NCBI RefSeq assembly: GCF_029626235.1
Contig: NZ_JARUBO010000005.1
Span: 6,730,001 to 6,794,000 of the forward strand
Origin: Micromonospora sp. WMMD1120
Lineage (GTDB): Bacteria; Actinomycetota; Actinomycetes; Mycobacteriales; Micromonosporaceae
Direction of reading: 5' to 3'
DNA: 64,000 nucleotides
The position numbers were made by a program, and so were the translations under genes. A model generated the notes under the pieces. It was not told where the DNA came from. It searched no databases and saw nothing but the letters and a program-made list of their open reading frames with translations. Below are positions 1-64,000 of the stretch, one piece after another (position 1 is the first letter of the stretch; every line of letters begins with the position of its first letter).

Positions 1-877
1 GGGCGGCGATCGGGCGGTCGGACTCGATGCGCAGCTGCTGCTTGACCTGGTCGTACCAGAATTGCGGACCGCTGCTGTGCGACTCCATTCCCACTGCCTC
101 GATGCACACGTCGGGGCCTCGACCGCCACTGCGCTCCAGCAATTCACCACTGACGTCCTGCTGCTCGTAGTTCAGCGTCTCGACGCCGAGATGTGTCCGG
201 GCCATCTGGAGCCGGTTGTCGAGTCGGTCGATCACGATCACCCGATCGGCACCAAGCAGCACGGAGGCCCGAGCCGCCATCTGCCCTACCGCGCCGGCAC
301 CCCAGACCGCCACGACATCGCCCGGTTTGACCCCGGCGAGGTCAGCGCCCATCCATCCCGTCGGCGCGGAGTCGGAGGCGAAGAGCGCGCGCTCGTCGCT
401 CACCTCGTCAGGAACGGTGAAGGCGCCCTGGTCGGCGTAGGGGACGCGGATGTACTCGGCGTGGCTGCCGGCGAAGCCCCCGAGTGCGTGCGAGTAGCCG
501 TAGCAGCCTCCAGGCGCGGCGCCCCAGATGTTCTCGGTGATCATCGGGTTCGTGTTCCCGTTGTCGCACAGCGAGAACTGTTGTTGCTGGCAGTACCAGC
601 ACTTGCCGCAGGAGACGAACGAGCAGACGACGACGCGGTCGCCGACCTTGTGGTTGCGGACCTGCGGACCGACCTCGACGATGTCGCCGAGGAACTCGTG
701 CCCGAGGACATCGCCGCGCTCCATGAACGGGATGTACCCGCCGAGCAGGTGCAGGTCCGAACCGCAGGTCACGGTTCGACGGACCCGCACAATGGCGTCC
801 TGCTCGTTGCGGATCTGCGGGTCGGGAACCTGCCGCACCGCGAGTTCGTTGGCTCCCTCCCAGACCAGCGCCTTCAC
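1..877 (-). CDS. Zinc-dependent alcohol/formaldehyde dehydrogenase, partial
   Basis: Medium-chain zinc dehydrogenase, about 292 codons visible; the C-terminus lies beyond the left edge. Start is a GTG at 877 behind a GGGAGGGA ribosome site; the protein opens MKALVWEG. The catalytic zinc region (TCGSDLHL, then GHEFLG) is present, as are the structural-zinc cysteines spaced C-x2-C-x2-C-x7-C (CGKCWYC...C). The NAD(P)-binding Rossmann motif GAGAVG follows. The layout matches the threonine/formaldehyde dehydrogenase branch of the family, which oxidises alcohols or aldehyde adducts with NAD; the exact substrate cannot be read from sequence. It is transcribed away from the rest of the window with no visible partner. 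Confidence 0.9.
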   Translation of the reverse strand, partial: MKALVWEGANELAVRQVPDPQIRNEQDAIVRVRRTVTCGSDLHLLGGYIPFMERGDVLGHEFLGDIVEVGPQVRNHKVGDRVVVCSFVSCGKCWYCQQQQFSLCDNGNTNPMITENIWGAAPGGCYGYSHALGGFAGSHAEYIRVPYADQGAFTVPDEVSDERALFASDSAPTGWMGADLAGVKPGDVVAVWGAGAVGQMAARASVLLGADRVIVIDRLDNRLQMARTHLGVETLNYEQQDVSGELLERSGGRGPDVCIEAVGMESHSSGPQFWYDQVKQQLRIESDRPIAA

Positions 878-1676
878 TGTCGTCCCTCCCGCCGGCCCTG
901 TCGGGTGGCCATTCGCAGTGGCTTGTTCAGCAGAGTCGGCTCGGTGGTGGGCGGATAGTCCGGGTGCAGGACCTCGCTGGTCTCGATCAGTTGCTTCGAC
1001 TCTCGCAGGAACAAACAAGTCAGCAACCGGTACCGTCAGGGTCGCTCGTGGTGTGGCGCAACAGCTGCAGCCGGCCGGACCGGTTACGGCCTGGTGATGG
1101 ACCCCTCAACCCGACATCGGAGATACGAGCCCGTTACCTGGCATCGCGGATCACGGCCATTCGTCGCTGGGCTCGCTCGGGTCTTGTAACGGCAGGTCGA
1201 TGATGAGACGTGCAGCGTCCGCCGGCCGTGTTCGACAGCTCGGCGTCCTTCGCCAAAGCCGTCCCGCTCGAAGCATGGGCGCCGAGGCACGGGGTATCCG
1301 CCCCGGCATGGGTAGCCAACAGCGTAACAAGCATGACAGCGGCGGCGAGTCGGCGCGAGGCCGCCGGCACCCGGGCAGCGGCGCACGGGGTCGGCAGGGG
1401 GCCACGGTGGAGCACTCGCCGAACCAGCGGCACGAGCGCACCGCAACCGGGTCAGCCGGCACCGAGCGCGACCACAGCCGGTCGAAGGCGGCCCGGGAGG
1501 GGCGGGTAAACCGCCAAGGTACGGCCTGATCCTCGGTTACCCTCCTCCCCGCAGCGTTATTCGAAAGACACTCGAAACCGGAGCGCGCTGTCGCGCGTTG
1601 GCCCTCGCCATCCTCCAGACGATCACAGCCTTCCTCACACGGGCCACCCCGTAGCCCGCGGAGGGCCCTGATCCCG
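878..1676. other. Intergenic region, no confident gene
   Basis: About 800 bases between the dehydrogenase start and the end of the CDF transporter gene. No frame matches a family I recognise. The minus strand at 1134-1433 could encode about 99 residues with one hydrophobic segment (LAAAVMLVTLLA) followed by a short Cys-containing tail. There is no convincing ribosome site, and codon use is mixed, so I do not call it. Confidence 0.5.
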
Positions 1677-2417
1677 TCAGTCCGCAGCGCAGCAGGAGCA
1701 GCCGGGCTGGCATCCGCATCCGTCACCGGCGCCGCTGGTGACACCGGCGCGGGTGCCAGCGACCGGCTCGGCCAGGGGAACGATGCAGCAGGCATCACCG
1801 CGCCACGCCTCGCGGCCCTCCTTGACCGCCACGGCGGCGATGACGAACGCGGCGAGCGGGTCCGCCCACGACCAGCCGAAGAGGCTGTTCACCGCGAGGC
1901 CGACGAGCAGGACCGCGGACAGGTAGGTGCACAGCAGGGTCTGCTTGGAGTCGGCGACCGCCGAACGGGAGCCGAGTTCCCGGCCGGCACGGCGCTGCGC
2001 GTACGACAGCCCCGGCATGATCCCCAGGGACAGCGCGGCCAACGCCAGACCGACGGTGGAATGCTCGGCCTCGACGCCGCCGACCAGTGCGCGTACCGAC
2101 TCGACGGTGACGTAGGCGGCGAGGGCGAAGAACGAGACCGCGATGACCCGCAGCGCGACCTTCTCCCGGGCCTGCGGGTCGGGGCCGGTGAACTGCCACG
2201 CCACGGCGGCCGCAGACGACACCTCGATGATCGAGTCCAGGCCGAAGCCGATCAGGGCGGTCGACGAGGCGATGGTGCCGGCGGTGATCGCCACGACCGC
2301 CTCGACGACGTTGTAGCCGATGGTGGCGGCGACCAGGAGGCGGACCCGGCGGGTGAGCATCTGCCGGCGAGCCGGCGACGGCACCACCGGCCCCGGGTCG
2401 ACCAGGGGCAGGGACAT
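1677..2417 (-). CDS. Cation diffusion facilitator-like heavy-metal transporter
   Basis: Predicted 246-residue integral membrane protein related to the CDF cation efflux family. It has about five to six hydrophobic segments (first at RLLVAATIGYNVVEA) and the family-like GFGLDSIIEV stretch, where the acidic residue is expected to bind metal. The C-terminus is unusually Cys-rich (CGCQPGCSCC), suggesting binding of a soft metal such as zinc, cadmium or copper. The start ATG overlaps the stop of the upstream ArsR gene by one base (TGATG), so the two are translationally coupled. Likely role: export of the metal sensed by that regulator. It is shorter than classical CDF proteins (about 300 residues) because a long cytoplasmic tail is missing. 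Confidence 0.85.
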   Translation of the reverse strand: MSLPLVDPGPVVPSPARRQMLTRRVRLLVAATIGYNVVEAVVAITAGTIASSTALIGFGLDSIIEVSSAAAVAWQFTGPDPQAREKVALRVIAVSFFALAAYVTVESVRALVGGVEAEHSTVGLALAALSLGIMPGLSYAQRRAGRELGSRSAVADSKQTLLCTYLSAVLLVGLAVNSLFGWSWADPLAAFVIAAVAVKEGREAWRGDACCIVPLAEPVAGTRAGVTSGAGDGCGCQPGCSCCAAD

Positions 2418-2746
2418 CAGCAGCAGCCCTTTTCGCCGGCGGCCGGACACGCGGCCGGGTCGACGGCCAGGACGAGACCGAGCAGGTCGGCAAGGGCATG
2501 CGCCAACCGGGGGTCGGCCAACTCGTAACGAATCCGGCGGCCCTGCGGCACAGCGACCACAAGGCCGCAGCCACGCAGGCACGACAGGTGGTTGGACAGG
2601 TTCTGCCGGGTCGTGCCCAGCAGGTCCGCCAACTCCGCCGGGTAGCCGGGCCGCTCGCGCAGGGCCAGCAGCAGCCGCGCCCGGATCGGGTCGGACAGGG
2701 CGTGGCCGAAGCGAGCCAGCACCTGCCCGTGCGTCACCGTCTCCAC
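2417..2746 (-). CDS. ArsR/SmtB-family metal-responsive repressor
   Basis: Predicted 109-residue winged-helix repressor. The recognition helix region reads TTRQNLSNHLSCLRGCGLV; Cys residues in this stretch and a C-terminal EKGCC tail are candidate metal ligands, as in the CmtR/CadC groups. Such proteins leave DNA when zinc, cadmium or lead binds. It is first in a two-gene unit and overlaps the CDF transporter start by one base, so it most likely represses its own operon. A decayed second copy of this gene lies at 44867-45160 with the same gene order. Confidence 0.88.
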   Translation of the reverse strand: METVTHGQVLARFGHALSDPIRARLLLALRERPGYPAELADLLGTTRQNLSNHLSCLRGCGLVVAVPQGRRIRYELADPRLAHALADLLGLVLAVDPAACPAAGEKGCC

Positions 2747-2794
2747 CGGAGAAACAGTACACCGTTTGATGTACTAACGCGCCGGGTGCGACAC

Positions 2795-3103
2795 TCAGGC
2801 CGAGTTCTCGGCGTGGCGCAGCACCTCCGTGATGAGTCTCCTGGTGGCCTCACCCGGCAAGGTGTAGGTGACCTCCCGACCGCGACGCTTGCGCCGGATC
2901 AACCGGGCGTCCCTGAGGTACCGCAGGTGGCGGGCGACGAGCGTCGGATCGACTGACATCGCCTCCACCAGTGAGGCGGGCGTCTGGTCGCCCTCCTGCA
3001 GCAGGACGAGAATGCGTATCCGGTGCTCGTACGCCATGGCGCGCAGCACGACGACCGCCCGGTCCAGCGCGCGCCTCGTGACGTCGAGGTGTGCGGTGCT
3101 CAT
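2795..3103 (-). CDS. ArsR-family regulator at the end of a metal-import operon
   Basis: Predicted 102-residue winged-helix protein. The helix-turn-helix covers roughly residues 40-70 (TPASLVEAMSVDPTLVARHL). No cysteines are visible, so any metal site would use His, Asp or Glu (HLDV near the N-terminus, RHAENSA at the C-terminus). The ATG at 3103 overlaps the stop of the upstream permease (ATGA), which decides the start against a longer reading. It is the fifth gene of the importer operon; being last and coupled suggests feedback control of uptake or of a nearby efflux gene. The metal sensed is unknown. Confidence 0.82.
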   Translation of the reverse strand: MSTAHLDVTRRALDRAVVVLRAMAYEHRIRILVLLQEGDQTPASLVEAMSVDPTLVARHLRYLRDARLIRRKRRGREVTYTLPGEATRRLITEVLRHAENSA

Positions 3104-3939
3104 GCCGGCCCCGCCGGCAGGCCGGTGATCGCGGTGGGCCGGAACGAGACCAACCGGGACAGCACTGTCGACAGCGCCAGGATCGCGGTGGCGGTCAGGG
3201 TGATGCTCGCGCCGGCGGCGACGTCCCAACGGCTCGACGCGTACAGACCACCGAGCCCGCTGATCGCGCCGAGTGTGACGGCGAGGGCGGTGATGATGCT
3301 CAGCCGGTGCGACCACTGGCGCGCCGCCGCTGCCGGCGCCACGATGAGGGCGAGGGCGAGGATCGTGCCGATGGCCGGGACGATCGTCACGACCGCCACC
3401 TGGATGACGAGCAGCAGCACGACGTCCCAGACTCCGGTGGCGAAGCCGGCCGCCTGCGCGCCGTGCCGGTCGAAGCCGGTGTAGCGCAGCGGGCGGGCGC
3501 AGGCGGCCAGGACGGCCGCGACGACGACGAGCGCCACCGCGGTGGTCACCAGATCCTGCGGGCTGACGGTGAGGATCGATCCGACGAGGAACGATGTCAG
3601 GTCTCTGCTGAAGCCGCTCTGGGTGGCGACGAGCCCGGCGCCGAGCGCGAAGCCGCCCGAGAGCAGGACGCCGGTCGCCGCTGCCGTGTTCTGGCTTCGG
3701 TGGCGGCTGAGCGCGGCGACGCCCAGCGCGACGACCGCGCCCGCGACCACACCGCCGATGATGATGTTGACGCCGATGATGGAGGCGGCCACCACCCCGG
3801 GGAACGTGGCGTGGGTCAGTGCCATGGTGAAGAAGGACAGCCGGCGGAGCACGACGTGAACGCCGACGAGTCCGGCGAGCGCCCCGGCGAGCAGCACTTC
3901 GGCAGTGGCCCGGTGCAGCGCGTCATCCCACCAGTTCAT
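3100..3939 (-). CDS. Metal ABC transporter permease (second of two)
   Basis: Predicted 279-residue ABC-3 family permease with about eight membrane segments. Recognisable features are LRRLSFFTMALTHATFPGV near residue 30, a signature of the ZnuB/TroC/TroD group, and IVAPAAAARQW in the second half. It imports divalent metal (Zn or Mn) with the ATPase and binding protein encoded upstream. The ATG at 3939 sits behind an ideal AAGGAGG site. The gene overlaps the end of the other permease by 17 bases and ends overlapping the ArsR gene. Two different permeases in one operon suggest a heterodimeric channel as in TroCD/SitCD/MntCD systems. Confidence 0.92.
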   Translation of the reverse strand: MNWWDDALHRATAEVLLAGALAGLVGVHVVLRRLSFFTMALTHATFPGVVAASIIGVNIIIGGVVAGAVVALGVAALSRHRSQNTAAATGVLLSGGFALGAGLVATQSGFSRDLTSFLVGSILTVSPQDLVTTAVALVVVAAVLAACARPLRYTGFDRHGAQAAGFATGVWDVVLLLVIQVAVVTIVPAIGTILALALIVAPAAAARQWSHRLSIITALAVTLGAISGLGGLYASSRWDVAAGASITLTATAILALSTVLSRLVSFRPTAITGLPAGPA

Positions 3940-4810
3940 GTGGGGACCTCCTTGCGTCGGAGACGATCCGCCCGTGGTTGCGCCGTGACCGCAGCGCGCC
4001 CAGCGGGAGCAGCAGCAGGTAGGCGAGCACGAGCAGCAGGACGACGGCGGAGGCCGAGGTGAGGGCAATGCCGTAGTCGACCGAGGCGGTCCAGCTGGCG
4101 AGCAGACCGCCGTATGCGGCGATGAGGATGAGACCGGTGCCGATCACCGCCATCAGCGCCAGGCGTGTGGTGAGCAGGCGGGCGGCCGCGGCCGGCACGA
4201 TGAGCAGCGCGACCACGAGGATGGTGCCGACCGCGCGCACCGCGGCCACGACGACGAGCGCGACGATGACGTTGAGTAGCAGGTCGAGCCCGGCGATCCG
4301 GAAGCCGGCGGCGGCGGCGCCGGCCGGGTCGAAGGTGCGGAAGACAAGAGCGCGGGCGCTGATCAGCAGCAACCCGAGGATGACGACCGCCAGCACGGCG
4401 GTCTCCGCGATCTGGCGCGGCGTCACCGTCAGGATGCGCCCGAAGAGAAACGACGTCAGATCCGATGTGTACGAGGAGCGCCGCGACACGAGCACCACAC
4501 CGATCGAGAACATGGCGGTGAGCACCACGGCGGTGGACGCATCGTCGGACAGCGCCCCGCCCTGGCTGAGCACTGTCAACACCACAGCGGTCACGACGCC
4601 GGCGACCAGCGCTCCGACGACGACGCCCTCGATGCCAGCGGCCAGGAACCCGATGACAACGCCGGGAAAGACGGTGTGCGTGAGCGCGTCCGAGACGAAC
4701 GACAGACGGCGGACGAAGACGAAGACACTGACCGGTCCGCAGATGAGGGCGAGCAGCGCGAGTTCGGCCAGGGCACGTCCCATGAACGGTACGGTGAACG
4801 GCTCGATCAT
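3923..4810 (-). CDS. Metal ABC transporter permease (first of two)
   Basis: Predicted 295-residue ABC-3 permease with eight or nine hydrophobic segments. The cytoplasmic coupling region reads VRRLSFVSDALTHTVFPGV; the second half carries LLIVPAAAARLL. It starts at an ATG that overlaps the ATPase stop (ATGA), so the start is firm. It differs enough from the neighbouring permease to be a distinct subunit rather than a recent duplicate. It should form the membrane channel for zinc or manganese with that partner. The operon is probably controlled by the Zur-like box in front of the binding-protein gene. Confidence 0.92.
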   Translation of the reverse strand: MIEPFTVPFMGRALAELALLALICGPVSVFVFVRRLSFVSDALTHTVFPGVVIGFLAAGIEGVVVGALVAGVVTAVVLTVLSQGGALSDDASTAVVLTAMFSIGVVLVSRRSSYTSDLTSFLFGRILTVTPRQIAETAVLAVVILGLLLISARALVFRTFDPAGAAAAGFRIAGLDLLLNVIVALVVVAAVRAVGTILVVALLIVPAAAARLLTTRLALMAVIGTGLILIAAYGGLLASWTASVDYGIALTSASAVVLLLVLAYLLLLPLGALRSRRNHGRIVSDARRSPHELVG

Positions 4811-5577
4811 GGCTCCACCAACACCGTTCGGCCGTCTCTCAACTCGATGGCGTGTCCGCCGTACGCGCGGCGCAGCGTGTCGGCGGTCAACGTCTCCTCG
4901 GGCGGGCCGAGCGCCCACTGCCGGCCGTTGAGCACGCAGACCGTGTCGGCGAACTCGTGCGCGAGCGTCAGGTCGTGGGTGCTCAGCACGAGGGTGGTTC
5001 CGGCGGCGCTGAGTTCGCGCAGGACGGACAGGATGGCGTCCTGGCTCACCACGTCGATGCCGTTGAACGGCTCGTCGAGCAACAGCAGTCGGGGCTCGGC
5101 GGCGAGGGCGCGGGCCAGCAGCACCCGCTGGCGTTGGCCACCGGAGAGCACGCCGAAGTGGGTCTTCGCGTGGTCGGCGAGGCCGAGGCGGTCGAGCGCC
5201 TCGTGGACTGTTCGACGGTCGACGCCGCGGGTGGGGCGCCACCAGCCGATGCGCCGGTAGCGGCCCATCATGACGACCTGGCCCGCGGTCACCGGGAAGT
5301 CGGCATCGAGGGAGTCCGTCTGGGGCACGTAACCGATGAGCGCCCGGGCCTTGGCCGGCGCGCGGCCGAGCACGGTGGACCTGCCGGCGAGAACCGGAAC
5401 CAGGCCGAGGATCGACTTGATCAGCGTGGACTTGCCGGCGCCGTTCGGCCCGATCAGGGCCAGGCGCTGCCCGGGGATCAGGTCGATGTCGACGTCGGTG
5501 AGCACGGGCGTGCCGTGGTAGCCGACGCTCACCCCGGTGTAGCGAAGGGTGGCGTCGGCCACCGCGACATCGCTCAT
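4807..5577 (-). CDS. Metal ABC transporter ATP-binding protein
   Basis: Predicted 256-residue ABC ATPase. Walker A is GPNGAGKST near residue 42, the Q-loop follows (YVPQTDSLDADFPVT), the ABC signature is LSGGQRQR, Walker B is LLLLDEPF, and the switch His is in STHDL. The QxxxxDADFP spacing is typical of the ZnuC/TroB/MntB metal importers. It powers the two permeases encoded just downstream. Start ATG at 5577 lies one base after the binding-protein stop, and its stop overlaps the first permease, so the whole unit should be one transcript. Confidence 0.94.
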   Translation of the reverse strand: MSDVAVADATLRYTGVSVGYHGTPVLTDVDIDLIPGQRLALIGPNGAGKSTLIKSILGLVPVLAGRSTVLGRAPAKARALIGYVPQTDSLDADFPVTAGQVVMMGRYRRIGWWRPTRGVDRRTVHEALDRLGLADHAKTHFGVLSGGQRQRVLLARALAAEPRLLLLDEPFNGIDVVSQDAILSVLRELSAAGTTLVLSTHDLTLAHEFADTVCVLNGRQWALGPPEETLTADTLRRAYGGHAIELRDGRTVLVEP

Positions 5578-5578
5578 G

Positions 5579-6565
5579 TCAACCGCCCAGAGCCGTGACG
5601 ATGACCTGGGTGTTGTGCCGCTCCGCGCCGAGGTAGGTGCCCTGGGGGGTGCCTTCGGCGCCGAGGCTGTCGCCGTAGAGGGCGTCCTCACCGCCGATCA
5701 CCTTGACACCGGCCTGCTTCGCGATCGCCTCGGCGCTCTTCGGCGGCAGCGAGGACTCCGCGAAGATGGCCTTGGCACCGGTCGCCTTGATCTTCGCGAC
5801 GAGATCGTTGAGCTGCTTCGCGCTCAGCTCCGCCGAGGTGTCGAGGCTGGGAATGACCGAACCGACGAACTGCAGCCTGTACCGGTCGACGTAGTAGCCG
5901 AAGGCGTCGTGGTTGGTCACGAGCTTGCGTTGGTCGGCAGGGATGCGGGCGAAGGCGGCCTCGTTGTCGGCGTCGAGCTTGTCGAGCTCGGCCGTGTAGT
6001 TCCTCAGATTGCCGGCGAAGGCCGCGGCGTGCGCGGGGTCGGCTGCGGCGAGGCCCTTCTCGATGTTGGCGACCATCGTCTTGGCGTTCTGCGGGTTGTG
6101 CCAGATGTGCGGGTCGTACTCCTCGCCCTCGTGCGCCTCCTCGCCCTCCTCGTGGCCCTCGCCCTCCTCGTGGCCGCCCTCGCGCAGGGCGACACCCTGG
6201 CTGGAGTCGACGACGGCGCCCTTGAAGCCGGCCGACTCGATGGTCTGGTCGAGCCACTCCTCGAGGCCGACACCGTTCTTGACGACGACGGCGGCCTTAC
6301 CGATGGCCTGGATGTCGGCCGGGGTGGGCTCGTAGTCGTGCGGGTCCACGTTCGGCTTGATGATCTGTGTGACGGTGACGTCGCCACCGCCGACGGTGCG
6401 GACGAAGTCGGCTACCTCTGGGGTGGTGGCGACCACAGCGAGCCTGGTGCCGGGCGAGGCGTTGCCGCCGTCCCTGGCGGCATCGTCTCCCGAGCCACAA
6501 CCGGCAAGAAGGACGAGCGCGGCGGCGGTCGCCGTGGCGATGATCATACGGTGTTGATGCTTCAC
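5579..6565 (-). CDS. Zinc/manganese-binding lipoprotein of the ABC importer (ZnuA/TroA/AztC type)
   Basis: Predicted 328-residue cluster A-I solute-binding protein. A signal peptide ends in the lipobox LLAGC, so Cys23 should be lipidated. Metal ligands are expected at His76 (DPHDYEP), His153 or His156 (DPHIWH), a His in TNHDAFGYY, and a C-terminal acidic residue. Between residues 130 and 149 there is a His/Glu-rich loop (GGHEEGEGHEEGEEAHEGEE), a hallmark of zinc-specific members that may collect zinc before transfer. It is first in a five-gene operon with the ATPase, two permeases and an ArsR regulator, and has a Zur-like box upstream. Zinc is the most likely cargo. Confidence 0.93.
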   Translation of the reverse strand: MKHQHRMIIATATAAALVLLAGCGSGDDAARDGGNASPGTRLAVVATTPEVADFVRTVGGGDVTVTQIIKPNVDPHDYEPTPADIQAIGKAAVVVKNGVGLEEWLDQTIESAGFKGAVVDSSQGVALREGGHEEGEGHEEGEEAHEGEEYDPHIWHNPQNAKTMVANIEKGLAAADPAHAAAFAGNLRNYTAELDKLDADNEAAFARIPADQRKLVTNHDAFGYYVDRYRLQFVGSVIPSLDTSAELSAKQLNDLVAKIKATGAKAIFAESSLPPKSAEAIAKQAGVKVIGGEDALYGDSLGAEGTPQGTYLGAERHNTQVIVTALGG

Positions 6566-6589
6566 GAGAACGCTCCATTCCTGAGATGC

Positions 6590-6614
6590 GGAACGGTAAT
6601 CGTTTTCGCTAAGT
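6590..6614 (-). promoter_or_regulatory. Zur-like operator before the zinc importer operon
   Basis: On the minus strand the core reads TAGCGAAAACGATTACCG, 25-50 bases upstream of the binding-protein start. It matches the GAAAACGAT core shared with the boxes at 13342-13369 and 22919-22942. Actinobacterial Zur sites known from Mycobacterium and Streptomyces have a similar partly symmetrical GAAAAxxATTTTC centre. Position and gene content support repression by zinc-loaded Zur. Confidence 0.75.
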
Positions 6615-6684
6615 ATCGTCTAATAGTGAGATGACGACACGTGCATGTGTCCCCCGCGGCCGTCGGGAACCGGGCGGTCGAGCC

Positions 6685-7446
6685 TCAGGTCCTGGCCGCC
6701 AGCGCCGCGTGCCTGCCACATCGCCAGAGAACCCCGGCCTCGCCGAAGCCGGCCTCCCGAGCGGCGGCGGCGTGCCAGCCGCCCGAGGCGGTGAACTCGG
6801 CCGGCGGGCGGTTCGCGAAGATCGCCGCCCGCTGCGCGAACAGTGGGCGCAGCTGCTCCATCTGCCCGATGTCGTTCCACCACTGCGCCCAGGCCAACTC
6901 CGCGGCGGCTTCGTCCGGCGCGGGGTCCAGGGCACTCATCAGGGACGGGAGGCTCTCGTCAGGCATGAGGTCCGCGACGATCAACAACCCGCCGGGCGCC
7001 AGGCAACGGCGGACGTCGTCATAGAACGCACGCACCTGAACCGGTGGGAGGTAGTGCAGGGTCATCACCACCGTGACAAGGTCGTAGCCGCCACCCACGC
7101 GGTCCACCCAGTCCGGAGCCGACAGGTCACCCTGTAGCGCCCGCGCCTCGCCGGCCAGGGCGCCGCTGGCCAACGCGAGCAGCACGGGGTCGATGTCCAT
7201 GAGGGTGATGGCGGCACCGGTCCATCGCCGCGCCATCCGCCCGGCCAGCACGCCGGGACCGCCGCCGAGGTCGAGCACGCGACCGGGCGCCGGGCCGTGA
7301 ACAGCCTCGGCGACGCGGAACAGCGTCTCCTCAAGGCCGGCGAGGTGCGGCACGAACCCCTCCATGACCTGGGACCACGTATCGCGCCAGCGAACGATCT
7401 GCGCGGGGTCGAGCACGGCGCTGGGCGCGCCGGTGGTCGTTGCCAT
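6685..7446 (-). CDS. SAM-dependent class I methyltransferase
   Basis: Predicted 253-residue methyltransferase. Motif I is VLDLGGGPGVLAG at residues 57-69, followed by an acidic residue in LMDIDP that should bind the SAM ribose, and a GGLLIVAD strand typical of the class I fold. The substrate is unknown; the N-terminal RWRDTWSQVMEGFVPHL resembles small-molecule methyltransferases. The ATG at 7446 has GGAGTG upstream. It has its own Zur-like box 38-61 bases upstream of the start and is separated by 110 bases from the PLP-enzyme genes that run in the same direction. So it may be expressed on zinc limitation, together with or after that cluster. Confidence 0.87.
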   Translation of the reverse strand: MATTTGAPSAVLDPAQIVRWRDTWSQVMEGFVPHLAGLEETLFRVAEAVHGPAPGRVLDLGGGPGVLAGRMARRWTGAAITLMDIDPVLLALASGALAGEARALQGDLSAPDWVDRVGGGYDLVTVVMTLHYLPPVQVRAFYDDVRRCLAPGGLLIVADLMPDESLPSLMSALDPAPDEAAAELAWAQWWNDIGQMEQLRPLFAQRAAIFANRPPAEFTASGGWHAAAAREAGFGEAGVLWRCGRHAALAART

Positions 7447-7483
7447 GGATGCACTCCGGAGGATACGCCGACGGAAGGCCACA

Positions 7484-7507
7484 CGATAACGGAAGCCATT
7501 TCCGAAA
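7484..7507 (-). promoter_or_regulatory. Zur-like operator before the methyltransferase
   Basis: The core GATAACGGAAGCCATTTCCG resembles the mycobacterial Zur pattern GATAATGAAAACCATTTTC with A-to-G changes, and keeps the CGGAA/TTTCCG symmetry. It lies 38-61 bases before the methyltransferase start and just after the end of the upstream gene, a natural promoter position. Confidence 0.6.
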
Positions 7508-7556
7508 GAGTAGGTCATCCCGCCCGGCAGTACCGGCGTATCGCGGTACGTGTCGG

Positions 7557-8747
7557 TCAGTCGCGGTCGAGCTCGACCAGGACCGACAGGAGCCGGTCCA
7601 CCTCCTCGGCCGTGTTGTAGACGTGCAGGCTCGCCCGTACCGATGCCGTCTTCTCGCCCTGGTCGCCCTGGCAGTGACCGTCCGCGCGGACCAGGAGGCC
7701 GTGCGCGGCGAGGATGAACCCCAGGTCGTTCGAGCCGATCAGTCGATGGCGGAAGGCCACGATGCTCTGCCGTTGCTGGATCGGACTGTCGGCGGCCAGG
7801 CTGCTCTGACAGCCCAGCACCTCGATGGTGGCCAGCCTGCGTAGCCCGTCGGTCAGCCGAGCGCCGAGCGCGGTGTTCCACCGGGCGATGCGGTCCAGGC
7901 CGGCGGCGTCGAGCCAGTCCAGCGCGGCGACCAGGCTGATGATGCCACTGGTGTTCGGAGAGCCGTTCCAGCCGGCCGGCGCGTAGATGGGGCCCCGCTG
8001 GTTGCGCGCCCAGATCGCACCGGTGCCCGGCAACGCCATCGCCTTGTGCCCGGAGAAGACCACGAAGTCGACATCGGTCGCCGTGGTGGACAGCGGCAGG
8101 TGGCCCACGCCCTGCGCGGCGTCCAGGCAGATCGGGATCGTCGCTCCCGCCGCCGCACGCAGCCGGTGCACGTTCATGTCGTTGCCGTAGACGTGGTGTA
8201 TGTGGGTCGCGGCGATCAGGCGCGTCCTGTCGTTGATCATCGACGCGAGCCTGCCGGTGTCGTAGTCGTGGGCGGCGTCGTAGGGCATCGGACGGACGCC
8301 GACGGACACGCCACGGTGCCGCAGCAGCTCAACGACCTCCAGCCAGGGCGCGATGTTGGCGGCGTGATCGGCGAACGGCACGATGATCTCGTCGCCGTCG
8401 CGCAGCTGCGGCGCGAGCCAGTCACGGGCGACGGCGCGCAGCGCCTCGGTGGTGCCGGAGACGAAGTGCACGCCCGAACGCTCCGGCACCGGATCGTCGA
8501 GGAATCGGCGCAGGCGGTCGCGGGCCTGCTCGATGCGGGCGGTGGTCCGGTTCGCCCACGGGTACGTACCCCGCGCGGCGTTGGCATTGCCCGTCGTGAG
8601 GTAGGTCAGGACGGCGTCGAGGACCGCCTGCGGCTTCTGCGAGGTGGCGGCGCTGTCCAGGTAGACCACGTCCGGGTTCGCGGTGATCAGCGGGAACTGG
8701 GCGCGCAACGTCTCCTGCCACGGACGTAGCTCGTCGAGAACGTCCAC
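7557..8747 (-). CDS. Class V aminotransferase, cysteine desulfurase-like (SufS group)
   Basis: Predicted 396-residue PLP enzyme. The internal aldimine Lys is Lys235 in FSGHKAMALPGTG, and the substrate region YLDSAATSQKP is SufS-like. Cys359 in RADGHCQG falls where the catalytic cysteine of SufS-type desulfurases lies, and VRASLHVYNT ends the domain. It could remove sulfur from cysteine or act as a lyase on another amino acid. GTG start at 8747, one base after the stop of the cysteine-synthase/rhodanese gene, so the two are coupled. No Suf scaffold genes are nearby, so housekeeping Fe-S assembly is unlikely and a specialised pathway is more probable. Confidence 0.85.
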   Translation of the reverse strand: MDVLDELRPWQETLRAQFPLITANPDVVYLDSAATSQKPQAVLDAVLTYLTTGNANAARGTYPWANRTTARIEQARDRLRRFLDDPVPERSGVHFVSGTTEALRAVARDWLAPQLRDGDEIIVPFADHAANIAPWLEVVELLRHRGVSVGVRPMPYDAAHDYDTGRLASMINDRTRLIAATHIHHVYGNDMNVHRLRAAAGATIPICLDAAQGVGHLPLSTTATDVDFVVFSGHKAMALPGTGAIWARNQRGPIYAPAGWNGSPNTSGIISLVAALDWLDAAGLDRIARWNTALGARLTDGLRRLATIEVLGCQSSLAADSPIQQRQSIVAFRHRLIGSNDLGFILAAHGLLVRADGHCQGDQGEKTASVRASLHVYNTAEEVDRLLSVLVELDRD

Positions 8748-8748
8748 G

Positions 8749-10068
8749 TCAGTCGCGTACGAGCTCAGCGCCCGCGTCGCGCCAGGCGATGATCCCGCCG
8801 TCGAGCGACCGGACGTCGGGATGACCCATCCTGGTCAGCAGCGCGGCGTACCGGGCCGACTTCTCCCCCACCGGGCAGACCAGCAGCACCGGCTGACGAC
8901 GACCGAACGGCAGCCCGCCGTGCAGCAACTCGGCGAAGAGTTCGTCGACGATGTTGATCGAGCCGTCGATGTGCAGGGCCTGGTACGCGAACGGGCTACG
9001 CAGATCCACCATCAGCCCCCGGCGCTCGGCGATCCACCGCTGGGCTGCCGCGACATCCACTGTCGCCGCCTGTCGCACCTCCGCGTCGGTCACCGTGCGG
9101 ACGGAGTTGCGCCGCGGTGGCCGACCGAACAGCTCGGGACGCCGCTCCCGCAGATAGCTCATGTAGCTCTCGACCCGGTCGCAGACGATGAAGACCGCCG
9201 TACGACGGTCGGTGAGCTGGGCGTCGATGGCACGCAGGTGCCGTACGGCGCCCTGGTACGCGCCGCCGCCGGTCGGTCCGGCGAGCGTGCCGCACCGGCG
9301 CACGAGAGTCAGCAAGCCATCGATGGCGTCGTCAGCGGTGATCGTCTCCACCACGTCGTAGACGCCAGGGTCGAACAAGCCGACCTCGTGCACCTCGTCG
9401 ATGGTGCGGATTCCCGGTATGAAATCGGACTTGTGCGCCACCAGCCCGACGACCCGTACATCGGGGTTGTGCTGGCGCAGCGCGGCCGCCACCCCGGTGG
9501 AGGAGCCGGCGGTGCCGACGCAGGCGATGAAGTAGTCCGGTGCTCGGCCGTCGAGGTCCTTCACGATCTCCGGGCCGGTGCCGTTCAGGTGGGCGTCGAC
9601 GTTGAGTTCGTTGAAGTACTGGTCGGTGTGCAGGTAGCCGCCGCCCGACGCGGCCAACCGGTGGTACATCCTGGTCAGCGGGTCGTCGGTGTCGGTGGGG
9701 TCGAGGCATTCGGCCTGTCCGGGCAGTTCGTCGATCTCCGCTCCGAGCAGCAGGAGCAGGTCCTTGATCTCGGCGACCTTCATCCGGTTGGTGACGCTCC
9801 TGAAGGTGAGCCCGTGCATGCCGGCGATGACGGCGAGAGCCTTGGCAGTGTTGCCACTCGACAACTCCACGACGGTGTCGCCGCGTTCGACGGCCTGGGC
9901 GAGCAGCGGCCGGGCCATGTTCCAGGCAGCGCGGTCCTTCAGGGACCCGAACGGGTTGAGCAGCTCCATCTTGGCGTACAGGTCGATGTTGCGCAGACCG
10001 TGCACGGCGGCGTCGATCCGCACCAGCGGCGTGTTGCCGATGGCATCCGTCATGTTCTCGAATCTCAT
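8749..10068 (-). CDS. PLP-dependent cysteine synthase-like enzyme fused to a rhodanese domain
   Basis: Predicted 439-residue two-domain protein. Residues 1-320 are a fold-type II beta-synthase: Lys44 in GSLKDRAAWN is the PLP lysine, SSGNTAK binds the substrate carboxylate, and GTAGSSTGVAAAL binds the phosphate. A rhodanese domain follows from about residue 345, with the active-site Cys398 in LLVCPVGEK. Related enzymes condense O-phosphoserine or O-acetylserine with an amine or sulfur nucleophile (CysK, SbnA). The fused rhodanese suggests persulfide handling. The ATG at 10068 overlaps the decarboxylase stop (ATGA), which fixes the start against a longer reading, and GGAGG precedes it. Confidence 0.85.
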   Translation of the reverse strand: MRFENMTDAIGNTPLVRIDAAVHGLRNIDLYAKMELLNPFGSLKDRAAWNMARPLLAQAVERGDTVVELSSGNTAKALAVIAGMHGLTFRSVTNRMKVAEIKDLLLLLGAEIDELPGQAECLDPTDTDDPLTRMYHRLAASGGGYLHTDQYFNELNVDAHLNGTGPEIVKDLDGRAPDYFIACVGTAGSSTGVAAALRQHNPDVRVVGLVAHKSDFIPGIRTIDEVHEVGLFDPGVYDVVETITADDAIDGLLTLVRRCGTLAGPTGGGAYQGAVRHLRAIDAQLTDRRTAVFIVCDRVESYMSYLRERRPELFGRPPRRNSVRTVTDAEVRQAATVDVAAAQRWIAERRGLMVDLRSPFAYQALHIDGSINIVDELFAELLHGGLPFGRRQPVLLVCPVGEKSARYAALLTRMGHPDVRSLDGGIIAWRDAGAELVRD

Positions 10069-11513
10069 GGTGCCTCCACGCGATGGTGAACGGGCCAGTA
10101 CTGCTCGTCGAGGCACCATCGCCACGCGCCACCGTCGCGGTACAGCGCGACCTTGCGGCCGATCGGCTGGCGCAGCGCATGCGTGGCGCTGAAGTCCATG
10201 AGGTAGCCGGCGGTGTTGACGAAGGCCAGCAGATCGCCGAGGCGGGGTCGGGACGGCAGAAAGACCTTGCGCCGAGTGATGAGATCCGATTCGAGACAGA
10301 GGTTGCCGAACAGGTACACCTCCGCGGACCCCACACCGGCCGGGGTCGTACGGTGCACGACGACCGGGTCCATCAGGACCCCGTGCTCCTCGAGACTGAC
10401 GTCACGCGCGTTGCAGTCCAGTCGCACGATCGTGTCACCGTTGGGCTCGTCGCGAACCTCGAGAATGCGCGCCAGCACCACACCGCACTGATCAAGCAGG
10501 GCCCGCCCCGGCTCGACGTGCAGGTCGTACATGTTGTCCAGCAGCAGTGTCCCGAGTGGGCGACGCTGTTCGGGCGCGGCTGTTCGTAGCAGTCGATCGA
10601 GGTACGCGGGCCCGGAGATTGGCCGGTGAGCCGGGTAGAGGTTCAGAGCACCCCGAATGTGGCCCCCCTCGGCGCGCAACCCGTAACCGTGCCCGTTCCA
10701 GGTCAGCGGTGCCCGTCGGCCGAGCACCGCCTCGGTCAACGCGGACGTGTATTGCTCCCACTGCGCGCCGTCGGCGAGGTAGTCGACGCCGAACCCACCG
10801 CCGATGTCGACCGACCAGGGCCGTAGACCGCGCTGGCGACACTGCTCCAGCGCGGCGAGGCAACCTTCCAGCGCCGCGGCCTTCTCCGGCAGCCCCATGG
10901 TGTCGAGATGGAACGCCACGCCGACCAGGTCCAGGACGTCGGCATGTTTGTCGATCACGTCGACGACTTCGCTCGCCGCGTCGGCCGACACTCCGAAACG
11001 GCTGCGACGGCTGTTGAGCTGCACACCCGCCGAGGTGAAACCCGACAGGCGCGCCGTCACCCGCGCGCGCGGCAACGACCGATCGGTGACCAGTGCGGCG
11101 AGCGCCGCCAATTCGCTGACCGAATCAGCGCTGACAGTGACTCCGGCGCGGGCGCAGAGCCAGAGGAACTCCTCGTTCTTCGGCCCGGTCGCCACGATGC
11201 GCTGCGGCACGAGACCGGCCCCGAGCGCGTGCTGCAGCTCGGCGAGCGACGCCACGTCGATCCCCGCGTCGGTTGCGGCGAGTTCACGCACCAGGGCGCT
11301 GGAGCGATTGGCCTTGTGCGCGTAATAGATCTGACCGGAGAGGCGGTGGTCGGAAAAGACCGATCGGAATGCGGCAACGTTGTCCGTCAACTGCTGTGGC
11401 AGGATCACTCCGAGCGGAGATCCCAACGCATCGGTTAATTGTGCCAGTAACGCGGTTTTGTCGAGCGCCGACTGCAGTGTCGGACCGATTCGCGGAGACA
11501 GAAAAAGGGGCAA
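10065..11513 (-). CDS. Y4yA-like PLP-dependent decarboxylase (alanine racemase fold)
   Basis: Predicted 482-residue fold-type III PLP enzyme related to diaminopimelate and ornithine decarboxylases. The PLP lysine is Lys67 in YYAHKANR, the glycine loop is DIGGGFGVDYL, and NLCLESDLITRR resembles the C-terminal active-site Cys/Glu/Asp motif. The sequence best fits the poorly characterised Y4yA group (ATGPKNEEFL motif) rather than LysA itself; that placement is from memory and not tested. It is first in a tight three-gene set with a cysteine-synthase/rhodanese and a desulfurase-like enzyme, suggesting a short pathway that makes a modified amino acid or amine. Confidence 0.8.
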   Translation of the reverse strand: MPLFLSPRIGPTLQSALDKTALLAQLTDALGSPLGVILPQQLTDNVAAFRSVFSDHRLSGQIYYAHKANRSSALVRELAATDAGIDVASLAELQHALGAGLVPQRIVATGPKNEEFLWLCARAGVTVSADSVSELAALAALVTDRSLPRARVTARLSGFTSAGVQLNSRRSRFGVSADAASEVVDVIDKHADVLDLVGVAFHLDTMGLPEKAAALEGCLAALEQCRQRGLRPWSVDIGGGFGVDYLADGAQWEQYTSALTEAVLGRRAPLTWNGHGYGLRAEGGHIRGALNLYPAHRPISGPAYLDRLLRTAAPEQRRPLGTLLLDNMYDLHVEPGRALLDQCGVVLARILEVRDEPNGDTIVRLDCNARDVSLEEHGVLMDPVVVHRTTPAGVGSAEVYLFGNLCLESDLITRRKVFLPSRPRLGDLLAFVNTAGYLMDFSATHALRQPIGRKVALYRDGGAWRWCLDEQYWPVHHRVEAP

Positions 11514-11879
11514 TGCGACTCCTCAGGTGAGCCGTGGCGCCACGGACGCCGCCACCCCTCTCACCCAAAACCCTTCGTGACGACGGCCTGCTTCAACGTA
11601 ACCGATGTTCCGACGCCCGCCAAGAGGTGGCAGCCGAGCGATGGCACGCTTCGCCAGACATACACGAGTGCGCATATATGACAGTTGCCGTCAATGCATC
11701 CGTGGAATATCCAGCCGACCGAAGACGACGGGCCGACATCACCGTCCTTTCTGACCGGAGCACGCTCTACGCCCGGTGCGGGAGATACCCCGAATCCGCG
11801 GTTCAGCCTTTCGCGCGGGCTTCGCAGATTCCGAAGATCCGATCCGTGGACGCGGCACGGCGGAGGTCGGCGCTGGTGG
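11514..11879. other. Upstream region of the PLP-enzyme cluster, with an inverted repeat
   Basis: No coding sequence is convincing here. At 11679-11693 the sequence TGACAGTTGCCGTCA is an interrupted palindrome (TGAC/GTCA arms plus flanking AT-rich bases) about 165 bases upstream of the decarboxylase start. On the minus strand TTGACG in this element could serve as a -35 hexamer. It lacks the GAAAAC core of the Zur-like boxes, so the factor that binds is unknown. Confidence 0.35.
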
Positions 11880-11912
11880 GGCGCGGCGCCTACGGGGAGT
11901 AGGCGCCGCGCC
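11880..11912 (-). terminator. Strong hairpin terminator
   Basis: A perfect 14-bp stem, GGCGCGGCGCCTAC paired with GTAGGCGCCGCGCC, with a five-base loop. It lies 80 bases past the stop of the minus-strand surface-protein gene ending at 11993. No U-tract is evident, as is common for high-GC hosts. Confidence 0.75.
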
Positions 11913-11992
11913 GGTCGCACCCACCACAGCCCACCCGTCCCAGCGGAGCGGACACCGACAACGTGGTCGCGGATCAGGCGCGCTGGAAGGGG

Positions 11993-12646
11993 TCAGGAGA
12001 GAACTTCGAAGGTGAAGGTCCTGGCACCCGAGCTGACGGTGGCGCCGCTGGAGGCGAGCTTGCCGGTGACTTCGAAGGTGACCGCGTAGGTGCCGGCCGC
12101 GTCGAAGCCCCAGTTCGCGTGGGCATGGGTGTTGTAGTTGACATTGAGGCTGTCGGGTAGGCCGTTCCCGCTGTCGAAGAGCACAGTGGGGGCGCCTCCG
12201 GAGACGGTGTAGACACTGAAGCCGGCAGGGCCGGAGACGCTGGTGAGCTTGAAGGTGACCCGGTTGTTCTGGAAGGTGCCGCTGGGCACCTCGGTGGTGT
12301 TCCACCCGGCCCACAGGAGCCCGGCGGTGCTGGACTGCGGCAGGACCCACGCCTGGCCGCCGGTGCCGAGGAAGGACCAGGCCGAGGTGCCCGGCACGGT
12401 GATCTTGGCCGTGTTCGGCACCCGGAAGAGCACGTCGGCGGGGTTGCGTTCGACGCTCGTGGAGCCCGTGCCGTCCAGGACGTTGACGGTGAGCGCGCCG
12501 GCGGCGTAGTCGACGTCGATCACGTCGACATGACCGCTGGAGAGCACCAGCGGCGCCGCGGCGACGGGCGTGCCGGTTCCGACGAGCAGCGTGGCGGTCA
12601 CGATGAGACCGGCGATCAACCGGCGGCGGATACGCACGGCGCTCAC
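11993..12646 (-). CDS. Secreted choice-of-anchor-M domain protein
   Basis: Predicted 217-residue exported protein. A signal peptide of about 30 residues ends near TPVAAAP; the rest is one anchor-repeat domain (TIGR03769-like) opening LSSGHVDVIDVDY and closing with NTHAHANWGFDAAGTY. The paired His of the HAHANW motif could bind metal. No membrane anchor or sorting signal is seen, so it should be released or bound non-covalently. The GTG start overlaps the stop of the preceding homologue (GTGA). Proteins of this family occur beside anchored-repeat ABC transporters, as here; their biochemical role is not established. Confidence 0.85.
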   Translation of the reverse strand: MSAVRIRRRLIAGLIVTATLLVGTGTPVAAAPLVLSSGHVDVIDVDYAAGALTVNVLDGTGSTSVERNPADVLFRVPNTAKITVPGTSAWSFLGTGGQAWVLPQSSTAGLLWAGWNTTEVPSGTFQNNRVTFKLTSVSGPAGFSVYTVSGGAPTVLFDSGNGLPDSLNVNYNTHAHANWGFDAAGTYAVTFEVTGKLASSGATVSSGARTFTFEVLS

Positions 12647-13299
12647 GCCTTGACCGCGAAGCGCAGCGTGGTGGGGGCGGAGGTCACCTGCTGGCCGGTG
12701 GCGACCAGGGTGCCGGTGGCGCGCACGGTCACCTTGTAGTTGCCGGCCTGGTCGAACGCCCAGTTGGCGTGGGTGTGGTCACCGGCGGTCACCGTGATGT
12801 CGTCCGGGAGACCGTCACCGCTGTCAGCCAGGACGGTTGGCTGGCCGACAGCGTTCTCGGTGTAGATCGCGAGCTGGCCGGGACCGCTGATCGACTGCAC
12901 GGACAGCGTCAGCGCGTCGTTGGCGAAGACTCCGGCTTCGATCTCCTCGGCAGAGATGCCCGGCCAGATGAGGTTGGCGTTCTGGATCTGCGGCAGGACC
13001 CACACCTTTGACACGCCCGGGGTGCCCAGGAAGGCGAAGGCGGGGTCGGCAGGAACGGTGATCCTGGCCTGGCGCTTGACGACCAGCTTGACCTCGTCGG
13101 CGTCGTACTCGATGTCGTTGTCCTCGTCGTGGACGCCGACCTCCAGCGTGCCGGCCTCGTAGGCCACGTCGACGAGGTCGAGATGTCCGGTGTTGAACAC
13201 CACGGCAGACGTGGTGGCGGCCTGGGCGGGCAGGGCCGTGGCGACCAACGCCAGGCCCAGGACGCCCGAGGTCAGCAGATTACGCATGGTGTTACGCAC
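12643..13299 (-). CDS. Secreted choice-of-anchor-M domain protein behind a Zur-like box
   Basis: Predicted 218-residue exported protein, a diverged paralogue of its downstream neighbour. The signal peptide ends near LPAQAAT; the domain opens FNTGHLDLVDVAYEAG and ends GDHTHANWAFDQAGNY. An acidic stretch (DEDNDIEYDADE) near residue 60 is unusual among the homologues here. I chose the GTG at 13299 because GAGAGGAG lies 7 bases upstream; an internal ATG at 13287 is too far from it. A Zur-like box lies 43 bases upstream, so this two-gene unit is probably induced by zinc starvation. Confidence 0.85.
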   Translation of the reverse strand: MRNTMRNLLTSGVLGLALVATALPAQAATTSAVVFNTGHLDLVDVAYEAGTLEVGVHDEDNDIEYDADEVKLVVKRQARITVPADPAFAFLGTPGVSKVWVLPQIQNANLIWPGISAEEIEAGVFANDALTLSVQSISGPGQLAIYTENAVGQPTVLADSGDGLPDDITVTAGDHTHANWAFDQAGNYKVTVRATGTLVATGQQVTSAPTTLRFAVKA

Positions 13300-13341
13300 G
13301 AAGAGACTCCTCTCCGGCGACGGTCCCGAGTGGACCGCCAC

Positions 13342-13369
13342 TTAATGAAAACGATAGTCGTTTCAGTTA
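13342..13369 (-). promoter_or_regulatory. Zur-like operator before the two secreted anchor-M genes
   Basis: The most symmetrical box of the set: TGAAAACGATAGTCGTTTCA, with TGAAA/TTTCA and CGA/TCG arms. It lies 43-70 bases upstream of the GTG at 13299 and overlaps the last codons of the permease gene ending at 13363. That gives the secreted pair its own promoter inside a longer same-strand gene run. Confidence 0.82.
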
Positions 13370-14280
13370 GCGTGCGGTAGGGCTGGGAGAGGATTCGGAG
13401 AAGCGTCATCGCTGAGTTCAAGCCCGCCGGGGCGTCGCCACCGTCGGGTCAGGAGGCCGTGCCGCGGGGCGATCAGCCATGCGGCCAGGAAGACCACTGT
13501 GGCGATCAGCACGATGGTGCCGCCGACCGGTGTGTCGAAGCTCCAGGACAGGTACAGCCCGACGGTCGCCGAGATGCCGCCGATCAGCGGGGCGAGCAGC
13601 ATCATGACGCCGAGCCGGTCGGTGAGCAGGCGGGCTGCCGCCGCAGGAGTGATCAGCAGGGCCAGGACGAGAATGTTTCCGATGGTCTGCAGGGAGATCA
13701 CCACGGCCAGGGTGACCAGGACGTAGAGCACGATGTCGAGCCAGAAGACGGACAGCCCCATCGAGCGGGACATCTCCCGGTCCAGGCAGACCGCGACGAA
13801 TTCCTTGTGCAGGGCGAGCACCAGGCCGAGGATGACCAGGCCGGTGCCCCCGACGACGTACAGGTCCCGGTCCGGGATGCCGGTGATCGAGCCGAAGAGG
13901 AACTGCTGCAGCGATCCGGCGTAGCCGGGGGCCTGCGAGATGATCACAATGCCGAGCGCGAACGCGCCGACCAGGAAGACCCCGATGATCGAATCCTCCT
14001 TCACGCGCCGGTTCTGCGCGAAGATCGCGATCAGCAGGGCGGTGGCGACACCCGCGACGGCGCCACCGAGCACCAGGCTGCCCTGCAGGACGAAGGCGAC
14101 CGCGATACCCGGAAAGACCGCGTGCGCCACCGCGTCACCGATGAACGCCATGCCACGCAGAACGACGTAGCAGCCGATGACGCCGCAGACGATGCTCGAC
14201 ATGACCGCGATCGCCAGCGCCTTCGGCAGGAACGCGAGGTCGGGGTTGAGCAGGTCGGTGAGAAAATCGGTGATCGACAT
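13363..14280 (-). CDS. Anchored-repeat-type metal ABC transporter permease
   Basis: Predicted 305-residue ABC-3 family permease with eight or so membrane segments. The loop LRGMAFIGDAVAHAVFPGIAV is the family signature, and LLITPAAAARLL lies near residue 210. It matches the permease subunit of anchored-repeat ABC systems (TIGR03770 type), related to zinc and manganese permeases. The C-terminal 25 residues are charged and cytoplasmic. The start ATG shares one base with the ATPase stop (TGATG). It works with the ATPase and the chimeric binding protein encoded upstream in the same operon. Confidence 0.9.
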   Translation of the reverse strand: MSITDFLTDLLNPDLAFLPKALAIAVMSSIVCGVIGCYVVLRGMAFIGDAVAHAVFPGIAVAFVLQGSLVLGGAVAGVATALLIAIFAQNRRVKEDSIIGVFLVGAFALGIVIISQAPGYAGSLQQFLFGSITGIPDRDLYVVGGTGLVILGLVLALHKEFVAVCLDREMSRSMGLSVFWLDIVLYVLVTLAVVISLQTIGNILVLALLITPAAAARLLTDRLGVMMLLAPLIGGISATVGLYLSWSFDTPVGGTIVLIATVVFLAAWLIAPRHGLLTRRWRRPGGLELSDDASPNPLPALPHAN

Positions 14281-15023
14281 CAGGTTGCCCTCACGAGCTT
14301 CAGCAGTGCGGAGGTGGCGCTCACCCCGAAGGTCTTCGTCCACAGCTCGGCGTCCTGCAGGTCCGCCGGCTGCCCGTCGGCGATGATCCGACCGTTGAGC
14401 AGGACCAGACGGGTGCAGGAGTCCACCGCCGCGACGAGATCGTGCGTGGTCATCAGCACCGCACGGTCCTCTCTCGCCAGGCTGGTGAACAGGTCGCCCA
14501 GCAGTTCCTGCGTGGGCATGTCCAGTCCGGTGAACGGCTCGTCCAGCAGCAGGATGCGCGGCGCGAGCGCGAGGGCGCGGGCGACCAGGACGCGTTGCCG
14601 TTGCCCGCCGGACAACTCACCGACCGGCCGCTGCCGTAACCCGGTCAGCCGAACCCGGTCCAGCGCGTCGCCGACCGCCCGCCAGTCGGCGACGCCCGGT
14701 CGGCGCAGTAGGCCGATGCGGCCGGTCCGGCCGCTCATCACGGCCTGCTCGACCGAGATGGGAAAGTCCCAGGTGAACTCGTGGCGCTGCGGGACGTAAC
14801 CGATGTCGGACCGGCCGGGACGGGCGGGCTTGCCCTGCACCGTCACGGTGCCGCCGCGACTGCGGGTCAGTGCCAGGATGGCGCGGAGCAGAGTGGTCTT
14901 GCCGGCGCCGTTGGGCCCGAGCAACCCGACCAGTTCGCCCGGCTCCAGGTGCAGCCGGATGTCCCGCAGGACCGGTCGGCCGCCGAGGTCCACGTCCAAC
15001 CCGTCGATGTCCAGCGCTCTCAC
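14280..15023 (-). CDS. Anchored-repeat-type metal ABC transporter ATPase
   Basis: Predicted 247-residue ATPase. Walker A is GPNGAGKTT, the Q-loop reads YVPQRHEFTWDFP, the signature is LSGGQRQR, Walker B is ILLLDEPF, and the switch is TTHDL. It resembles the ATPase of the importer at 4807-5577 but is clearly a separate member (TIGR03771 type). The GTG start overlaps the stop of the membrane-anchored repeat protein (GTGA). It should energise the permease encoded directly downstream. Confidence 0.92.
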   Translation of the reverse strand: MRALDIDGLDVDLGGRPVLRDIRLHLEPGELVGLLGPNGAGKTTLLRAILALTRSRGGTVTVQGKPARPGRSDIGYVPQRHEFTWDFPISVEQAVMSGRTGRIGLLRRPGVADWRAVGDALDRVRLTGLRQRPVGELSGGQRQRVLVARALALAPRILLLDEPFTGLDMPTQELLGDLFTSLAREDRAVLMTTHDLVAAVDSCTRLVLLNGRIIADGQPADLQDAELWTKTFGVSATSALLKLVRAT

Positions 15024-16012
15024 CGCTGGCCCTCCGACGGTACGGCGGCGCGTTCCTGTTCGGCCCGGCGCCTCGCGCCGCGTCCCCGTAGCAGCAGGAG
15101 GACCAGTCCGACGGCGAGCAGGGCGGCCGCGCCTCCCAACGCGATGAGCAGCAGCGTCGTGGACGGGCCGGTCGGCTCGTCGTCCGCGGCCCGCTCCTCG
15201 CCGGTCGGTGCCCGCCCTGCTGCGCTGGGAAGGTCCGCAGTTGCGGCGAGAGCCTCGTCGGCGCTGGTGGTGTCGCCCACGGCGAAACGCAGCGTGCGGG
15301 TCGCCGACACCGTCTCACCGTCGACCAGGTCGGCCGACGCCTGAACCGCGACCAGGTAGATGCCCGGTGCGGTGAACACCCAGTTGGCGTGGGTATGGGT
15401 GTTGACCTCGGCCCAGAACGGCTGCGCCGTGGAATCGGCGGAGCGCCACAGCGGCTGGGGTGCGGCGAAGTTGCCCGACTGCAGGTACGTGGTGAGGGTG
15501 CCCGGTCCGCGTACGCCGAGCAGGGTCAGGGTGACGCCACGGTCGATGGTCTGCATCACCCGGGGGTCCTGGGTGTTCCAGCCGAGCCAGACCACGCTCT
15601 GGTTCTGGGTCTGCGGCACCACGTACACCCGCCTGCCGGCCTCGACGCCGAGGAAGGCGTACGCCGGGTCGTCCGGAACGGTCTGCAACGCCGCGTCGGA
15701 GACCCGGAGCAGGGTCTCGTCGGGGTTACGCCACACCGGTCGCGCCTGCGTGCCGTCGTGGATCAGCAGTGTCCACTGGTTGTGGACATAGCGGGGGCCC
15801 AGGTCGACGTGACCGGTGGCGAGCTCCGCCCGACCGGTGGCCAGGGGCTGGTCGGCGGCGATCGACTGGCCAAGACCCGGTGTCGGCTCCTCGGCCCGAG
15901 CCGGGGTCTGCGTCGTGGCCAGCACGATGACCATGGCCACGGCACACCGCAGGATCGCGGTGCTCGTACGAGGGCGTCGGCGCGCCCGTCCTGCCGTCAC
16001 TGGCTCCTCCAT
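15020..16012 (-). CDS. Membrane-anchored choice-of-anchor-M protein of the ABC locus
   Basis: Predicted 330-residue type I surface protein. A signal sequence (AILRCAVAMVIVLATTQTPARA) is followed by one anchor-M domain with TGHVDLGPRYVHNQWTLLIHDG and NTHTHANWVFTAPGIY, an acidic/Pro-rich linker (about residues 235-280), one membrane helix (LLLIALGGAAALLAVGLVLL) and a basic tail. There is no LPxTG motif, so it is held by the helix alone. ATG at 16012 shares a base with the binding-protein stop; a GTG one codon earlier is an equally possible start. It probably presents the repeat domain at the membrane next to the transporter. Confidence 0.86.
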   Translation of the reverse strand: MEEPVTAGRARRRPRTSTAILRCAVAMVIVLATTQTPARAEEPTPGLGQSIAADQPLATGRAELATGHVDLGPRYVHNQWTLLIHDGTQARPVWRNPDETLLRVSDAALQTVPDDPAYAFLGVEAGRRVYVVPQTQNQSVVWLGWNTQDPRVMQTIDRGVTLTLLGVRGPGTLTTYLQSGNFAAPQPLWRSADSTAQPFWAEVNTHTHANWVFTAPGIYLVAVQASADLVDGETVSATRTLRFAVGDTTSADEALAATADLPSAAGRAPTGEERAADDEPTGPSTTLLLIALGGAAALLAVGLVLLLLRGRGARRRAEQERAAVPSEGQR

Positions 16013-17592
16013 CACTTGTCCGTCAGGCAGTCGTGCAGCGATTCGGCGTTGAACCGCATCATCTCGAGGTAGGTGGTGACGTCCCGGTCCAAGGTGTCGC
16101 CGTAGATCGCGCAGATCCGCAAACCCTCCTCGCGGGCCACCTCGGTCAGGGTGGTGGATCGGGCTGCCAGATTGGGTTCCAGGAAGACGGCGGGAATCCT
16201 CAGGTTGCGGATCGTCTCGGTGAGCCGGCGGCGGTCGGCGAGACTCGGCTCGGTGGCGGGGTTCGGGGTGACGAAACCGGAAATCTGGATCCCGTACGCC
16301 TGGCCCAGGTAGCCGAAGGCGTCGTGGGTGCTGACCAGGTGTCGGCGCGAGAGCGGGATACGGGCGATGGTGTCCCGGACCTCGGTGTCGAGCGTCTCCA
16401 GTTCCCGCACGTAGGCCGAGGCGTTCGTGCGGTAGTCCGTCGCGCCCTGCGGGTCGGCACCGATGAGGGTGTCCCGGATCAGCTCCACGTAGGAGATGGC
16501 GTTGCGGACGTTCTGCCACAGGTGCGGATCGATCTCGCCGTGCACGTGCTTGCCGAGCACCGCCTGCGGAAGTTGGTAGACCTGGGTGCCGGGCCGGCCC
16601 AGGAACCGGAAACGGCGGTCACCGGGCACCTCCAGCAGTGCCTTGTTGGGCACCTCGATCACCGTGCTGGCCGGGTCGTACACCCGCTGGTTGGCCTCGC
16701 CGCTGCCCTCCGGGTCGGCGAACAGGTAGAGCCGCCGCTCGTCGAGGTCGACAGTGACGTCGGCGTGCCCGGAGTTCAGCACCTCCGCGCCCGCCATCCC
16801 CGGCACCGAGTGCGGGTCCACCCCGACGGCGAAGGTGAACACCTGCTCCCCCATCGGAACAGGGGCCGTGTCGGGGGTGACCGCCAACTGCGCCCGCATG
16901 GTCAGCCGGTAGACGCCGGGCTTGGTGAACGCCCAGCTCATGTGGGTGTGCGCGTCGGGTGGCAGCGTGGCGGTGTCGTCCCGGTACCCGTTGGCGGCCT
17001 CGAACCCGTCGCCCGAGTCGACGGAGAACGACGGGTTGCCGAACGACTCGGTCAGGTACGCGAACACCCTGCCCGGCCCGTTCGCGGCGGTCGCGCTGAG
17101 CAGCACGTCGGAGGAACGGTTCGCGCCCTGCGCCGCACCGGTGCCGCGTACCCGCATGCCCAACCAGATGGTGTCCAGTGACACGTCCTCGACCAGCGGG
17201 ATGATCTCCGCGGCGTACTTCACCGCTCCCTCGGCCAGCGAGATGTTCGGTACGCCGTCGCGCAGGTTCGCGTCCAGCGCCTTGATGACGGCCTGCTCCT
17301 CCAGAAGCAGGTAGTTGCTGAACGCCACGTCGGCGTAGACCACATCCCGAACGTCCCGCAGCGACGGCTCGTAGCTGTGCGGGTCGGCGTTGTCGGGCAC
17401 CAGGGAGGTGACGGCCACCCGCTCTCCACCGACGTTGCTCACCAGATCCCGCAGGATTCCGGTGGTCGTGATGACCTGGAGCCGGTCGTCGGCGGCGGTC
17501 AACGCCACCTCCGACCGACAGCCGGCGATCAGCCCCACGATCAGCAACGGCAGGATCGCCTGCCGCAGCCGTGGCACGACCAGCGGGTTCAT
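16012..17592 (-). CDS. Anchored-repeat-type ABC transporter substrate-binding protein with inserted anchor-M domain
   Basis: Predicted 526-residue lipoprotein (lipobox LIAGC, Cys25). The N-terminal third is a ZnuA-like lobe with NADPHSYEP, whose His should bind metal. An anchor-M domain (about residues 130-330, with DAHTHMSWAFTKPGVY and NSGHADVTVDLDERRL) is inserted where ordinary zinc-binding proteins carry their His-rich loop. The ZnuA fold then resumes with HVHGEIDPHLWQN and STHDAFGYLG, supplying further metal His residues. This matches the TIGR03772 architecture. Starts at the ATG overlapping the LPRTG-protein stop. Zinc is the likely cargo given the setting; manganese is possible. Confidence 0.9.
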   Translation of the reverse strand: MNPLVVPRLRQAILPLLIVGLIAGCRSEVALTAADDRLQVITTTGILRDLVSNVGGERVAVTSLVPDNADPHSYEPSLRDVRDVVYADVAFSNYLLLEEQAVIKALDANLRDGVPNISLAEGAVKYAAEIIPLVEDVSLDTIWLGMRVRGTGAAQGANRSSDVLLSATAANGPGRVFAYLTESFGNPSFSVDSGDGFEAANGYRDDTATLPPDAHTHMSWAFTKPGVYRLTMRAQLAVTPDTAPVPMGEQVFTFAVGVDPHSVPGMAGAEVLNSGHADVTVDLDERRLYLFADPEGSGEANQRVYDPASTVIEVPNKALLEVPGDRRFRFLGRPGTQVYQLPQAVLGKHVHGEIDPHLWQNVRNAISYVELIRDTLIGADPQGATDYRTNASAYVRELETLDTEVRDTIARIPLSRRHLVSTHDAFGYLGQAYGIQISGFVTPNPATEPSLADRRRLTETIRNLRIPAVFLEPNLAARSTTLTEVAREEGLRICAIYGDTLDRDVTTYLEMMRFNAESLHDCLTDK

Positions 17593-19265
17593 GCGTCTGC
17601 CGTCGAGAGGCCGGCACGGCGGCGACGGCCCAACACCACCAGCAGGACCCCCGCCGCCACGAAGACGATGCCGACCACTCCGGCGGTCATCACCCAGCCA
17701 GCACCGGTACGCGGCAGGGGCCCTCCCCCGCCCTGGGCCCCACCGCCGTTCCTGTCACCGTCAGCGCCACTGCCACTGCCACTGCCACTGCCACTGCCGG
17801 AACCGAAGCCGCTGTTCGGATCGGTGCTGTCGCCAACGGCGAGGGTCAGCGTCTTGGTGTCGGTGACCGCCTTGCCGGCGCTGGTGGTGCCGTTCATCTG
17901 CACGGCGAGGCGGTACAGGCCGGGCTTGCTGAACGCCCAGTTGCCGTGCGCGTGGGTGTTCAGCGGAACGCTCAGTTGCTGCGGGAACGCCTTGGCCGAG
18001 TCGAACAGCACGTCGGCCTTGCCGAACGAGCCGGTCAGGAAGAGGGCGAACCGGCCGGGCCCGTTGACGCCTTTCAGCGTCCAGGTGACGTTGCCCTTGA
18101 TCCCCGACACGACGGACTCGTGCTGGGTGTTCCAGCCGGGCCAGACGATCCCCGCCTGCTGGGACTGCGGCAGCAGCCACACGGCCTCGCCCTGCTTGCC
18201 GAGGAAGTCGGCGCCGGCGGGCACCGTGATCTTCGCGTTGTCCTTGACCTGCAGGACCACGTCGGCGGTCTCCCGCCAGACCGGAGGACTCGTGCGGTCA
18301 TCCTTGATCCGGATCGTCCACGTGTCTCCGGACAGTTGGGGGCCCATGTCGACGTGCCCGTCGGCGATCACCTGGCGGGCACCCGTGGCGGTGGTGGCCG
18401 CCGCCTTCGCGGCCGCCGCCGGCGGGGCTGCGGCGGGTTTCGGCGCAGCCGCGGGCGCCGGCGCAGCCGCGGGCGCCGGCGCAGCCGCGGGCGCCGGCGC
18501 AGCCGCGGGCGCCGGCGCAGCCGCGGGCGCCGCGAACGCGCGCGCTGCCGACTGCTCGCCGGACCCCGGCACCTGCTTGGCGGGAGGGGCAAGCGGCGCC
18601 TGCTCGACCGGGTTGATCGCCGGCACGCGCACCCGGTACGTCGTCTCCGCGCTGACCTTCCGGCCGGAGCGCAGGGTGGCCGAACCGGTCAGGGCCAACC
18701 GGTAGTCACCGGCCGCGTCGAAGGCCCACACCACCCCGCCGGTCCGCGTCGCCACCGGTAGCTGCGCCGTCCGCGCCAGACCCGGGCCGCTGCCGAAGAG
18801 CGGAGTCGCCGTGCCGAGACCGGACACGGTGTACGCCGTGAACGTTCCCGGGCCCTCGACCGAACGTACGGTGAGGGCCACCGTGTCATCGGTGACGACG
18901 CCGGGGCGTACCCCGGTGGTGTCCAGCGCTGGGAACCCGCTGTCGCCGGCGGACAGTGACCACACGGCGTGCCCCGGCGAACCGAGGAACGCGAAGCTCT
19001 TCCCTGCCGGCACTCGGCCGGCCAGCCCGCCAGCCGGGCCGAGCACCACCTCGGCCGGGTCGTGTCCGGCCGCGTCGTGGGACACCTGCGCGGCGTCGCG
19101 CAGTCGCAGCGACATCGAGTCACCGTTCAGGGCGACGGACACCAGGTCCGCGCCGGCCGCGGTGACCGCGGCCGGTTCCGCGGCTGCCGGCGCACCCCCG
19201 AGGGCCAACGCCAGTACGGCTAACGCAAGGCCGGCGGCACCGGCGCGCATGGTTCTCATCCTCAT
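17589..19265 (-). CDS. LPRTG wall-anchored two-domain choice-of-anchor-M protein
   Basis: Predicted 558-residue cell-wall protein (TIGR03773-like). After a signal peptide comes a degenerate anchor-M domain (residues 35-220; its HTHANW motif is replaced by VVWAF). Then follow a Pro/Ala linker built from five DNA repeats, a canonical anchor-M domain (about 290-480; ADGHVDMGP and [16 protein letters not shown]), a Gly-Ser tract, and the sorting signal GPLPRTGAG with a membrane helix and Arg-rich tail. A sortase should attach it to peptidoglycan; no sortase gene is in the window. It overlaps the binding-protein gene by four bases. Likely role: relay of metal across the wall to the lipoprotein (inference). 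Confidence 0.87.
18442..18531 (-). repeat. Five tandem 18-bp repeats encoding a Pro-Ala linker
   Basis: Unit ggcgcagccgcgggcgcc repeated five times without mismatch. On the coding (minus) strand it gives a six-residue PAAAPA unit between the two anchor-M domains of the LPRTG protein. A second low-complexity tract (cactgc units, about 17768-17797) encodes the Gly-Ser spacer before the sorting signal. Copy number is likely to vary between strains. Confidence 0.9.
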
Positions 19266-19293
19266 TGCCTGCTCCAGACGGGTTCGTGGTGGT

Positions 19294-20394
19294 TCATCGA
19301 CGTCGTGCCGCTCCGGTCGCGGCGGAGGCGGCGACCTCGCCGTCCTCCGACGCCCGTTCGGTCTGCCGGCCGGCCTCGGAACGCCCCTCCTCCCGGGCGG
19401 CGGCTACCGCCCGGGCGAGCTGTCGGGCCCGCCGTCGGCGGGCGGCGATCAGTGCCCAGCCGCCGAGGGCGAGCAGGACCAGCAGGGCCAGCTGGGGCCA
19501 GGGCACCGCCCAGGCAGTGGCGCGCGCCGTGCCGCTCTGCGGCTGCGGGTCGAGGACCTGGTCGCCCACGGCGGCGGGTGTGACGGCGGCGTTCACGGTC
19601 AACCGGAACAGTGGCGGCACACCCGTCATGCGTACGGTGGTGGTCAGTTCGCCACCGGGCAGGATCTCCGGCAGTGCCGCCCCGTCGGTCGAGCGCCGGC
19701 CGAGGCCGAACGGCCCGGCCGCGGTGAGCGTGGGCCGCCCGGTGAGCCGGACGTTGCCGGTGTTGCGGACGGTGAAGGTGGCGGTGAGTGTGCCGCCGGC
19801 GAGGGGGTTCAGCGAGCCGGTGTGCCGTACCTGAAGGTTTTCGACGGTCATCGCTGGTTGCAGCTCGCCGCTCACCCGCAGGTAGATCCGCGCGCCGACC
19901 CGGTGGTCGACGGCGACCTGGTTGCCCTGTGCGTCTGCCGCCGTGGAGGCGAGCGAGGCGACGATCCCACCGGCGTGGTCCCCGGGCGTGGCATTGTTCG
20001 GCACGGTGAGCGTGAACGGGATGTCCAGGCGGGACGTGGACGGGATGGTCACGGTGCCGCCGGTGAAGCGGACCCAGGCGCCGACGTCGGTGGGCTTCTG
20101 ACCACCGGCCAGCAGGTCGAACCCGCCCTGCGCGGTGGTGAACGCGTCGCTGGCATAGAGGTTCAGGGTGAGCGGGCGCGTCGAGTGGTTGGTGACCGCG
20201 ACGTAGTCGGTCACTGTGGCGCCGGGATCGAGCTTGTAGGTGAACGCCGGCCGACCGTTCGGGCCCTTCGCGCTCGACGGCGCCACCCCCCACGTCGCGG
20301 CAGACGCCGGCGGTGCGGAGGGCGCCGGCGTGGGCGGTGCCGGAGCCGCGCCGAGCAGGACGATGCCGGTGGCGATGGCGACGAACAGACGCAT
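19294..20394 (-). CDS. DUF916-like (WxL-partner) membrane-anchored surface protein
   Basis: Predicted 366-residue protein: signal peptide (AIATGIVLLGAAPAPP), then Ig-like regions resembling the peptidoglycan-binding DUF916 domain of Gram-positive WxL systems (WGVAPSSAKGPNGRPAFTYKLDPG; VTNHSTRPLTLNLYASDAF; VRNTGNVRLTGRPTLTAAGP), one membrane helix (LALLVLLALGGWALIAA) and a basic, Ala/Arg-rich cytoplasmic tail. In Firmicutes such proteins bind the wall and associate with WxL-domain partners; the gene just upstream here ends in a WxL-like domain. It lies 28 bases before the LPRTG gene and probably leads the six-gene operon down to the permease. The start at 20394 has only a weak ribosome site. 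Confidence 0.78.
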   Translation of the reverse strand: MRLFVAIATGIVLLGAAPAPPTPAPSAPPASAATWGVAPSSAKGPNGRPAFTYKLDPGATVTDYVAVTNHSTRPLTLNLYASDAFTTAQGGFDLLAGGQKPTDVGAWVRFTGGTVTIPSTSRLDIPFTLTVPNNATPGDHAGGIVASLASTAADAQGNQVAVDHRVGARIYLRVSGELQPAMTVENLQVRHTGSLNPLAGGTLTATFTVRNTGNVRLTGRPTLTAAGPFGLGRRSTDGAALPEILPGGELTTTVRMTGVPPLFRLTVNAAVTPAAVGDQVLDPQPQSGTARATAWAVPWPQLALLVLLALGGWALIAARRRRARQLARAVAAAREEGRSEAGRQTERASEDGEVAASAATGAARRR

Positions 20395-20432
20395 GGTGGG
20401 GATGGATTCCGTTCCTGGATACGAGGGGTGAA

Positions 20433-20511
20433 GCGGGGTGGGCGGGTCGCGGCAACGGCCCACCCACCCCGCGGCCGTCCGGTGGCACGGTTCAGCGCCG
20501 GGCCACCGGAC
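20433..20511 (-). terminator. Two consecutive terminator hairpins
   Basis: Just past the WxL-like gene end: first GTCCGGTGGC pairing with GCCACCGGAC (20477-20486 with 20502-20511), then GCGGGGTGGG with CCCACCCCGC (20433-20442 with 20463-20472). They separate the WxL-like gene from the DUF916-led operon, which therefore needs its own promoter or read-through. Confidence 0.7.
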
Positions 20512-20523
20512 AGGTTCGGGCGA

Positions 20524-21996
20524 TCAGATCGCGGTGAGGGTGAGGGTCGCGGAGTACGTCCCCGCGGCCGTCTCGGTGGGCAGGCTCAGCCGCAGACCCG
20601 CGCCCAGTTGCGCGGTACCCCGCCCGGCACCGTTCGGCGCTGCTCCCAGCACCGCGCTGTTGCCGAGACCGCCGCCGGAGCCGACGACGTACGGCGTAAC
20701 CTCCGGACCAGCGACGACACCCTGCCCGGCGCCCTGGGTGATCACCCGAGGGTCCCAGCCGAGGTAGCCGGAGCTGAACGTCGCACCGTCCGGCCCGGCG
20801 AAATCCGCCGGGATCTGGCCGGACGCGCTCCACCCCGGTTGCCCGGCGCGCGTGTCGGTCACCGTGACCGGGCGGAGCTCACCGTTGCTCTCCCACCGGT
20901 CAGCACCGGCGGTGAGCTGTGCCGGTGGCAGCACCACGGCACGGTCGTCCGGGTTGACGCTGATCACCAGAGAACCCTGCGTCTCGTCGATCGACGCGGT
21001 GATCGTCTGTGAGGTGCCCGGCTCCTGCGGCGGGAACGCCACCCAGAGGGACACGGGTTCGCTGGTCGCTACCACCTCGTGACCGTCGCCGTACAGCTTG
21101 GCCACGTACTCGCAGGCGTTCAGCTCCCGGGTGGCCGTGAACGAGTAGCTCGCTCCCGCCTCACCCGCGATGATGCTCCAGTCGTCCGTGCCGGGGCACC
21201 TGCTGAACCAGTGGTAGTGGTCCAGCTCGGTCTGCGGCGTCTGCACCGCGTTGAGCGTCACCGTGTCGTTGGGCTGGTACTCGTCGGCCATACCGCGGAC
21301 CGACAGGCTGACCTCCGGCCCACCGCCGGACAGCTCGCCGACGACGAACGAGTAGTCGACCGGCCCGGTGCTGACCGTCGTGCCGTTGGTCAACGTCGCG
21401 TCGGCCTGGAACTTCAGGGTGTAGCTACCCAGCGCGCCGAACGCCCAGTTCGAGTGCGCGTGGGTGTGCACCGGCACGTCGATCGCGTCCGGCAGGCCGT
21501 CGTCGGAGCGGAACTTGATGATCGGACCGCCGAACGAGTCCTGGGTGAACAGCGTGACGCTGCCCGGTCCCTGCACGCCGACCAGGCTCAGCCGCACCCT
21601 GTTTCCCTCGAACACCCCCGAACCGAGCGTCGTGGTGTTCCAACCCGGCCAGAGCAGATCCGGGTCCTGGGTCAACGGGAGCAACCAGACCTGGCTGCCC
21701 GCCGGCCCGAGGAAGGCGAACCGAGGATCGTCCGGGACGGCCATCGCCGCCTCCGGCAGAACCTGGAACGTCACGTCGGCCGGGTCCCTCGTCACCGAAG
21801 GGCTGACCGTGTCGTCGTGCACCTTCAACGACAGCGCACCACCCTCGTAGTGCACGTCGACCGCATCGGTGTGCCCCTTGGACAACACCACCTTCTCGGC
21901 CGCCGACGCAGCGGTCGGCGCCAGCACCGTGCCGGCGACCACCACCGCCCCGGCAACCAGGGCCGCGAAACCGCGAGCCCTCAGAGTCGCATTCAT
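20524..21996 (-). CDS. Secreted choice-of-anchor-M protein with C-terminal WxL-like domain
   Basis: Predicted 490-residue exported protein. The signal peptide ends near TAASAAEK; an anchor-M domain spans about residues 32-240 (SKGHTDAVDVHYEGG; VHTHAHSNWAFGALGSY). It is followed by an Ig-like region with two cysteines (HWFSRCPG...LNACEYVAK) and a C-terminal module with PGWSASGQIPADF, YLGWDPRV and AAGTYSATLTLTAI, which reads like a WxL wall-binding domain. ATG at 21996 sits behind AAGGGAAGG. Only 55 bases separate it from the S14 gene, so it may be read from the Zur-controlled L28-L33-S14 promoter. No membrane anchor is present, so wall attachment would rely on the WxL-like part. Confidence 0.83.
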   Translation of the reverse strand: MNATLRARGFAALVAGAVVVAGTVLAPTAASAAEKVVLSKGHTDAVDVHYEGGALSLKVHDDTVSPSVTRDPADVTFQVLPEAAMAVPDDPRFAFLGPAGSQVWLLPLTQDPDLLWPGWNTTTLGSGVFEGNRVRLSLVGVQGPGSVTLFTQDSFGGPIIKFRSDDGLPDAIDVPVHTHAHSNWAFGALGSYTLKFQADATLTNGTTVSTGPVDYSFVVGELSGGGPEVSLSVRGMADEYQPNDTVTLNAVQTPQTELDHYHWFSRCPGTDDWSIIAGEAGASYSFTATRELNACEYVAKLYGDGHEVVATSEPVSLWVAFPPQEPGTSQTITASIDETQGSLVISVNPDDRAVVLPPAQLTAGADRWESNGELRPVTVTDTRAGQPGWSASGQIPADFAGPDGATFSSGYLGWDPRVITQGAGQGVVAGPEVTPYVVGSGGGLGNSAVLGAAPNGAGRGTAQLGAGLRLSLPTETAAGTYSATLTLTAI

Positions 21997-22050
21997 ACCT
22001 TCCCTTTCAGCACCGCGCGTACCTGGGCGCGGTGGGTACATGTGGTGACA

Positions 22051-22356
22051 TCACCAGGACGCCTTGCGCACCCCGGGCATCTCGCCACGTAGAGCCAGCT
22101 CCCGGAACCGCACCCGGGACAGCCCGAACCGGCTGAGCACCCCGCGCGGGCGGCCGTCGATCTGGTCGCGCGAGCGCAGCCGCACCGGGCTGGAATCCCG
22201 CGGCAGCCGGCTGAGCCGACGCACCGCATCGGCGCGCGCGCCCGGGTCGGTGTCCGGATGGGCGACCAGCCGCTTCAGCTCCGCCCGCCCCTCGGCGTGC
22301 CGGGCTACCAGTTCCTCGCGGCGCGCCTGCCGGTTGACCAGGCTCTTCCTGGCCAT
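22051..22356 (-). CDS. rpsN: Ribosomal protein S14, zinc-free paralogue
   Basis: Predicted 101-residue S14 of the long, zinc-independent type. It contains no cysteines, whereas the short zinc form has two CxxC pairs. The C-terminal [25 protein letters not shown] is the conserved S14 block. It is third in the L28-L33-S14 set, its ATG sharing a base with the L33 stop. Replacing zinc-containing ribosomal proteins with such copies under zinc limitation is an established Zur response. Confidence 0.95.
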
Positions 22357-22523
22357 CAGCGGGCCTCGCGGAACTCGACGTGCCGGCGGACGACCGGGTC
22401 GTACTTCCGCAGGACCAGCCGGTCCGGGTCGTTGCGACGGTTCTTGCGGGTGACGTACGTGTAGCCGGTGCCGGCGGTGCTGCGCAGCCGCACGATCGGT
22501 CGTACGTCGGTCTGGCGGGCCAT
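22356..22523 (-). CDS. rpmG: Ribosomal protein L33, zinc-free paralogue
   Basis: Predicted 55-residue L33 ([36 protein letters not shown]...). The four cysteines of the zinc-ribbon form are absent. Its start shares one base with the L28 stop and its stop shares one with the S14 start, so all three are translationally coupled. A longer reading upstream is out of keeping with the family and lies inside L28. Confidence 0.95.
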
Positions 22524-22759
22524 CAGAGCTTCACCCCCCGGGCGCGCAGCTCGGCGACGACCTTCTCGATGCCCTTGCGGTCCACGGTCTTCAGCGCCTT
22601 CGTCGTCAGGGTGAGGCTGACCCATCGGCGTTCCGACGGCAGCCAGTAGCGGTGGTTCTGCAGGTTCGGGTTCCACCTGCGGCGAGTGCGTCGGTGGGAG
22701 TGGGACACGGCGTTACCGAAGCTCGGCTTCGCGCCGGTGACGTCACAACGTCGGGACAC
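22523..22759 (-). CDS. rpmB: Ribosomal protein L28, zinc-free paralogue
   Basis: Predicted 78-residue L28. The N-terminus [15 protein letters not shown] keeps one Cys but has Thr where zinc-binding forms carry the second Cys of CxxC, so it is unlikely to hold zinc. It leads the L28-L33-S14 operon and has a Zur-like box 23-51 bases upstream of the start. Confidence 0.95.
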
Positions 22760-22781
22760 AGTGCACGCTCCTCGCTCAGGT

Positions 22782-22810
22782 TGACGATAACGACAACGGT
22801 TTTCAGTTTT
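22782..22810 (-). promoter_or_regulatory. Zur-like operator before the L28-L33-S14 operon
   Basis: On the minus strand the centre reads CTGAAAACCGTTGTCGTTAT. It keeps GAAAACC and a GTTAT half as in the other boxes. Position just upstream of zinc-free ribosomal genes is a textbook Zur target. Confidence 0.8.
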
Positions 22811-22918
22811 ACATCATCCGATCGGCCAGACCCTCGCCGGGTGGGTGCCGGGCCCCCCATCAGGCGTGCCCACGCCCGGGGGCCATCCCGCCGTCGCTCC
22901 GCCGCCACGATATGGCTA

Positions 22919-22942
22919 GAATGACAATCGTTTTCATTAACT
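22919..22942 (+). promoter_or_regulatory. Zur-like operator before the degenerate CobW/L31 operon
   Basis: Core TGACAATCGTTTTCATTA, close to palindromic (TGA-AA / TTT-TCA arms), 16-39 bases before the ATG at 22958. It is separate from the divergent box at 22782-22810, so the two operons have their own operators. Confidence 0.8.
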
Positions 22943-22957
22943 GTCGAGAGGAGCGTG

Positions 22958-24259
22958 ATGTCCTCGTCACCACAGGCCCCGACCAACGTCGTGACAACAG
23001 ACGCTGACACCCGCCCGTCGTTGACCGTGCTGTCCGGCTTCTGGCCGGCGGCGACCTTCGCCGTCGCACGGGCGTTGCTCGCCGCCGACGAGTCACTGCT
23101 GCTGGTGCGCCACGACCTCACCGGGATCCGCGACGGCGTCGTGCGCCGGGTGGTGCGATCGAGCGCCGGCATCATCGAGGACGAGCAGGTCGACCTGAGA
23201 CACGGCTGCGTCTCCTGCACCCTGCGCGAGGACGTGCTGCCCACCCTCGTTCGACTCGCGCGCGACCAGCCCGGTCGGGATCTCGTGCTGATGCTGCCCG
23301 AAGTGGTGGAACCAGAGGCGGTCGCCGCGGCCTGCGCGCACTGCCTCGTCGACGGCGCCCCGATCACCGAGCTCATCCGCGTCGACTCCTACGTCACCGT
23401 CATCGACGCCGAACACCTGCTCGACGGCCTCGCCAGCACCGACGACCTCCGCGCACTCGGCATCCAGGCCGCCGACGACGACGACCGGGCGCTCGCCGAC
23501 GTCGTGGTCCGCCAGATCGAGTACGCCGACACACTGCTGCTCTGGGGTCAGTCCCCGGAAGGCGCCTTCGACACCAGCCGACTGTCGGTCCTGCTACAGC
23601 GGATGGCGCCCTGGGCGGTACACATCCGCGTCGACGGTGACCTCGTCGACGCCAGCACGCTGACCCGTCAACTGCGCCACACCCATCGACACCGGCCGGA
23701 GACACCAGGGCTCCTCGCCCGCGGGCTGCAGGGCTACACCCTGGGCTCCCATGAGCCCGAAGGCGACTGCGGGGTGGTCTCCGCCGTCTTCCGCGCCCGC
23801 CGCCCGTTCCACCCACAACGCCTGCACGACGTCCTCGAGGACGTCAACGCCGAGATGATCCGCGCCCGGGGTTACCTCTGGCTGGCCAGCCAACCTGACA
23901 CCGTGGTGGCTTGGGAATTCGCCGGCGGCGGTCTGGCCATGGGATCACTCGGCCACTGGCTGGTGAGCCTGCCCGAGGACCGTTGGGAGCACGTCGAGGA
24001 CCAACGCCGCCTCGCCGCCGCCCTGGACTGGGACCCCTACTACGGCGACCGCCACCAGCACCTCGTCTTCATCGGCCTCGACGTGGATGCCGTCGACCTA
24101 CACCGCACCCTGACCCGCTGCCTGCTCACCGACGCCGAACTCGCCGACGGCGAAGAGGTGTGGCGCACCTACCACGACCCGTTCGCCGGCTGCTTCCCCC
24201 TCGGGGTGGAGGAACTGGCAGACACCGACACCGAAACCGAAGGAGCGCAACCCGCATGA
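22958..24259 (+). CDS. CobW/ZNG1-family protein with degenerate GTPase motifs
   Basis: Predicted 433-residue paralogue of the intact CobW GTPase at 25797-27029; the C-terminal CobW domain is well kept ([28 protein letters not shown]). The G-domain is eroded: the Walker A stretch [10 protein letters not shown] is replaced by [14 protein letters not shown] by LWGQSPEG, and the CxCC metal motif GCICC by GCVSC. GTP binding in the canonical way is therefore unlikely, while some metal ligands survive. I chose the ATG after AGGAG over the GTG one codon earlier. The stop overlaps L31 (ATGA). Likely a Zur-induced metal-handling or regulatory partner. Confidence 0.88.
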
Positions 24260-24516
24260 AGCCCGGAATCCACCCCGACTACCGCCCCGTCGTCTACCGC
24301 GACAAGGGCGCCGACTTCGCCTTCCTCACCCGCTCCACCGCCACCAGCGACCAGACCGTCGAATGGTCCGACGGCCGGACCTATCCCGTCATCGACGTCC
24401 AGATCTCCTCCGCCAGCCACCCCTTCTGGACCGGCAGGCAACGCCTGCTCGACACCGCGGGCCGAGTCGAGAAGTTCCGCCAGAAGTACGCCCGCCGCGG
24501 GCCACAGGGCAGTTGA
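24256..24516 (+). CDS. rpmE2: Ribosomal protein L31 type B (zinc-free)
   Basis: Predicted 86-residue L31B ([30 protein letters not shown]). It lacks the CxxC pairs of type A L31, so it needs no zinc. The ATG overlaps the stop of the degenerate CobW gene, placing it under the Zur-like box at 22919-22942. It should replace zinc-containing L31 on ribosomes and release zinc. Confidence 0.96.
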
Positions 24517-24750
24517 CCATCGGGGTGCCGGGCTATCGGACCGACCAGCGCCGCAGGGTGTGGGGGCCATCGGCCAGGACCGGGCTTGGTACTCGGAGGT
24601 CGGCCGCGAGCTATCTGTCCACGGTGACCGGCTCGCGGTCGACCCTCGGCGGCGCCGGCGGGATGGCCCTCGCGGTGCTCGCCGCGCTGACCTTGCCGCA
24701 ACCCAGCGGCGAGCGTCAGTCGTCCACACTGGTGCGACCGAACGCGATAG

Positions 24751-25605
24751 CTACGACGACTCTTCCGGATCTGCCGCACCGGGTGTCCGCACCGCGACGG
24801 TGACACGGATCGCGGTGGTCAGGGCCAGGCCGCCACCGGGTACGCGAGCGGGCTCGAGCGCTCGGGCGGCGTCGGTGGTCGCGGCGTCGAGACGGTCGGC
24901 CGGGATGTGCCGCAGCAACGCGCGCGCGCCGTGCGACCACAGCCACGTCATCCAGTGGTCGACGTCGCGGAAGCGACTCTCGACATGGTGCTGAGTGATC
25001 GCGGTGACGGCGAGACGGGCCGCCGTCATGGTCGCGGTGATGGCTTTGTCATCGGCGAACGGGTCCGCGGACGGAGCAGGCCGAGGCCCGTCCGCCGGCA
25101 GGTGAGCTGCGAGGGCGTCCATGGCCGCGACGAAGGCTGGGTCCTGCGCGGCGAAGGTGCTGATCGCCAGCCGGCCCGACGGTCGCAGCAGCCGCCCGTA
25201 CGCTCGAATCGCCTGACCGGGATCAGGCAGCAGGAAGACGACGAGCCCGGCGAGGACCCTGTCGAAACTGCCCGGAGGGAAATCGGGTTGCTGGGCATCG
25301 CCGACCCGGACATCGACGTGGGCCAGGCCGGCGCGGGTGACGTCCTCGGTGGTCAGCGCCACCATGGCCGGTGCGAGGTCGATGCCGGTGACGCGGCCGG
25401 TCGGCCCGGTGGCCTCCGCCGCTGGAAACAGGACGGCTCCTCGGCCGCACCCGACGTCGAGGACACGATCGCCTGGCCGGACGCTGGCGCAGCGCACCAG
25501 GTCGACGCCGAGCGGACCGAAGAAGGACACGCCCGTTCGGTCATAGCTCGAGGCAGCCTGCTCGAACACCTCGACGGTCGTGTTCGATCGCCTACCGCTG
25601 CTCAT
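24751..25605 (-). CDS. UbiE/COQ5-type SAM methyltransferase
   Basis: Predicted 284-residue class I methyltransferase. Motif I is VLDVGCGRGAVLFPAA near residue 47, followed by GIDLAPAMV and, later, PSGRLAISTF. The N-terminus VFEQAASSYDRTGVSFF is typical of UbiE-like small-molecule methyltransferases. ATG at 25605 follows AGGGGGA at good spacing; upstream TTG codons are less likely. It is convergent with the L31 gene and has no obvious operon partner; no Zur-like box was found before it. Substrate unknown. Confidence 0.85.
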   Translation of the reverse strand: MSSGRRSNTTVEVFEQAASSYDRTGVSFFGPLGVDLVRCASVRPGDRVLDVGCGRGAVLFPAAEATGPTGRVTGIDLAPAMVALTTEDVTRAGLAHVDVRVGDAQQPDFPPGSFDRVLAGLVVFLLPDPGQAIRAYGRLLRPSGRLAISTFAAQDPAFVAAMDALAAHLPADGPRPAPSADPFADDKAITATMTAARLAVTAITQHHVESRFRDVDHWMTWLWSHGARALLRHIPADRLDAATTDAARALEPARVPGGGLALTTAIRVTVAVRTPGAADPEESS

Positions 25606-25796
25606 CAACAATCCCCCTCGTTCTCAGACAGCGCCAGGGCATCAGCCGGTGGTACCCCGGCACCGGACGGCGCGGCAGCATTCACCAGCGGCCCCCGGGC
25701 CGATGACACGCCATCAGCGCGCCGCGACCAGTTTCGTGGTGGCGCGTCATGGGTCCCCGATCGCGCCGCCACGTGCCGACATCCGAGTCGGCATGG

Positions 25797-27029
25797 CTAA
25801 ACCCGAACAGGGTCGACAAGGTCGTGTTCGTGCGGTTCGCTCAGGTCCCACTCGGGGAACGGGTCGGGCAATACCCGCCAGGCATCCGCTCCGGCGGCGA
25901 TCTCGGCGTCGGTGAGCAGGCAGGCGGTCAGGGCGGCCCGCAGCCCCTGGCCGTCCAGATCGATACCGATGAGGACGAGTTCCTGCTGCCGGTCTCCGAA
26001 GACCGGATGCCAGCGAGACTCCAACTCGATCCGCTCGTCGGGATCCTCTGGCCACTCTCCGGATACCACGACGGGCGCGCCGACCGGATCGCACCGGCCC
26101 GACGGACCGGCCTGCGACCACAGTGCCTGCACGTCCGGGCGGCTGGCCAGCCACAGGAAGCCCTTCGAGCGCACCACACCGAACACGTCCAGCCCTTCGG
26201 CCAGCAGGTCCCACAGCCGCTGCGGGTGGAACGGCCGGTGGTCGCGGAAAACGATGCTGGAGATGCCGTACTCCTCGGTCTCCGGCACGTGCCCACCGTT
26301 GAGCTCGGCGACCCAACCCGGCGCCGTCTCCGCGCGCTCCAGGTCGAAGCGGCCCGTGTGCAGAATCTCCGCCGGGGCCACCCGGCCGTGCACGGCACGG
26401 ACCTGTCGGGCGGCCGGGTTCAGGCGGGTCAGCAGCGCCTCCACCATCGCCAGATTCTCCGGGGCGACCAGGTCGGTCTTGTTGACCACCAGTACGTCGG
26501 CGAACTCGATCTGGTCGACCAGCAGGTCGGAGACGCTCCGGTCGTCCCCTTCGTACGCGGCCAGCCCGCCCGCCTCGAGGGTTTCCCCCGCCTCGACGCG
26601 GGCCAGCAGGCCCGCGGCGTCGACCACCGTCACGGTGGTGTCCAGCCGCGCCAGGTCATCAAGGACCCGCCCGTCCTCCACGCCGAAGGCGAACGTCGCG
26701 GCCACCGGCATCGGCTCGGAGATGCCGCTGGACTCGATCAGCAGGTAGTCGAAGCGACCGAGCCGGGCCAACCGGGCCACCTCGTCGAGGAGATCGTCGC
26801 GTAACGTGCAGCAGATGCAGCCGTTGGTCAGCTCGACCAGCCGCTCCTCCGTCCGCGACAGTGCTCCGCCGTCCCGCACCAACACGGCGTCAATGTTGAT
26901 CTCGCTCATGTCGTTGACGATCACCGCCACCCGCAACCCAGCACGGTTGGCCAGCACATGATTGAGCAGGCTGGTCTTACCCGCGCCGAGAAATCCGGAC
27001 AGCACCGTCACCGGCAGCCGGCCCGTCAC
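25797..27029 (-). CDS. CobW/ZNG1-family GTPase, predicted zinc metallochaperone
   Basis: Predicted 410-residue G3E GTPase. Walker A is [10 protein letters not shown] near residue 10, the metal-binding CxCC motif is [10 protein letters not shown] near residue 75, IESSGISEP is the switch region, and NKTD is the guanine-specificity motif. The C-terminal CobW domain contains [15 protein letters not shown] and [12 protein letters not shown]. Family members deliver zinc to client enzymes during starvation. The GTG at 27029 overlaps the L32 stop (GTGA), so it is translated with L32, behind a Zur-like box. It is the functional paralogue of the degenerate protein at 22958. Confidence 0.93.
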
Positions 27030-27205
27030 GGCTGATCCACCACCTGACGCCCCTTGTACAGCCCGCAGTGCGCACAGGCACGGTGGGGCACCACCATCTC
27101 CTTGCGCGGACACGGGCAGGGCGTCAACTGCGGCACAGTCGCCTTCCACTGCGCGCGACGGTGGCGCGTGTTGGACCGGGACATCTTGCGCTTGGGCACG
27201 GCCAT
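27026..27205 (-). CDS. rpmF: Ribosomal protein L32 with intact Cys motifs
   Basis: Predicted 59-residue L32 opening [20 protein letters not shown]. It keeps CPCP and CAHC cysteine pairs, so unlike the other ribosomal paralogues here it looks able to bind zinc. It is nevertheless coupled to the CobW GTPase and lies behind a Zur-like box. ATG at 27205 is the family start, and AGGAGAT lies upstream. Confidence 0.94.
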
Positions 27206-27237
27206 GACGGATCTCCTCACCGATGGGTCACCCAGAT

Positions 27238-27263
27238 GCTAATGGTTCCCGTTTTCGATTAGG
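27238..27263 (-). promoter_or_regulatory. Zur-like operator before L32-CobW
   Basis: On the minus strand the core reads TAATCGAAAACGGGAACCAT, with TAAT/ATTA ends. It lies 33-58 bases before the L32 start. It shares AAACGGGAAC with the element at 27889-27910, defining a sub-type distinct from the ACGAT-centred boxes. Confidence 0.72.
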
Positions 27264-27288
27264 AGCTCGGGTGCCGGAGAGCTCACGC

Positions 27289-27693
27289 TCAGCCCACGCA
27301 CTCGGCACACGTGCCGAAGATTTCCAAGGTGTGACCGACATCGACGAACCCGTGCTGGGCGGCAACCTGGTCCGCCCACCGCTCCACGGCCGGCCCGGCC
27401 ACCTCGACCGTGCGCCCGCAGTTCCGGCAGACCAGGTGGTGGTGGTGCTTGCTCTGGCTGCACCGGCGAAAGAGCTGTTCGCCGCCCGGCAGCCGAGTCG
27501 AGTCGATCTCACCGGCATCCACCAGCAACTGCAACGTTCGATAGACGGTGGTCAGGCCGACCCCCGCCTTGCGCGCCAGCAGCATCTGGTGCAGTTGCTG
27601 TGCCGAGTGGAAGCCCTCCACCTCGCGCAGGAGCGCCAGCACCTCTGCCCGCTGCCGCGTGTTGCGGGTCACATTCGGCATCGCCTGGTTCAC
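27289..27693 (-). CDS. zur: Fur-family zinc uptake regulator Zur
   Basis: Predicted 134-residue Fur-family repressor. The winged helix covers about residues 10-80 (VLALLREVEGFHSAQQLHQ; GLTTVYRTLQLL). Metal sites are SKHHHHLVCRNCGRTVEV and GTCAECVG, that is a structural zinc site built from two CxxC pairs plus His-rich sensor ligands. Surrounding zinc-free ribosomal genes and importers identify it as Zur rather than Fur. I prefer the GTG at 27693, four codons before the ATG at 27681, because GGAGG lies upstream; either start is possible. With bound zinc it should repress the boxes listed in this window. Confidence 0.9.
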   Translation of the reverse strand: MNQAMPNVTRNTRQRAEVLALLREVEGFHSAQQLHQMLLARKAGVGLTTVYRTLQLLVDAGEIDSTRLPGGEQLFRRCSQSKHHHHLVCRNCGRTVEVAGPAVERWADQVAAQHGFVDVGHTLEIFGTCAECVG

Positions 27694-27888
27694 CGTGGCC
27701 GCCCATCCTCCCGTGACGTTGGGCGCCGCCGACGCCTGCCGCTTCCGACACGTCGCCTCGCTGCCCGTCGGACCATTATGCGTCGTTGCGCATGAACGCC
27801 GTCGCGCCATCTCCGGGGTCCACCTCTGTGCCGTCTCCGGCGATCACACCAACCCCGTCTCGGGTCGGCACCACCACCGGCCGCACGG

Positions 27889-27910
27889 TAATGGAAACGG
27901 GAACATGTAT
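27889..27910 (-). promoter_or_regulatory. Possible Zur-like element upstream of zur
   Basis: TAATGGAAACGGGAACATGT on the plus strand closely matches the minus-strand core of the L32 box (GAAAACGGGAACCAT). It is about 195 bases upstream of the zur start, further than usual, so it may serve a distal zur promoter or be a relic. Confidence 0.45.
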
Positions 27911-28304
27911 CGACAGGTGGCAGCGTGGCGGGGCCGACAGACATGGTCGCTGCCGGTGACCTGCTGCGGAGCGTGCCGGTGTCGGCGCGGCCGGCGACCC
28001 GGCGCGGTCGCCGGCATCCGCGCCGTTGGCTCGGCACGACATTCGCCCGCTGGTGAACGGCCACGCACCGAACGGCGAACCGGCGCCCGACTACCGCAAC
28101 GCGGCGATGGCCGAATGTGGTCAGCAGACCATCCTTCGAGGCCACGGCGGTTGGTCTCAGCCTCACCGCGAACTGGCGCGCCGACGATGTCACGGCGAGA
28201 TCACAACATGGATGCATCTATCGACATCGACTACCAACACCACGAAGGATTCGCTCACGCGTGCCCTGTCGTCTCAGGGCCCTGTTCTCTGGAGGAAAGA
28301 GAAC
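27911..28304. other. Divergent intergenic region between zur and the S8 protease
   Basis: About 390 bases with no recognisable gene on either strand. It should hold the protease promoter on the right. A small hairpin, GCCCTG paired with CAGGGC (about 28262-28279), precedes the GGAGG ribosome site of the protease. Confidence 0.5.
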
Positions 28305-31300
28305 GTGAGTAGACCCCGCAACCTGAGCAGGCGTACCAGCGCCGCGCTCTTCGCATCGGTGGTGGCCGCCGCTGCCATGACCGTGACGGGTGCCGCCACC
28401 GCGAGCGCCACTCCCTCCACCCCCGACACTCCGCAGGCCACCCCCGCCGAGGCGTTGGGGTCGCACGACGCCAAGCTGCTCGCCCAGGCTGAGGCGAAGC
28501 ACGCGCCTACGGTCACTGTGATCGTCGCCGCCGAGAAGGGCCAGAGTAACGCCGTCGTCGACGGAGTCGAGGCGCTCGGCGGTGCGGTCAACCGGCGCTT
28601 CGACCAGATCGGCTACGTCCTGGCCACCGTGCCGACCAGCAAGGTCCTCAGGGCGGCCCGGCTGCCGGGCGTCGCCGCCGTCGACCTGGACGAGGTCATC
28701 CAACTGCCCGACCCGACCGCCGGCACCACGGGTTCCGGCGCCAAGGCGGCCGCGCAGGGCGCGACTCTCAGTGGTCCCGGTGCGGGCACCGGCGCGGTCA
28801 ACCCGTACATGCCGACCAACGAGACCGGCGCCGAGTCCTTCAAGGCCGCCCATCCGCAGTGGGACGGCCGCGGGGTGACCATCGGCATCATGGACTCCGG
28901 CATCGACCTGGACCAGCCGGCGCTGCAGAAGACCACGACCGGCGAGCGAAAGATCGTCGACTGGGTCACCTCCACCGACCCCGTGACCGAGAACGACGAC
29001 ACCTGGCGGCAGATGGTCACCGAGGTGAACGGCCCCTCGTTCGGCGCGGACGGCGCGACGTGGACCGCGCCGGCGGGGAGCTACAGGTTCAACCTGTTCC
29101 ACGAGTCGACCACCGCCGCCAGCGACCCGGAGGGTGACGTCAACCGCGACGGGGACACCACCGACGCGTGGGGCGTGCTGTACGACCCGCAGACCCACGA
29201 CATCTGGGTGGACGTCGACCAGGACAACAGCTTCACCGACGAGACGCTGATGCGCCCGTACCGGGAGCGCTTCGACGTCGGGCACTTCGGCACCGACAAC
29301 CCCGCCACGGCCGTACGGGAACAGATGCCCTTCGTCGTCGAGTACCGCGAGGACGTCGACATCGACCCGGGTGACGGGAAGCCCGGCCCGTACGCCGACT
29401 ACGTCAACATCGGCATCATCGAATCCACGCACGGCACCCACGTCGCCGGCATCACCGCCGCCAACGACATGCTCGGCAACACCGCCTTCGACGGCGCCGC
29501 CCCCGGTGCCAAGCTCGTCTCCGCCCGGGCCTGCTCCTGGGGTGGTGGCTGCACCGCCGCGGCGCTGACCACCGGCATGGCCGATCTGGTCATCAACCGG
29601 CGCGTCGACGTGGTCAACATGTCGATCGGCGGCCTGCCGTCGCTCAACGACGGCGCGAACGCCCGCGCGCAGCTCTACAACGACCTGATCACCACCTATG
29701 GCGTGCAGATGTTCATCTCCGCCGGGAACTCCGGTCCGGGCCTGAACACCGTCGGCGACCCGTCGGTCGCCGAGAACGTCGTCAGCGTGGCCGCGAGCAT
29801 CAGCAGGGACACGTGGCTGGCCAACTACGGCTCGGTGGTCACGAAGAAGAACGCCCTGTTCAACTTCTCCTCTCGCGGTCCGCGCGAGGACGGCGGCTTC
29901 AAGCCGAACATCAGCGCTCCCGGATCGGCGATCTCCACCGCGCCGACCTGGCAGCCGGGCAGCGCCGTCGCCGAGGCCGGCTACCCGTTGCCGCCGGGCT
30001 ACCAGATGCTCAACGGCACGTCGATGGCCTCTCCGCAGGCCGCCGGCGCCGCCGCCCTGCTGCTCTCCGCCGCCAAGGCAACCGACAAGGGTGTCACCCC
30101 GGCCGCGCTGCGCCGGGCCATCTACACCTCGGCCAAGCCCATCGCCGACGTGGCGACGTACGCCCAGGGCTACGGCATGTTCAACGTTCCCGGCGCGTGG
30201 AAGCTGCTCGCCAAGACCGTCGAGACCCGCTCGTACGTCTCCGACGCCCCGGTCTGCACCGAACTCTCGGAGAACCTGACCCGCTACGACCGCGACCTGA
30301 GCCGATTCGTCCCGAACCCCAACCGTGGCGCCGGCGTCTACAACCGCTGCACCCCGGCCGAGGGCGGGCACAGGGTCGGCCAGAGCCGCACCTACCCGGT
30401 CAAGGTCACCCGGACCAGCAGCCCGGCCGGCACCATCAGCCACAGGCTGGCCCTGCGCGGCAACGACGGCACGTTCACCGCACCCAAGACGGTCGCGCTC
30501 CCGTTGAACAAGACCGTCACGATCCCGGTCACCGCCAAGCCGCCGACCACCGGAGCGCACGGCACGATCCTGACCGTGGACGACCCGAAGACCTCGGTGC
30601 TCGACTTCGAGGTCTCCGCCGTCGTGGTCGCCGCCACCACCGTCACCCAGCCCGGCTACTCGTTCTCCGCCGAGGGCTCGGTGGCACGCAACAGCTTCAC
30701 CTCGTACTTCGTCACGGTGCCGGCCGGCGCGGGGGCGCTGCAGGTGAACCTGTCCGGCATCGCCACCGGGTCACAGACCCGGTTCATCGCCATCAACCCC
30801 TACGGCGTGCCGGTGGAGAGCACGGCGAGCACCGCCTGCTACACCAACTACTCAAACGCCGCCGCCTGCAAGCCGCAGGAGCGCGACTACCAGAACCCGA
30901 TCGCCGGGGTCTGGGAGATCGAGGTCGAGTCCCGGCGGACCTCCCCGGCGCTGAACAACCCGTTCCAGCTGCAGACCCGGGTGCAGGGCGTACAGGTCGA
31001 GCCGTCCGTGATCGAACTGCCCGCGGTTGCCGCCGGCCAGCCGACACCGGCGACCTGGACGCTGACCAACACCTTCGGCCCGGTCGCGGTGACCGGCAGA
31101 GGCGGCCCGCTGTCCAGCGTGCACGCCGAGCGGCCGACCATCGCCGAGGGCGACCAGCAGGAGTACCTGGTGGACGTCCCGGCCGGCGCCAGCAGCTTCA
31201 CGGCCCGGATCGGCAACACCGCCAACCTGGGCGCCGACCTGGACCTGACGGTGTTCCGCGGTGACGTGCAGGTCGGCCAGGCCGCCGACGGTGACTCCGA

Positions 31301-31613
31301 GGAGGCGGTCACCATCGCCAACCCGCCGGCGGGCACCTACCGGGTCGTCGTCGACGGGTACGCCGTCGACGGACCTAACACCAGCACCGCCTACGACTAC
31401 CGGGACTCGTTCTCGGCATCGTCGCTGGGCACGCTGGACGCCCCGGCGACCTCGCTCGCCCTGCCCAACGGCGCCACCGCCACCCTCACCGGAACGATGA
31501 CCGCCCAGTCCGCCCCGGCCGCCGGGCGCGAGCTGTACGGCGAACTGGCCGTCGTCACCAGCGACGGCGCGGTCGTCGGCCGCGGCGCCGTCTCCATCGG
31601 CGCCGTCAACTGA
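28305..31613 (+). CDS. Secreted subtilisin-like (S8) serine protease, multi-domain
   Basis: Predicted 1102-residue exported protease. A signal peptide (about 35 residues) is followed by an inhibitor-like prodomain (TVTVIVAAEKGQSNAVV). The S8 catalytic domain has Asp197 in IMDSGID, His376 in HGTHVAGI, the oxyanion Asn in SAGNSGPG, and Ser573 in NGTSMASPQAAGA. The spacer between Asp and His is long, about 180 residues, with an insert. After the catalytic part come beta-sandwich regions resembling pre-peptidase C-terminal domains (about 770-1100). GTG at 28305 follows GGAGG at nine bases. Likely extracellular protein degradation; no link to zinc control is visible. Confidence 0.93.
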   Translation: MSRPRNLSRRTSAALFASVVAAAAMTVTGAATASATPSTPDTPQATPAEALGSHDAKLLAQAEAKHAPTVTVIVAAEKGQSNAVVDGVEALGGAVNRRFDQIGYVLATVPTSKVLRAARLPGVAAVDLDEVIQLPDPTAGTTGSGAKAAAQGATLSGPGAGTGAVNPYMPTNETGAESFKAAHPQWDGRGVTIGIMDSGIDLDQPALQKTTTGERKIVDWVTSTDPVTENDDTWRQMVTEVNGPSFGADGATWTAPAGSYRFNLFHESTTAASDPEGDVNRDGDTTDAWGVLYDPQTHDIWVDVDQDNSFTDETLMRPYRERFDVGHFGTDNPATAVREQMPFVVEYREDVDIDPGDGKPGPYADYVNIGIIESTHGTHVAGITAANDMLGNTAFDGAAPGAKLVSARACSWGGGCTAAALTTGMADLVINRRVDVVNMSIGGLPSLNDGANARAQLYNDLITTYGVQMFISAGNSGPGLNTVGDPSVAENVVSVAASISRDTWLANYGSVVTKKNALFNFSSRGPREDGGFKPNISAPGSAISTAPTWQPGSAVAEAGYPLPPGYQMLNGTSMASPQAAGAAALLLSAAKATDKGVTPAALRRAIYTSAKPIADVATYAQGYGMFNVPGAWKLLAKTVETRSYVSDAPVCTELSENLTRYDRDLSRFVPNPNRGAGVYNRCTPAEGGHRVGQSRTYPVKVTRTSSPAGTISHRLALRGNDGTFTAPKTVALPLNKTVTIPVTAKPPTTGAHGTILTVDDPKTSVLDFEVSAVVVAATTVTQPGYSFSAEGSVARNSFTSYFVTVPAGAGALQVNLSGIATGSQTRFIAINPYGVPVESTASTACYTNYSNAAACKPQERDYQNPIAGVWEIEVESRRTSPALNNPFQLQTRVQGVQVEPSVIELPAVAAGQPTPATWTLTNTFGPVAVTGRGGPLSSVHAERPTIAEGDQQEYLVDVPAGASSFTARIGNTANLGADLDLTVFRGDVQVGQAADGDSEEAVTIANPPAGTYRVVVDGYAVDGPNTSTAYDYRDSFSASSLGTLDAPATSLALPNGATATLTGTMTAQSAPAAGRELYGELAVVTSDGAVVGRGAVSIGAVN

Positions 31614-31629
31614 TCCTGCCGCACCGCAC

Positions 31630-31664
31630 GGGAGCCCATCTCCGATCTCGTGGGATGGGCTCCC
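31630..31664 (+). terminator. Terminator after the S8 protease
   Basis: GGGAGCCCATC (31630-31640) pairs with GATGGGCTCCC (31654-31664), an 11-bp stem beginning 17 bases after the protease stop. Confidence 0.75.
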
Positions 31665-31742
31665 ACGCACCCCGCGATGTGCAGCACGACGACCTCGTCG
31701 CCGCGCCTCCCACATCGAGGGCAAGGTCAGACACCTTGCCCA

Positions 31743-31886
31743 ACACCAACGCCGGTACGGCTGGGCGGCCAAGCTAACGCCCCATCCACATGCCCCGAGC
31801 AGAGAAGAGGGTGGCGTGGCCGCATCTGAGCCCACCACGTCGAATCCTGGCGACAGGTAACCGCCCCCAAGGACCCGTACGAGTAG
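31743..31886 (+). pseudogene. Deletion relic of the permease-TIGR03943 operon
   Basis: Two pieces of the intact operon at 45366-47167 are joined here. Bases 31743-31838 match the promoter and first codons of the permease (45291-45388; MAASEPTT at both). Bases 31837-31886 match the last 50 bases of the partner gene (47118-47167) with three differences, ending in the same PKDPYE-stop codons. About 1.73 kb between them is missing, and the join is out of frame, giving a 14-codon remnant after GTG at 31816. It is a dead second copy, not a gene. Confidence 0.9.
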
Positions 31887-32029
31887 CCCTCGCAGCGTCG
31901 AGCGCACACCCGGGTCGAGTACGGCCACCGGAGCGTCGCAGGTTCGCACATTCGCCACGACGCCGACTGCGCGCGCGCCGGCATCCGTTGCCCGCCGAAC
32001 GTGGTCGCGGCGTCAACGTCCGCGATCGG

Positions 32030-32707
32030 TCACCTGCCTGAGCCTTCTGCCGCGCCGTCCGGGGTGAAGGCGCCGCCGCCGGGACTGGTGTCCAGGTAGA
32101 CATGTTGATGGCCTTGACCAGCATCGATGTTGACCTGATCGAGTTGGGTGGCCGCCACGGACCAGGCCGCCACCGCCTGGACTGCCTGCCGTTTCGCCAG
32201 AGCCGTCAGAGCCGCCCGTTGGGCGGGCGGCCCGGTGACCGCGAGGAGATACGACTCGACCGCCAGGGACGCCTGCTAGACCGCGCCGCGCAGCCCGCCG
32301 CGGGCCACGTTGGTCGCGGTGGTGCCCGACGGGGGATCCGCGAACGGCTCCGCCGCCCGTACCATAATCTGTCGCCACTGGCGGGCCTGATCCAGGCCCG
32401 GTTGCCCACTGGTCGGCGTCTCCGCGCGCAGGGCGCTGAGAACGGGAGAGATCTCCTCACGAAGGCGGCGCGCCGTTGCCGTCAGCTCGACTATCTGCTG
32501 GCTGTCGCGCTCCGCCTCGGCCTCGCGTATGTCCGCGACAACTGACTCCGTGGCGTCCGGCCGATTGGCCGTGTAACCGGCGGCGCCCCCCACCAGGACA
32601 GCCGCGAGCCCGACCGTCGCGACGACGACAGCGACGCGTGCCACCCGCCGCCGGCTCGTGTCAGGAACGGGCATCTGGTAGGAGGGCTTACCGGTACGGC
32701 GCGACAC
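32030..32707 (-). pseudogene. Membrane-anchored hypothetical protein interrupted by an in-frame amber stop
   Basis: Reading from ATG at 32707 gives 143 residues: a basic N-terminus, one membrane helix (ARVAVVVATVGLAAVLVGGAAGY) and a helical, probably coiled-coil region (REAEAERDSQQIVELTATAR). A TAG at 32276-32278 then stops translation. The same frame continues for 81 more codons with normal GC-rich codon use (ASLAVESYLLAVTGPPAQRA; VAAWSVAATQLDQVNIDAG) to TGA at 32030. This looks like a 225-residue protein broken by one nonsense change, or by a CAG duplicated and mutated to TAG. No family recognised. A functional truncated form cannot be excluded. Confidence 0.75.
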
Positions 32708-32901
32708 GACATCCTCCTGCGTCGATCGAGGCCTGCACGCAGGTTAGCCTCTCCGTCCGATGACAGTCGATAGTCAGCACGGTTTCACCGCTCGGCGCGC
32801 AGCCACCGAACGGGTGCCGGCACTGGTCGCGATTACCCCTCGACAGCCTGGGTAACAACCAGCATGGCTCCGTCGACGCACACCACCGCCCGGAGTCGAC
32901 G

Positions 32902-33528
32902 GTGACTGCCGGGTGGTGGATTCCTCTGGTGGTCGTGGCCTGGCTGACCGTCGGCCTGCTCGCCGCCGCGTGGTTCGTGATCCGTGCCGGCCATCGCCAC
33001 CGGATGTGGTACGTCGTCGGTGGATTTCTCGGCCCGCTCTTCATCCCGATCGTAGCGGAACGGGGACGCGCAGACGCGGCGGTGGTCGAGGTGGCCCAGG
33101 GACCGCCGAGCGGACCGGGCACGGGCCTGAAAGTGGCAGTCGGGGTGGATGGGTCACCCGATTCGGACCGGGCCCTGCGCACTATCGCCCGGGCGCTCAC
33201 CGGTACGGCAAGTGAACTGGTGCTCATCACGGTGACGAGCCCTGACGCGGTGGGCGTGGACGTCGGGGTCGAGCAGCGGGCCGCCCGACGCACGCTTGAC
33301 GAACGCGCGGACGCGCTGCCTGACCAGTTACCGCCGCCGACCACCGAGATCCTCCGCGGTCACCCGGTGGACGCACTGCTGGCGGCCGCCGAGTCGCATG
33401 ACGTCGATCTGCTGGTCGTCGGCCGGCACGGCCATGGAGTGCGGGAGCGGCTGCTCGGCAGTGTGGCCGAGGAGTTGGCCCGCCGTTCCTCCCGCGCCCT
33501 GCTACTTGGCGGCCTGCCCGACCGGTGA
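32902..33528 (+). CDS. Universal stress protein with N-terminal membrane segment
   Basis: Predicted 208-residue protein. Residues 5-55 hold one membrane helix (WIPLVVVAWLTVGLLAAAWFVI) and a second hydrophobic stretch (MWYVVGGFLGPLFIPIV). A single Usp domain follows (LKVAVGVDGSPDSDRAL at the start; DLLVVGRHGHGVRERLLGS as the ATP-binding G-2x-G-9x-G(S/T) motif). Usp proteins are normally cytosolic; the membrane anchor is uncommon. GTG start at 32902. It is convergent with a tandem Usp gene, in a region rich in stress functions. Confidence 0.87.
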   Translation: MTAGWWIPLVVVAWLTVGLLAAAWFVIRAGHRHRMWYVVGGFLGPLFIPIVAERGRADAAVVEVAQGPPSGPGTGLKVAVGVDGSPDSDRALRTIARALTGTASELVLITVTSPDAVGVDVGVEQRAARRTLDERADALPDQLPPPTTEILRGHPVDALLAAAESHDVDLLVVGRHGHGVRERLLGSVAEELARRSSRALLLGGLPDR

Positions 33529-33549
33529 GGAACAACGCCCGCACGTTCG

Positions 33550-34410
33550 TCAGTTGGACGTTTGACGCAGCACCGCGACGGGACAGGGCGCGTGGTGCAG
33601 CAGGGAATGGCTGACGGAGCCGAGCAGCAGACCGGCGAAACCACCCCGACCGCGCGCCCCGACCACGACGAGCTGCGCGTCCCGGGCGGCGTCGAGCAGG
33701 ACGGCCGCGGGCTGTCCAGGCAGGGACACCTGTTCCACGGTGAGGCCCGAATGGCGGGCGGTCGGGTCGGCAGCTTTCACGGCCTCCGCCAGCAGCCGGG
33801 GCTCCGCCCTGTCCAGCTCGCCACTCCCGGGACCCAGGGCCGGGCCGGCGACCGCGTGGACCACTCGCACCGCGGCCTGGCGCCAGTCGGCCTCTTGCAG
33901 GGCGAAGGCGAGAGCGGCGTCCCCGTGCGGTGACCCGTCCACGCCCACCACGACCGGACCGCGTGGGACAGGTTCACCCCGTACGACGAGCACCGGGCAG
34001 GCGGCGTGCGGGGTGACACCCACCGCCACCGAACCGAGCAGTAGACCGCTGAAACCGCCGAGGCCGCGGCTGCCAACCACGATCATCTCCGCCGTGCGTG
34101 CTTCGCCGATCAGCACCGGTGGGGCGGCACCCTCCACCACCACGCCCACCACGTCTATCCCGGGCTCCTGGGCGCGGGCCTGCTCGACAGCCCGCTCGAC
34201 GATGCGGTTGGCCTCATTGCGCAGTCCGCTCTCTGGCGGGCCCCCCTCCGGCGGGCCGAGCGGTACGTTGAACAGCGGCCAGATGAACGCATGGACCACC
34301 CGCAGCGGCAGACCCCGCCAGCTCGCCTCCCGGGCGGCTTGCCGTACCGCGCGATCCGCGTCGGCAGATCCGTCGGCACCGACGACGATTGCGGCACGAT
34401 CGGTGTCCAT
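33550..34410 (-). CDS. Tandem-domain universal stress protein
   Basis: Predicted 286-residue protein with two Usp domains. The first starts AAIVVGADGSADADRAV and has VVGSRGLGGFSGLLLGSVA; the second starts PVVVGVDGSPHGDAALA and has VVGARGRGGFAGLLLGSVS. Both ATP-binding motifs are intact. Its start is six bases after the stop of the preceding membrane-protein gene, so the two may be co-transcribed. Homologues are prominent members of the DosR dormancy regulon in mycobacteria. Confidence 0.93.
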   Translation of the reverse strand: MDTDRAAIVVGADGSADADRAVRQAAREASWRGLPLRVVHAFIWPLFNVPLGPPEGGPPESGLRNEANRIVERAVEQARAQEPGIDVVGVVVEGAAPPVLIGEARTAEMIVVGSRGLGGFSGLLLGSVAVGVTPHAACPVLVVRGEPVPRGPVVVGVDGSPHGDAALAFALQEADWRQAAVRVVHAVAGPALGPGSGELDRAEPRLLAEAVKAADPTARHSGLTVEQVSLPGQPAAVLLDAARDAQLVVVGARGRGGFAGLLLGSVSHSLLHHAPCPVAVLRQTSN

Positions 34411-34416
34411 CAGCGT

Positions 34417-34866
34417 TCAGTCCCGGTGCGGCATCGGGAAACCGGCCACCACGATCCCGTAGAGCAGGTGGTCGGCGATCAGTGCCACCTGCTCGTGGAC
34501 GTCGGCCAGCCGCTGCTCGATGCGCAGCATCGGGGCGATACCCACGTGGAACACGACCAGGAGGGCGGCGCCGTAGAGCGGACCCACCCACACCCGGTGA
34601 CGCAGGTGAGCCGGGAGCATCCCGAAGGCCAGCCCGGCGTTGAGACCGTACCCCCAGTGTGCGACCGCGAGCAGCGCCGGGTGGTGACTGTGGTGGACAC
34701 GGCTGAGCAGTCCGGGCGCGAGTTTTTCCAGCACCGACTTGGGTGGAGAACTCTGCACCAGATTCAGCGAGGTGGTTGCCTGCCGCAGACCCGACATGGC
34801 CATCGCCGCGACCACGCCGCGGGTGCCGGTCCTCACCATGGTGCCCCAGTTGAGCTCCAGCTTCAT
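34417..34866 (-). CDS. Small integral membrane protein, unknown function
   Basis: Predicted 149-residue protein with about four hydrophobic segments (VVAAMAMSGLRQ; ALLAVAHWGYGLNAGLAFGML; VWVGPLYGAALLVVFHVGIA; ALIADHLLYGIVVAGF). Several His residues (SRVHHSHHPALL, AHWGYG) cluster near the first loops. No family recognised with confidence. ATG at 34866 is preceded by GGAGTTGCG. It is followed after six bases by the tandem Usp gene, which hints at a stress-related role. Confidence 0.7.
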   Translation of the reverse strand: MKLELNWGTMVRTGTRGVVAAMAMSGLRQATTSLNLVQSSPPKSVLEKLAPGLLSRVHHSHHPALLAVAHWGYGLNAGLAFGMLPAHLRHRVWVGPLYGAALLVVFHVGIAPMLRIEQRLADVHEQVALIADHLLYGIVVAGFPMPHRD

Positions 34867-35047
34867 CGCAACTCCCAGACGGCAGGCGGGCAGGATGCGT
34901 CGGGCTACCCCCTTGCTACGCCGTGAAACTCGGCAGTCCTCGGCGGTTGACGGCGCGGGGTCGAAGCCTCTGAGCTCAACAGCCGCTCGTGCTCGGGCGT
35001 GCGGCGCAGCGCGCACGGGTGAGCGACGCTCGTCGGGTCTCGCAAGG

Positions 35048-37765
35048 TCACAGCAGATGCCGTCGTAGTCGCTTGTCGAGCGCGACCACGGCCGCGGCGG
35101 CGACCGCCACCGCCAGGATGCGCAGCCAGACGTCGCCGCTGATCGGTGCGGTGTTGAAAATGTCGTTCATGACCGGCAGGTAGGTGATGGCGAGCTGGGC
35201 GACGGCCTGCACCAGCACACCGGCCAGGATCCACCGGTTGGAGAAGAGACCGACATGCCACGCCGAGTGGACGAGGGAGCGGCAGCTGAACAGGTAGAAC
35301 GTCTCTACCACGACGAAAAGGTTGAGCGCTGCCGTACGCGCTTCGGCAACACCGGCGCCTCGGTCCTGCTCCCACTGGAACAGCCACCAGGTACCGGCGA
35401 CGAGCAGTGCGGCCACCAGCACGATCCGGACCACGAGAGCACCGGTCAGCAACGGTCGACGGGGGTCGCGGGGCGGTCGCCGCATGATGCCCGCCTCCTT
35501 CGGCTCGAAGGCGAGCATCAGGCCGAGCAGGACGGCGGTGGTCATGTTGATCCACAGGATCTGCGTCGGTAGCAGCGGCAGGGTGGCCCCGAGGACGATG
35601 GCCACGAAGATGACCAGCCCCTCACCGAGGTTCGTCGGCAGCGTCCAGACGATGAACTTGGTGAGGTTGTCGAACACCCCGCGGCCCTCCTCGACCGCGG
35701 CTTCGATGGTGGCGAAGTCGTCGTCGGTGAGCACCATGTCGGCGGCCTCCTTGGCCACCTCGGTCCCGCTACGCGCCATGGCGATCCCGATGTTCGCCTG
35801 GCGCAGGGCCGGGGCGTCGTTGACCCCGTCACCGGTCACCGCGACCACGTGGCCCCGCTGCTGGAGCGTCTCCACCAACCGCAGTTTCTGCTCCGGCGAC
35901 ACCCGGGCGAACACCGTGGCGCGGTCCACCGTCTCCGGGAACCGATCAGCGGACACTGCCTCCAGGTCTCTGCCGGTGAGCACGTGTCCATCATGATCGT
36001 CGCCAAGTACGCCGAGCTGGGTGGCGATGGCGGTGGCCGTCGCCGCATGATCCCCGGTGATCATCTTCACGCCGATCCCGGCGGTGTGACATGCCTGCAC
36101 CGCCGACGCGGCGGCGCTCCTGGGCGGATCCAGCATGGCCTGTAGGCCGGTCAGGCACAGGGTGCCGGGTAGTTCCTCCTCGCCGAAACCGGCGGACCCG
36201 CCAGCCGGACGCACGGCCGTCGCGAGGACCCGCAGTCCTCGGCCGGCCAGGTCCTCCGCCGTACGCAGGACCGCATCGCCGTCCAGCGGGCGGCTGCGCC
36301 CTTCAACGCCCATCTCGGTCCGGCACATCGAGACGACCCGCTCCACGCTGCCCTTGACCAGCACCACCTCCCGCCCGGAGCCGCGTTCGCCGTGCAGGGT
36401 GGCCATGTACTGCCGCTCCGAACTGAAAGGAATCGTGGCGGTACGTGGACATTCGCCTTCGAACCGGTCCCGGTCGATGCCACCCTTTCCGGCGACCACC
36501 AGCATCGCGCCCTCGGTCGGGTCACCGGCGAGGACCCACTCGCCGTCCTCCTCCGACAGCCGGGCGTCGTTGGAGGCCGCGCCCGCGAGCAGCGACCAGT
36601 GCAGTGCCTGGCTGGTCGTCTCGCTGACCGGTACGCCCGAACCGTCGGTGATCTCCCCCTCGGGCCGATAGCCCGAACCCGTGACGGTGAACTCGCCGTC
36701 CGGCGTCCACAGCGCCCGCACCGTCATCTGATTCTCAGTCAACGTACCCGTCTTGTCGGAGCAGATGACCGTGGTGCTACCGAGCGTCTCGATCGCCGGC
36801 AGGCGTCGGACGACCGCCCGTCGCCGCGCCATTCGCGTCACTCCGATGGCCAACGTGATGGTGACCGCCGCCGGCAGCCCTTCCGGAATCGCCCCCACCG
36901 CGAGAGCGATGGCCGCGGTGAAGGTCTCGGCCGCCTCCTGCCCCCGCAGCACACCCACGCCGAAGGTCAACCCCGCCAGGGCGAGGATGGCCACCGTCAG
37001 CACCTTGCTGAACCGGGCGAGCTTGCGGGTCAACGGGGTCGCCAGCGTCTCGGCCGCGCCCACCAGCCGGTGGATCTGGCCCAACTCCGTCTCGGCGCCG
37101 GTGGCCACCGCGATGCCGGCACCACTACCCGCCGTCACCAGCGTCCCCGAATAGACCATGTTCCGCCGGTCCGCCACCTCGGTCACATCCGGCAGTTCCA
37201 CCTCGTCCTTCGCCACCGGGGTCGACTCGCCGGTCAACGCCGACTCGTCCACCCGCAGCTCGGCGAGGCGCACCAGGCGCAGGTCGACCGGCACCTTGTC
37301 GCCGGCCTCCAGCACGATCAGATCGCCGGGGACCAGCTCCTCCGAGGAGAGCGTCCGCTCCTGCCCGTCGCGCACCACCCGCGCCTCGGCGCGCGCCATC
37401 GACCGCAGGCTCTCCAGGGCGGATTCCGCCTTGGACTCCTGCGCGTATCCGATCGCCGCATTGACCAGCACGACCCCCAGGATCACCGCGGAGTCGACAT
37501 ACTCGTCGAGAACCGCCGTAATCACCGCAGCCGCCACCAACACGTAGATCAACGGATTGTGGAACTGGCGAAGGACCCGCCGCAGGACCCCACCGCCGCC
37601 GGCGGCAGGGAGCACGTTGCGCCCGTACCGCTCCAGCCGGCGCGCAGCCTCCTCCCCACGCAAACCATGGCGTGGGTCCGTCTCCAGCAGGAGCACCACC
37701 TCATGGGCGGCCATGGCGTGGTGCCCATCGCGGCGAGGAGACCCCGGCAGTTCGCTAGAACCCAC
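35048..37765 (-). CDS. P-type cation-transporting ATPase (CtpF/PMA-like)
   Basis: Predicted 905-residue P2-type ATPase. In order: an N-terminal cation ATPase domain, a first membrane pair (NPLIYVLVAAAVITAV), the actuator TGES (ESALTGESTPV), the PEGLP membrane motif (GAIPEGLPAAV), the phosphorylation site CSDKTGTLT, the hinge MVTGDGVND-like VAVTGDGVNDAPAL, and a C-terminal block of about six helices. The sequence resembles Ca/Mn-type pumps such as CtpF, a DosR-regulon member in M. tuberculosis. The chosen GTG at 37765 follows GGTGAGG; an in-frame GTG at 37795 is an alternative. Probably exports Ca or another divalent cation under stress. Confidence 0.92.
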   Translation of the reverse strand: MGSSELPGSPRRDGHHAMAAHEVVLLLETDPRHGLRGEEAARRLERYGRNVLPAAGGGGVLRRVLRQFHNPLIYVLVAAAVITAVLDEYVDSAVILGVVLVNAAIGYAQESKAESALESLRSMARAEARVVRDGQERTLSSEELVPGDLIVLEAGDKVPVDLRLVRLAELRVDESALTGESTPVAKDEVELPDVTEVADRRNMVYSGTLVTAGSGAGIAVATGAETELGQIHRLVGAAETLATPLTRKLARFSKVLTVAILALAGLTFGVGVLRGQEAAETFTAAIALAVGAIPEGLPAAVTITLAIGVTRMARRRAVVRRLPAIETLGSTTVICSDKTGTLTENQMTVRALWTPDGEFTVTGSGYRPEGEITDGSGVPVSETTSQALHWSLLAGAASNDARLSEEDGEWVLAGDPTEGAMLVVAGKGGIDRDRFEGECPRTATIPFSSERQYMATLHGERGSGREVVLVKGSVERVVSMCRTEMGVEGRSRPLDGDAVLRTAEDLAGRGLRVLATAVRPAGGSAGFGEEELPGTLCLTGLQAMLDPPRSAAASAVQACHTAGIGVKMITGDHAATATAIATQLGVLGDDHDGHVLTGRDLEAVSADRFPETVDRATVFARVSPEQKLRLVETLQQRGHVVAVTGDGVNDAPALRQANIGIAMARSGTEVAKEAADMVLTDDDFATIEAAVEEGRGVFDNLTKFIVWTLPTNLGEGLVIFVAIVLGATLPLLPTQILWINMTTAVLLGLMLAFEPKEAGIMRRPPRDPRRPLLTGALVVRIVLVAALLVAGTWWLFQWEQDRGAGVAEARTAALNLFVVVETFYLFSCRSLVHSAWHVGLFSNRWILAGVLVQAVAQLAITYLPVMNDIFNTAPISGDVWLRILAVAVAAAAVVALDKRLRRHLL

Positions 37766-38037
37766 CTTCACCTCACCATCGGGGATCGGACCCACGCCGC
37801 CTACTGCGGAGCGGGTGGCCCCGGCCTCTGGGTCGCCGAGCTGGAGCCGGACAGTTGGTCAAATTCTCGGCCACGCCGACGGGGGTTGACCGCGAAAAGC
37901 CAGAACGGCGCGAAAGTCGTCGGGCTCACCCCGGCTGCCCCTGACGAGGGGCCAGCGGCGATTCCGGCCGGCGCCTGTGAACGGCGAAGCCGGCTGATTC
38001 GTCGAAAAGGCGGTGCCCGTTCCCCGACGATCGGGAC

Positions 38038-38939
38038 ATGAACCGGACCCGGACCGTGGGGCGCGACCTCGTCGACTGGCGCGAACGTGCGTCCTCCGGG
38101 CAGGTTCGACTCTGGCCGTTGGCAGCGCTGGCGCTGCTGGTGACCGCATCCGCCGCGGCGGGTCTGATCCCCCGCTGGCCCGGTGTGGTGCACCTCGTCG
38201 GACTTCCCCCGCTGGATCTCTACGGAGACCTGCGCCTCCTGCTGACCTGGGCGCCGTCCTGGCCGTTGTTCCTGCTCGGTCTCGGCGCCGCGCTCACCCT
38301 GCGGGTGTCCGTCCTGGTCCTGATGTTGGGCGGCTTCACCCGCGCACGGGTCCGCTTCGCCGTCACCTTCTACCTGGTGAGCCTGCCAGTGCTCCTGTTG
38401 GCGGCCGAAGCGGCCTACGCAGCGGCTGCGCTGCTGTACTCCCGGCTGTTCTGGCCGGCGTTGACAGTGGTGGCGGTGGTGACGATGCTGGTCGGCCCGG
38501 TGCCGTGGCAGGGGTCCACCCGGCTCAGAAGTGCGGTGGCGGGTCTGGTCCGGGCCGGACTGCGGGCACCGGTCATGCTCACGTACGCGGTGGTGGTCGC
38601 GGGTCTCGGGGCGTTGGCAGACACCGGCTCGGCCGTGGCGGTCTGGCTGGTACCGGTCTCGGCCCTGGCCACCGCGTTGACGATCCGGACGTTGAGCCGC
38701 CCGGCCCCGCGCTGGGCGCTGTGGCGGCTCGCCGGAGTCGTGGTGGCCATCCTGTTCGCGTCGGTGGTCTTCGTGAGCACCCGGGGCGTCGAGCCGGGCC
38801 CGGCCGCGTCCCCGCGCCCCGGATCGGTTCTCCTGATGTCCGGAATCAACTCGGGTTCCGGGCGGGGAACGATGTTCAGCAGCCGCTCCGACGAGTTGGG
38901 CTACGACTGCGACCAGACCTACTACTTCTCGTACGCGCG
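38038..38939 (+). pseudogene. Truncated multi-spanning membrane protein with hydrolase-like start
   Basis: From ATG at 38038 the reading gives seven or so membrane segments over about 245 residues. A secreted-side stretch then resembles the opening of an alpha/beta hydrolase-like domain (GSVLLMSGINSGSGRGTMF; ELGYDCDQTYYFSYA). At about 38935-38940 the coherent protein ends; the same frame continues to 39357 only as low-quality Pro/Arg/Ser-rich sequence. The other frame takes over with a Brp-like fragment. So the C-terminal domain was lost in a deletion or fusion. The N-terminal part may still be made. Confidence 0.7.
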
Positions 38940-39341
38940 TACTTCGCCGCCTGGCACTCGGCCCGGCACGTCGCCCGGTTGCTGCGCGCCGACCCCGACA
39001 ACGAGCGTGACCTGGCGGCCGGGAGGTTGGGCGCTCCGCTCCGCAGGTTCGCCCGACAATCGGCGCTACCCAGCATCGGCGCCTGCGCCGTCCTGGCCGC
39101 TCTGCTGCACAGTGCGACGTCGACCGCCGGTGAGGGCTCATCTTTGTTCGCGGCTGACCCGCTGCAGGTGGTCTTCGCGGTACTCGCCGGGCTCACCGTC
39201 CCGCACGCGGTGCTGGTCGCTCGGTTCGGCAGCAGGACGAGGGGGTGGCCGGCCGTCCCGACGCCCAGCGGGCGAACTGCGGCTCACCGCCCTGATCGCG
39301 CTCGTGAGCCCCTGCGGCCGCACTCCGACGGCCGCCTCTGA
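38940..39341 (+). pseudogene. C-terminal fragment of a Brp/Blh-type membrane protein (beta-carotene dioxygenase family)
   Basis: About 133 codons in the frame one base off the upstream gene. It opens YFAAWHSARHVARLLRADP, resembling the conserved wHSxRH block of Brp/Blh beta-carotene 15,15'-dioxygenases, and ends PLQVVFAVLAGLTVPHAVLV, the typical closing helix with its Pro-His. The N-terminal half of such a protein (usually about 300 residues) is absent and there is no start codon or ribosome site of its own. It is probably a leftover joined by deletion to the membrane gene before it. The family assignment rests on these motifs only. Confidence 0.6.
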
Positions 39342-39373
39342 CCGGGTGGACGCCTGAGGTCAACGTCGAAGCC

Positions 39374-40507
39374 CTATGGCCCGTCGGGTGGTCGACCGTC
39401 GTCGGGCGCCGGCGGGGACGTGTCACGCTGTTCGGCCCGGTGCCGCAGGAGGACAGCGCCGGCCCGGTGCAGCACGGCCAGGATCGGAACCGCGATGACC
39501 GCTCCGGCGATACCCGCGGTCAAGGTCCCGGCGGTGACGGCGAGAAGCACCGGGGCGGGATGCGGTTTGAGGGCTCGACCGACGATCAGCGGCTCCAGCA
39601 GGTTGCCTTCGAGTTGTTGGACGACGATGACGGCGGCGACGACGAGCAGAGCGTCCGCGGGCCCCTCGGTGACGAGGGCGACCAGCGCGGCGGCGGCGCC
39701 GGCGGCGGTGGCACCGACGATCGGCACGAATCCGCCGAGGAAGGTCAGCAGCGCCAGGGGCAGGACCAAGGGCACACCGATCACCAGCAGGGCGATGCCG
39801 ATACCGACGGCGTCGACCGCCGCGACGACCACCTGGCCGCCGATGTAGCGGCTGACCGCCCACCAGCCGGCCCGGCCCGCCTCGTCGATCGGGGCGCGCA
39901 GCCGGTCGGGGAAGAGCCGGAGCAGCCAATCCCACATCCGGGGTCCATCGCGGAGCAGGAAGAAGAGCAGGACGAGGGCCAGCAGCGCCGCGCCCACCGC
40001 CTCGAGGGTGGCCGACACGGTGGCGGCGGGATCGACGTCCCCCGAAGCCTGGGTGAGTCGCCGCTGCGCGGCCTCGGCGGCGGCCCCGAGTTGCTCGTCG
40101 CCCACCGGCAGTGGACCGTTGACGATGGCTTCCCGGATCTCGGCCAGGCCGCTCGACAGTGTCTCGCCGAGGTCGTCGAACTGGTTGACGATCTGGTTGG
40201 TCACGAGCACGCCGGTGAGCGCGAGCACGCCCAGCAGGGCGAGTACCCCGCCCAGGGCGGCCAGCGTGTTCGGTAGCCGGAGTCGCCGCAGCAGCCGGCT
40301 GACCGGGTGGAGCAGTGCGGCGAGCAGGAGTTCGACGGCCACGGCGAGGGAGAGCGGAGCGACGGCGAGCAGGAGCCGGCCGACCAGGTACGCGGTGGCG
40401 GCCAGCACCAGCAGGCACAGGCCGTACAGGGCGGCGACCCGCAGTAGCCAGGGCAGGGCCTGCCACGGACTCCGGGGTCGGCCCGTCCCGGCTGTGTGCT
40501 TCGGCAT
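39374..40507 (-). CDS. AI-2E-type permease (PerM family)
   Basis: Predicted 377-residue membrane protein with the family's seven or eight helices. There is an N-terminal pair, a soluble/amphipathic region (QFDDLGETLSSGLAEIREAI), and the C-terminal signature VPLALLTFLGGFVPIVGA followed by EGNLLEPLIVGRALKPHP. Members include autoinducer-2 exporters and Na/H antiporters; substrate cannot be assigned. ATG at 40507 follows GGGAGAG. Seven bases upstream ends the GH15 gene, so it may be the last gene of a three-gene unit with the oxidoreductase and the glucosidase. Confidence 0.9.
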   Translation of the reverse strand: MPKHTAGTGRPRSPWQALPWLLRVAALYGLCLLVLAATAYLVGRLLLAVAPLSLAVAVELLLAALLHPVSRLLRRLRLPNTLAALGGVLALLGVLALTGVLVTNQIVNQFDDLGETLSSGLAEIREAIVNGPLPVGDEQLGAAAEAAQRRLTQASGDVDPAATVSATLEAVGAALLALVLLFFLLRDGPRMWDWLLRLFPDRLRAPIDEAGRAGWWAVSRYIGGQVVVAAVDAVGIGIALLVIGVPLVLPLALLTFLGGFVPIVGATAAGAAAALVALVTEGPADALLVVAAVIVVQQLEGNLLEPLIVGRALKPHPAPVLLAVTAGTLTAGIAGAVIAVPILAVLHRAGAVLLRHRAEQRDTSPPAPDDGRPPDGP

Positions 40508-40514
40508 GGTGGAC

Positions 40515-42329
40515 TCAACTCTCCCGCGGCGGCCCCCGGTCGTTCGCGGCCCAGGCGTGCAGGGCGTCGCGGGTCTGGCCGGCGTCAAGGTTGAGGGCGG
40601 CCTCGATCAGGGCGAGGTGGGTGAACGCCTGGGGATAGTTGCCCAGGGCGGTGCCGTCGGCGGCGAGCTGTTCGGCGTACAGGCCGAGCGGTCCGCAGGA
40701 CACCAGCAGTTGGTCGAACAACCGGCGGGCGTCGTCGTGCCGACCGGCGAGGACGAGAGCGGAGACGAGTTCGAAGGAGCACAGCAGGAACGCTCCCTCC
40801 TCACCCGGCAGGCCGTCGTCGGCGGTGTAGCGGCGGATCAGCGCGGGCCCGATGGAGAGACCCCGCCGGATCCGCTCGATGGTGCCGACCACCCGAGGGT
40901 CGTCGCCGGGCAGGAAACCGACCAGCGGAATTCGCAGCAGCGAGGCGTCCAGGTCGGTGGTGCCGTAGGCCAGAACGAAGCTGCCGACGCCTTCGTCGTA
41001 GCCGCGGTCCAGGATCTCGGCGCGCAATTCGTCGCGGGCGGCCCGCCAGTCGTCGACCGGCGCCCGCTGGTCGTTAACGAGCTCGGCGAGTTGAATGCCC
41101 CGGTCGAGGCAGACCCAGATCATGACCTTGGAGTTGACGTAGTGCCGGCGCGGGCCGCGGATCTCCCACACACCGTGGTCGGGCTCCCGCCACCGGTCAG
41201 CCATCGTGTCCACGTGCCTGCGGAGCAGCTGCCACTGTTGTCCAGTCAACTCCCCGGTGAGCTCGTGATAGGCCAACGCGGCATCGAGAATATGACCGTA
41301 GGTGTCGAACTGGATCTGCTCGGCCGCCTTGTTGCCCACGCGTACCGGCGTCGAGTTGGCGTATCCGGTCAGGTGGGGCAGTTCCCCCTCGGCGGTGGTG
41401 TGCCCCCGGATGCCGGTCAGCGGAGCGAGGAGGTCCTGTTGGGTGCACAGACTGAGCAGGAAGTGCATGTAGCGGCGGCCCTCCTCGGCATGGCCGAGCC
41501 GGAAGAGGGCGAGCAGCAAGAGCGCCGCGTCGCGGTGCCAGGTGTAGCGGTAGTTCCAGTTGCGTACCCCGCCGCGTTCCTCCGGCAGCGACGTCGTCGC
41601 CGCGGCGAGCAGGGCGCCGGTCGCGTCGTGCGACAGGCCGCGCAACACCAGGGCGCTGTGCCGCACGGCGTCAGCGGCGAATCCGCTGTAGTCGCTACGC
41701 GACGCCCAGTCCCGCCAGGTCCGGCACGTCCGCTCGACCAGTCCGCCCGCGTCCGCGCTGGTCACATCGGCCCCGTAGGACAGCAGCAGCGCCACCGTCG
41801 AACCGGCCGGCACCCGCCCGCGGACCACGAGCGCCCCACCGTCCTCGGTGACGGGTAGGTCGGTGGCGAACCGCAGCGGCGTGCCGTCCGCCTGCCAGAC
41901 CGAACCGACGCGCCGCCAGGAAACCGTCTGGGCGCCGAACTCCGGGCGGGCCTCCAGGCGCGCGTGCACCTGTACGCAGCCGCGCCGCGCCGTGACCAGC
42001 CGCACCAGGACGCGGTCTGCCCGGACCGGCTGCTCCGGTGATCCCGCGTCGACCGCGAGACAGTCGAGACCGACCGCGGTGCCGTCCGGGCAGTCCCAGC
42101 GGCTCTCCAACACCAGGGTGCCGGGCAGATAACGCCGAGCGGGCCCGGGAGCGCCGGACACCGTCAACGTGAAGCAGCCACCGACGTCGCGGTCCAGCAG
42201 GCGGGCGAGGACGGCGTCGCCCTCCGCGTCGGGCACGCACAGCCACTCGACCGCGCCGTCCGGTGCGACCAGCGCGGTGGTGTGGGTGTCGGAGAGGAAC
42301 GCGTACGCGTCGATCGGCGGGAAGCTCAT
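40515..42329 (-). CDS. Glycoside hydrolase family 15 protein (trehalase/glucoamylase-like)
   Basis: Predicted 604-residue cytosolic GH15 enzyme. An N-terminal beta-sandwich (PIDAYAFLSDTHTTALVAPDG...WLCVP) is followed by an (alpha/alpha)6 barrel with NWNYRYTWHRDAA, a substrate-contact block, and GYANSTPVRVGNKAAEQ. The WNYRYxWxRDA and RxGNxAxxQ motifs are characteristic of actinobacterial GH15 trehalases and glucoamylase-like enzymes. It would release glucose from trehalose or short glucans. The ATG at 42329 overlaps the stop of the oxidoreductase gene (ATGA). Confidence 0.92.
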   Translation of the reverse strand: MSFPPIDAYAFLSDTHTTALVAPDGAVEWLCVPDAEGDAVLARLLDRDVGGCFTLTVSGAPGPARRYLPGTLVLESRWDCPDGTAVGLDCLAVDAGSPEQPVRADRVLVRLVTARRGCVQVHARLEARPEFGAQTVSWRRVGSVWQADGTPLRFATDLPVTEDGGALVVRGRVPAGSTVALLLSYGADVTSADAGGLVERTCRTWRDWASRSDYSGFAADAVRHSALVLRGLSHDATGALLAAATTSLPEERGGVRNWNYRYTWHRDAALLLLALFRLGHAEEGRRYMHFLLSLCTQQDLLAPLTGIRGHTTAEGELPHLTGYANSTPVRVGNKAAEQIQFDTYGHILDAALAYHELTGELTGQQWQLLRRHVDTMADRWREPDHGVWEIRGPRRHYVNSKVMIWVCLDRGIQLAELVNDQRAPVDDWRAARDELRAEILDRGYDEGVGSFVLAYGTTDLDASLLRIPLVGFLPGDDPRVVGTIERIRRGLSIGPALIRRYTADDGLPGEEGAFLLCSFELVSALVLAGRHDDARRLFDQLLVSCGPLGLYAEQLAADGTALGNYPQAFTHLALIEAALNLDAGQTRDALHAWAANDRGPPRES

Positions 42330-43282
42330 GCCAGCTCCGGCAGGACGCGAGCGCCGAAGACCTCCAGGAACCGGTCTTGGTCGCGCCCCACATGGTGCAG
42401 GTGGATCTCGTCGAACCCCAGGTCGGCGTACTCCCGTAGCCACTGCGCGTGGCGGCTCGGGTCGGCGGAGACCAACACGTGCGCCCGCATGTCCTCCGGG
42501 CGGACGTAGGCGGTTGCCTCGGCGAACTCCGCCGGCGTGGCCAGTTCCCAGCCGAGATCGCTACCGAGGATGGCGCTGCGCCACTGCTCGTGCGCGACCC
42601 GCAGGGCGGTCGCCTCGTCGTCCGCCCAGGACAGGTGCACCTGCAGAACCAGCCGGCCGCCCCCGCCGCCGTCGCGGTACGCCTCGACCACGCGCCGTAC
42701 CTGCCCGACGCCCTGGTTGATGGTGATCAGCCCGTCCGCCCAGGAGGCCGCCCAGCGGGCGGTGGCCTCGGTGACAGCGGCCGCGAACAGCGGCGGCGGG
42801 TGCTCGGGCCGGGACCAGAGCACCGCCCGATCCACGGTGACCCGCCCCCGGTGGGTGACGCACTCGCCGGCGAACAGCGCCCGGATGACGTCAACGCACT
42901 CGCGTAGCCGGGCGTTTCGCTCCGTCTTCGTCGGCCACGGCTGCCCGGTGATGTGTTCGTTGAGGGCCTGCCCGCTGCCCAGCGCGAGCCAGAAGCGCCC
43001 GGGGAACATCTCGGACAGGGTGGCGGCAGCCTGGGCGACGATGGCGGGGTGGTACCGCTGACCGGGCGCGTTCACCACCCCGCACGGCAGGCCGGTACGG
43101 TCCAGCGCGGCACCCAACCAGGACCAGGCGAACCCCGAGTGGCCCTGCTCGACCCCGAACGGCGCGAAGTGGTCCGAACACATGGCACGGGTGAATCCGA
43201 CCTGCTCGGCCTCTGAGACGAGACGCAGCAGCGCGCTGGGCGGGAACTGCTCGTGCGAGGCGTGGAACCCGTAGGCCGCCAT
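42326..43282 (-). CDS. LLM-class flavin/F420-type oxidoreductase (TIGR03885-like)
   Basis: Predicted 318-residue luciferase-like TIM-barrel protein opening MAAYGFHASHEQFPPS, with WSWLGAALDRT, LALGSGQALNEHITG and a closing GFDEIHLHHVGRDQ. The pattern fits the TIGR03885 group, described as probably using a flavin other than F420, so the cofactor is uncertain. ATG at 43282 is well placed behind GGGAGGGA. It is coupled to the GH15 gene. Such LLM plus glycosidase pairs recur in actinobacteria without known function. Confidence 0.87.
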   Translation of the reverse strand: MAAYGFHASHEQFPPSALLRLVSEAEQVGFTRAMCSDHFAPFGVEQGHSGFAWSWLGAALDRTGLPCGVVNAPGQRYHPAIVAQAAATLSEMFPGRFWLALGSGQALNEHITGQPWPTKTERNARLRECVDVIRALFAGECVTHRGRVTVDRAVLWSRPEHPPPLFAAAVTEATARWAASWADGLITINQGVGQVRRVVEAYRDGGGGGRLVLQVHLSWADDEATALRVAHEQWRSAILGSDLGWELATPAEFAEATAYVRPEDMRAHVLVSADPSRHAQWLREYADLGFDEIHLHHVGRDQDRFLEVFGARVLPELA

Positions 43283-43314
43283 CCGTCCCTCCCACCGTCG
43301 ACGGCGGTGACGGT

Positions 43315-43341
43315 CCCGCCTGCCCTGAGCGGGCAGGCGGG
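43315..43341. other. Hairpin in the divergent LLM/FUSC promoter region
   Basis: CCCGCCTGCC and GGCAGGCGGG form a perfect 10-bp stem with a 7-base loop, 33-59 bases upstream of the oxidoreductase start. The surrounding 312-base region (43283-43594) has no gene and should contain both promoters. Role unknown; it could be a leader structure or an operator. Confidence 0.5.
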
Positions 43342-43594
43342 GATACCCGGACGTGGCGGTTGGAAACGTCACCGTTCGGTGAGCGCACCGAGCATGAGCT
43401 GGTTCCACAGCCCATACCGGCGGCGACTGCCCGCCGCGCCGCCGGGTAAGCCGCGGACGCCCAACGACGACGAAAGGGGGCGAGGAATTGCCGCCGTCGT
43501 TTGTCAACCGGTCGGGCAACCTGCGCTTCACGCCAGCCCCGTTGGCCGAACCCGCGAAGAGGACGAGCTGCCGGAGACGGAGGGGGTGAAGCTG

Positions 43595-44698
43595 GTGAAA
43601 CGGCTGGGTGGCCTGATCCGGGACAACGGCCGAGGAGCTTGGCATCGGGTGCGTGACAACCTCCTGGTGGCGGCGCAGGCAGGGTTGGCCGCGACCCTGT
43701 CCTGGGTGGTGGCGCGGCAGTTGCTCGACAACTCGCAGCCGACCTTCGCGCCGGCCGCCGCGGTCGGCGTGATAGCCGCCGCGATGGGCAACCGCTTCCG
43801 CCGTGCGGTCGAACTGATCGGCGGGGTGGTACTCGGCCTTGTCATCGGCGATCTGCTCATCGCCCTGCTCGATACCGGGCCGCTACAGACGGGACTGATC
43901 GTCTTCTTGGCCGTCTCCGCGGCGGCAGCGGTTCGCGGCAGCGGCGCGTTGCTGGTTCAGGCCGGTGTCACCGGGGCACTGGTCGCCACGCTCACCCCCA
44001 CCGCGCCGAACGTCGAACTGCCACGGACGCTGAACGCGCTGGTCGGTGGCGTGGTCGGCCTCTTCGTGGTGCTGGTGCTGGCACCGCTCAACCCATTGCG
44101 GGCGGTCCGCCGGATCGCCGACCCCGCCCTGGACCGCTTCGCCGACGAGATGACCGCCGCGGCCGGCGCCCTCGCCAGCGGCGACGCCGCCGAGGCCGAA
44201 GCGGTGCTGGACCGGATGCGCGAAGCCGAAGCAACACTCGATCAACTACTCGAGGTCGTGACGGCGGCGGACGAGGTGGTGCGGCTCTCGCCACTACGAT
44301 GGCGGCGGCGCCGCGCGCTGGACGCCTACCGGGATGGTATCGAGCACATGGAACGGGCGTTCCGCAACAGCCGCGGCATGGTCCGCCGGATCAACACCAC
44401 GCTCCGGGACGGAGAGCCGGTACCCGCGGACCTGCCCGCCGGGGTCGAGCACTTCGGGGAGGCCGTCCGCCTGCTGCACCGCGAATTCCTGGCAACCCGG
44501 GAACCGGTGAAAGCCAGGGAACGTGCCCTCGAGTCGGTACGCGAGGCAGGCCGCGCCTATCGGCAGGGCCTCGGCTTCTCCGGAGCTATCGTGGCATCCC
44601 AGCTTCGCGCCGTCGCCAGCGACCTGCTCCGCGCGACTGGCCTGCCTCGGGACGAGGCTCGTAGCCTGGTCGGTCAGGCAGCCGCCACCGATGGGTGA
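43595..44698 (+). CDS. FUSC-family (aromatic acid exporter-like) membrane protein
   Basis: Predicted 367-residue protein. Six hydrophobic segments occupy residues 25-165 (AAVGVIAAAMGNRFRRAVELIGGV is the FUSC-type core). A long helical cytoplasmic domain follows (DEMTAAAGALASGDAAEAEAV onward). Family members export aromatic acids or belong to the ArAE/FUSC group. I selected the GTG at 43595 because GGAGGGGG lies about 8 bases before it; an earlier in-frame GTG at 43586 lies within that site. It stands alone, divergent from the LLM gene. Confidence 0.85.
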   Translation: MKRLGGLIRDNGRGAWHRVRDNLLVAAQAGLAATLSWVVARQLLDNSQPTFAPAAAVGVIAAAMGNRFRRAVELIGGVVLGLVIGDLLIALLDTGPLQTGLIVFLAVSAAAAVRGSGALLVQAGVTGALVATLTPTAPNVELPRTLNALVGGVVGLFVVLVLAPLNPLRAVRRIADPALDRFADEMTAAAGALASGDAAEAEAVLDRMREAEATLDQLLEVVTAADEVVRLSPLRWRRRRALDAYRDGIEHMERAFRNSRGMVRRINTTLRDGEPVPADLPAGVEHFGEAVRLLHREFLATREPVKARERALESVREAGRAYRQGLGFSGAIVASQLRAVASDLLRATGLPRDEARSLVGQAAATDG

Positions 44699-44705
44699 CC
44701 CGCGA

Positions 44706-44867
44706 TCACCACGTCGATTCCAGCTCGGCGCCTGGGCGGCGGACGCCGCGCCGAACTGACCCAGCGTAGGTGATGGTCGCGGCCACGAACAGCCGCACCC
44801 GGCGGATCAGCACCGCCCGTCGAGGCGGCGACGGCGTCGCGGTCAGCGGGATGCGTGGCGGGCTCAT
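44706..44867 (-). pseudogene. N-terminal remnant of a CDF transporter
   Basis: Fifty-three codons beginning MSPPRIPLTATPSPPRRAVL. They align with the start of the intact transporter at 2417 (MSLPLVDPGPVVPSPARRQML; both then RRVRL.VAATI.Y) but break off after the first membrane segment into unrelated sequence and a stop. The remaining 190 or so codons are missing. Confidence 0.88.
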
Positions 44868-45160
44868 CAGCGGCAGCCCTCGGCCTCGGTGCTCGGGCAG
44901 GCGGCCGGGTCGACCGCGAGGACGAGATCGAGGAGATCCCCCAAGGCGTGCGAGAGGCGCGCGTCGGCGAATTCGTAGCGCGACCGTCGGCCCTCGGGCA
45001 CGGCGACGACCAGGCCGCAGCCGCGCAGACAGGCCAGGTGGTTGGACACGTTCTGCCTGCTCGTGCCCAGCAGGTCGGCGAGGTCTGCCGGATAGCCGGG
45101 GCCGTCGCGCGGTGCAAGCAGGAGCCGGGCTGGGCAGGAGGCGGCAATTGCGCTGGTCAA
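44867..45160 (-). pseudogene. Decayed ArsR regulator, second copy
   Basis: Ninety-seven codons in frame, homologous from ARLLLA onward to the intact ArsR at 2417-2746 (PGYPADLADLLGTSRQNVSN; HLACLRGCGLVVAVPEGRR). The first 20 or so residues are replaced by unrelated sequence and only a TTG is available as start. The C-terminus ends CPSTEAEGCR rather than EKGCC, losing one Cys. The TGATG junction to the CDF remnant is preserved. It is probably inactive, though the DNA-binding core is intact and a truncated product is conceivable. Confidence 0.8.
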
Positions 45161-45365
45161 GAACTTCTGCCGCAGGCGATTGGCTGTACTGACCCGTGAG
45201 GTTGGGGACGCGGCCACACCGCGCCCGATACACTCAGATCGCTGTCGATGGTTGTGAGCAAGCCAGAGGTCAGGGCACGCACGCCGCTCTACACCAACGC
45301 CAGTACGGGTAGGCGACCAAGCTGACGCCCCATCCACATGCCCTGAGCAGAGAGAAGGGGGCGGC

Positions 45366-46448
45366 GTGGCCGCATCCGAGCCCACCACCTCGTCGAGCAC
45401 CAGCACAGCCCCCGACGCGCCCGTCGACACAGACGGCACGCGGCCAGGCACCACCACTGCTCCGCATGACCATGGCCACCCACCCCCTTCCCTCTTCGCC
45501 GGCCGGATCGGTTCGGTCGAGGTCCTCGCCGCCGTACTCGTGCTGCTCATCTTCCTGCGCGACCCCCTGGCGAGGCTGCTGTCCGCGCCCTCGCTGGCGA
45601 CCTGGACGACGGTGTTCGTCTCCGTGATGGTGCAGGCCGTGCCATTCCTCGTCTTCGGTGTGCTGCTGTCCGCCGCCATCGCGGTGTTCGTACCCCGCTC
45701 CTTCTGGGCTCGGGCCCTGCCGAAGCACCCGGCCCTCGCCGTCCCGGTCGCCAGCGCCGCCGGGGTGATCCTGCCCGGGTGCGAGTGCGGGGCCGTACCG
45801 ATCGCAGGCTCTCTGATCCGCCGCGGCGTCACGCCGGCGGCGGCGCTGGCGTTCCTGCTCGCGGCGCCGGCGATCAACCCGATCGTCCTCGCCGCCACCG
45901 CTGTGGCCTTCCCCAACAATCCCGAGATGGTCCTCGCCCGCGCTGTCGCCAGCCTCGTCGTCGCCATGGTCATGGGCTGGCTCTGGCTACGCCTGGGCCG
46001 CACCGACTGGATCCGACTCCCGCACCGACCCGACCTGGACGGGCTCCGACGCGGGGAAGCGTTCTGGTCCGCCGTACGGCACGACGTGGCCCACGCCGGC
46101 GGGTTCCTCGTCATCGGCGCGATGGCCGCCGCCACCATCAACGTCGTCGTCCCCGAACAGTGGCTGCAGACCCTCGCCGACCAGCCGGTGCTCTCCGTGC
46201 TCGCCCTGGCCGCGCTCGCCGTCCTGCTGTCCATCTGCTCCGAGGCGGACGCGTTCGTCGCCGCGTCACTGTCACAGTTCTCCCTCACCGCCCGACTGGC
46301 CTTCCTGGTGGTCGGCCCGATGGTCGACCTGAAACTCATCTCCATGCAGGCCGGCATCTTCGGCCGACGCTTCGCCGCCCGATTCGCGCCGGCCACCTTC
46401 ACGGTCGCCGTCGCGGTCGCCGTCACCACCGGGATGGTGCTGCTGTGA
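45366..46448 (+). CDS. YraQ/YcgR-type permease (PF03773)
   Basis: Predicted 360-residue membrane protein with eight to nine helices and a His-containing N-terminal tail (APHDHGHPPP). The core motif GVILPGCECGAVPIAGSLIRRGV with its Cys pair is the family signature; a second acidic/Cys site is SICSEADAFVAASL. Family members pair with a TIGR03943/DUF1980 protein, as here, and are suspected metal or thiol transporters. GTG at 45366 is the likely start, behind AAGGGGGCGGC. A nearly identical promoter plus start region survives as a relic at 31743-31838. Confidence 0.9.
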   Translation: MAASEPTTSSSTSTAPDAPVDTDGTRPGTTTAPHDHGHPPPSLFAGRIGSVEVLAAVLVLLIFLRDPLARLLSAPSLATWTTVFVSVMVQAVPFLVFGVLLSAAIAVFVPRSFWARALPKHPALAVPVASAAGVILPGCECGAVPIAGSLIRRGVTPAAALAFLLAAPAINPIVLAATAVAFPNNPEMVLARAVASLVVAMVMGWLWLRLGRTDWIRLPHRPDLDGLRRGEAFWSAVRHDVAHAGGFLVIGAMAAATINVVVPEQWLQTLADQPVLSVLALAALAVLLSICSEADAFVAASLSQFSLTARLAFLVVGPMVDLKLISMQAGIFGRRFAARFAPATFTVAVAVAVTTGMVLL

Positions 46449-47167
46449 ACCGGATGGCCCAGGCCTGCATCATGATCTTCTTCGGTGCGGCGGTCCTGCA
46501 CGCCAGCGTCACCGACCTCTACCTGCGCTACGTCAAGGAAGGGCTGCGCCCGTTCCTCATCGCCGCCAGCCTGCTGCTGATCGCCGCCGCGGTGATGACC
46601 CTCTGGTACGACCTACGTCCCCGAGCCGACGTGCCCGAAGATCACCACGACGAGCACACCCACCGCGAACCGCGAGTTGCCTGGCTGCTCCTGCTACCCG
46701 CTCTCGGGCTACTGCTGGTGACTCCACCCGCCCTCGGCTCGTACGCCGCCGGCCAGGCGGGCACCGCACTGACCGCTCAGCAGGACTACGACGACGACTA
46801 CCCTCCCCTGCCCGCCGGTGATCCGGTCACGACCACCGTCTTCGACTACGCCGCCCGAGCGCTGTTCGACAAGGGTCAGTCGATCGGCGACCGCCGGATC
46901 CAGCTCACCGGCTTCATCACCCCCGGACCCGACGGACAACCGATCCTCGCCCGCATGATCCTGTCCTGCTGCGCCGCCGACGGCCGACCCGTCAAACTCG
47001 GCATGGCCGGCAACGCACCCACCGGCCTGGCGGACGACACCTGGATCCAGGTCACCGGCCGCTACACCGACCGCGTCACCCGTGATCCCGTCAACGACGA
47101 AGAGATCCCCTACATCGACGTCGAATCCTGGCGGCAGGTGACCGCTCCCAAGGACCCGTACGAGTAG
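46445..47167 (+). CDS. TIGR03943-family protein, permease partner
   Basis: Predicted 240-residue protein. Two membrane segments lie at the N-terminus, then a His-rich stretch (DHHDEHTHRE), a third helix (VAWLLLLPALGLLLVTPPALG), and a soluble C-terminal domain with RIQLTGFITP and ARMILSCCAADGRPVKLGM, whose Cys pair may bind metal. The GTG start overlaps the permease stop (GTGA). These two-gene sets are conserved from Firmicutes (YcgR/YcgQ) to actinobacteria; their substrate is unproven. Confidence 0.9.
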   Translation: MNRMAQACIMIFFGAAVLHASVTDLYLRYVKEGLRPFLIAASLLLIAAAVMTLWYDLRPRADVPEDHHDEHTHREPRVAWLLLLPALGLLLVTPPALGSYAAGQAGTALTAQQDYDDDYPPLPAGDPVTTTVFDYAARALFDKGQSIGDRRIQLTGFITPGPDGQPILARMILSCCAADGRPVKLGMAGNAPTGLADDTWIQVTGRYTDRVTRDPVNDEEIPYIDVESWRQVTAPKDPYE

Positions 47168-47281
47168 CTGCCCGCACCGCCGACCGAGGACAACCCGAGG
47201 TGGGCACATGGCCGGACCGCGACGTGCACGATGCCTACGCGAGGCCCGCCTTCGGCTTCGACGACGACGTCACCGGCTGAG

Positions 47282-47626
47282 CTACGCGGGAGCGTTGCGC
47301 AGTTCGGCGGCCATCGCGGCCGAGTAGTGGTCGAGCCCGACGCCCTCGACGATGATCACCTCGCCCTCCAGGTGGTTTGCCCGCAGCGGCAGGATCGCCT
47401 GGTAGGCCGCCGACTCGTACCACTCACGCGCGTTCCGCACCGACGGGAACTCGAGCATCACGACGCTCCCGGGCCAGCTACCCTCGCGGACGTCGACCGG
47501 CCCGCCGTGCACGACGAAGCGACCGGAGAACGGGTCCATCGTCGCCTGGACCCGCTCCATGTACTCCAGCACCTGCGGGTGAAGCTGCTCCGGGTCACGC
47601 AGATGCGCGATCACGTAGGCGGTCAT
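47282..47626 (-). CDS. DUF1330 family protein
   Basis: Predicted 114-residue dimeric alpha/beta-barrel protein: MTAYVIAHLRDPEQLHPQVL, VHGGPVDVREGSWPG, VMLEFPSVRNAREWYESAAY. The FPS...WYxSxxYQ block is the DUF1330 signature. Function unknown; related folds are small monooxygenases or stress-inducible proteins. ATG at 47626 follows GAGAGAGA. It is convergent with the TIGR03943 gene and divergent from the MMPL gene. Confidence 0.9.
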   Translation of the reverse strand: MTAYVIAHLRDPEQLHPQVLEYMERVQATMDPFSGRFVVHGGPVDVREGSWPGSVVMLEFPSVRNAREWYESAAYQAILPLRANHLEGEVIIVEGVGLDHYSAAMAAELRNAPA

Positions 47627-47795
47627 GGTTTCTCTCTCTGTTGCGTCGACGACCGAGGCTGGCTGAGCCGCCCGACGACGAACCCGCGCCGGTGGCCAAC
47701 CGGCCTGAGCGCCCTTCTAACAGTCGTCTCAGATTCGCTCGGTACGAAGGTCGGCATCCAGACAAGTGGTGTGACCCGTTCGTAGGAGGCTAGTG

Positions 47796-49943
47796 ATGGC
47801 AGTCGACACAGCGCCGCCCGGGGAAGCGCCGGCCGGTCGGTTGGCAGGCCGGTGGGTGCCGTGGTTGGTGATCGGCCTGTGGGTGGCGCTGGCGACGGTC
47901 ATGGTGCCGTTGAGCGGAAAGCTGAGCTCGGTCACCACCGACAGAGCCGTGGACACGCTGCCGGCCGGTGCCGAATCCACCAGGGTGGCGGTGCTGGAGG
48001 ACAGTCTCCCCGGCGGTGAGGACAACACGTTCGTCTTCGTGTACCACCGCGCCGGCGGCATGACCGAGGCCGACCGCGCGACTGTCGAGCGCCACCACGA
48101 CACCCTTACCAGGCGGTACCCGCCGAAGGTGGCGGCCCCGGCCGGCGAGGACGACGAGGGCCCGCCGACGAGACTCTCCACCAACGGCAGGGCGATGATG
48201 TTCACCCTCGACGTGAGCACGACCTACGGCGCACCGGAGGCCATCGTCGGCCCGTTGCGGGACGCCGTGGAGGACCGCCCCGCCGGCCTGGAGCTCGACG
48301 TGACCGGCCCGGCCGCGATCGACGGCGACATGGACGCCGTCTTCGACGGCATCGACCTGCAGGTCTTCCTCACCACGGTCATCGTCGTCACGCTCCTGCT
48401 CATCCTCACCTACCGCAGCCCGGTGTTGTGGTTCATCCCGCTGGTGGTCGTGAGCGCGGCGGCACTGATGGCGATGGCGACCGTCTACCTGCTCGTCAGA
48501 GGCTTCGGCATCGTGGTCAACGACCAGAACTCGGCGCTGCTGACGATCCTGGTATTCGGCGTCGGCACGGACTACGCGCTGTTGCTCATCGCTCGGTATC
48601 GGGAGGCACTGCACCACCACGAGAACGTCCGGGTTGCGATGGTCCACGCGTTGCGCGGCGCGGCGCCGGCGATCGTCGCCTCCGCGGCCACCGTGGTCGC
48701 CGGCCTGCTCTGCCTGCTCGTCGCGGACCTGAACAGCACCAGCGGGCTGGGCCCGATCGGTGCGGCCGGCATTCTGTGCTCGCTGGTGGCCATGCTGACG
48801 CTGTTCCCGGCGGTGCTCGTGGTGCTCGGCAGGCGGATCTTCTGGCCGGCCGTCCCGCGGTTCAGCACGAGCGTGGAGGAGAAGCCGGGGCTGTGGGGGC
48901 GGCTCGGCGCCGCCATCAACCGCCGCAGGTGGGTGGCGACGCTCGGCTCGCTCGGAGTCCTCGGCGTGCTCGCCCTCGGGCTGGCGGGCAATACCGGCCC
49001 CCTGCGGGAGCAGGACCAGTTCCTGTCCGCGCCGGAGTCGGTCACCGGCTTCACCGTTCTCCGCCAACACTTCCCGGAGCTCGGCGGCCAGCCGATGACG
49101 ATCTTCGTGCGGCCGGCGTACCAGGAGCGGGTGCTCGACGTCGCCACGGACACCCGCGGTGTGGCCATGTCCATCCCGGGTCAAACCAGCGGTGGCTGGG
49201 CCGACATCTCCGTGTTCCCGACGGACGCGCCGGACACCGTCGCGGAGTACGACACGATCAAGCGGGTACGCACCGCCGTGCACGCGGTGAGCGGGGCGGA
49301 GGCGATCGTCGGCGGGCCGAGTGCGGAGAACCTCGACACCGAGGTGACCACCAGCCGCGACGAGAAGCTGGTGATCCCGCTGGTGCTCGCCGTCGTCCTG
49401 ATCGTGCTCGGGCTGCTGCTGCGCGCGATAGTGGCCCCGCTGGTCCTGATGGCCACCGTGGTCGTGTCATTCGCCGCGGCATTCGGCGGTAGCGTGTTCG
49501 TCTTCGACACGATCCTCGGGTTCGAGGGGATCGACTATTCGGTGCCGCTGCTGGCATTCCTGTTCCTGGTGGCGCTCGGCGTCGACTACAACATCTTCCT
49601 GGCCAGTCGTGCCCGGGAGGAGGCCGTACGTCTCGGCACCAGAGACGGCATGCGCAAAGCCCTCTCCGCCACCGGTGGCGTCATCACCTCGGCGGGCCTG
49701 GTCCTGGCCGCCACGTTCGCGGTCCTCGTCTCACTTCCGCTGGTGATGCTGATCGAGGTCGGGTTCCTGGTCGCCTTCGGCGTGCTGCTCGACGCCCTGC
49801 TGGTGCGGTCGGTCCTGGTGCCCGCCCTCACCCTGCTGATCGGCCGGCGGATGTGGTGGCCGAGCCGACTGTCCCGACCGGTGGAGCCGCCGGACGGGCG
49901 ACAGTCGCCCGCCGACGACGAGGAGCCCGCGCTGCAACGGTGA
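47796..49943 (+). CDS. MMPL/RND-family membrane transporter
   Basis: Predicted 715-residue transporter with the RND duplication: helix 1 (VPWLVIGLWVALATVMVP), an extracytoplasmic loop, helices 2-6 (VFLTTVIVVTLLLILTYRS; FGVGTDYALLLIARYREAL), then the second half with a further loop and LFLVALGVDYNIFLASRAREEA. The two GVDYN/GTDYA motifs hold the Asp-Tyr pairs needed for proton coupling. Such proteins export lipids or drugs. ATG at 47796 follows AGGAGG. It stands alone and ends at a bidirectional terminator. Confidence 0.93.
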   Translation: MAVDTAPPGEAPAGRLAGRWVPWLVIGLWVALATVMVPLSGKLSSVTTDRAVDTLPAGAESTRVAVLEDSLPGGEDNTFVFVYHRAGGMTEADRATVERHHDTLTRRYPPKVAAPAGEDDEGPPTRLSTNGRAMMFTLDVSTTYGAPEAIVGPLRDAVEDRPAGLELDVTGPAAIDGDMDAVFDGIDLQVFLTTVIVVTLLLILTYRSPVLWFIPLVVVSAAALMAMATVYLLVRGFGIVVNDQNSALLTILVFGVGTDYALLLIARYREALHHHENVRVAMVHALRGAAPAIVASAATVVAGLLCLLVADLNSTSGLGPIGAAGILCSLVAMLTLFPAVLVVLGRRIFWPAVPRFSTSVEEKPGLWGRLGAAINRRRWVATLGSLGVLGVLALGLAGNTGPLREQDQFLSAPESVTGFTVLRQHFPELGGQPMTIFVRPAYQERVLDVATDTRGVAMSIPGQTSGGWADISVFPTDAPDTVAEYDTIKRVRTAVHAVSGAEAIVGGPSAENLDTEVTTSRDEKLVIPLVLAVVLIVLGLLLRAIVAPLVLMATVVVSFAAAFGGSVFVFDTILGFEGIDYSVPLLAFLFLVALGVDYNIFLASRAREEAVRLGTRDGMRKALSATGGVITSAGLVLAATFAVLVSLPLVMLIEVGFLVAFGVLLDALLVRSVLVPALTLLIGRRMWWPSRLSRPVEPPDGRQSPADDEEPALQR

Positions 49944-49961
49944 GCGCGGCGGCACGAGCGA

Positions 49962-49995
49962 GATCCGGGACGGAGCCGCTGGCCCGTCCCGGATC
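49962..49995. terminator. Bidirectional terminator
   Basis: GATCCGGGACGG (49962-49973) pairs with CCGTCCCGGATC (49984-49995), followed by gtttc. It lies between the converging MMPL and histidine-kinase genes and should stop transcription from both sides. Confidence 0.8.
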
Positions 49996-49998
49996 GTT

Positions 49999-51435
49999 TC
50001 ATGACCCTGCGGTGGGCCAGGTGATTCGACCGGGCGGGGCCGCAGCCGGAAGGTCGACCCGAAGCAGCGCGCCACCGCGTCCGGAGCGGGCGACGGTGGC
50101 CCGGCCGCCGTGGGCGTCGACGACCCGCTGGACGATCGACAGCCCGAGACCGGATCCTGGCAACGCCCGGGCGCTGTCGGCACGGTAGAACCTGTCGAAC
50201 ACCCGCGGTACGTCGGCGGCGTCGATGCCCGGTCCGGCGTCGTCGACCTCAAGCACCGCCGACGCGCCCTCGGCGCGGAGCCGGACCTGGACCGGTTGGT
50301 CCGCGGGGGACCACTTGCCGGCGTTGTCGATGAGGTTGAGCACCGCCCGTTGGAGCGCAGCGGGACGGCCGCTCACCCACACGGAGGTGACGTCGAGCGC
50401 GACCTCGATGTCGGGCACCCGGGAACGCGCCCGGGTCGCGGCGGCCACCACCACGTCGGCGAGGTCGAGCAGCTCGGTGTCTTCGTCGCTGACGTCACCG
50501 CGCGCCAGGTCGGTCAGCTCGGCGGCGAGGGTGCTCAACTCGGCTACCTGGGCGCCGAGGTCGTTGAGCAGCCGGGTCCGGCTCTCCGCCGGCAGTGCGC
50601 TGTCCAGGGTGCCGCGCCGATCGAGCCGCAGCAGCAGCTCGACGTTGAGGCGCAGGCTGGTGAGCGGGGTCTTGAGCTCGTGGGCGGCGTCCTCGGCAAG
50701 CAGCCGCTGGGCCTGCCGGGAGTCCCGCAGCGCGGCGAGCATGTCGTTGATCGACTGGATCAGCCGACGGATCTCCCCACCGCCCTCATCCGGGATGCGG
50801 CCGTCGAGATCCCGGGTGTGCGCGACATGCACCGCGGCGGCGGTCAGTCGGTCGATCGGTGCCAGCCCGGTCCGCGCCACGGTCCGCCCGACAAGGGCGC
50901 CGCCGACCACGCAGAGCAGCCCGATCAGCAGCATGCCGAACCCGAACTGGTTGATCGGGCTGTCGTCGGCGACGCTGGCCACCTGAACCGCGCCGTCGCC
51001 CGCCCGGAGCGTGTAGATGAGGTAGCCGTCCTCGTCGATGCCGTTCGACTCCATCAGGTCGACCGAGCCGCCCTGCGCGACGCGCCCGGCCTGCTCGCTG
51101 ACCGGGGGCAGCGCGGGTTGGCCGGCCGGCGTCCGGGTCGAGCCGTCGGGCAGGATGACCCGCACCAGTCGACCGGACCCGGGATACGGCGGTAGCTGGA
51201 CCTGCGCCAGAGCGGCGCGCTCGGCGTTCGCCGCCAGGACGCGGGAGTCGGCGCGCAGCTGGTCCTCGGCGGTGTCCCGCAACTGCCAGTCCAGCAGCTC
51301 GCTGGCCACCTGGAAGGCCATGAACACGCTGACGGCGATGGCCGTCGCCGCGATCACGGTCAGCCTGGTCCGCAGTGACCGCCGGCGCCACCATCGGGTC
51401 AGCCGGCGCGGTTCCCGGCCGGCGGGCCTGCTCAC
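49999..51435 (-). CDS. Sensor histidine kinase (MprB-like layout)
   Basis: Predicted 478-residue membrane kinase. Helix 1 ([19 protein letters not shown]), an extracytoplasmic sensor of about 120 residues, helix 2 ([18 protein letters not shown]) and HAMP are followed by DHp with the phosphorylated His in [13 protein letters not shown]. The ATPase domain has N-box [26 protein letters not shown] and GSGLGLSIV. It starts with GTG overlapping the response-regulator stop. The signal is unknown; the layout matches envelope-stress kinases of actinobacteria. Confidence 0.94.
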
Positions 51436-52124
51436 GGAGGAGTTTCCCGCAACGTGTATCCCAGGCCGCGCAGCGTGTAGATCAATCGCGGCTCACCCTC
51501 GGCCTCCATCTTGCGGCGCAGGTAGCTCACGTACACCTGGAGGTTGTTGGCGGTGGCGCTCATGTCGAAGCCCCAGATCGCCTCGAACAGCGCGTCGCGG
51601 GTCAACACCCGGGTCGCGTTGCGCACGAGGACCTCCAGGAGAGAGAACTCGGTCCGGGTCAGGCGCAGCGGCCGCCCGCCCCGCCACGCCTCGAACCTGT
51701 CAAGATCGATCCGGACGTCGGCGTACGACAGGACCGGCGACTCCTCGCCGGCCGGCGCACGCCGACGCAGCAGGGCCCGCACCCGGGCCAGCAACTCCTC
51801 GGTGGCGAACGGCTTGGGCAGGTAGTCGTCGGCACCCGCGTCCAGCCCCGCGACCCGGTCCGAGACCTGGTCACGGGCGGTCAGCATCAGCACCGGCAGA
51901 TCCCGACCCGCCGCCCGCAACCGCCGGCAGGTCTCCAACCCGCCGAGGCGGGGCATCATCACGTCGAGGATCAGCAGATCCAGCGTGTCACCGCCGACCC
52001 CACCGACCCCGTCGAGCACGGCGAGACCGTTGGCGACGGTGCTGGTCTCGTAACCCTCGACCTGGAGAACCCGCTCCAGCGACTCGCGGATGGCCGTGTC
52101 ATCATCCGCGATCATGATGCGCAC
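51432..52124 (-). CDS. OmpR-family response regulator
   Basis: Predicted 230-residue regulator. The receiver has the acidic pocket (MIADDDT), phospho-acceptor Asp54 in [12 protein letters not shown], the conserved Thr in MLTARD and Lys in PKPF. A winged-helix output domain follows ([37 protein letters not shown]). GTG at 52124 gives the family start MRIMIADDD and has AAGGGG upstream. It is coupled to the kinase by a GTGA overlap. Target genes are not evident; the MMPL exporter next door is a candidate by position. Confidence 0.94.
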
Positions 52125-52221
52125 GCCGGGGCACCCCTTCCGGTAGATGCTTCTGCCGCTCATTGTCCCCGATCAACCTGAGGCCATGATTCGAAAGGTC
52201 TGGGTGGGCTCCCAGCCTTTG

Positions 52222-52386
52222 TCAGCCAGGCAAACCGCCGTTAGATGGGTCCGCCACCCCCGAATCGACAAACCGCACGTCGCGGTACACGTCGATGCCG
52301 TTGCCGTCCGGCAGCCGGGCGTCGAGCACCGCGACGTCGGGCCGCACCTGTGCAGCCGGCTCACACGGGGCCGGTTGGTCCTGCAC
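52222..52386 (-). pseudogene. Fragment of a DevR/DosR-like response-regulator receiver domain
   Basis: Fifty-four codons between an in-frame TAG and a TGA. The middle reads VRPDVAVLDARLPDGNGIDV then YRDVR, matching the phosphorylation region of NarL/DevR-type receivers (DVAVLDxRLPDGxGIxxCR). Sequence on both sides does not match the family, and no DNA-binding domain is present. It lies just before a Usp gene and the low-oxygen metabolism block, where a dormancy regulator would be expected. A relic, not a working gene. Confidence 0.75.
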
Positions 52387-52708
52387 CAGCTAGGCCGGCA
52401 GAGGGCCGGAGGGCCTGCGGTGACGGGACCTCACGCTCTACCCCGTGGGCGTAGGCAATCCGAGGATGAAACAGGACGTGAGAGGAGCCCGCCACGAGGG
52501 CCACGAAGACCGCCGCGCACCGACAGCACGGCATGCAGCCGGATGCTCGAGGTCGCGCGACCACAGCACTGATGGTGTTCGGCAGCCGCAGGCACGGCGG
52601 GTATGCCAGCTTGTGGCCGGGCTCGGTGACCCGGCGGGTGGTCACCCACGCGCCCCGCCGTGCTGCGCGGGATGAAGCGGCTGGCCGTACCGAGAAAGGA
52701 GTCACGTC
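52387..52708. other. Intergenic region upstream of usp
   Basis: About 320 bases without a recognisable gene. It should contain the usp promoter. I looked for a GGGAC...GTCCC element of the DevR type and did not find a convincing one. Confidence 0.4.
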
Positions 52709-53575
52709 ATGACCACCAAGAAAATCATCGTCGGTTACGACCAGTCGACCGAGGCTAGGTCCGCGGCGTCCTGGGCGCTGGACGAAGCCGCCCGCACCGG
52801 CGCCCCGGTCGAGTTCTTCTACGCCTGGGAATGGCCCACCTGGGCGCCCGGGGCGTCGATGATCCCGGCGGCGGATGTCTGGCCGGAGGGCGAAGTGGAG
52901 CGTTTGCTCCGCGGCGGCCTTGAGGATGTGGTGAGCGCGGCGAAGCTGAGCCACCCAGGCGTGCACACCACGATCTCCGTCGTGCACGCACCCGCCGCGC
53001 TGACCCTGATCGACCGGTCCGCCGAGGCGAGCACCATCGTGCTGGGCAGCCGTGGCCACCACGCGATCGCCGCGCTGGGGTCGCTGACCGTGGCGGTCAG
53101 CGCCCACGCCCACTGCCCGGTCGTCGTGGTACGCGGCGTGCCCGCGCCGGATGCCCCTGTGGTGGTCGGTGTGGACGACTCCGACTGCGCCCGGCTCGCG
53201 CTCGAGTTCGCCATCGAGCAGGCCGCCGGACGCGGCGTCCCGCTGCGGGTCATCCGCGGCGGCACCTTCGCCGCCGGCCTGGTCGAGGAACGCCCCAGCG
53301 TGGCGGAGCAGATCATCCAGGAGCAGAGCGACGCCGTCCGCGAGCTACTGGCCGAATGGCGGCAGAAGTACCCGGACGTGCGGGCGACAGCGACATACCT
53401 GGCCGAGCACCCGGCCGACGCGCTCACCGAGGCGGCCGCCGGAGCGCAACTGGTGGTGGTCGGCAGCCGCGGGCGCGGTGCGCTCCGCGGGATGCTGCTG
53501 GGCTCGGTCAGCCAGCACCTGCTGCACCGGTCGCCATGCACGGTGGCGGTGGTCCGGGAAATCCCGCAGGCCTGA
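52709..53575 (+). CDS. Tandem-domain universal stress protein
   Basis: Predicted 288-residue protein with two Usp domains. The first starts KIIVGYDQSTEARSAASWAL and has IVLGSRGHHAIAALGSLTV; the second starts PVVVGVDDSDCARLALEFA and has VVGSRGRGALRGMLLGSVS. The second ATP-binding motif is canonical, the first slightly altered. ATG at 52709 follows AAAGGAG. It precedes adhE but a strong terminator lies between, so it is its own unit. Confidence 0.93.
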   Translation: MTTKKIIVGYDQSTEARSAASWALDEAARTGAPVEFFYAWEWPTWAPGASMIPAADVWPEGEVERLLRGGLEDVVSAAKLSHPGVHTTISVVHAPAALTLIDRSAEASTIVLGSRGHHAIAALGSLTVAVSAHAHCPVVVVRGVPAPDAPVVVGVDDSDCARLALEFAIEQAAGRGVPLRVIRGGTFAAGLVEERPSVAEQIIQEQSDAVRELLAEWRQKYPDVRATATYLAEHPADALTEAAAGAQLVVVGSRGRGALRGMLLGSVSQHLLHRSPCTVAVVREIPQA

Positions 53576-53620
53576 ACCACGGCGGTGAACGAACCGAACG
53601 GGCCCACCGGTACGCGCGCG

Positions 53621-53654
53621 GGCCGGTGGTCCCGTGCTCGCGGGACCACCGGCC
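53621..53654 (+). terminator. Terminator after usp
   Basis: GGCCGGTGGTCCCG (53621-53634) pairs with CGGGACCACCGGCC (53641-53654), a perfect 14-bp stem starting 46 bases after the usp stop and ending 61 bases before the adhE start. Confidence 0.82.
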
Positions 53655-53715
53655 GTGCCGCCGTAGATCGACGGAGACCTACGTTCGAGGGGACGGATCG
53701 ACGGAGGGCGGAAGC

Positions 53716-56280
53716 ATGATCGAGACCTTGGTCGCGAACGGTCTCAAGGCGTTGGCCGACTACGACTCCTACGACCAGAAACAGGTCGACGAGATCGTGA
53801 AGAAGGCGTCGGTGGCCGCGCTTGGCCGGCACGCCGCGCTGGCGATGCTGGCGGTCGAGGAGACCGGCCGCGGCGTGTTCGAGGACAAGGCGGTGAAGAA
53901 CATCTTCGCCTGCGAACACGTCACCAACCACATGGCCGACATCCGTACCGTCGGGGTCATCGCCCAGGACGACATCGCGGGGCTCACCCAGATCGCCGAG
54001 CCGGTCGGGGTGGTGGCCGCGGTGACGCCGGTGACCAACCCGACCTCGACCACCATCTTCAAGGCGCTGTTGGCCCTCAAGACCCGCAACCCGGTGATCT
54101 TCGCCTTCCACCCGGCGGCGCAACGTTGCAGCCAGGAGGCCGCCCGCACGGTCCGTGACGCCGCCGTCGCCGCCGGCGCGCCGGCGCACTGCGTCCAGTG
54201 GATCGAGAAGCCGTCGGTGGCCGCGACGAACGAGTTGATGCAGCATCCCGGTGTCTCGGTGGTCCTGGCGACCGGCGGCAACGCCATGGTCCGGGCCGCC
54301 TACTCCACCGGCAAACCGGCGCTCGGCGTCGGCGCCGGCAACGTCCCGGCGTACCTCGAGGCTTCGGCCGACGTGGCCCGCGCGGTCAACGACGTGGTGC
54401 TGTCCAAGTCGTTCGACAACGGCATGATCTGCGCCTCCGAGCAGGCCGTCATCATCGACGACGCGATCCAGCCCGCCGTCCTCGCCGAGTTCCGGCGACT
54501 GCACGCCCACGTCGCGACGCCGGAGGAGAAGTCGCTGCTGGAGACGCTGCTCTTCGGCCTCGGAGAACTCAACCCGGACGTGGTCGGGCAGTCGGCGACC
54601 TGGATCGCCGAACACGCCGGTTTCGCGGTCGCCCCGGACACCTCGATCATCCTGGCCCCGGTCGACCGGGTCGGCCCGGCCGAGCCGCTGACCAGGGAGA
54701 AGCTCTGCCCGGTGCTCGCCCTGCTGCCGGCCACCGGTCACGACCAGGCCTTCGCGTACGCCGAGCAGATGGTCGAGTTCGACGGACTGGGCCACAGCGC
54801 CGTCATCCACACGCGGGACGCCGATCTGGCCGAAGCGTACGGTCGCCGGGTCAAGGCCGTCCGGATCATCTGGAACGCACCAGCGTCGCAGGGCGGCATC
54901 GGCGACATGTACAACGCCTTCCTACCGTCGCTGACGCTGGGCTGTGGAAGCTACGGCCACAACTCGGTGTCGCACAACGTCACAGCGGTCGATCTGATCA
55001 ACATCAAGCGGGTCGCCCGGCGTACGAACAATCTGCAGTGGTTCAAGGTTCCACCGAAGATCTACTTCGAGCCGAACGCGATCCGTTACCTCGCCGACAT
55101 GTCCGACGTGCACCGGGTCACGGTGGTCACCGATCACACCATGACCAAGCTGGGGTACGTGGACCGCGTGCTGTCCGTGCTGCACCGCCGCCGCGAACAG
55201 GTGGCGCTACAGATCATCGACGACGTCGAGCCGGAGCCCAGCGTCCGCACTGTCGACCGTGGCGCCGAGTTGATGCGGTCGTTCCGGCCGGACACCATCA
55301 TCGCCCTCGGCGGGGGTTCGGCGATGGATGCCGCCAAGGTGATGTGGCTGCGTTACGAGCACCCCGAGGTCGTCTTTGCCGATCTGCGGGAGAAGTTCTT
55401 CGACATCCGCAAACGCGCGTTCAAGTTCCCCACCCTCGGCGCCCTGGCCCAACTCGTGTGTATCCCGACCACCTCCGGCACCGGCGCCGAGGTCACCCCG
55501 TTCGCCGTCATCACCGACACCACGTCGGGCAAGAAGTACCCGCTCGCCGACTACGCCCTCACGCCGAGCGTGGCGATCGTCGACCCGGTGCTGGCCGCCG
55601 ACCTGCCGGCGGTGGTCACCGCGGACAGCGGCTTCGACGCGCTCACCCACGCGGTCGAGTCCTACGTGTCCGTCTACGCCAGCGACTTCACCGACGGCCT
55701 GGCCCTGCACGCCATCCGGCTCATCTTCGGCAACCTCGCCCGCGCGGTGCAGCACGGCGCTGCGGACCCGCAGGCCCGCGAGAAGATGCACAATGCCGGG
55801 ACGATCGCCGGAATGGCGTTCGGCAGCGCCTTCCTCGGCATCGTGCACGCCATGTCGCACACCCTGGGCGCCACCTTCCACGTCGCACACGGGCGCACCA
55901 ACGCGATCCTGCTCCCACATGTCATCCGCTACAACGGGGCCGTGCCGAGCAAACTCACCGGCTGGCCCAGATACGAGAGCTACCGGGCGCCGCAACGCTT
56001 CGCCGACATCGCCCGCACCCTCGGGCTGCCCGCGGCGACGGACGCCGAAGCGGTCGAAGCTCTGGCGACGGCGATCGAGAAGCTGCGGGACGAGGTCGGT
56101 ATCGAACCCTCGTTCGCGGCTGTCGGCGTGGACGAGCGGGCCTTCCTCACGGCGCTGCCGCAGCAGGCGCTCATCGCGTACGAGGACCAGTGCGCGCCCG
56201 CGAATCCCCGGATGCCGATGCTCGCCGACATGCAGGAGCTGATGCGCGCCGCGTACTACGGACCGACGAGCGCCGGCTGA
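53716..56280 (+). CDS. adhE: Bifunctional acetaldehyde-CoA/alcohol dehydrogenase
   Basis: Predicted 854-residue AdhE. The N-terminal aldehyde dehydrogenase half (to about 440) has the catalytic Cys239 in NGMICASEQAV and GVGAGNVPAYLE. The iron-dependent alcohol dehydrogenase half follows, with IALGGGSAMDAAK, PTTSGTGAEVTPF, and iron ligands in HAMSHTLGATFHVAHG. It reduces acetyl-CoA to ethanol with two NADH and can run in reverse. Full length compared with E. coli AdhE (891). ATG at 53716 follows GGAGGGCGG. AdhE is typical of fermenters and rare in aerobic actinomycetes; with PFL downstream it would re-oxidise NADH under low oxygen. Confidence 0.95.
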   Translation: MIETLVANGLKALADYDSYDQKQVDEIVKKASVAALGRHAALAMLAVEETGRGVFEDKAVKNIFACEHVTNHMADIRTVGVIAQDDIAGLTQIAEPVGVVAAVTPVTNPTSTTIFKALLALKTRNPVIFAFHPAAQRCSQEAARTVRDAAVAAGAPAHCVQWIEKPSVAATNELMQHPGVSVVLATGGNAMVRAAYSTGKPALGVGAGNVPAYLEASADVARAVNDVVLSKSFDNGMICASEQAVIIDDAIQPAVLAEFRRLHAHVATPEEKSLLETLLFGLGELNPDVVGQSATWIAEHAGFAVAPDTSIILAPVDRVGPAEPLTREKLCPVLALLPATGHDQAFAYAEQMVEFDGLGHSAVIHTRDADLAEAYGRRVKAVRIIWNAPASQGGIGDMYNAFLPSLTLGCGSYGHNSVSHNVTAVDLINIKRVARRTNNLQWFKVPPKIYFEPNAIRYLADMSDVHRVTVVTDHTMTKLGYVDRVLSVLHRRREQVALQIIDDVEPEPSVRTVDRGAELMRSFRPDTIIALGGGSAMDAAKVMWLRYEHPEVVFADLREKFFDIRKRAFKFPTLGALAQLVCIPTTSGTGAEVTPFAVITDTTSGKKYPLADYALTPSVAIVDPVLAADLPAVVTADSGFDALTHAVESYVSVYASDFTDGLALHAIRLIFGNLARAVQHGAADPQAREKMHNAGTIAGMAFGSAFLGIVHAMSHTLGATFHVAHGRTNAILLPHVIRYNGAVPSKLTGWPRYESYRAPQRFADIARTLGLPAATDAEAVEALATAIEKLRDEVGIEPSFAAVGVDERAFLTALPQQALIAYEDQCAPANPRMPMLADMQELMRAAYYGPTSAG

Positions 56281-56448
56281 GCAGGCCGGAACGTGCCGCT
56301 TCGCGCAGAAGGGAGAGGCCATGAAGGGAACAGCGCTCCAACGGCCCGGCCGGTAGCTCACGTGGGGAGCCACAGCGGGCGAGCCGGGCAGCCTGATCAC
56401 GGAGCGCCGGATGTTGCTCGGTATCAAGCAGAGCGCGGAAGGCGCGTC

Positions 56449-57402
56449 ATGAACGTGCTGGCCCGGTGCGTGGCGGCGGCGACACTCGCCCCTTCGCTGC
56501 ACAACAGCCAGCCGTGGCGTTTCCGGATCACCGGCCGGGAAGTGCGGGTGTACGCGGACCACAGCCGCCGACTCGACGCGCTGGACCCGTCCGGTCGAGA
56601 ACTCCTGATCAGTGTCGGTGCGGCCCTGTTCACCCTGCGGCTGGCTCTGCGAGCAGAGGGTTGGCGCACGACGCACGTCCTCTTCCCGGAGCCGGACTCG
56701 CCCGACCTGGTGGCCCGGGTGCTGCTCGATCGAGAAGCCCCACCGCCGGAAACCGTGACGACGTTGGCCGAAGCGATCGCCCGGCGGCACACCAATCGGT
56801 GGCCGTTCGCCGACTCGGCGGTCTCTGCCAACGCGATCGAGGAGCTGACCATGGCCGCTGCGGACCAGGGGGCGGCACTCACGGTCGCCGGCCCGGCCGC
56901 CCGCAACGCCATCCTGGGGCTCGGGCACCAGGCCGAGCGCCGGCTACGCGCGAGCGGCCGCTACCGGGCCGAGCTGAGCCACTGGACGAGGCCCGCGCCG
57001 GGCCGCCACGACGGCATCCCGGCCGCCACCATCGGACCGTGGGACGCCCTCGAACGGATGCCGATCCGAGACTTCGGCCTCGTCCACCCGCAACCCCGGC
57101 GGACCAGTGAGTTCTTCGAGGCGCACCCGACCATCGCCGTGCTCGCGACGCTCGGTGACGGCCCGCACGACTGGGTCCGCGCCGGTCAGGCGCTTCAGCA
57201 CGTCCTGCTGGCGGCCACCCGGCTGAGGCTGGCCACCACCCCCATCAGCCAACCGGTCGAGGTTCCGGCGATCCGCGAACTGCTCACCGACACCGCGGCC
57301 GGCCGTTGGGCGCAGATGATCATCCGGATCGGGTACGGACCGCAGGCCGCGGTGACACCGCGCCGGCCGCTCTCCGAGGTACTGAAGAGGAACGACCAGT
57401 GA
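56449..57402 (+). CDS. Acg-family nitroreductase-like protein
   Basis: Predicted 317-residue flavodoxin-independent nitroreductase-fold protein: AAATLAPSLHNSQPWRFRI near the start (FMN-contact NSQPW), IARRHTNRWPFADSAV, and a closing QMIIRIGYGPQA. It matches the Acg/Rv3131 group, which is strongly DosR-regulated in mycobacteria and may store or sequester flavin. ATG at 56449 with GGAAGG seven bases upstream is the best start; a longer reading has no ribosome site. The GTGA overlap couples it to the next gene. Confidence 0.9.
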   Translation: MNVLARCVAAATLAPSLHNSQPWRFRITGREVRVYADHSRRLDALDPSGRELLISVGAALFTLRLALRAEGWRTTHVLFPEPDSPDLVARVLLDREAPPPETVTTLAEAIARRHTNRWPFADSAVSANAIEELTMAAADQGAALTVAGPAARNAILGLGHQAERRLRASGRYRAELSHWTRPAPGRHDGIPAATIGPWDALERMPIRDFGLVHPQPRRTSEFFEAHPTIAVLATLGDGPHDWVRAGQALQHVLLAATRLRLATTPISQPVEVPAIRELLTDTAAGRWAQMIIRIGYGPQAAVTPRRPLSEVLKRNDQ

Positions 57403-57875
57403 TCTTTTCACGTGCATGGCGCCGCTGGATGTACCCGGGCGGCCGCCCCGGTCGCCTGGCGCGGGTACTCAACCGGATCGCCGCCGCCCAGCACAGCAGC
57501 GGATTCCTGGCGCCGTCGACCTGGGTGACCCTGGAAGTGCTCGGCCGCAGGAGTGGGCGGACGGTGGCCTTCCCGTTGGTGATGGTCATTCATGACGGGC
57601 AGCGCTACCTGGTCTCGATGCTCGGGTGGCGGGCCAACTGGGTGGCCAATGTCCGGGCCGCCGGCGGTGCGGCCACCCTGCGCCGTGGCCGGCGCGAGCC
57701 GGTCCGGCTGGTCGAGGTCGACGTGGCGCAACGAGCGCCGATCCTGCGCGAATATCTCGCCAAGGCGCCGGGTGCCCGGCCGCACTTCCCGATCGGTCGA
57801 CGATCTCCAATCGCACAGTTCGCTCCGATAGCTGCGGAGTACCCGGTATTCCTGATCACACCGGCGGGGCCCTGA
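57399..57875 (+). CDS. Deazaflavin (F420)-dependent nitroreductase family protein (Ddn-like)
   Basis: Predicted 158-residue split-barrel oxidoreductase. Motifs are TLEVLGRRSGRTVAFPLVMV (F420/quinone-binding strand pair), YLVSMLGWRANWVANVRAAGG and RREPVRLVEV, all typical of the Ddn family. These enzymes use reduced F420 to reduce quinones or nitro compounds. GTG at 57399 overlaps the Acg-like stop. The pairing of an Acg-like protein with a Ddn-like protein fits redox balance under hypoxia. Confidence 0.9.
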   Translation: MIFSRAWRRWMYPGGRPGRLARVLNRIAAAQHSSGFLAPSTWVTLEVLGRRSGRTVAFPLVMVIHDGQRYLVSMLGWRANWVANVRAAGGAATLRRGRREPVRLVEVDVAQRAPILREYLAKAPGARPHFPIGRRSPIAQFAPIAAEYPVFLITPAGP

Positions 57876-57890
57876 GGTCCCGGAGTCGGG

Positions 57891-57923
57891 GGCCGGAAGT
57901 CCTTCCACGGACGGCTTCCGGCC
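57891..57923 (+). terminator. Terminator after the Ddn-like gene
   Basis: GGCCGGAAG and CTTCCGGCC (57891-57899 with 57915-57923) pair; an inner TCC/GGA pair with a CGG bulge extends the stem. It lies between the Ddn-like gene and the phosphoketolase gene. Confidence 0.65.
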
Positions 57924-57989
57924 CTGGGTGGCCGGCCTCGGCTGGGCCTACCGTGAGTCCGACAAGCCGAGATCTGTGAAAGGAACCAC

Positions 57990-60392
57990 GTGACCGCGGT
58001 CGTTTCCGAATCCCGTACGCTCGCCGAACTCGACGACATCGAACTCGCCCGTCTGGACGCGTGGTGGCGGGCGAACAACTACCTGACCATCGGGCAGATC
58101 TATCTGCAGGGCAACCCGCTGCTGCGCGAGCCCCTGTCGGCTGAGCACATCAAGCCACGCCTGCTCGGTCACTGGGGCACCAGCCCCGGTCTGTCGCTGA
58201 TCTACGCGCACGTCTCCCGGCTGATCCGGCACACCGGGCAGCAGGCGATCTACCTTGCCGGTCCGGGTCACGGCGGTCCGGCGCTGGTGGCCGCCGGCTA
58301 CCTGGAAGGCACCTACAGCGAGGTCTACCCGGACGTCAGCCAGGATGAGGCCGGGATGCTGCGTCTGTTCCGGCAGTTCTCCAGCCCGGGTGGGATTCCG
58401 TCGCACGTGTCGGTGACCACCCCCGGCTCCATCCACGAAGGCGGCGAGCTGGGCTACGTCCTGGTCCACGCGTTCGGCGCGGTCATGGACAACCCGGACC
58501 TGCTAGCCATCGCGGTGGTGGGCGACGGTGAGGCCGAGACCGGGCCCCTCGAGGGCTCCTGGAAGGGCGTGTCCTTCCTCAACCCCGAGCGCGACGGCGC
58601 TGTTCTGCCGATCCTGCACCTCAACGACGCCAAGATCTCTGGTCCCACCGTGCTGGGGCGCAAGGAACCCGAGGAGGTACGCGCCCTGCTGCGCGGCCAC
58701 GGCTACGACGTCATCGAGGTCGAGGGCGCCGACCTGCCCGGCATGCACCACCGCTTCGCCGCCGCCCTGGCCACTGCCTGGACGACGATCCGCGACATCC
58801 AGAACGCCGCCCGTGACGGTTCCTGGGACGGCACCCGCCCGGTCTGGCCGCTGATCGTCCTGCGGTCGCCGAAGGGCTGGACCGGGCCGGACTCCGTCGA
58901 CGGGATCACCGTCACCGGGACATGGCGGTCACACCAGGTTCCGCTGTCCGGCGTCAAAGACAACCCGGAACACCTCGCGCTCCTCGAGCGCTGGCTCACG
59001 TCGTACCGTCCGGAGGAGCTGTTCGATTCCGCCGGCTCGCCCGTGGCGTTGATCCGGGACCAGGCTCCCGACGGTGACCTACGGATGAGCGCCAGCCCGC
59101 ATGCCAACGGCGGCGTGCTGACCCGGGATCTGGACCTGCCGGACTTCCGTACCTACGCGGTCGACGTGTCCCGGCCCGCGCGGCAGCGGACCGAGTCGAC
59201 ACGCAAGCTGGGCGAGATGATGCGCGACATCTACAGCCGCAACGCCGACCGGTTCCGGTTGTTCTGCCCGGACGAGACCAACAGCAACCGGCTTGGTTCC
59301 GTCTTCGAGGTCTCCGACCGCGCCTTCATGGAGCGGGTGACGCCAGAGGATGTGGCGATCAGCCGCGACGGCCGGGTCATGGAGGTGCTCAGCGAGCACA
59401 ACTGCCACGGCTGGCTGGAGGGCTACAACCTGACCGGCCGGCACGGCATGTTCGCCACCTACGAGGCGTTCGCCATGGTCAGCGCCTCGCAGACAGTGCA
59501 GCACGGCAAGTGGTTGCAGGAGGCCAAGCACCTGCCGTGGCGCGAGAAGGTGCCCAGCCTCAACGTGCTGCTCACCTCGACGGCGTGGCGCAACGACCAC
59601 AACGGCTTCTCCCACCAGGGGCCGGGCCTGATCCAGGTGGTGCTGACCCAACGCGGCGACGTCGCCCGGGTCTACCTGCCGCCGGACGCCAACACCCTGC
59701 TGTCGGTGGCCGACCACTGCTTCCGGTCGCGGTCGTACATCAACCTGATCGTGATCGACAAGCAGCCGCAGCTGCAGTACCTCTCCATGGACGAGGCGAT
59801 CGAGCACTGCGCCCGTGGCGCGGGTGTCTGGGACTGGGCCGGCACCGACGACGGCACCAGCGACCCCGACATCGTCCTCGCCTGCGCCGGCGACGTCGTC
59901 ACCATGGAGACGGTCGCGGCGGCACAGATCCTGCGCGACCGGCTGCCCGGCTTCAAGGTCCGTGTGGTCAACGTGGTCGACTTGATGACCCTGGTCCGGC
60001 CCAAGGACCACCCACACGGCATGAACGAGACCTTGTTCACCGAACTGTTCACCGACACCGTCGACGTGGTGTTCTCCTTCCACGGCTACCCCGGCGCGAT
60101 CCACCAGCTCGTGCACGGCCGCCCCGATGTGGACCGGTTCCGCGTCCGCGGCTTCATCGAGCAGGGCACGACCACCACCCCGTTCGATATGACGGTGCGC
60201 AACAGGGCGTCGCGGTACCACCTCGTGATGGACGCCATCAACAACGCCAAGCGCCTCCCCCGCGGCGCAGCGGACCTCAAGGCGTGGTGCCAGAGTCAGC
60301 TCGACCGCCACGAGACGTACGTGGTGGAACACCTCGAGGACATGCCCGAGGTCCGCGACTGGGCCCTCGGCGACTGGGCGGCACGCGGCTGA
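57990..60392 (+). CDS. xfp: Xylulose-5-phosphate/fructose-6-phosphate phosphoketolase
   Basis: Predicted 800-residue thiamine-diphosphate enzyme. The N-terminal domain has AEHIKPRLLGHWGTSPGL and GPGHGGPALVAAGYLEG; the ThDP/Mg motif is GDGEAETGPLEGSWKG, a continuous GDG...N-type site; later FCPDETNSNRLG and NDHNGFSHQGPG are family blocks. It splits xylulose-5-P or fructose-6-P with phosphate to acetyl-P and glyceraldehyde-3-P or erythrose-4-P, giving acetyl-P without oxidation. GTG at 57990 follows AAAGGAA. Placed between AdhE and PPDK, it provides an alternative route to acetyl units when respiration is limited. Confidence 0.95.
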   Translation: MTAVVSESRTLAELDDIELARLDAWWRANNYLTIGQIYLQGNPLLREPLSAEHIKPRLLGHWGTSPGLSLIYAHVSRLIRHTGQQAIYLAGPGHGGPALVAAGYLEGTYSEVYPDVSQDEAGMLRLFRQFSSPGGIPSHVSVTTPGSIHEGGELGYVLVHAFGAVMDNPDLLAIAVVGDGEAETGPLEGSWKGVSFLNPERDGAVLPILHLNDAKISGPTVLGRKEPEEVRALLRGHGYDVIEVEGADLPGMHHRFAAALATAWTTIRDIQNAARDGSWDGTRPVWPLIVLRSPKGWTGPDSVDGITVTGTWRSHQVPLSGVKDNPEHLALLERWLTSYRPEELFDSAGSPVALIRDQAPDGDLRMSASPHANGGVLTRDLDLPDFRTYAVDVSRPARQRTESTRKLGEMMRDIYSRNADRFRLFCPDETNSNRLGSVFEVSDRAFMERVTPEDVAISRDGRVMEVLSEHNCHGWLEGYNLTGRHGMFATYEAFAMVSASQTVQHGKWLQEAKHLPWREKVPSLNVLLTSTAWRNDHNGFSHQGPGLIQVVLTQRGDVARVYLPPDANTLLSVADHCFRSRSYINLIVIDKQPQLQYLSMDEAIEHCARGAGVWDWAGTDDGTSDPDIVLACAGDVVTMETVAAAQILRDRLPGFKVRVVNVVDLMTLVRPKDHPHGMNETLFTELFTDTVDVVFSFHGYPGAIHQLVHGRPDVDRFRVRGFIEQGTTTTPFDMTVRNRASRYHLVMDAINNAKRLPRGAADLKAWCQSQLDRHETYVVEHLEDMPEVRDWALGDWAARG

Positions 60393-60501
60393 GTTCCACC
60401 GAGACGGTCCCGCCGCGACCCGTCGATGCGGGACCTCCGACCCTACGACGAGCTGCCCCGACCGGCCTACAAAGGAGACAAGGGAAGGGGTGCCAAGGGC
60501 C

Positions 60502-63159
60502 ATGACCAGATACGTGTACGACTTCACGGACGGCAACAAGGACCTCAAGGACCTGCTCGGCGGCAAGGGCGCCAACCTGGCCGAGATGACCCTGATGGGC
60601 CTGCCGGTACCGCCGGGTTTCACCGTCACCACCGAGGCGTGCCGCGCCTACCTGCGCACCGGCACGATGCCGGCGGGCCTGCTCACCGAGGTCGAGCACC
60701 ACCTACGACAGATGCAGACCCGGATGGGCAAGACCTTCGGCGACCCCAGGGATCCGCTGTTGCTGTCGGTGCGCTCCGGTGCCAGGTTCTCGATGCCAGG
60801 GATGATGGAGACGATCCTGGACATCGGCCTGAACGACGCGAGTGTCGCCGGCCTCGGACGGCGGAGCGCGGATGAGCGGTTCGCCTGGGACTCGTACCGG
60901 CGCCTGATCCAGATGTTCGGTAAGACGGTTTTCGACGTTCCAGCCGAAGCTTTCGAGGAGGAGCTGACGGCCGCCCGGTCGATCGCGGGCGTCGGGACGG
61001 ACCCGGAACTCGACACGGCTCAACTGCAGGACCTGGTACACGCGTACAAGAAGGTGTTCCACGAGCACACCGGCCGGACCTTTCCGCAGGCACCGCACGA
61101 ACAGCTGTTCCTGGCGATCGGCGCGGTGTTCCGCTCGTGGAACGCCGAACGCGCCGTCCTGTATCGCCGGCAGGAGCGCATCCCGCAGGATTTGGGCACC
61201 GCGGTCAACGTCATGGCGATGGTCTTCGGCAACCAGGGGACGAACTCCGGCACCGGGGTCGCCTTCACCCGGGACCCGGCCACCGGCCGGCGCGGCGTCT
61301 ACGGCGACTACCTGCGCAACGCCCAGGGAGAGGACGTGGTCGCCGGGATCCGCAACACGGTGCCGCTGGCCGAGCTCGCCGTCATCGATCCAGCCAGCTA
61401 TCGGCAGCTACTGTCGATCATGCAGCGGCTCGAGCAGCGTTACCGCGACCTGTGCGACATCGAGTTCACCATCGAGAACGGCACGTTGTGGATGCTGCAG
61501 ACCCGGGTCGGCAAGCGCACGCCAGCCGCCGCGTTCATCATCGCCGCCCAGCTGGTCGACGAAGGCCGCATCACTCTGGACGAGGCATTGCAGCGGGTCA
61601 CCGGGGAGCAACTGGCCCAGCTGATGTTTCCCAACTTCGACACCACCGCCGCTCCCCCGCCGCTGACCACCGGCGTGCCGGCCTCTCCGGGCGCGGCCGT
61701 CGGCGCGATCGTCTTCGACTCCGCCTCCGCGGTGGCGGCGACCGAGCCGGTCATCCTGGTGCGCCGGGAGACCAACCCCGACGACCTGCCCGGCATGATC
61801 GCTGCTCAGGGCATCCTGACCTCGCGCGGTGGCAAGACGTCGCACGCCGCGGTGGTCGCCCGCGGCATGGGCAAGACGTGCGTCTGCGGAGTCGAGGAGC
61901 TGCGCGTCGACGCCGACTCGGTCACCGTGGCGGGCCGCACCCTGCACGCCGGTGACGTCATCTCGATCGACGGCACCACCGGAAGGGTCTACCCGGGGTC
62001 GGTCGCCGTGCGGCCCTCCGCGGTGGTGCGGTACTTCGAGGGCGACCTGACGGCGCACGACGACCCACTGCTCTCCGCCGTGGAACGGCTGATGATCCAC
62101 GCCGATCACCGGGCCCGGCTCGACGTGCACGCCAACGCCGACACCGGCGCCGACGCGACCCGAGCACGCCGCTTCGGCGCCACCGGAATCGGCCTGTGCC
62201 GCACCGAGCACATGTTCCTCGGCGAGCGCCGCCGGCTGGTCGAGCGGCTGATCCTGGCCGAGGACGACGCCGCCCGCGCCGAAGCCCTCCAGGCGCTGCT
62301 GCCCTTGCAGCGGGCCGACTTCGAGGAGTTGTTCGCCGCGATGGACGGGCTGCCGGTGACCGTGCGGCTCATCGACCCGCCGCTGCACGAGTTCCTGCCC
62401 CCGCTGGAGGAGCTGACCGCCCGGGTGGCCCGCGCGGACGCGCTCGGCGTGGACCCCGGCCATGACGGTGCGCTGCTGACGGCGGTGCGGCGAATGCACG
62501 AGCAGAACCCGATGCTCGGGCTGCGCGGCGTACGCCTGGGCCTGATGATCCCGGGTCTGTTCGCCATGCAGGTCCGCGCGATCGCGCAGGCCGCGGCCGC
62601 CCGGGTCGCCGCCGGCGGCGACCCGCGGCCGGAGATCATGGTTCCGCTGGTCGGAGCGGTCCAAGAACTCGAGACGGTACGCGCGGAAGCGGAGCCGGTG
62701 CTGGCGAGCGTGCCCGGTGCGCCGCCGATCCGGCTCGGCACCATGATCGAGGTCCCCCGGGCCGCCCTCACCGCCGGGCAGATCGCCACCGTCGCCGAGT
62801 TCTTCTCGTTCGGCACCAACGACCTGACCCAGATGACGTGGGGCTTCTCCCGCGACGACGTGGAAGGCGCGTTCTTCGGCCGGTACCTCGAACTGGGCAT
62901 CTTCTCGATCTCACCGTTCGAGAGCATCGACCGCGACGGCGTCGGCGAACTGGTCCGCACCGCCGTCCAGCGCGGCCGAGCCGTCCGGCCCGATCTCACC
63001 GTCGGGGTCTGCGGTGAGCACGGTGGCGATCCGACCTCCGTGCGGTTCTTCCACGACGCCGGCCTGGACTACGTCTCCTGCTCGCCGTTCCGGGTGCCGA
63101 TCGCCCGGCTCGAGGCCGGTCGTGCCGCGAGCGCGGCGGCCGGCTCGGACAGCCGCTAG
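60502..63159 (+). CDS. ppdK: Pyruvate, phosphate dikinase
   Basis: Predicted 885-residue PPDK. The nucleotide-binding domain has LLGGKGANLAEM and SVRSGARFSMPGMMETIL; the swivelling His is in SRGGKTSHAAVVARGMGKTCV; the PEP/pyruvate barrel has GIGLCRTEHMF and FFSFGTNDLTQMTWGFSRDD, and the catalytic Cys is in GVCGEHGG. It interconverts pyruvate + ATP + Pi with PEP + AMP + PPi. ATG at 60502 gives the common MTRYVYDF start; a GTG at 60490 is an alternative. In anaerobic settings it often runs glycolytically using PPi. Confidence 0.95.
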   Translation: MTRYVYDFTDGNKDLKDLLGGKGANLAEMTLMGLPVPPGFTVTTEACRAYLRTGTMPAGLLTEVEHHLRQMQTRMGKTFGDPRDPLLLSVRSGARFSMPGMMETILDIGLNDASVAGLGRRSADERFAWDSYRRLIQMFGKTVFDVPAEAFEEELTAARSIAGVGTDPELDTAQLQDLVHAYKKVFHEHTGRTFPQAPHEQLFLAIGAVFRSWNAERAVLYRRQERIPQDLGTAVNVMAMVFGNQGTNSGTGVAFTRDPATGRRGVYGDYLRNAQGEDVVAGIRNTVPLAELAVIDPASYRQLLSIMQRLEQRYRDLCDIEFTIENGTLWMLQTRVGKRTPAAAFIIAAQLVDEGRITLDEALQRVTGEQLAQLMFPNFDTTAAPPPLTTGVPASPGAAVGAIVFDSASAVAATEPVILVRRETNPDDLPGMIAAQGILTSRGGKTSHAAVVARGMGKTCVCGVEELRVDADSVTVAGRTLHAGDVISIDGTTGRVYPGSVAVRPSAVVRYFEGDLTAHDDPLLSAVERLMIHADHRARLDVHANADTGADATRARRFGATGIGLCRTEHMFLGERRRLVERLILAEDDAARAEALQALLPLQRADFEELFAAMDGLPVTVRLIDPPLHEFLPPLEELTARVARADALGVDPGHDGALLTAVRRMHEQNPMLGLRGVRLGLMIPGLFAMQVRAIAQAAAARVAAGGDPRPEIMVPLVGAVQELETVRAEAEPVLASVPGAPPIRLGTMIEVPRAALTAGQIATVAEFFSFGTNDLTQMTWGFSRDDVEGAFFGRYLELGIFSISPFESIDRDGVGELVRTAVQRGRAVRPDLTVGVCGEHGGDPTSVRFFHDAGLDYVSCSPFRVPIARLEAGRAASAAAGSDSR

Positions 63160-63168
63160 GAGGTCGTG

Positions 63169-63423
63169 ATGACGACGACGGTGACCCCGGTACGCCGTGG
63201 CGATCGGGAGATCGGCGCGGTGACGATGGGTCCCGGCGGCTGGATCAGTCTCAAGCGCACCGGCAGACCACCGCTGCGCGCCGCTTCGACGAACCGGCCC
63301 TGGTGGGCTGCTGCGCGCGCACCGGCTCGTCGAGCAGCGCTGAGGTGTTCCGCCCGCACGCCGCCTGGCGCCCGTGCTGCCGTAGACCACCCACAGGGCC
63401 GACGAGATCGCGCCCACACCTGA
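63169..63423 (+). CDS. Small hypothetical protein after ppdK
   Basis: Predicted 84-residue protein with an excellent AGGAGG five bases before its ATG, 9 bases after the ppdK stop. The first 40 residues are beta-strand-like (VRRGDREIGAVTMGPGGWIS), while the remainder is Arg/Ala/Pro-rich and looks non-coding, so a frameshift or truncation after about residue 40 is possible. No family recognised. Confidence 0.45.
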   Translation: MTTTVTPVRRGDREIGAVTMGPGGWISLKRTGRPPLRAASTNRPWWAAARAPARRAALRCSARTPPGARAAVDHPQGRRDRAHT

Positions 63424-63424
63424 A

Positions 63425-63455
63425 GGTCCCGGACGGTCCCGACCCGTCCGGGACC
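63425..63455 (+). terminator. Terminator hairpin before pflB
   Basis: GGTCCCGGACGG (63425-63436) pairs with CCGTCCGGGACC (63444-63455), a perfect 12-bp stem. It follows the ppdK unit and gives pflB its own transcript. Confidence 0.75.
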
Positions 63456-63466
63456 TCTGGCCCTTA
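63450..63466 (+). promoter_or_regulatory. Possible DevR/DosR-type box before pflB
   Basis: GGGACCTCTGGCCCTTA keeps the GGGAC...G.CCC skeleton of the mycobacterial DosR box (GGGACTWWAGTCCC) with three or four central mismatches. It lies 49-65 bases before the pflB start and overlaps the right arm of the terminator stem, so its GGGACC may simply be stem sequence. Confidence 0.35.
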
Positions 63467-63514
63467 AACCACGGGTTGTCACTCGGCGAGGCTGGAGGAG
63501 ACGAAGGAGGGGCC

Positions 63515-64000
63515 ATGGCCACCACATTCCACGAAGCCTGGCGCGGGTTCCACGGCACCGGCTGGCGCGAGACGATCGACGTCGGCGCGTTCATCCACGA
63601 CAACATCGAGCCGTACACCGGCGGGCCGGAGTTCCTGACCGGGCCGACGCGCCGTACCGAGCGGATCTGGCGGCAACTGCGGCACATGTTCGTCGAGGAG
63701 CGCCGCCGCGGGGTCTACGACGTGGATACCCTCACCCCGTCCACGATCACCTCGCACGAGCCGGGCTACCTCGACCAGGACGATGAGCTCATCGTGGGCC
63801 TGCAGACCAGCGCGCCGCTGCGCCGCGCGATCATGCCCAACGGCGGGCTGCGAATGGTGGAGGCCGGTCTCAAGGCGTACGGCTTCACCCTCGACCCGGC
63901 CGTGCAAGCGATCTTCAGCCGGTACCGCAAGACGCACAACGACGGCGTCTTCGACGCCTACCCGGCCGACGTGAAGGCCGCCCGCCGCTCACACATCATC
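63515..64000 (+). CDS. pflB: Pyruvate formate-lyase, partial (N-terminus)
   Basis: The first 162 codons of a glycyl-radical pyruvate formate-lyase; the rest lies beyond the right edge. Features shared with PflB: an FHEAWRGFHGTGW opening, VGAFIHDNIEPYTGG, TSTITSHEPGYLDQ-like STITSHEPGYLDQDDELIVG, LQTSAPLRRAIMPNGGLRMV, and YRKTHNDGVFDAY. The active-site Cys pair and the C-terminal radical Gly are not visible. It converts pyruvate + CoA to acetyl-CoA + formate and needs an activase, expected downstream. ATG follows GAAGGAGG. PFL is oxygen-sensitive and unusual in an actinomycete of this type. Confidence 0.93.
   Translation, partial: MATTFHEAWRGFHGTGWRETIDVGAFIHDNIEPYTGGPEFLTGPTRRTERIWRQLRHMFVEERRRGVYDVDTLTPSTITSHEPGYLDQDDELIVGLQTSAPLRRAIMPNGGLRMVEAGLKAYGFTLDPAVQAIFSRYRKTHNDGVFDAYPADVKAARRSHII

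Follow-up and report, generated by a model that had tools for sequence, protein, structure and literature searches.

Why would one gene set of a soil actinobacterium combine an ABC importer with so many copies of a single surface domain, and what might these copies contribute to import? In Micromonospora sp. WMMD1120, within a window (the whole stretch of DNA analyzed) of 64,000 nucleotides, the set occupies positions 11993-22041 on the minus strand and is read in a single direction (Table 1). A preliminary description had announced eight genes in one direction and five anchor-M proteins; the shared direction stands, while the set actually comprises nine genes, with six anchor-M (choice-of-anchor M / P_ac_wall_RPT) proteins that carry seven anchor-M domains. 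The ABC importer it had recognized was borne out, since permease, ATPase, and binding protein all score above the cut-offs of TIGR03770, TIGR03771, and TIGR03772, as was the DUF916-like membrane protein, which exceeds the PF06030 cut-off. The anchor types also agree with the envelope layers then assigned (two secreted, one WxL-like, one LPRTG, one helix-anchored, and one inside the binding protein), and so support, as judged from protein sequences with signal peptides called by eye, the display of one anchor-M domain at several envelope levels. The transcription unit itself probably starts further upstream, at three ribosomal protein paralogues (22051-22759).

Table 1. Features of the probable zinc-uptake gene set and its surroundings, in window positions; cut-offs, where given, follow the model scores.
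Feature	Position	Strand	Evidence or remark
Secreted-type anchor-M protein, no C-terminal anchor seen	11993..12646	-	NF038134, 178 bits
Secreted-type anchor-M protein, no C-terminal anchor seen	12643..13341	-	NF038134, 179 bits
Weak Zur-box-like site preceding last two genes	13346..13360	.	Two core-motif mismatches
Permease	13363..14343	-	TIGR03770, 474.6 bits (cut-off 296.8)
ATP-binding subunit	14280..15023	-	TIGR03771, 379.9 bits (cut-off 268.8)
ZnuE-like anchor-M protein	15020..16012	-	NF038134, 205 bits; C-terminal membrane helix 15089-15157
Substrate-binding lipoprotein, ZnuA fold, anchor-M insert	16012..17592	-	TIGR03772, 829.4 bits (cut-off 350.45)
Circularly permuted anchor-M insert	16558..17175	-	About residues 140-345
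TIGR03773 wall protein, two anchor-M domains	17589..19265	-	477.2 bits (cut-off 190.3)
WxL-interacting-type protein (WxLIP)	19294..20463	-	PF06030, 39.8 bits (cut-off 27.3)
Anchor-M / Ig-like / WxL-like protein	20524..22041 (start maybe 21996)	-	NF038134, 186.8 bits; TIGR03769, 51.4 bits
WxL-like C-terminal domain of that protein	20527..21009	-	Residues 345-505
Immunoglobulin-like spacer domain of that protein	21028..21315	-	Residues 243-338
Anchor-M domain of that protein	21340..21888	-	Residues 52-234
rpsN paralogue (S14)	22051..22356	-	No cysteines
rpmG paralogue (L33)	22359..22523	-	No cysteines
rpmB paralogue (L28)	22526..22759	-	One cysteine
Second Zur-box-like palindrome, upstream of rpmB	22791..22805	.	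One mismatch to TGANAANNNTTNTCA
Zur-box-like palindrome, between divergent operons	22922..22936	.	TGAAAACGATTGTCA (minus strand)
Divergent COG0523-type GTPase (MRF/ZigA-like)	22955..24259	+	
rpmE type B paralogue (L31)	24256..24516	+	No cysteines

The surroundings of the set bear on the metal that it imports. Upstream lie genes that we take to be paralogues of rpmB, rpmG, and rpsN, and beyond them, on the opposite strand, a COG0523-type GTPase (below the cut-offs of NF047431, 302.3 bits versus 375, and NF038288, 233 versus 600) is followed by a presumed type B rpmE. Since the ribosomal paralogues and the GTPase face each other across two Zur-box-like palindromes, zinc is the likely metal. The first palindrome (22922-22936) is matched on both strands, with two and three mismatches, by a 19-base sequence that we take to be the Zur consensus; scanning with this consensus yields one site in the window and none in 100 shuffles. 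The same palindrome fits the published actinobacterial Zur motif taaTGaNAANNNTTNtCANta, as quoted in PMC5472717, so that an actinobacterial Zur palindrome does lie upstream of the operon. The second (22791-22805) has a counterpart upstream of rpmB in Micromonospora relatives, whereas the site at 13346-13360, being weak and only partly conserved, was set aside as evidence. Across the 81 loci that we compared, there are 111 Zur-like sites with at most one mismatch, whereas five Markov resamplings gave 3, 5, 8, 4, and 0; of the 111, 16 precede the anchor-M/WxL-like gene, 7 precede ZnuA, 23 precede other single anchor-M genes, and 18 are near no profiled gene.

As for the anchor-M domains, the six proteins score from 90.5 to 262 bits with the anchor-M model (cut-off 55), far above chance, and from 48.1 to 80.2 bits with TIGR03769 (cut-off 30.9). 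All seven genome-wide TIGR03769 matches at E ≤ 0.001 fall inside the operon, six of them above cut-off, and each of the five NCBIfam models TIGR03769-TIGR03773 is exceeded at this locus. The HxD/HxHxxW pattern is kept in six of the seven domains, which confirms the earlier remark that all but one retain HxHxxW; the exception is the first domain of the LPRTG protein, in which RTGGVVW replaces HxHxxW and GHxD is missing. Of 424 domains, 358 have both HxD and HxHxxW and 53 have neither, so that the two motifs agree in 411, with 13 discordant, the pattern that a single site demands; anchor-M is probably a zinc-binding domain. The LPRTG motif of the wall protein lies at 17703-17717; the LPXTG model reaches 12.8 bits there, under its 15.9, and the call therefore rests on the motif together with the helix. 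For the secreted-type protein at 12643-13341, no hydropathy peak above 1.6 was found.

In all 81 loci, the copy embedded in the binding protein is circularly permuted. Restoring the order of its halves raises the single-hit score of the insert in every locus (median 56 to 105 bits), whereas the same swap in 376 regular anchor-M domains lowers it (210 to 122). Residues H215, H217, H276, and D278 of the insert are invariant in all 48 aligned sequences, and its insertion point corresponds to the His-rich loop of a second zinc-type binding protein encoded in the window. This permutation is new, and the unusual motif order of ZnuA, described as "reversed," would find a testable explanation in a permuted zinc domain that takes the place of a His-rich loop. 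When genomes of the phylum were surveyed with TIGR03770, 213 of 296 matched at E ≤ 0.001 but only 3 of 296 exceeded the curated cut-off; the looser threshold was uninformative because ordinary ABC-3 permeases also match.

The link between the WxL-like protein and the DUF916 protein is real as a gene cassette. Among the 81 loci from which the linkage figures come, 41 contain the anchor-M/WxL-like fusion, and a WxLIP is present in all 41, being adjacent in 38 (at most 400 bases apart, same strand). Neither gene occurs in 35 loci, 23 of which have at least 7 kb on both sides of ZnuA, and the cassette is thus dispensable. The WxLIP combines a signal peptide (called by eye), a DUF916/WxLIP_PGBD domain, a second Ig-like region, and a C-terminal membrane helix (19441-19512; hydropathy 1.97 at residue 323). 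PF06030 matches 37 of 37 aligned WxLIP sequences at E ≤ 0.001, and DUF3324 (HBD), assuming that its model was among those searched, matches neither the window protein at E ≤ 1 nor any of the 37 at E ≤ 0.001. In the partner, H57, D59, H194, and H196 of the anchor-M domain are invariant in 59 of 59 aligned sequences, and so are W404 and W429 of the WxL-like domain. No pair of small and large WxL proteins was found, with one WxL-like match at the locus at E ≤ 0.001, a threshold that a very divergent copy could escape. The genome's other WxL-like match at this threshold is at C5:1761715. A restriction of WxL/WxLIP to zinc loci was rejected: of 121 genomes of the family, 79 contain matches to the WxL-like profile, often several each, most of the matches listed lying away from the zinc locus, and a second WxL-like/WxLIP pair exists elsewhere in this genome. 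A connection between WxL and a zinc importer was not found in print among the open-licence PubMed Central papers listed by our searches. An anchor-M copy on a WxL-like wall module with a WxLIP partner therefore appears new, and it would connect a Firmicutes surface module, until now interpreted in terms of host adhesion, with nutrient zinc uptake by soil actinobacteria.

Taken as a whole, we find it fairly probable that this is a zinc-starvation operon whose surface anchor-M domains feed the importer. Judging by the DNA sequence, zinc-loaded Zur would act at the two palindromes (22922-22936 and 22791-22805) to keep it repressed. Upon zinc depletion, the cysteine-poor ribosomal proteins and the anchored-repeat (Znu-type) ABC importer would be made, and the envelope would be decorated with anchor-M domains, most having one HxD/HxH zinc site, at several depths: two secreted, one bound covalently to the wall by sortase via LPRTG, one on a membrane helix (ZnuE-like), one in the lipid-anchored binding protein, and one on an Ig spacer with the WxL-like domain, which the neighboring DUF916 (WxLIP-type) membrane protein of Micromonospora sp. 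WMMD1120 would hold non-covalently. The surface domains may capture wall zinc and enrich it around the importer, the final hand-over being made by the helix-anchored protein and the permuted insert, which would substitute for the His-rich loop with which ordinary ZnuA proteins gather zinc. We propose only tentatively, as rather unlikely in its entirety, a directional, radial zinc relay of stacked anchor-M domains, with an exchangeable WxL-like/WxLIP tether and like-to-like docking onto the loop-replacing permuted copy. If true, WxL/WxLIP would be a general actinobacterial surface-display system, here serving a nutrient, and the WxLIP helix would be an ordinary bacterial membrane anchor instead of a host-membrane anchor.

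How well do other readings account for these data? The WxL assignment in the preliminary description did not survive at Pfam level, even though the cassette did: PF13731 (gathering score 25 bits) does not match the window protein at E ≤ 1, its precomputed tag appears on 1 of 120 homologues among the matches listed, and both Trp-x-Leu motifs lack their Leu in the window protein (W404-S-A and W429-D-P). A fold search with the whole protein, swamped by antibody Ig domains, gave no WxL structure among the matches listed, and the WxL-like profile met no WxL chain among solved structures, its matches, led by PsaK at E 0.033, being weak and unrelated. The C-terminal domain, beta-rich in an AlphaFold2 model of the protein (mean pLDDT 84.2, pTM 0.48), could then be some other wall domain, with a DUF916 neighbor that acts otherwise. 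We regard this as improbable, since PF13731 does detect 38 of the 59 aligned sequences at E ≤ 1 (best 24.8 bits, below the cut-off), 7 of 8 sequences scanned singly match it in one register (profile positions 84-90 to 207), and the two invariant Trp, the C-terminal position, the WxLIP in every fusion locus, and the second pair in the genome all argue for homology; because the cut-off is missed, we call the domain "WxL-like." Far less plausible still is that the substrate of the transporter is manganese or some other metal, zinc control being indirect, a reading that we rejected on ligand and Zur grounds. The binding protein is close to MntA (E 3.8e-38) and scores 166 bits with NF053842, yet it does better with the model for zinc AztC (206 bits, below that model's cut-off of 350), and H423, which we take to be the third metal ligand, aligns with a Glu of a manganese-binding homologue, so that the ligand set looks zinc-type. 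The Zur boxes, the cysteine-poor ribosomal paralogues, and zinc work on homologues point the same way, and together with the GTPase they sustain the metal acquisition originally proposed.

The zinc work on homologues, from Corynebacterium diphtheriae, bears on what the surface domains do, and has since 2025 outdated the statement that no mechanism was described (PMC12445094). As reported in the sections of that paper used here, the homologues ZnuAECB, ZnuF, and ZnuG are Zur-regulated and zinc-responsive; znuE deletion impairs low-zinc growth, and His-to-Ala ZnuE fails to complement. ZnuE and ZnuF show zinc-dependent thermal shifts, while His-to-Ala ZnuE still shifts with zinc; a single znuF or znuG deletion leaves low-zinc growth unreduced while the transporter is present, and loss of the whole znuF-445 locus lengthens the lag phase (PMC12445094). 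Since neither single deletion affects growth and the mutated ZnuE still shifts, metal site and relay are unproven even in that species. The wall-bound anchor-M proteins might instead be a store or sponge that buffers zinc, denies it to rivals, and releases it later, with no directional passing. In the same sections, a strain devoid of znuAECB regained its peak growth once znuF-445 was removed, expression of ZnuF or ZnuG lowered growth, the ZnuG histidines being needed, and sequestration and storage are among the roles that the authors consider possible (PMC12445094). We nevertheless consider a store possible though unlikely, because ZnuE, with the same motif, is required for full low-zinc growth (PMC12445094), because the anchor-M proteins are encoded together with the importer behind Zur-like sites, and because a store is expected under zinc excess, not starvation.

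Feeding of the importer by layered surface domains has a works-like parallel in the staphylococcal Isd system, in which one ligand-binding family, NEAT, is present at each envelope layer down to the transporter. There the ligand is haem, the domain is another one, and transfer has been demonstrated, whereas transfer between anchor-M domains is our proposal. Pneumococcal Pht proteins and AdcAII, as discussed in part of PMC12445094, are similarly surface zinc-binders proposed to pass zinc to a binding protein, although Pht proteins have HxxHxH motifs and differ in sequence and anchoring. In Actinomycetota, the loci of the Ang-2 copper-binding domain, in the portions of PMC12537917 drawn on here, also encode a surface metal-binding protein, often with DUF916 nearby; unlike our operon, they involve copper and a HupE/UreJ-type permease, with no ABC importer or anchor-M domain. 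The WxL clusters of Lactobacillales and Bacillales, as far as described in the text of PMC10599100 used, share the protein with a WxL-like domain at its C-terminus and, adjoining it, a DUF916 protein that carries a C-terminal helix, whereas the Micromonospora cassette is actinobacterial, lies in a zinc operon, and has a single WxL-like protein in which the WxL-motif Leu is not kept, the small WxL protein not being found and DUF3324 being unmatched. The core of the operon is already known from C. diphtheriae znuAECB and znuF-znuG: the sections of PMC12445094 and PMC6711530 considered describe the same transporter family, a ZnuA with the HxD/HxH motif, a ZnuE membrane protein with that motif, two-domain and sortase-anchored wall proteins, and Zur control with two zinc-regulated promoters. 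The Micromonospora set differs in lying behind ribosomal paralogues, in its WxL-like/WxLIP pair (the main text of PMC12445094 contains neither WxL nor DUF916), and in having two single-domain proteins of the secreted type. For C. diphtheriae ZnuA, the reversed order of the motif, as given in PMC12445094, corresponds to the circular permutation seen in Micromonospora.

The locus encodes an anchored-repeat zinc importer of the Znu type with which a putative display pair has been combined, a WxL-like domain and a WxL-interacting-type protein (WxLIP, DUF916); this recruitment appears to be its new part. The genome measures 7.15 Mb and is closest, by protein identity, to Micromonospora. Nine minus-strand genes occupy 22041 to 11993; the preliminary description had their single direction right but counted eight. 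An HMM search of the window proteins exceeded the curated cut-offs of all five anchored-repeat models (TIGR03769-TIGR03773), and the whole genome's seven TIGR03769 matches all fall inside the operon.

Features of the zinc operon, its flanks and the neighboring importer (window positions)
Feature	Position	Strand	Remark
COG0523 GTPase and L31 paralogue			divergent to operon
Zur-like site	22922-22936		in divergent gap; TGAAAACGATTGTCA
Zur-like site	22791-22805		one mismatch to TGANAANNNTTNTCA
Cysteine-poor L28, L33, S14 paralogues		-	directly upstream of the nine genes
Gene 1, anchor-M/Ig/WxL-like protein		-	
Gene 2, DUF916 protein		-	above Pfam cut-off
Gene 3, TIGR03773 wall protein		-	two anchor-M domains, LPRTG
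Gene 4, TIGR03772 binding lipoprotein		-	anchor-M insert; lipobox by eye
Gene 5, ZnuE-like anchor-M protein		-	C-terminal helix
Gene 6, ATPase		-	TIGR03771
Gene 7, permease		-	TIGR03770
Weak Zur-like site	13346-13360		immediately before genes 8 and 9
Genes 8 and 9, secreted-type anchor-M proteins		-	
Diaminopimelate-decarboxylase-like gene	10065-11513	-	
SbnA-like PLP enzyme plus rhodanese	8749-10125	-	
SufS-like gene	7557-8747	-	
Methyltransferase gene	6685-7881	-	
Second importer, binding protein	5579-6565	-	His-rich loop, His third ligand by eye
Second importer, ATPase	4807-5691	-	
Second importer, permeases	in 3923-5242 and 3100-4068	-	

The binding lipoprotein is invariant in all 48 aligned sequences at Cys25 and at His72, His357, His423 and Asp499, the last four forming a ligand set that we take to be zinc-type; the Listeria manganese binding protein has Glu at the position aligned with His423. 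The zinc model AztC scored above the manganese models, all being below cut-off. Among 424 anchor-M domains outside the binding protein ZnuA, in 81 loci (the window and 80 related loci), the HxD and HxHxxW motifs occurred together in 358, while 53 domains had neither and 13 had one without the other, a co-occurrence that is inflated by relatedness of the loci and is expected if both motifs form one shared site. Of 29 LPxTG proteins with two domains, 28 have lost both motifs from the first and all 29 keep both in the second, so the window's exception (17589-19265, first domain) is conserved rather than an oddity; this first domain is probably structural. Of the 325 anchor-M reading frames other than ZnuA, 121 show no anchor at the C-terminus, 127 show just a helix, 33 combine LPxTG with a helix and 44 are WxL-like, counts that are rough because they rest on stop-to-stop frames and simple rules and keep close relatives (e.g., L062 and L063, of the same strain number). 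The predicted layering of anchor-M domains across the envelope, put forward in the preliminary description, is well supported by sequence.

As for the display pair, PF06030 (DUF916) was matched by all 37 aligned DUF916-protein sequences, whose profile weakly matched the solved EfmWxLIP1 (E 0.0023). PF13731 (WxL) was matched at E≤1 by 38 of 59 aligned WxL-like sequences (best 2.4e-5), and eight homologues scanned singly all matched it, at 14.0 to 24.8 bits, none reaching the 25-bit cut-off. The window protein itself gave no PF13731 match (E≤1); of the families proposed at the outset, the anchored-repeat and DUF916 assignments held above cut-off and WxL did not. The domain has two invariant Trp but not the Leu of W-x-L. 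Linkage to the DUF916 gene is stronger evidence for the WxL-like reading than these scores. The anchor-M/WxL-like fusion occurs in 41 of the 81 loci, all 41 of which have a DUF916 gene, on the same strand and within 400 bases in 38 (exceptions L020, L036 and L040). Five loci have DUF916 and no detected fusion: in four of them (L010, L012, L016, L065) the compared stretch has the DUF916 frame at its edge, and in L031 there is a WxL-like frame with no anchor-M domain detected. Neither gene was found in 35 loci, 23 of which, with at least 7 kb of sequence on both sides of ZnuA, are sound negatives, since the fusion always lies within 6.5 kb of ZnuA (41/41).

Genera with the cassette include Micromonospora, Salinispora, Plantactinospora, Actinoplanes, Phytohabitans, Asanoa, Jiangella, Kibdelosporangium, Actinophytocola, Lentzea and Actinokineospora; within the 81 loci it is absent from those of Streptomyces, Microbacteriaceae, Solirubrobacter and Conexibacter, and certain relatives of cassette carriers lack it too (two Lentzea albidocapillata loci, Micromonospora sp. 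CPCC 205371). In an independent survey of 121 family genomes, the window's genome included, 40 had the ZnuA family, and in 32 of these, judged by eye, a strong match to the WxL-like domain (E≤3e-54) lay within about 7 kb of it; in seven of the other eight there is no strong match near ZnuA, and the eighth, G403, is broken across contigs. The 33 strongest matches are those of the 32 genomes and G403. The domain was matched in 79 of the 121 genomes, up to 10 times per genome, and many matches are weaker, away from zinc loci and in long proteins. It is therefore a common module of actinobacteria, with one branch serving zinc loci; the open-licence PubMed Central literature searched yielded no description of such a large family. 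The window's genome holds another WxL-like/DUF916 pair (L089, G000:C5 about 1761162-1762185) with no detected anchor-M domain, its WxL-like frame giving a weak, sub-cut-off metallophosphoesterase match.

Scored against a 19-base Zur consensus, the site at 22922-22936 differs at two positions when read on one strand and at three on the opposite strand; no such site arose in 100 shuffles. Exact sites numbered 25, in 23 of the 81 loci, and those with at most one mismatch 111, in 62; five Markov resamplings gave no exact sites and 3, 5, 8, 4 and 0 near ones. The 111 precede rpmB (16), cobW alone (14), the anchor-M/WxL-like gene (16), ZnuA (7), other single anchor-M genes (23) or other profiled genes (17); for the remaining 18, the nearest 500 bases contain no profiled gene. 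Gene order differs among clusters with a site before the WxL-like gene (Salinispora, Jiangella, Actinoplanes, Asanoa and Lentzea among the matches listed). In Salinispora the site may be a former rpmB site that stayed in position; because the gene's cluster position varies outside Salinispora, we infer that the link between gene and motif does not depend on a single ancestral operon. The core pattern is identical to that of the actinobacterial Zur box in print (quoted in PMC5472717), and actinobacterial Zur regulons, according to PMC2823685, include such ribosomal paralogues and YciC-type GTPases. The weak site at 13346-13360 is partly conserved in Micromonospora relatives; the Corynebacterium diphtheriae cluster, too, has a second zinc promoter inside (PMC12445094).

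Next to the operon, on the minus strand at 3100-11513, a second zinc-type metal ABC importer lies beside the other genes tabulated for that stretch, possibly a metallophore or metal-ligand cluster. In window 1-13345 nothing matched the 15-base Zur pattern, even when three mismatches were allowed.

A relay that would pass zinc from the surface domains to the importer is plausible, its main rival being surface zinc storage. The study of the C. diphtheriae homologues (PMC12445094) places ZnuAECB, ZnuF and ZnuG under Zur and zinc regulation. There, ZnuE is required for full low-zinc growth, and a His-to-Ala version fails to complement; zinc shifts ZnuE, ZnuF and ZnuG, and also His-to-Ala ZnuE, that of ZnuG being ambiguous. 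Single znuF or znuG deletions with the transporter present have no growth effect, loss of znuF-445 lengthens the lag phase, and with the transporter absent ZnuF and ZnuG behave as though sequestering zinc. ZnuF is attached to the wall with no sortase known, and that paper's main text mentions neither WxL nor DUF916. WxL proteins, according to PMC10599100, are reported almost entirely from Lactobacillales and Bacillales; for WxLIP a host-binding role is proposed, and its helix is suggested to insert into host membranes. Its occurrence in the zinc operon of a soil actinomycete suggests that the DUF916/WxLIP helix can serve simply as an anchor in the bacterium's own membrane. The Ang-2 loci of Actinomycetota, as described in PMC12537917, offer one published link of DUF916 genes to a surface metal-binder.
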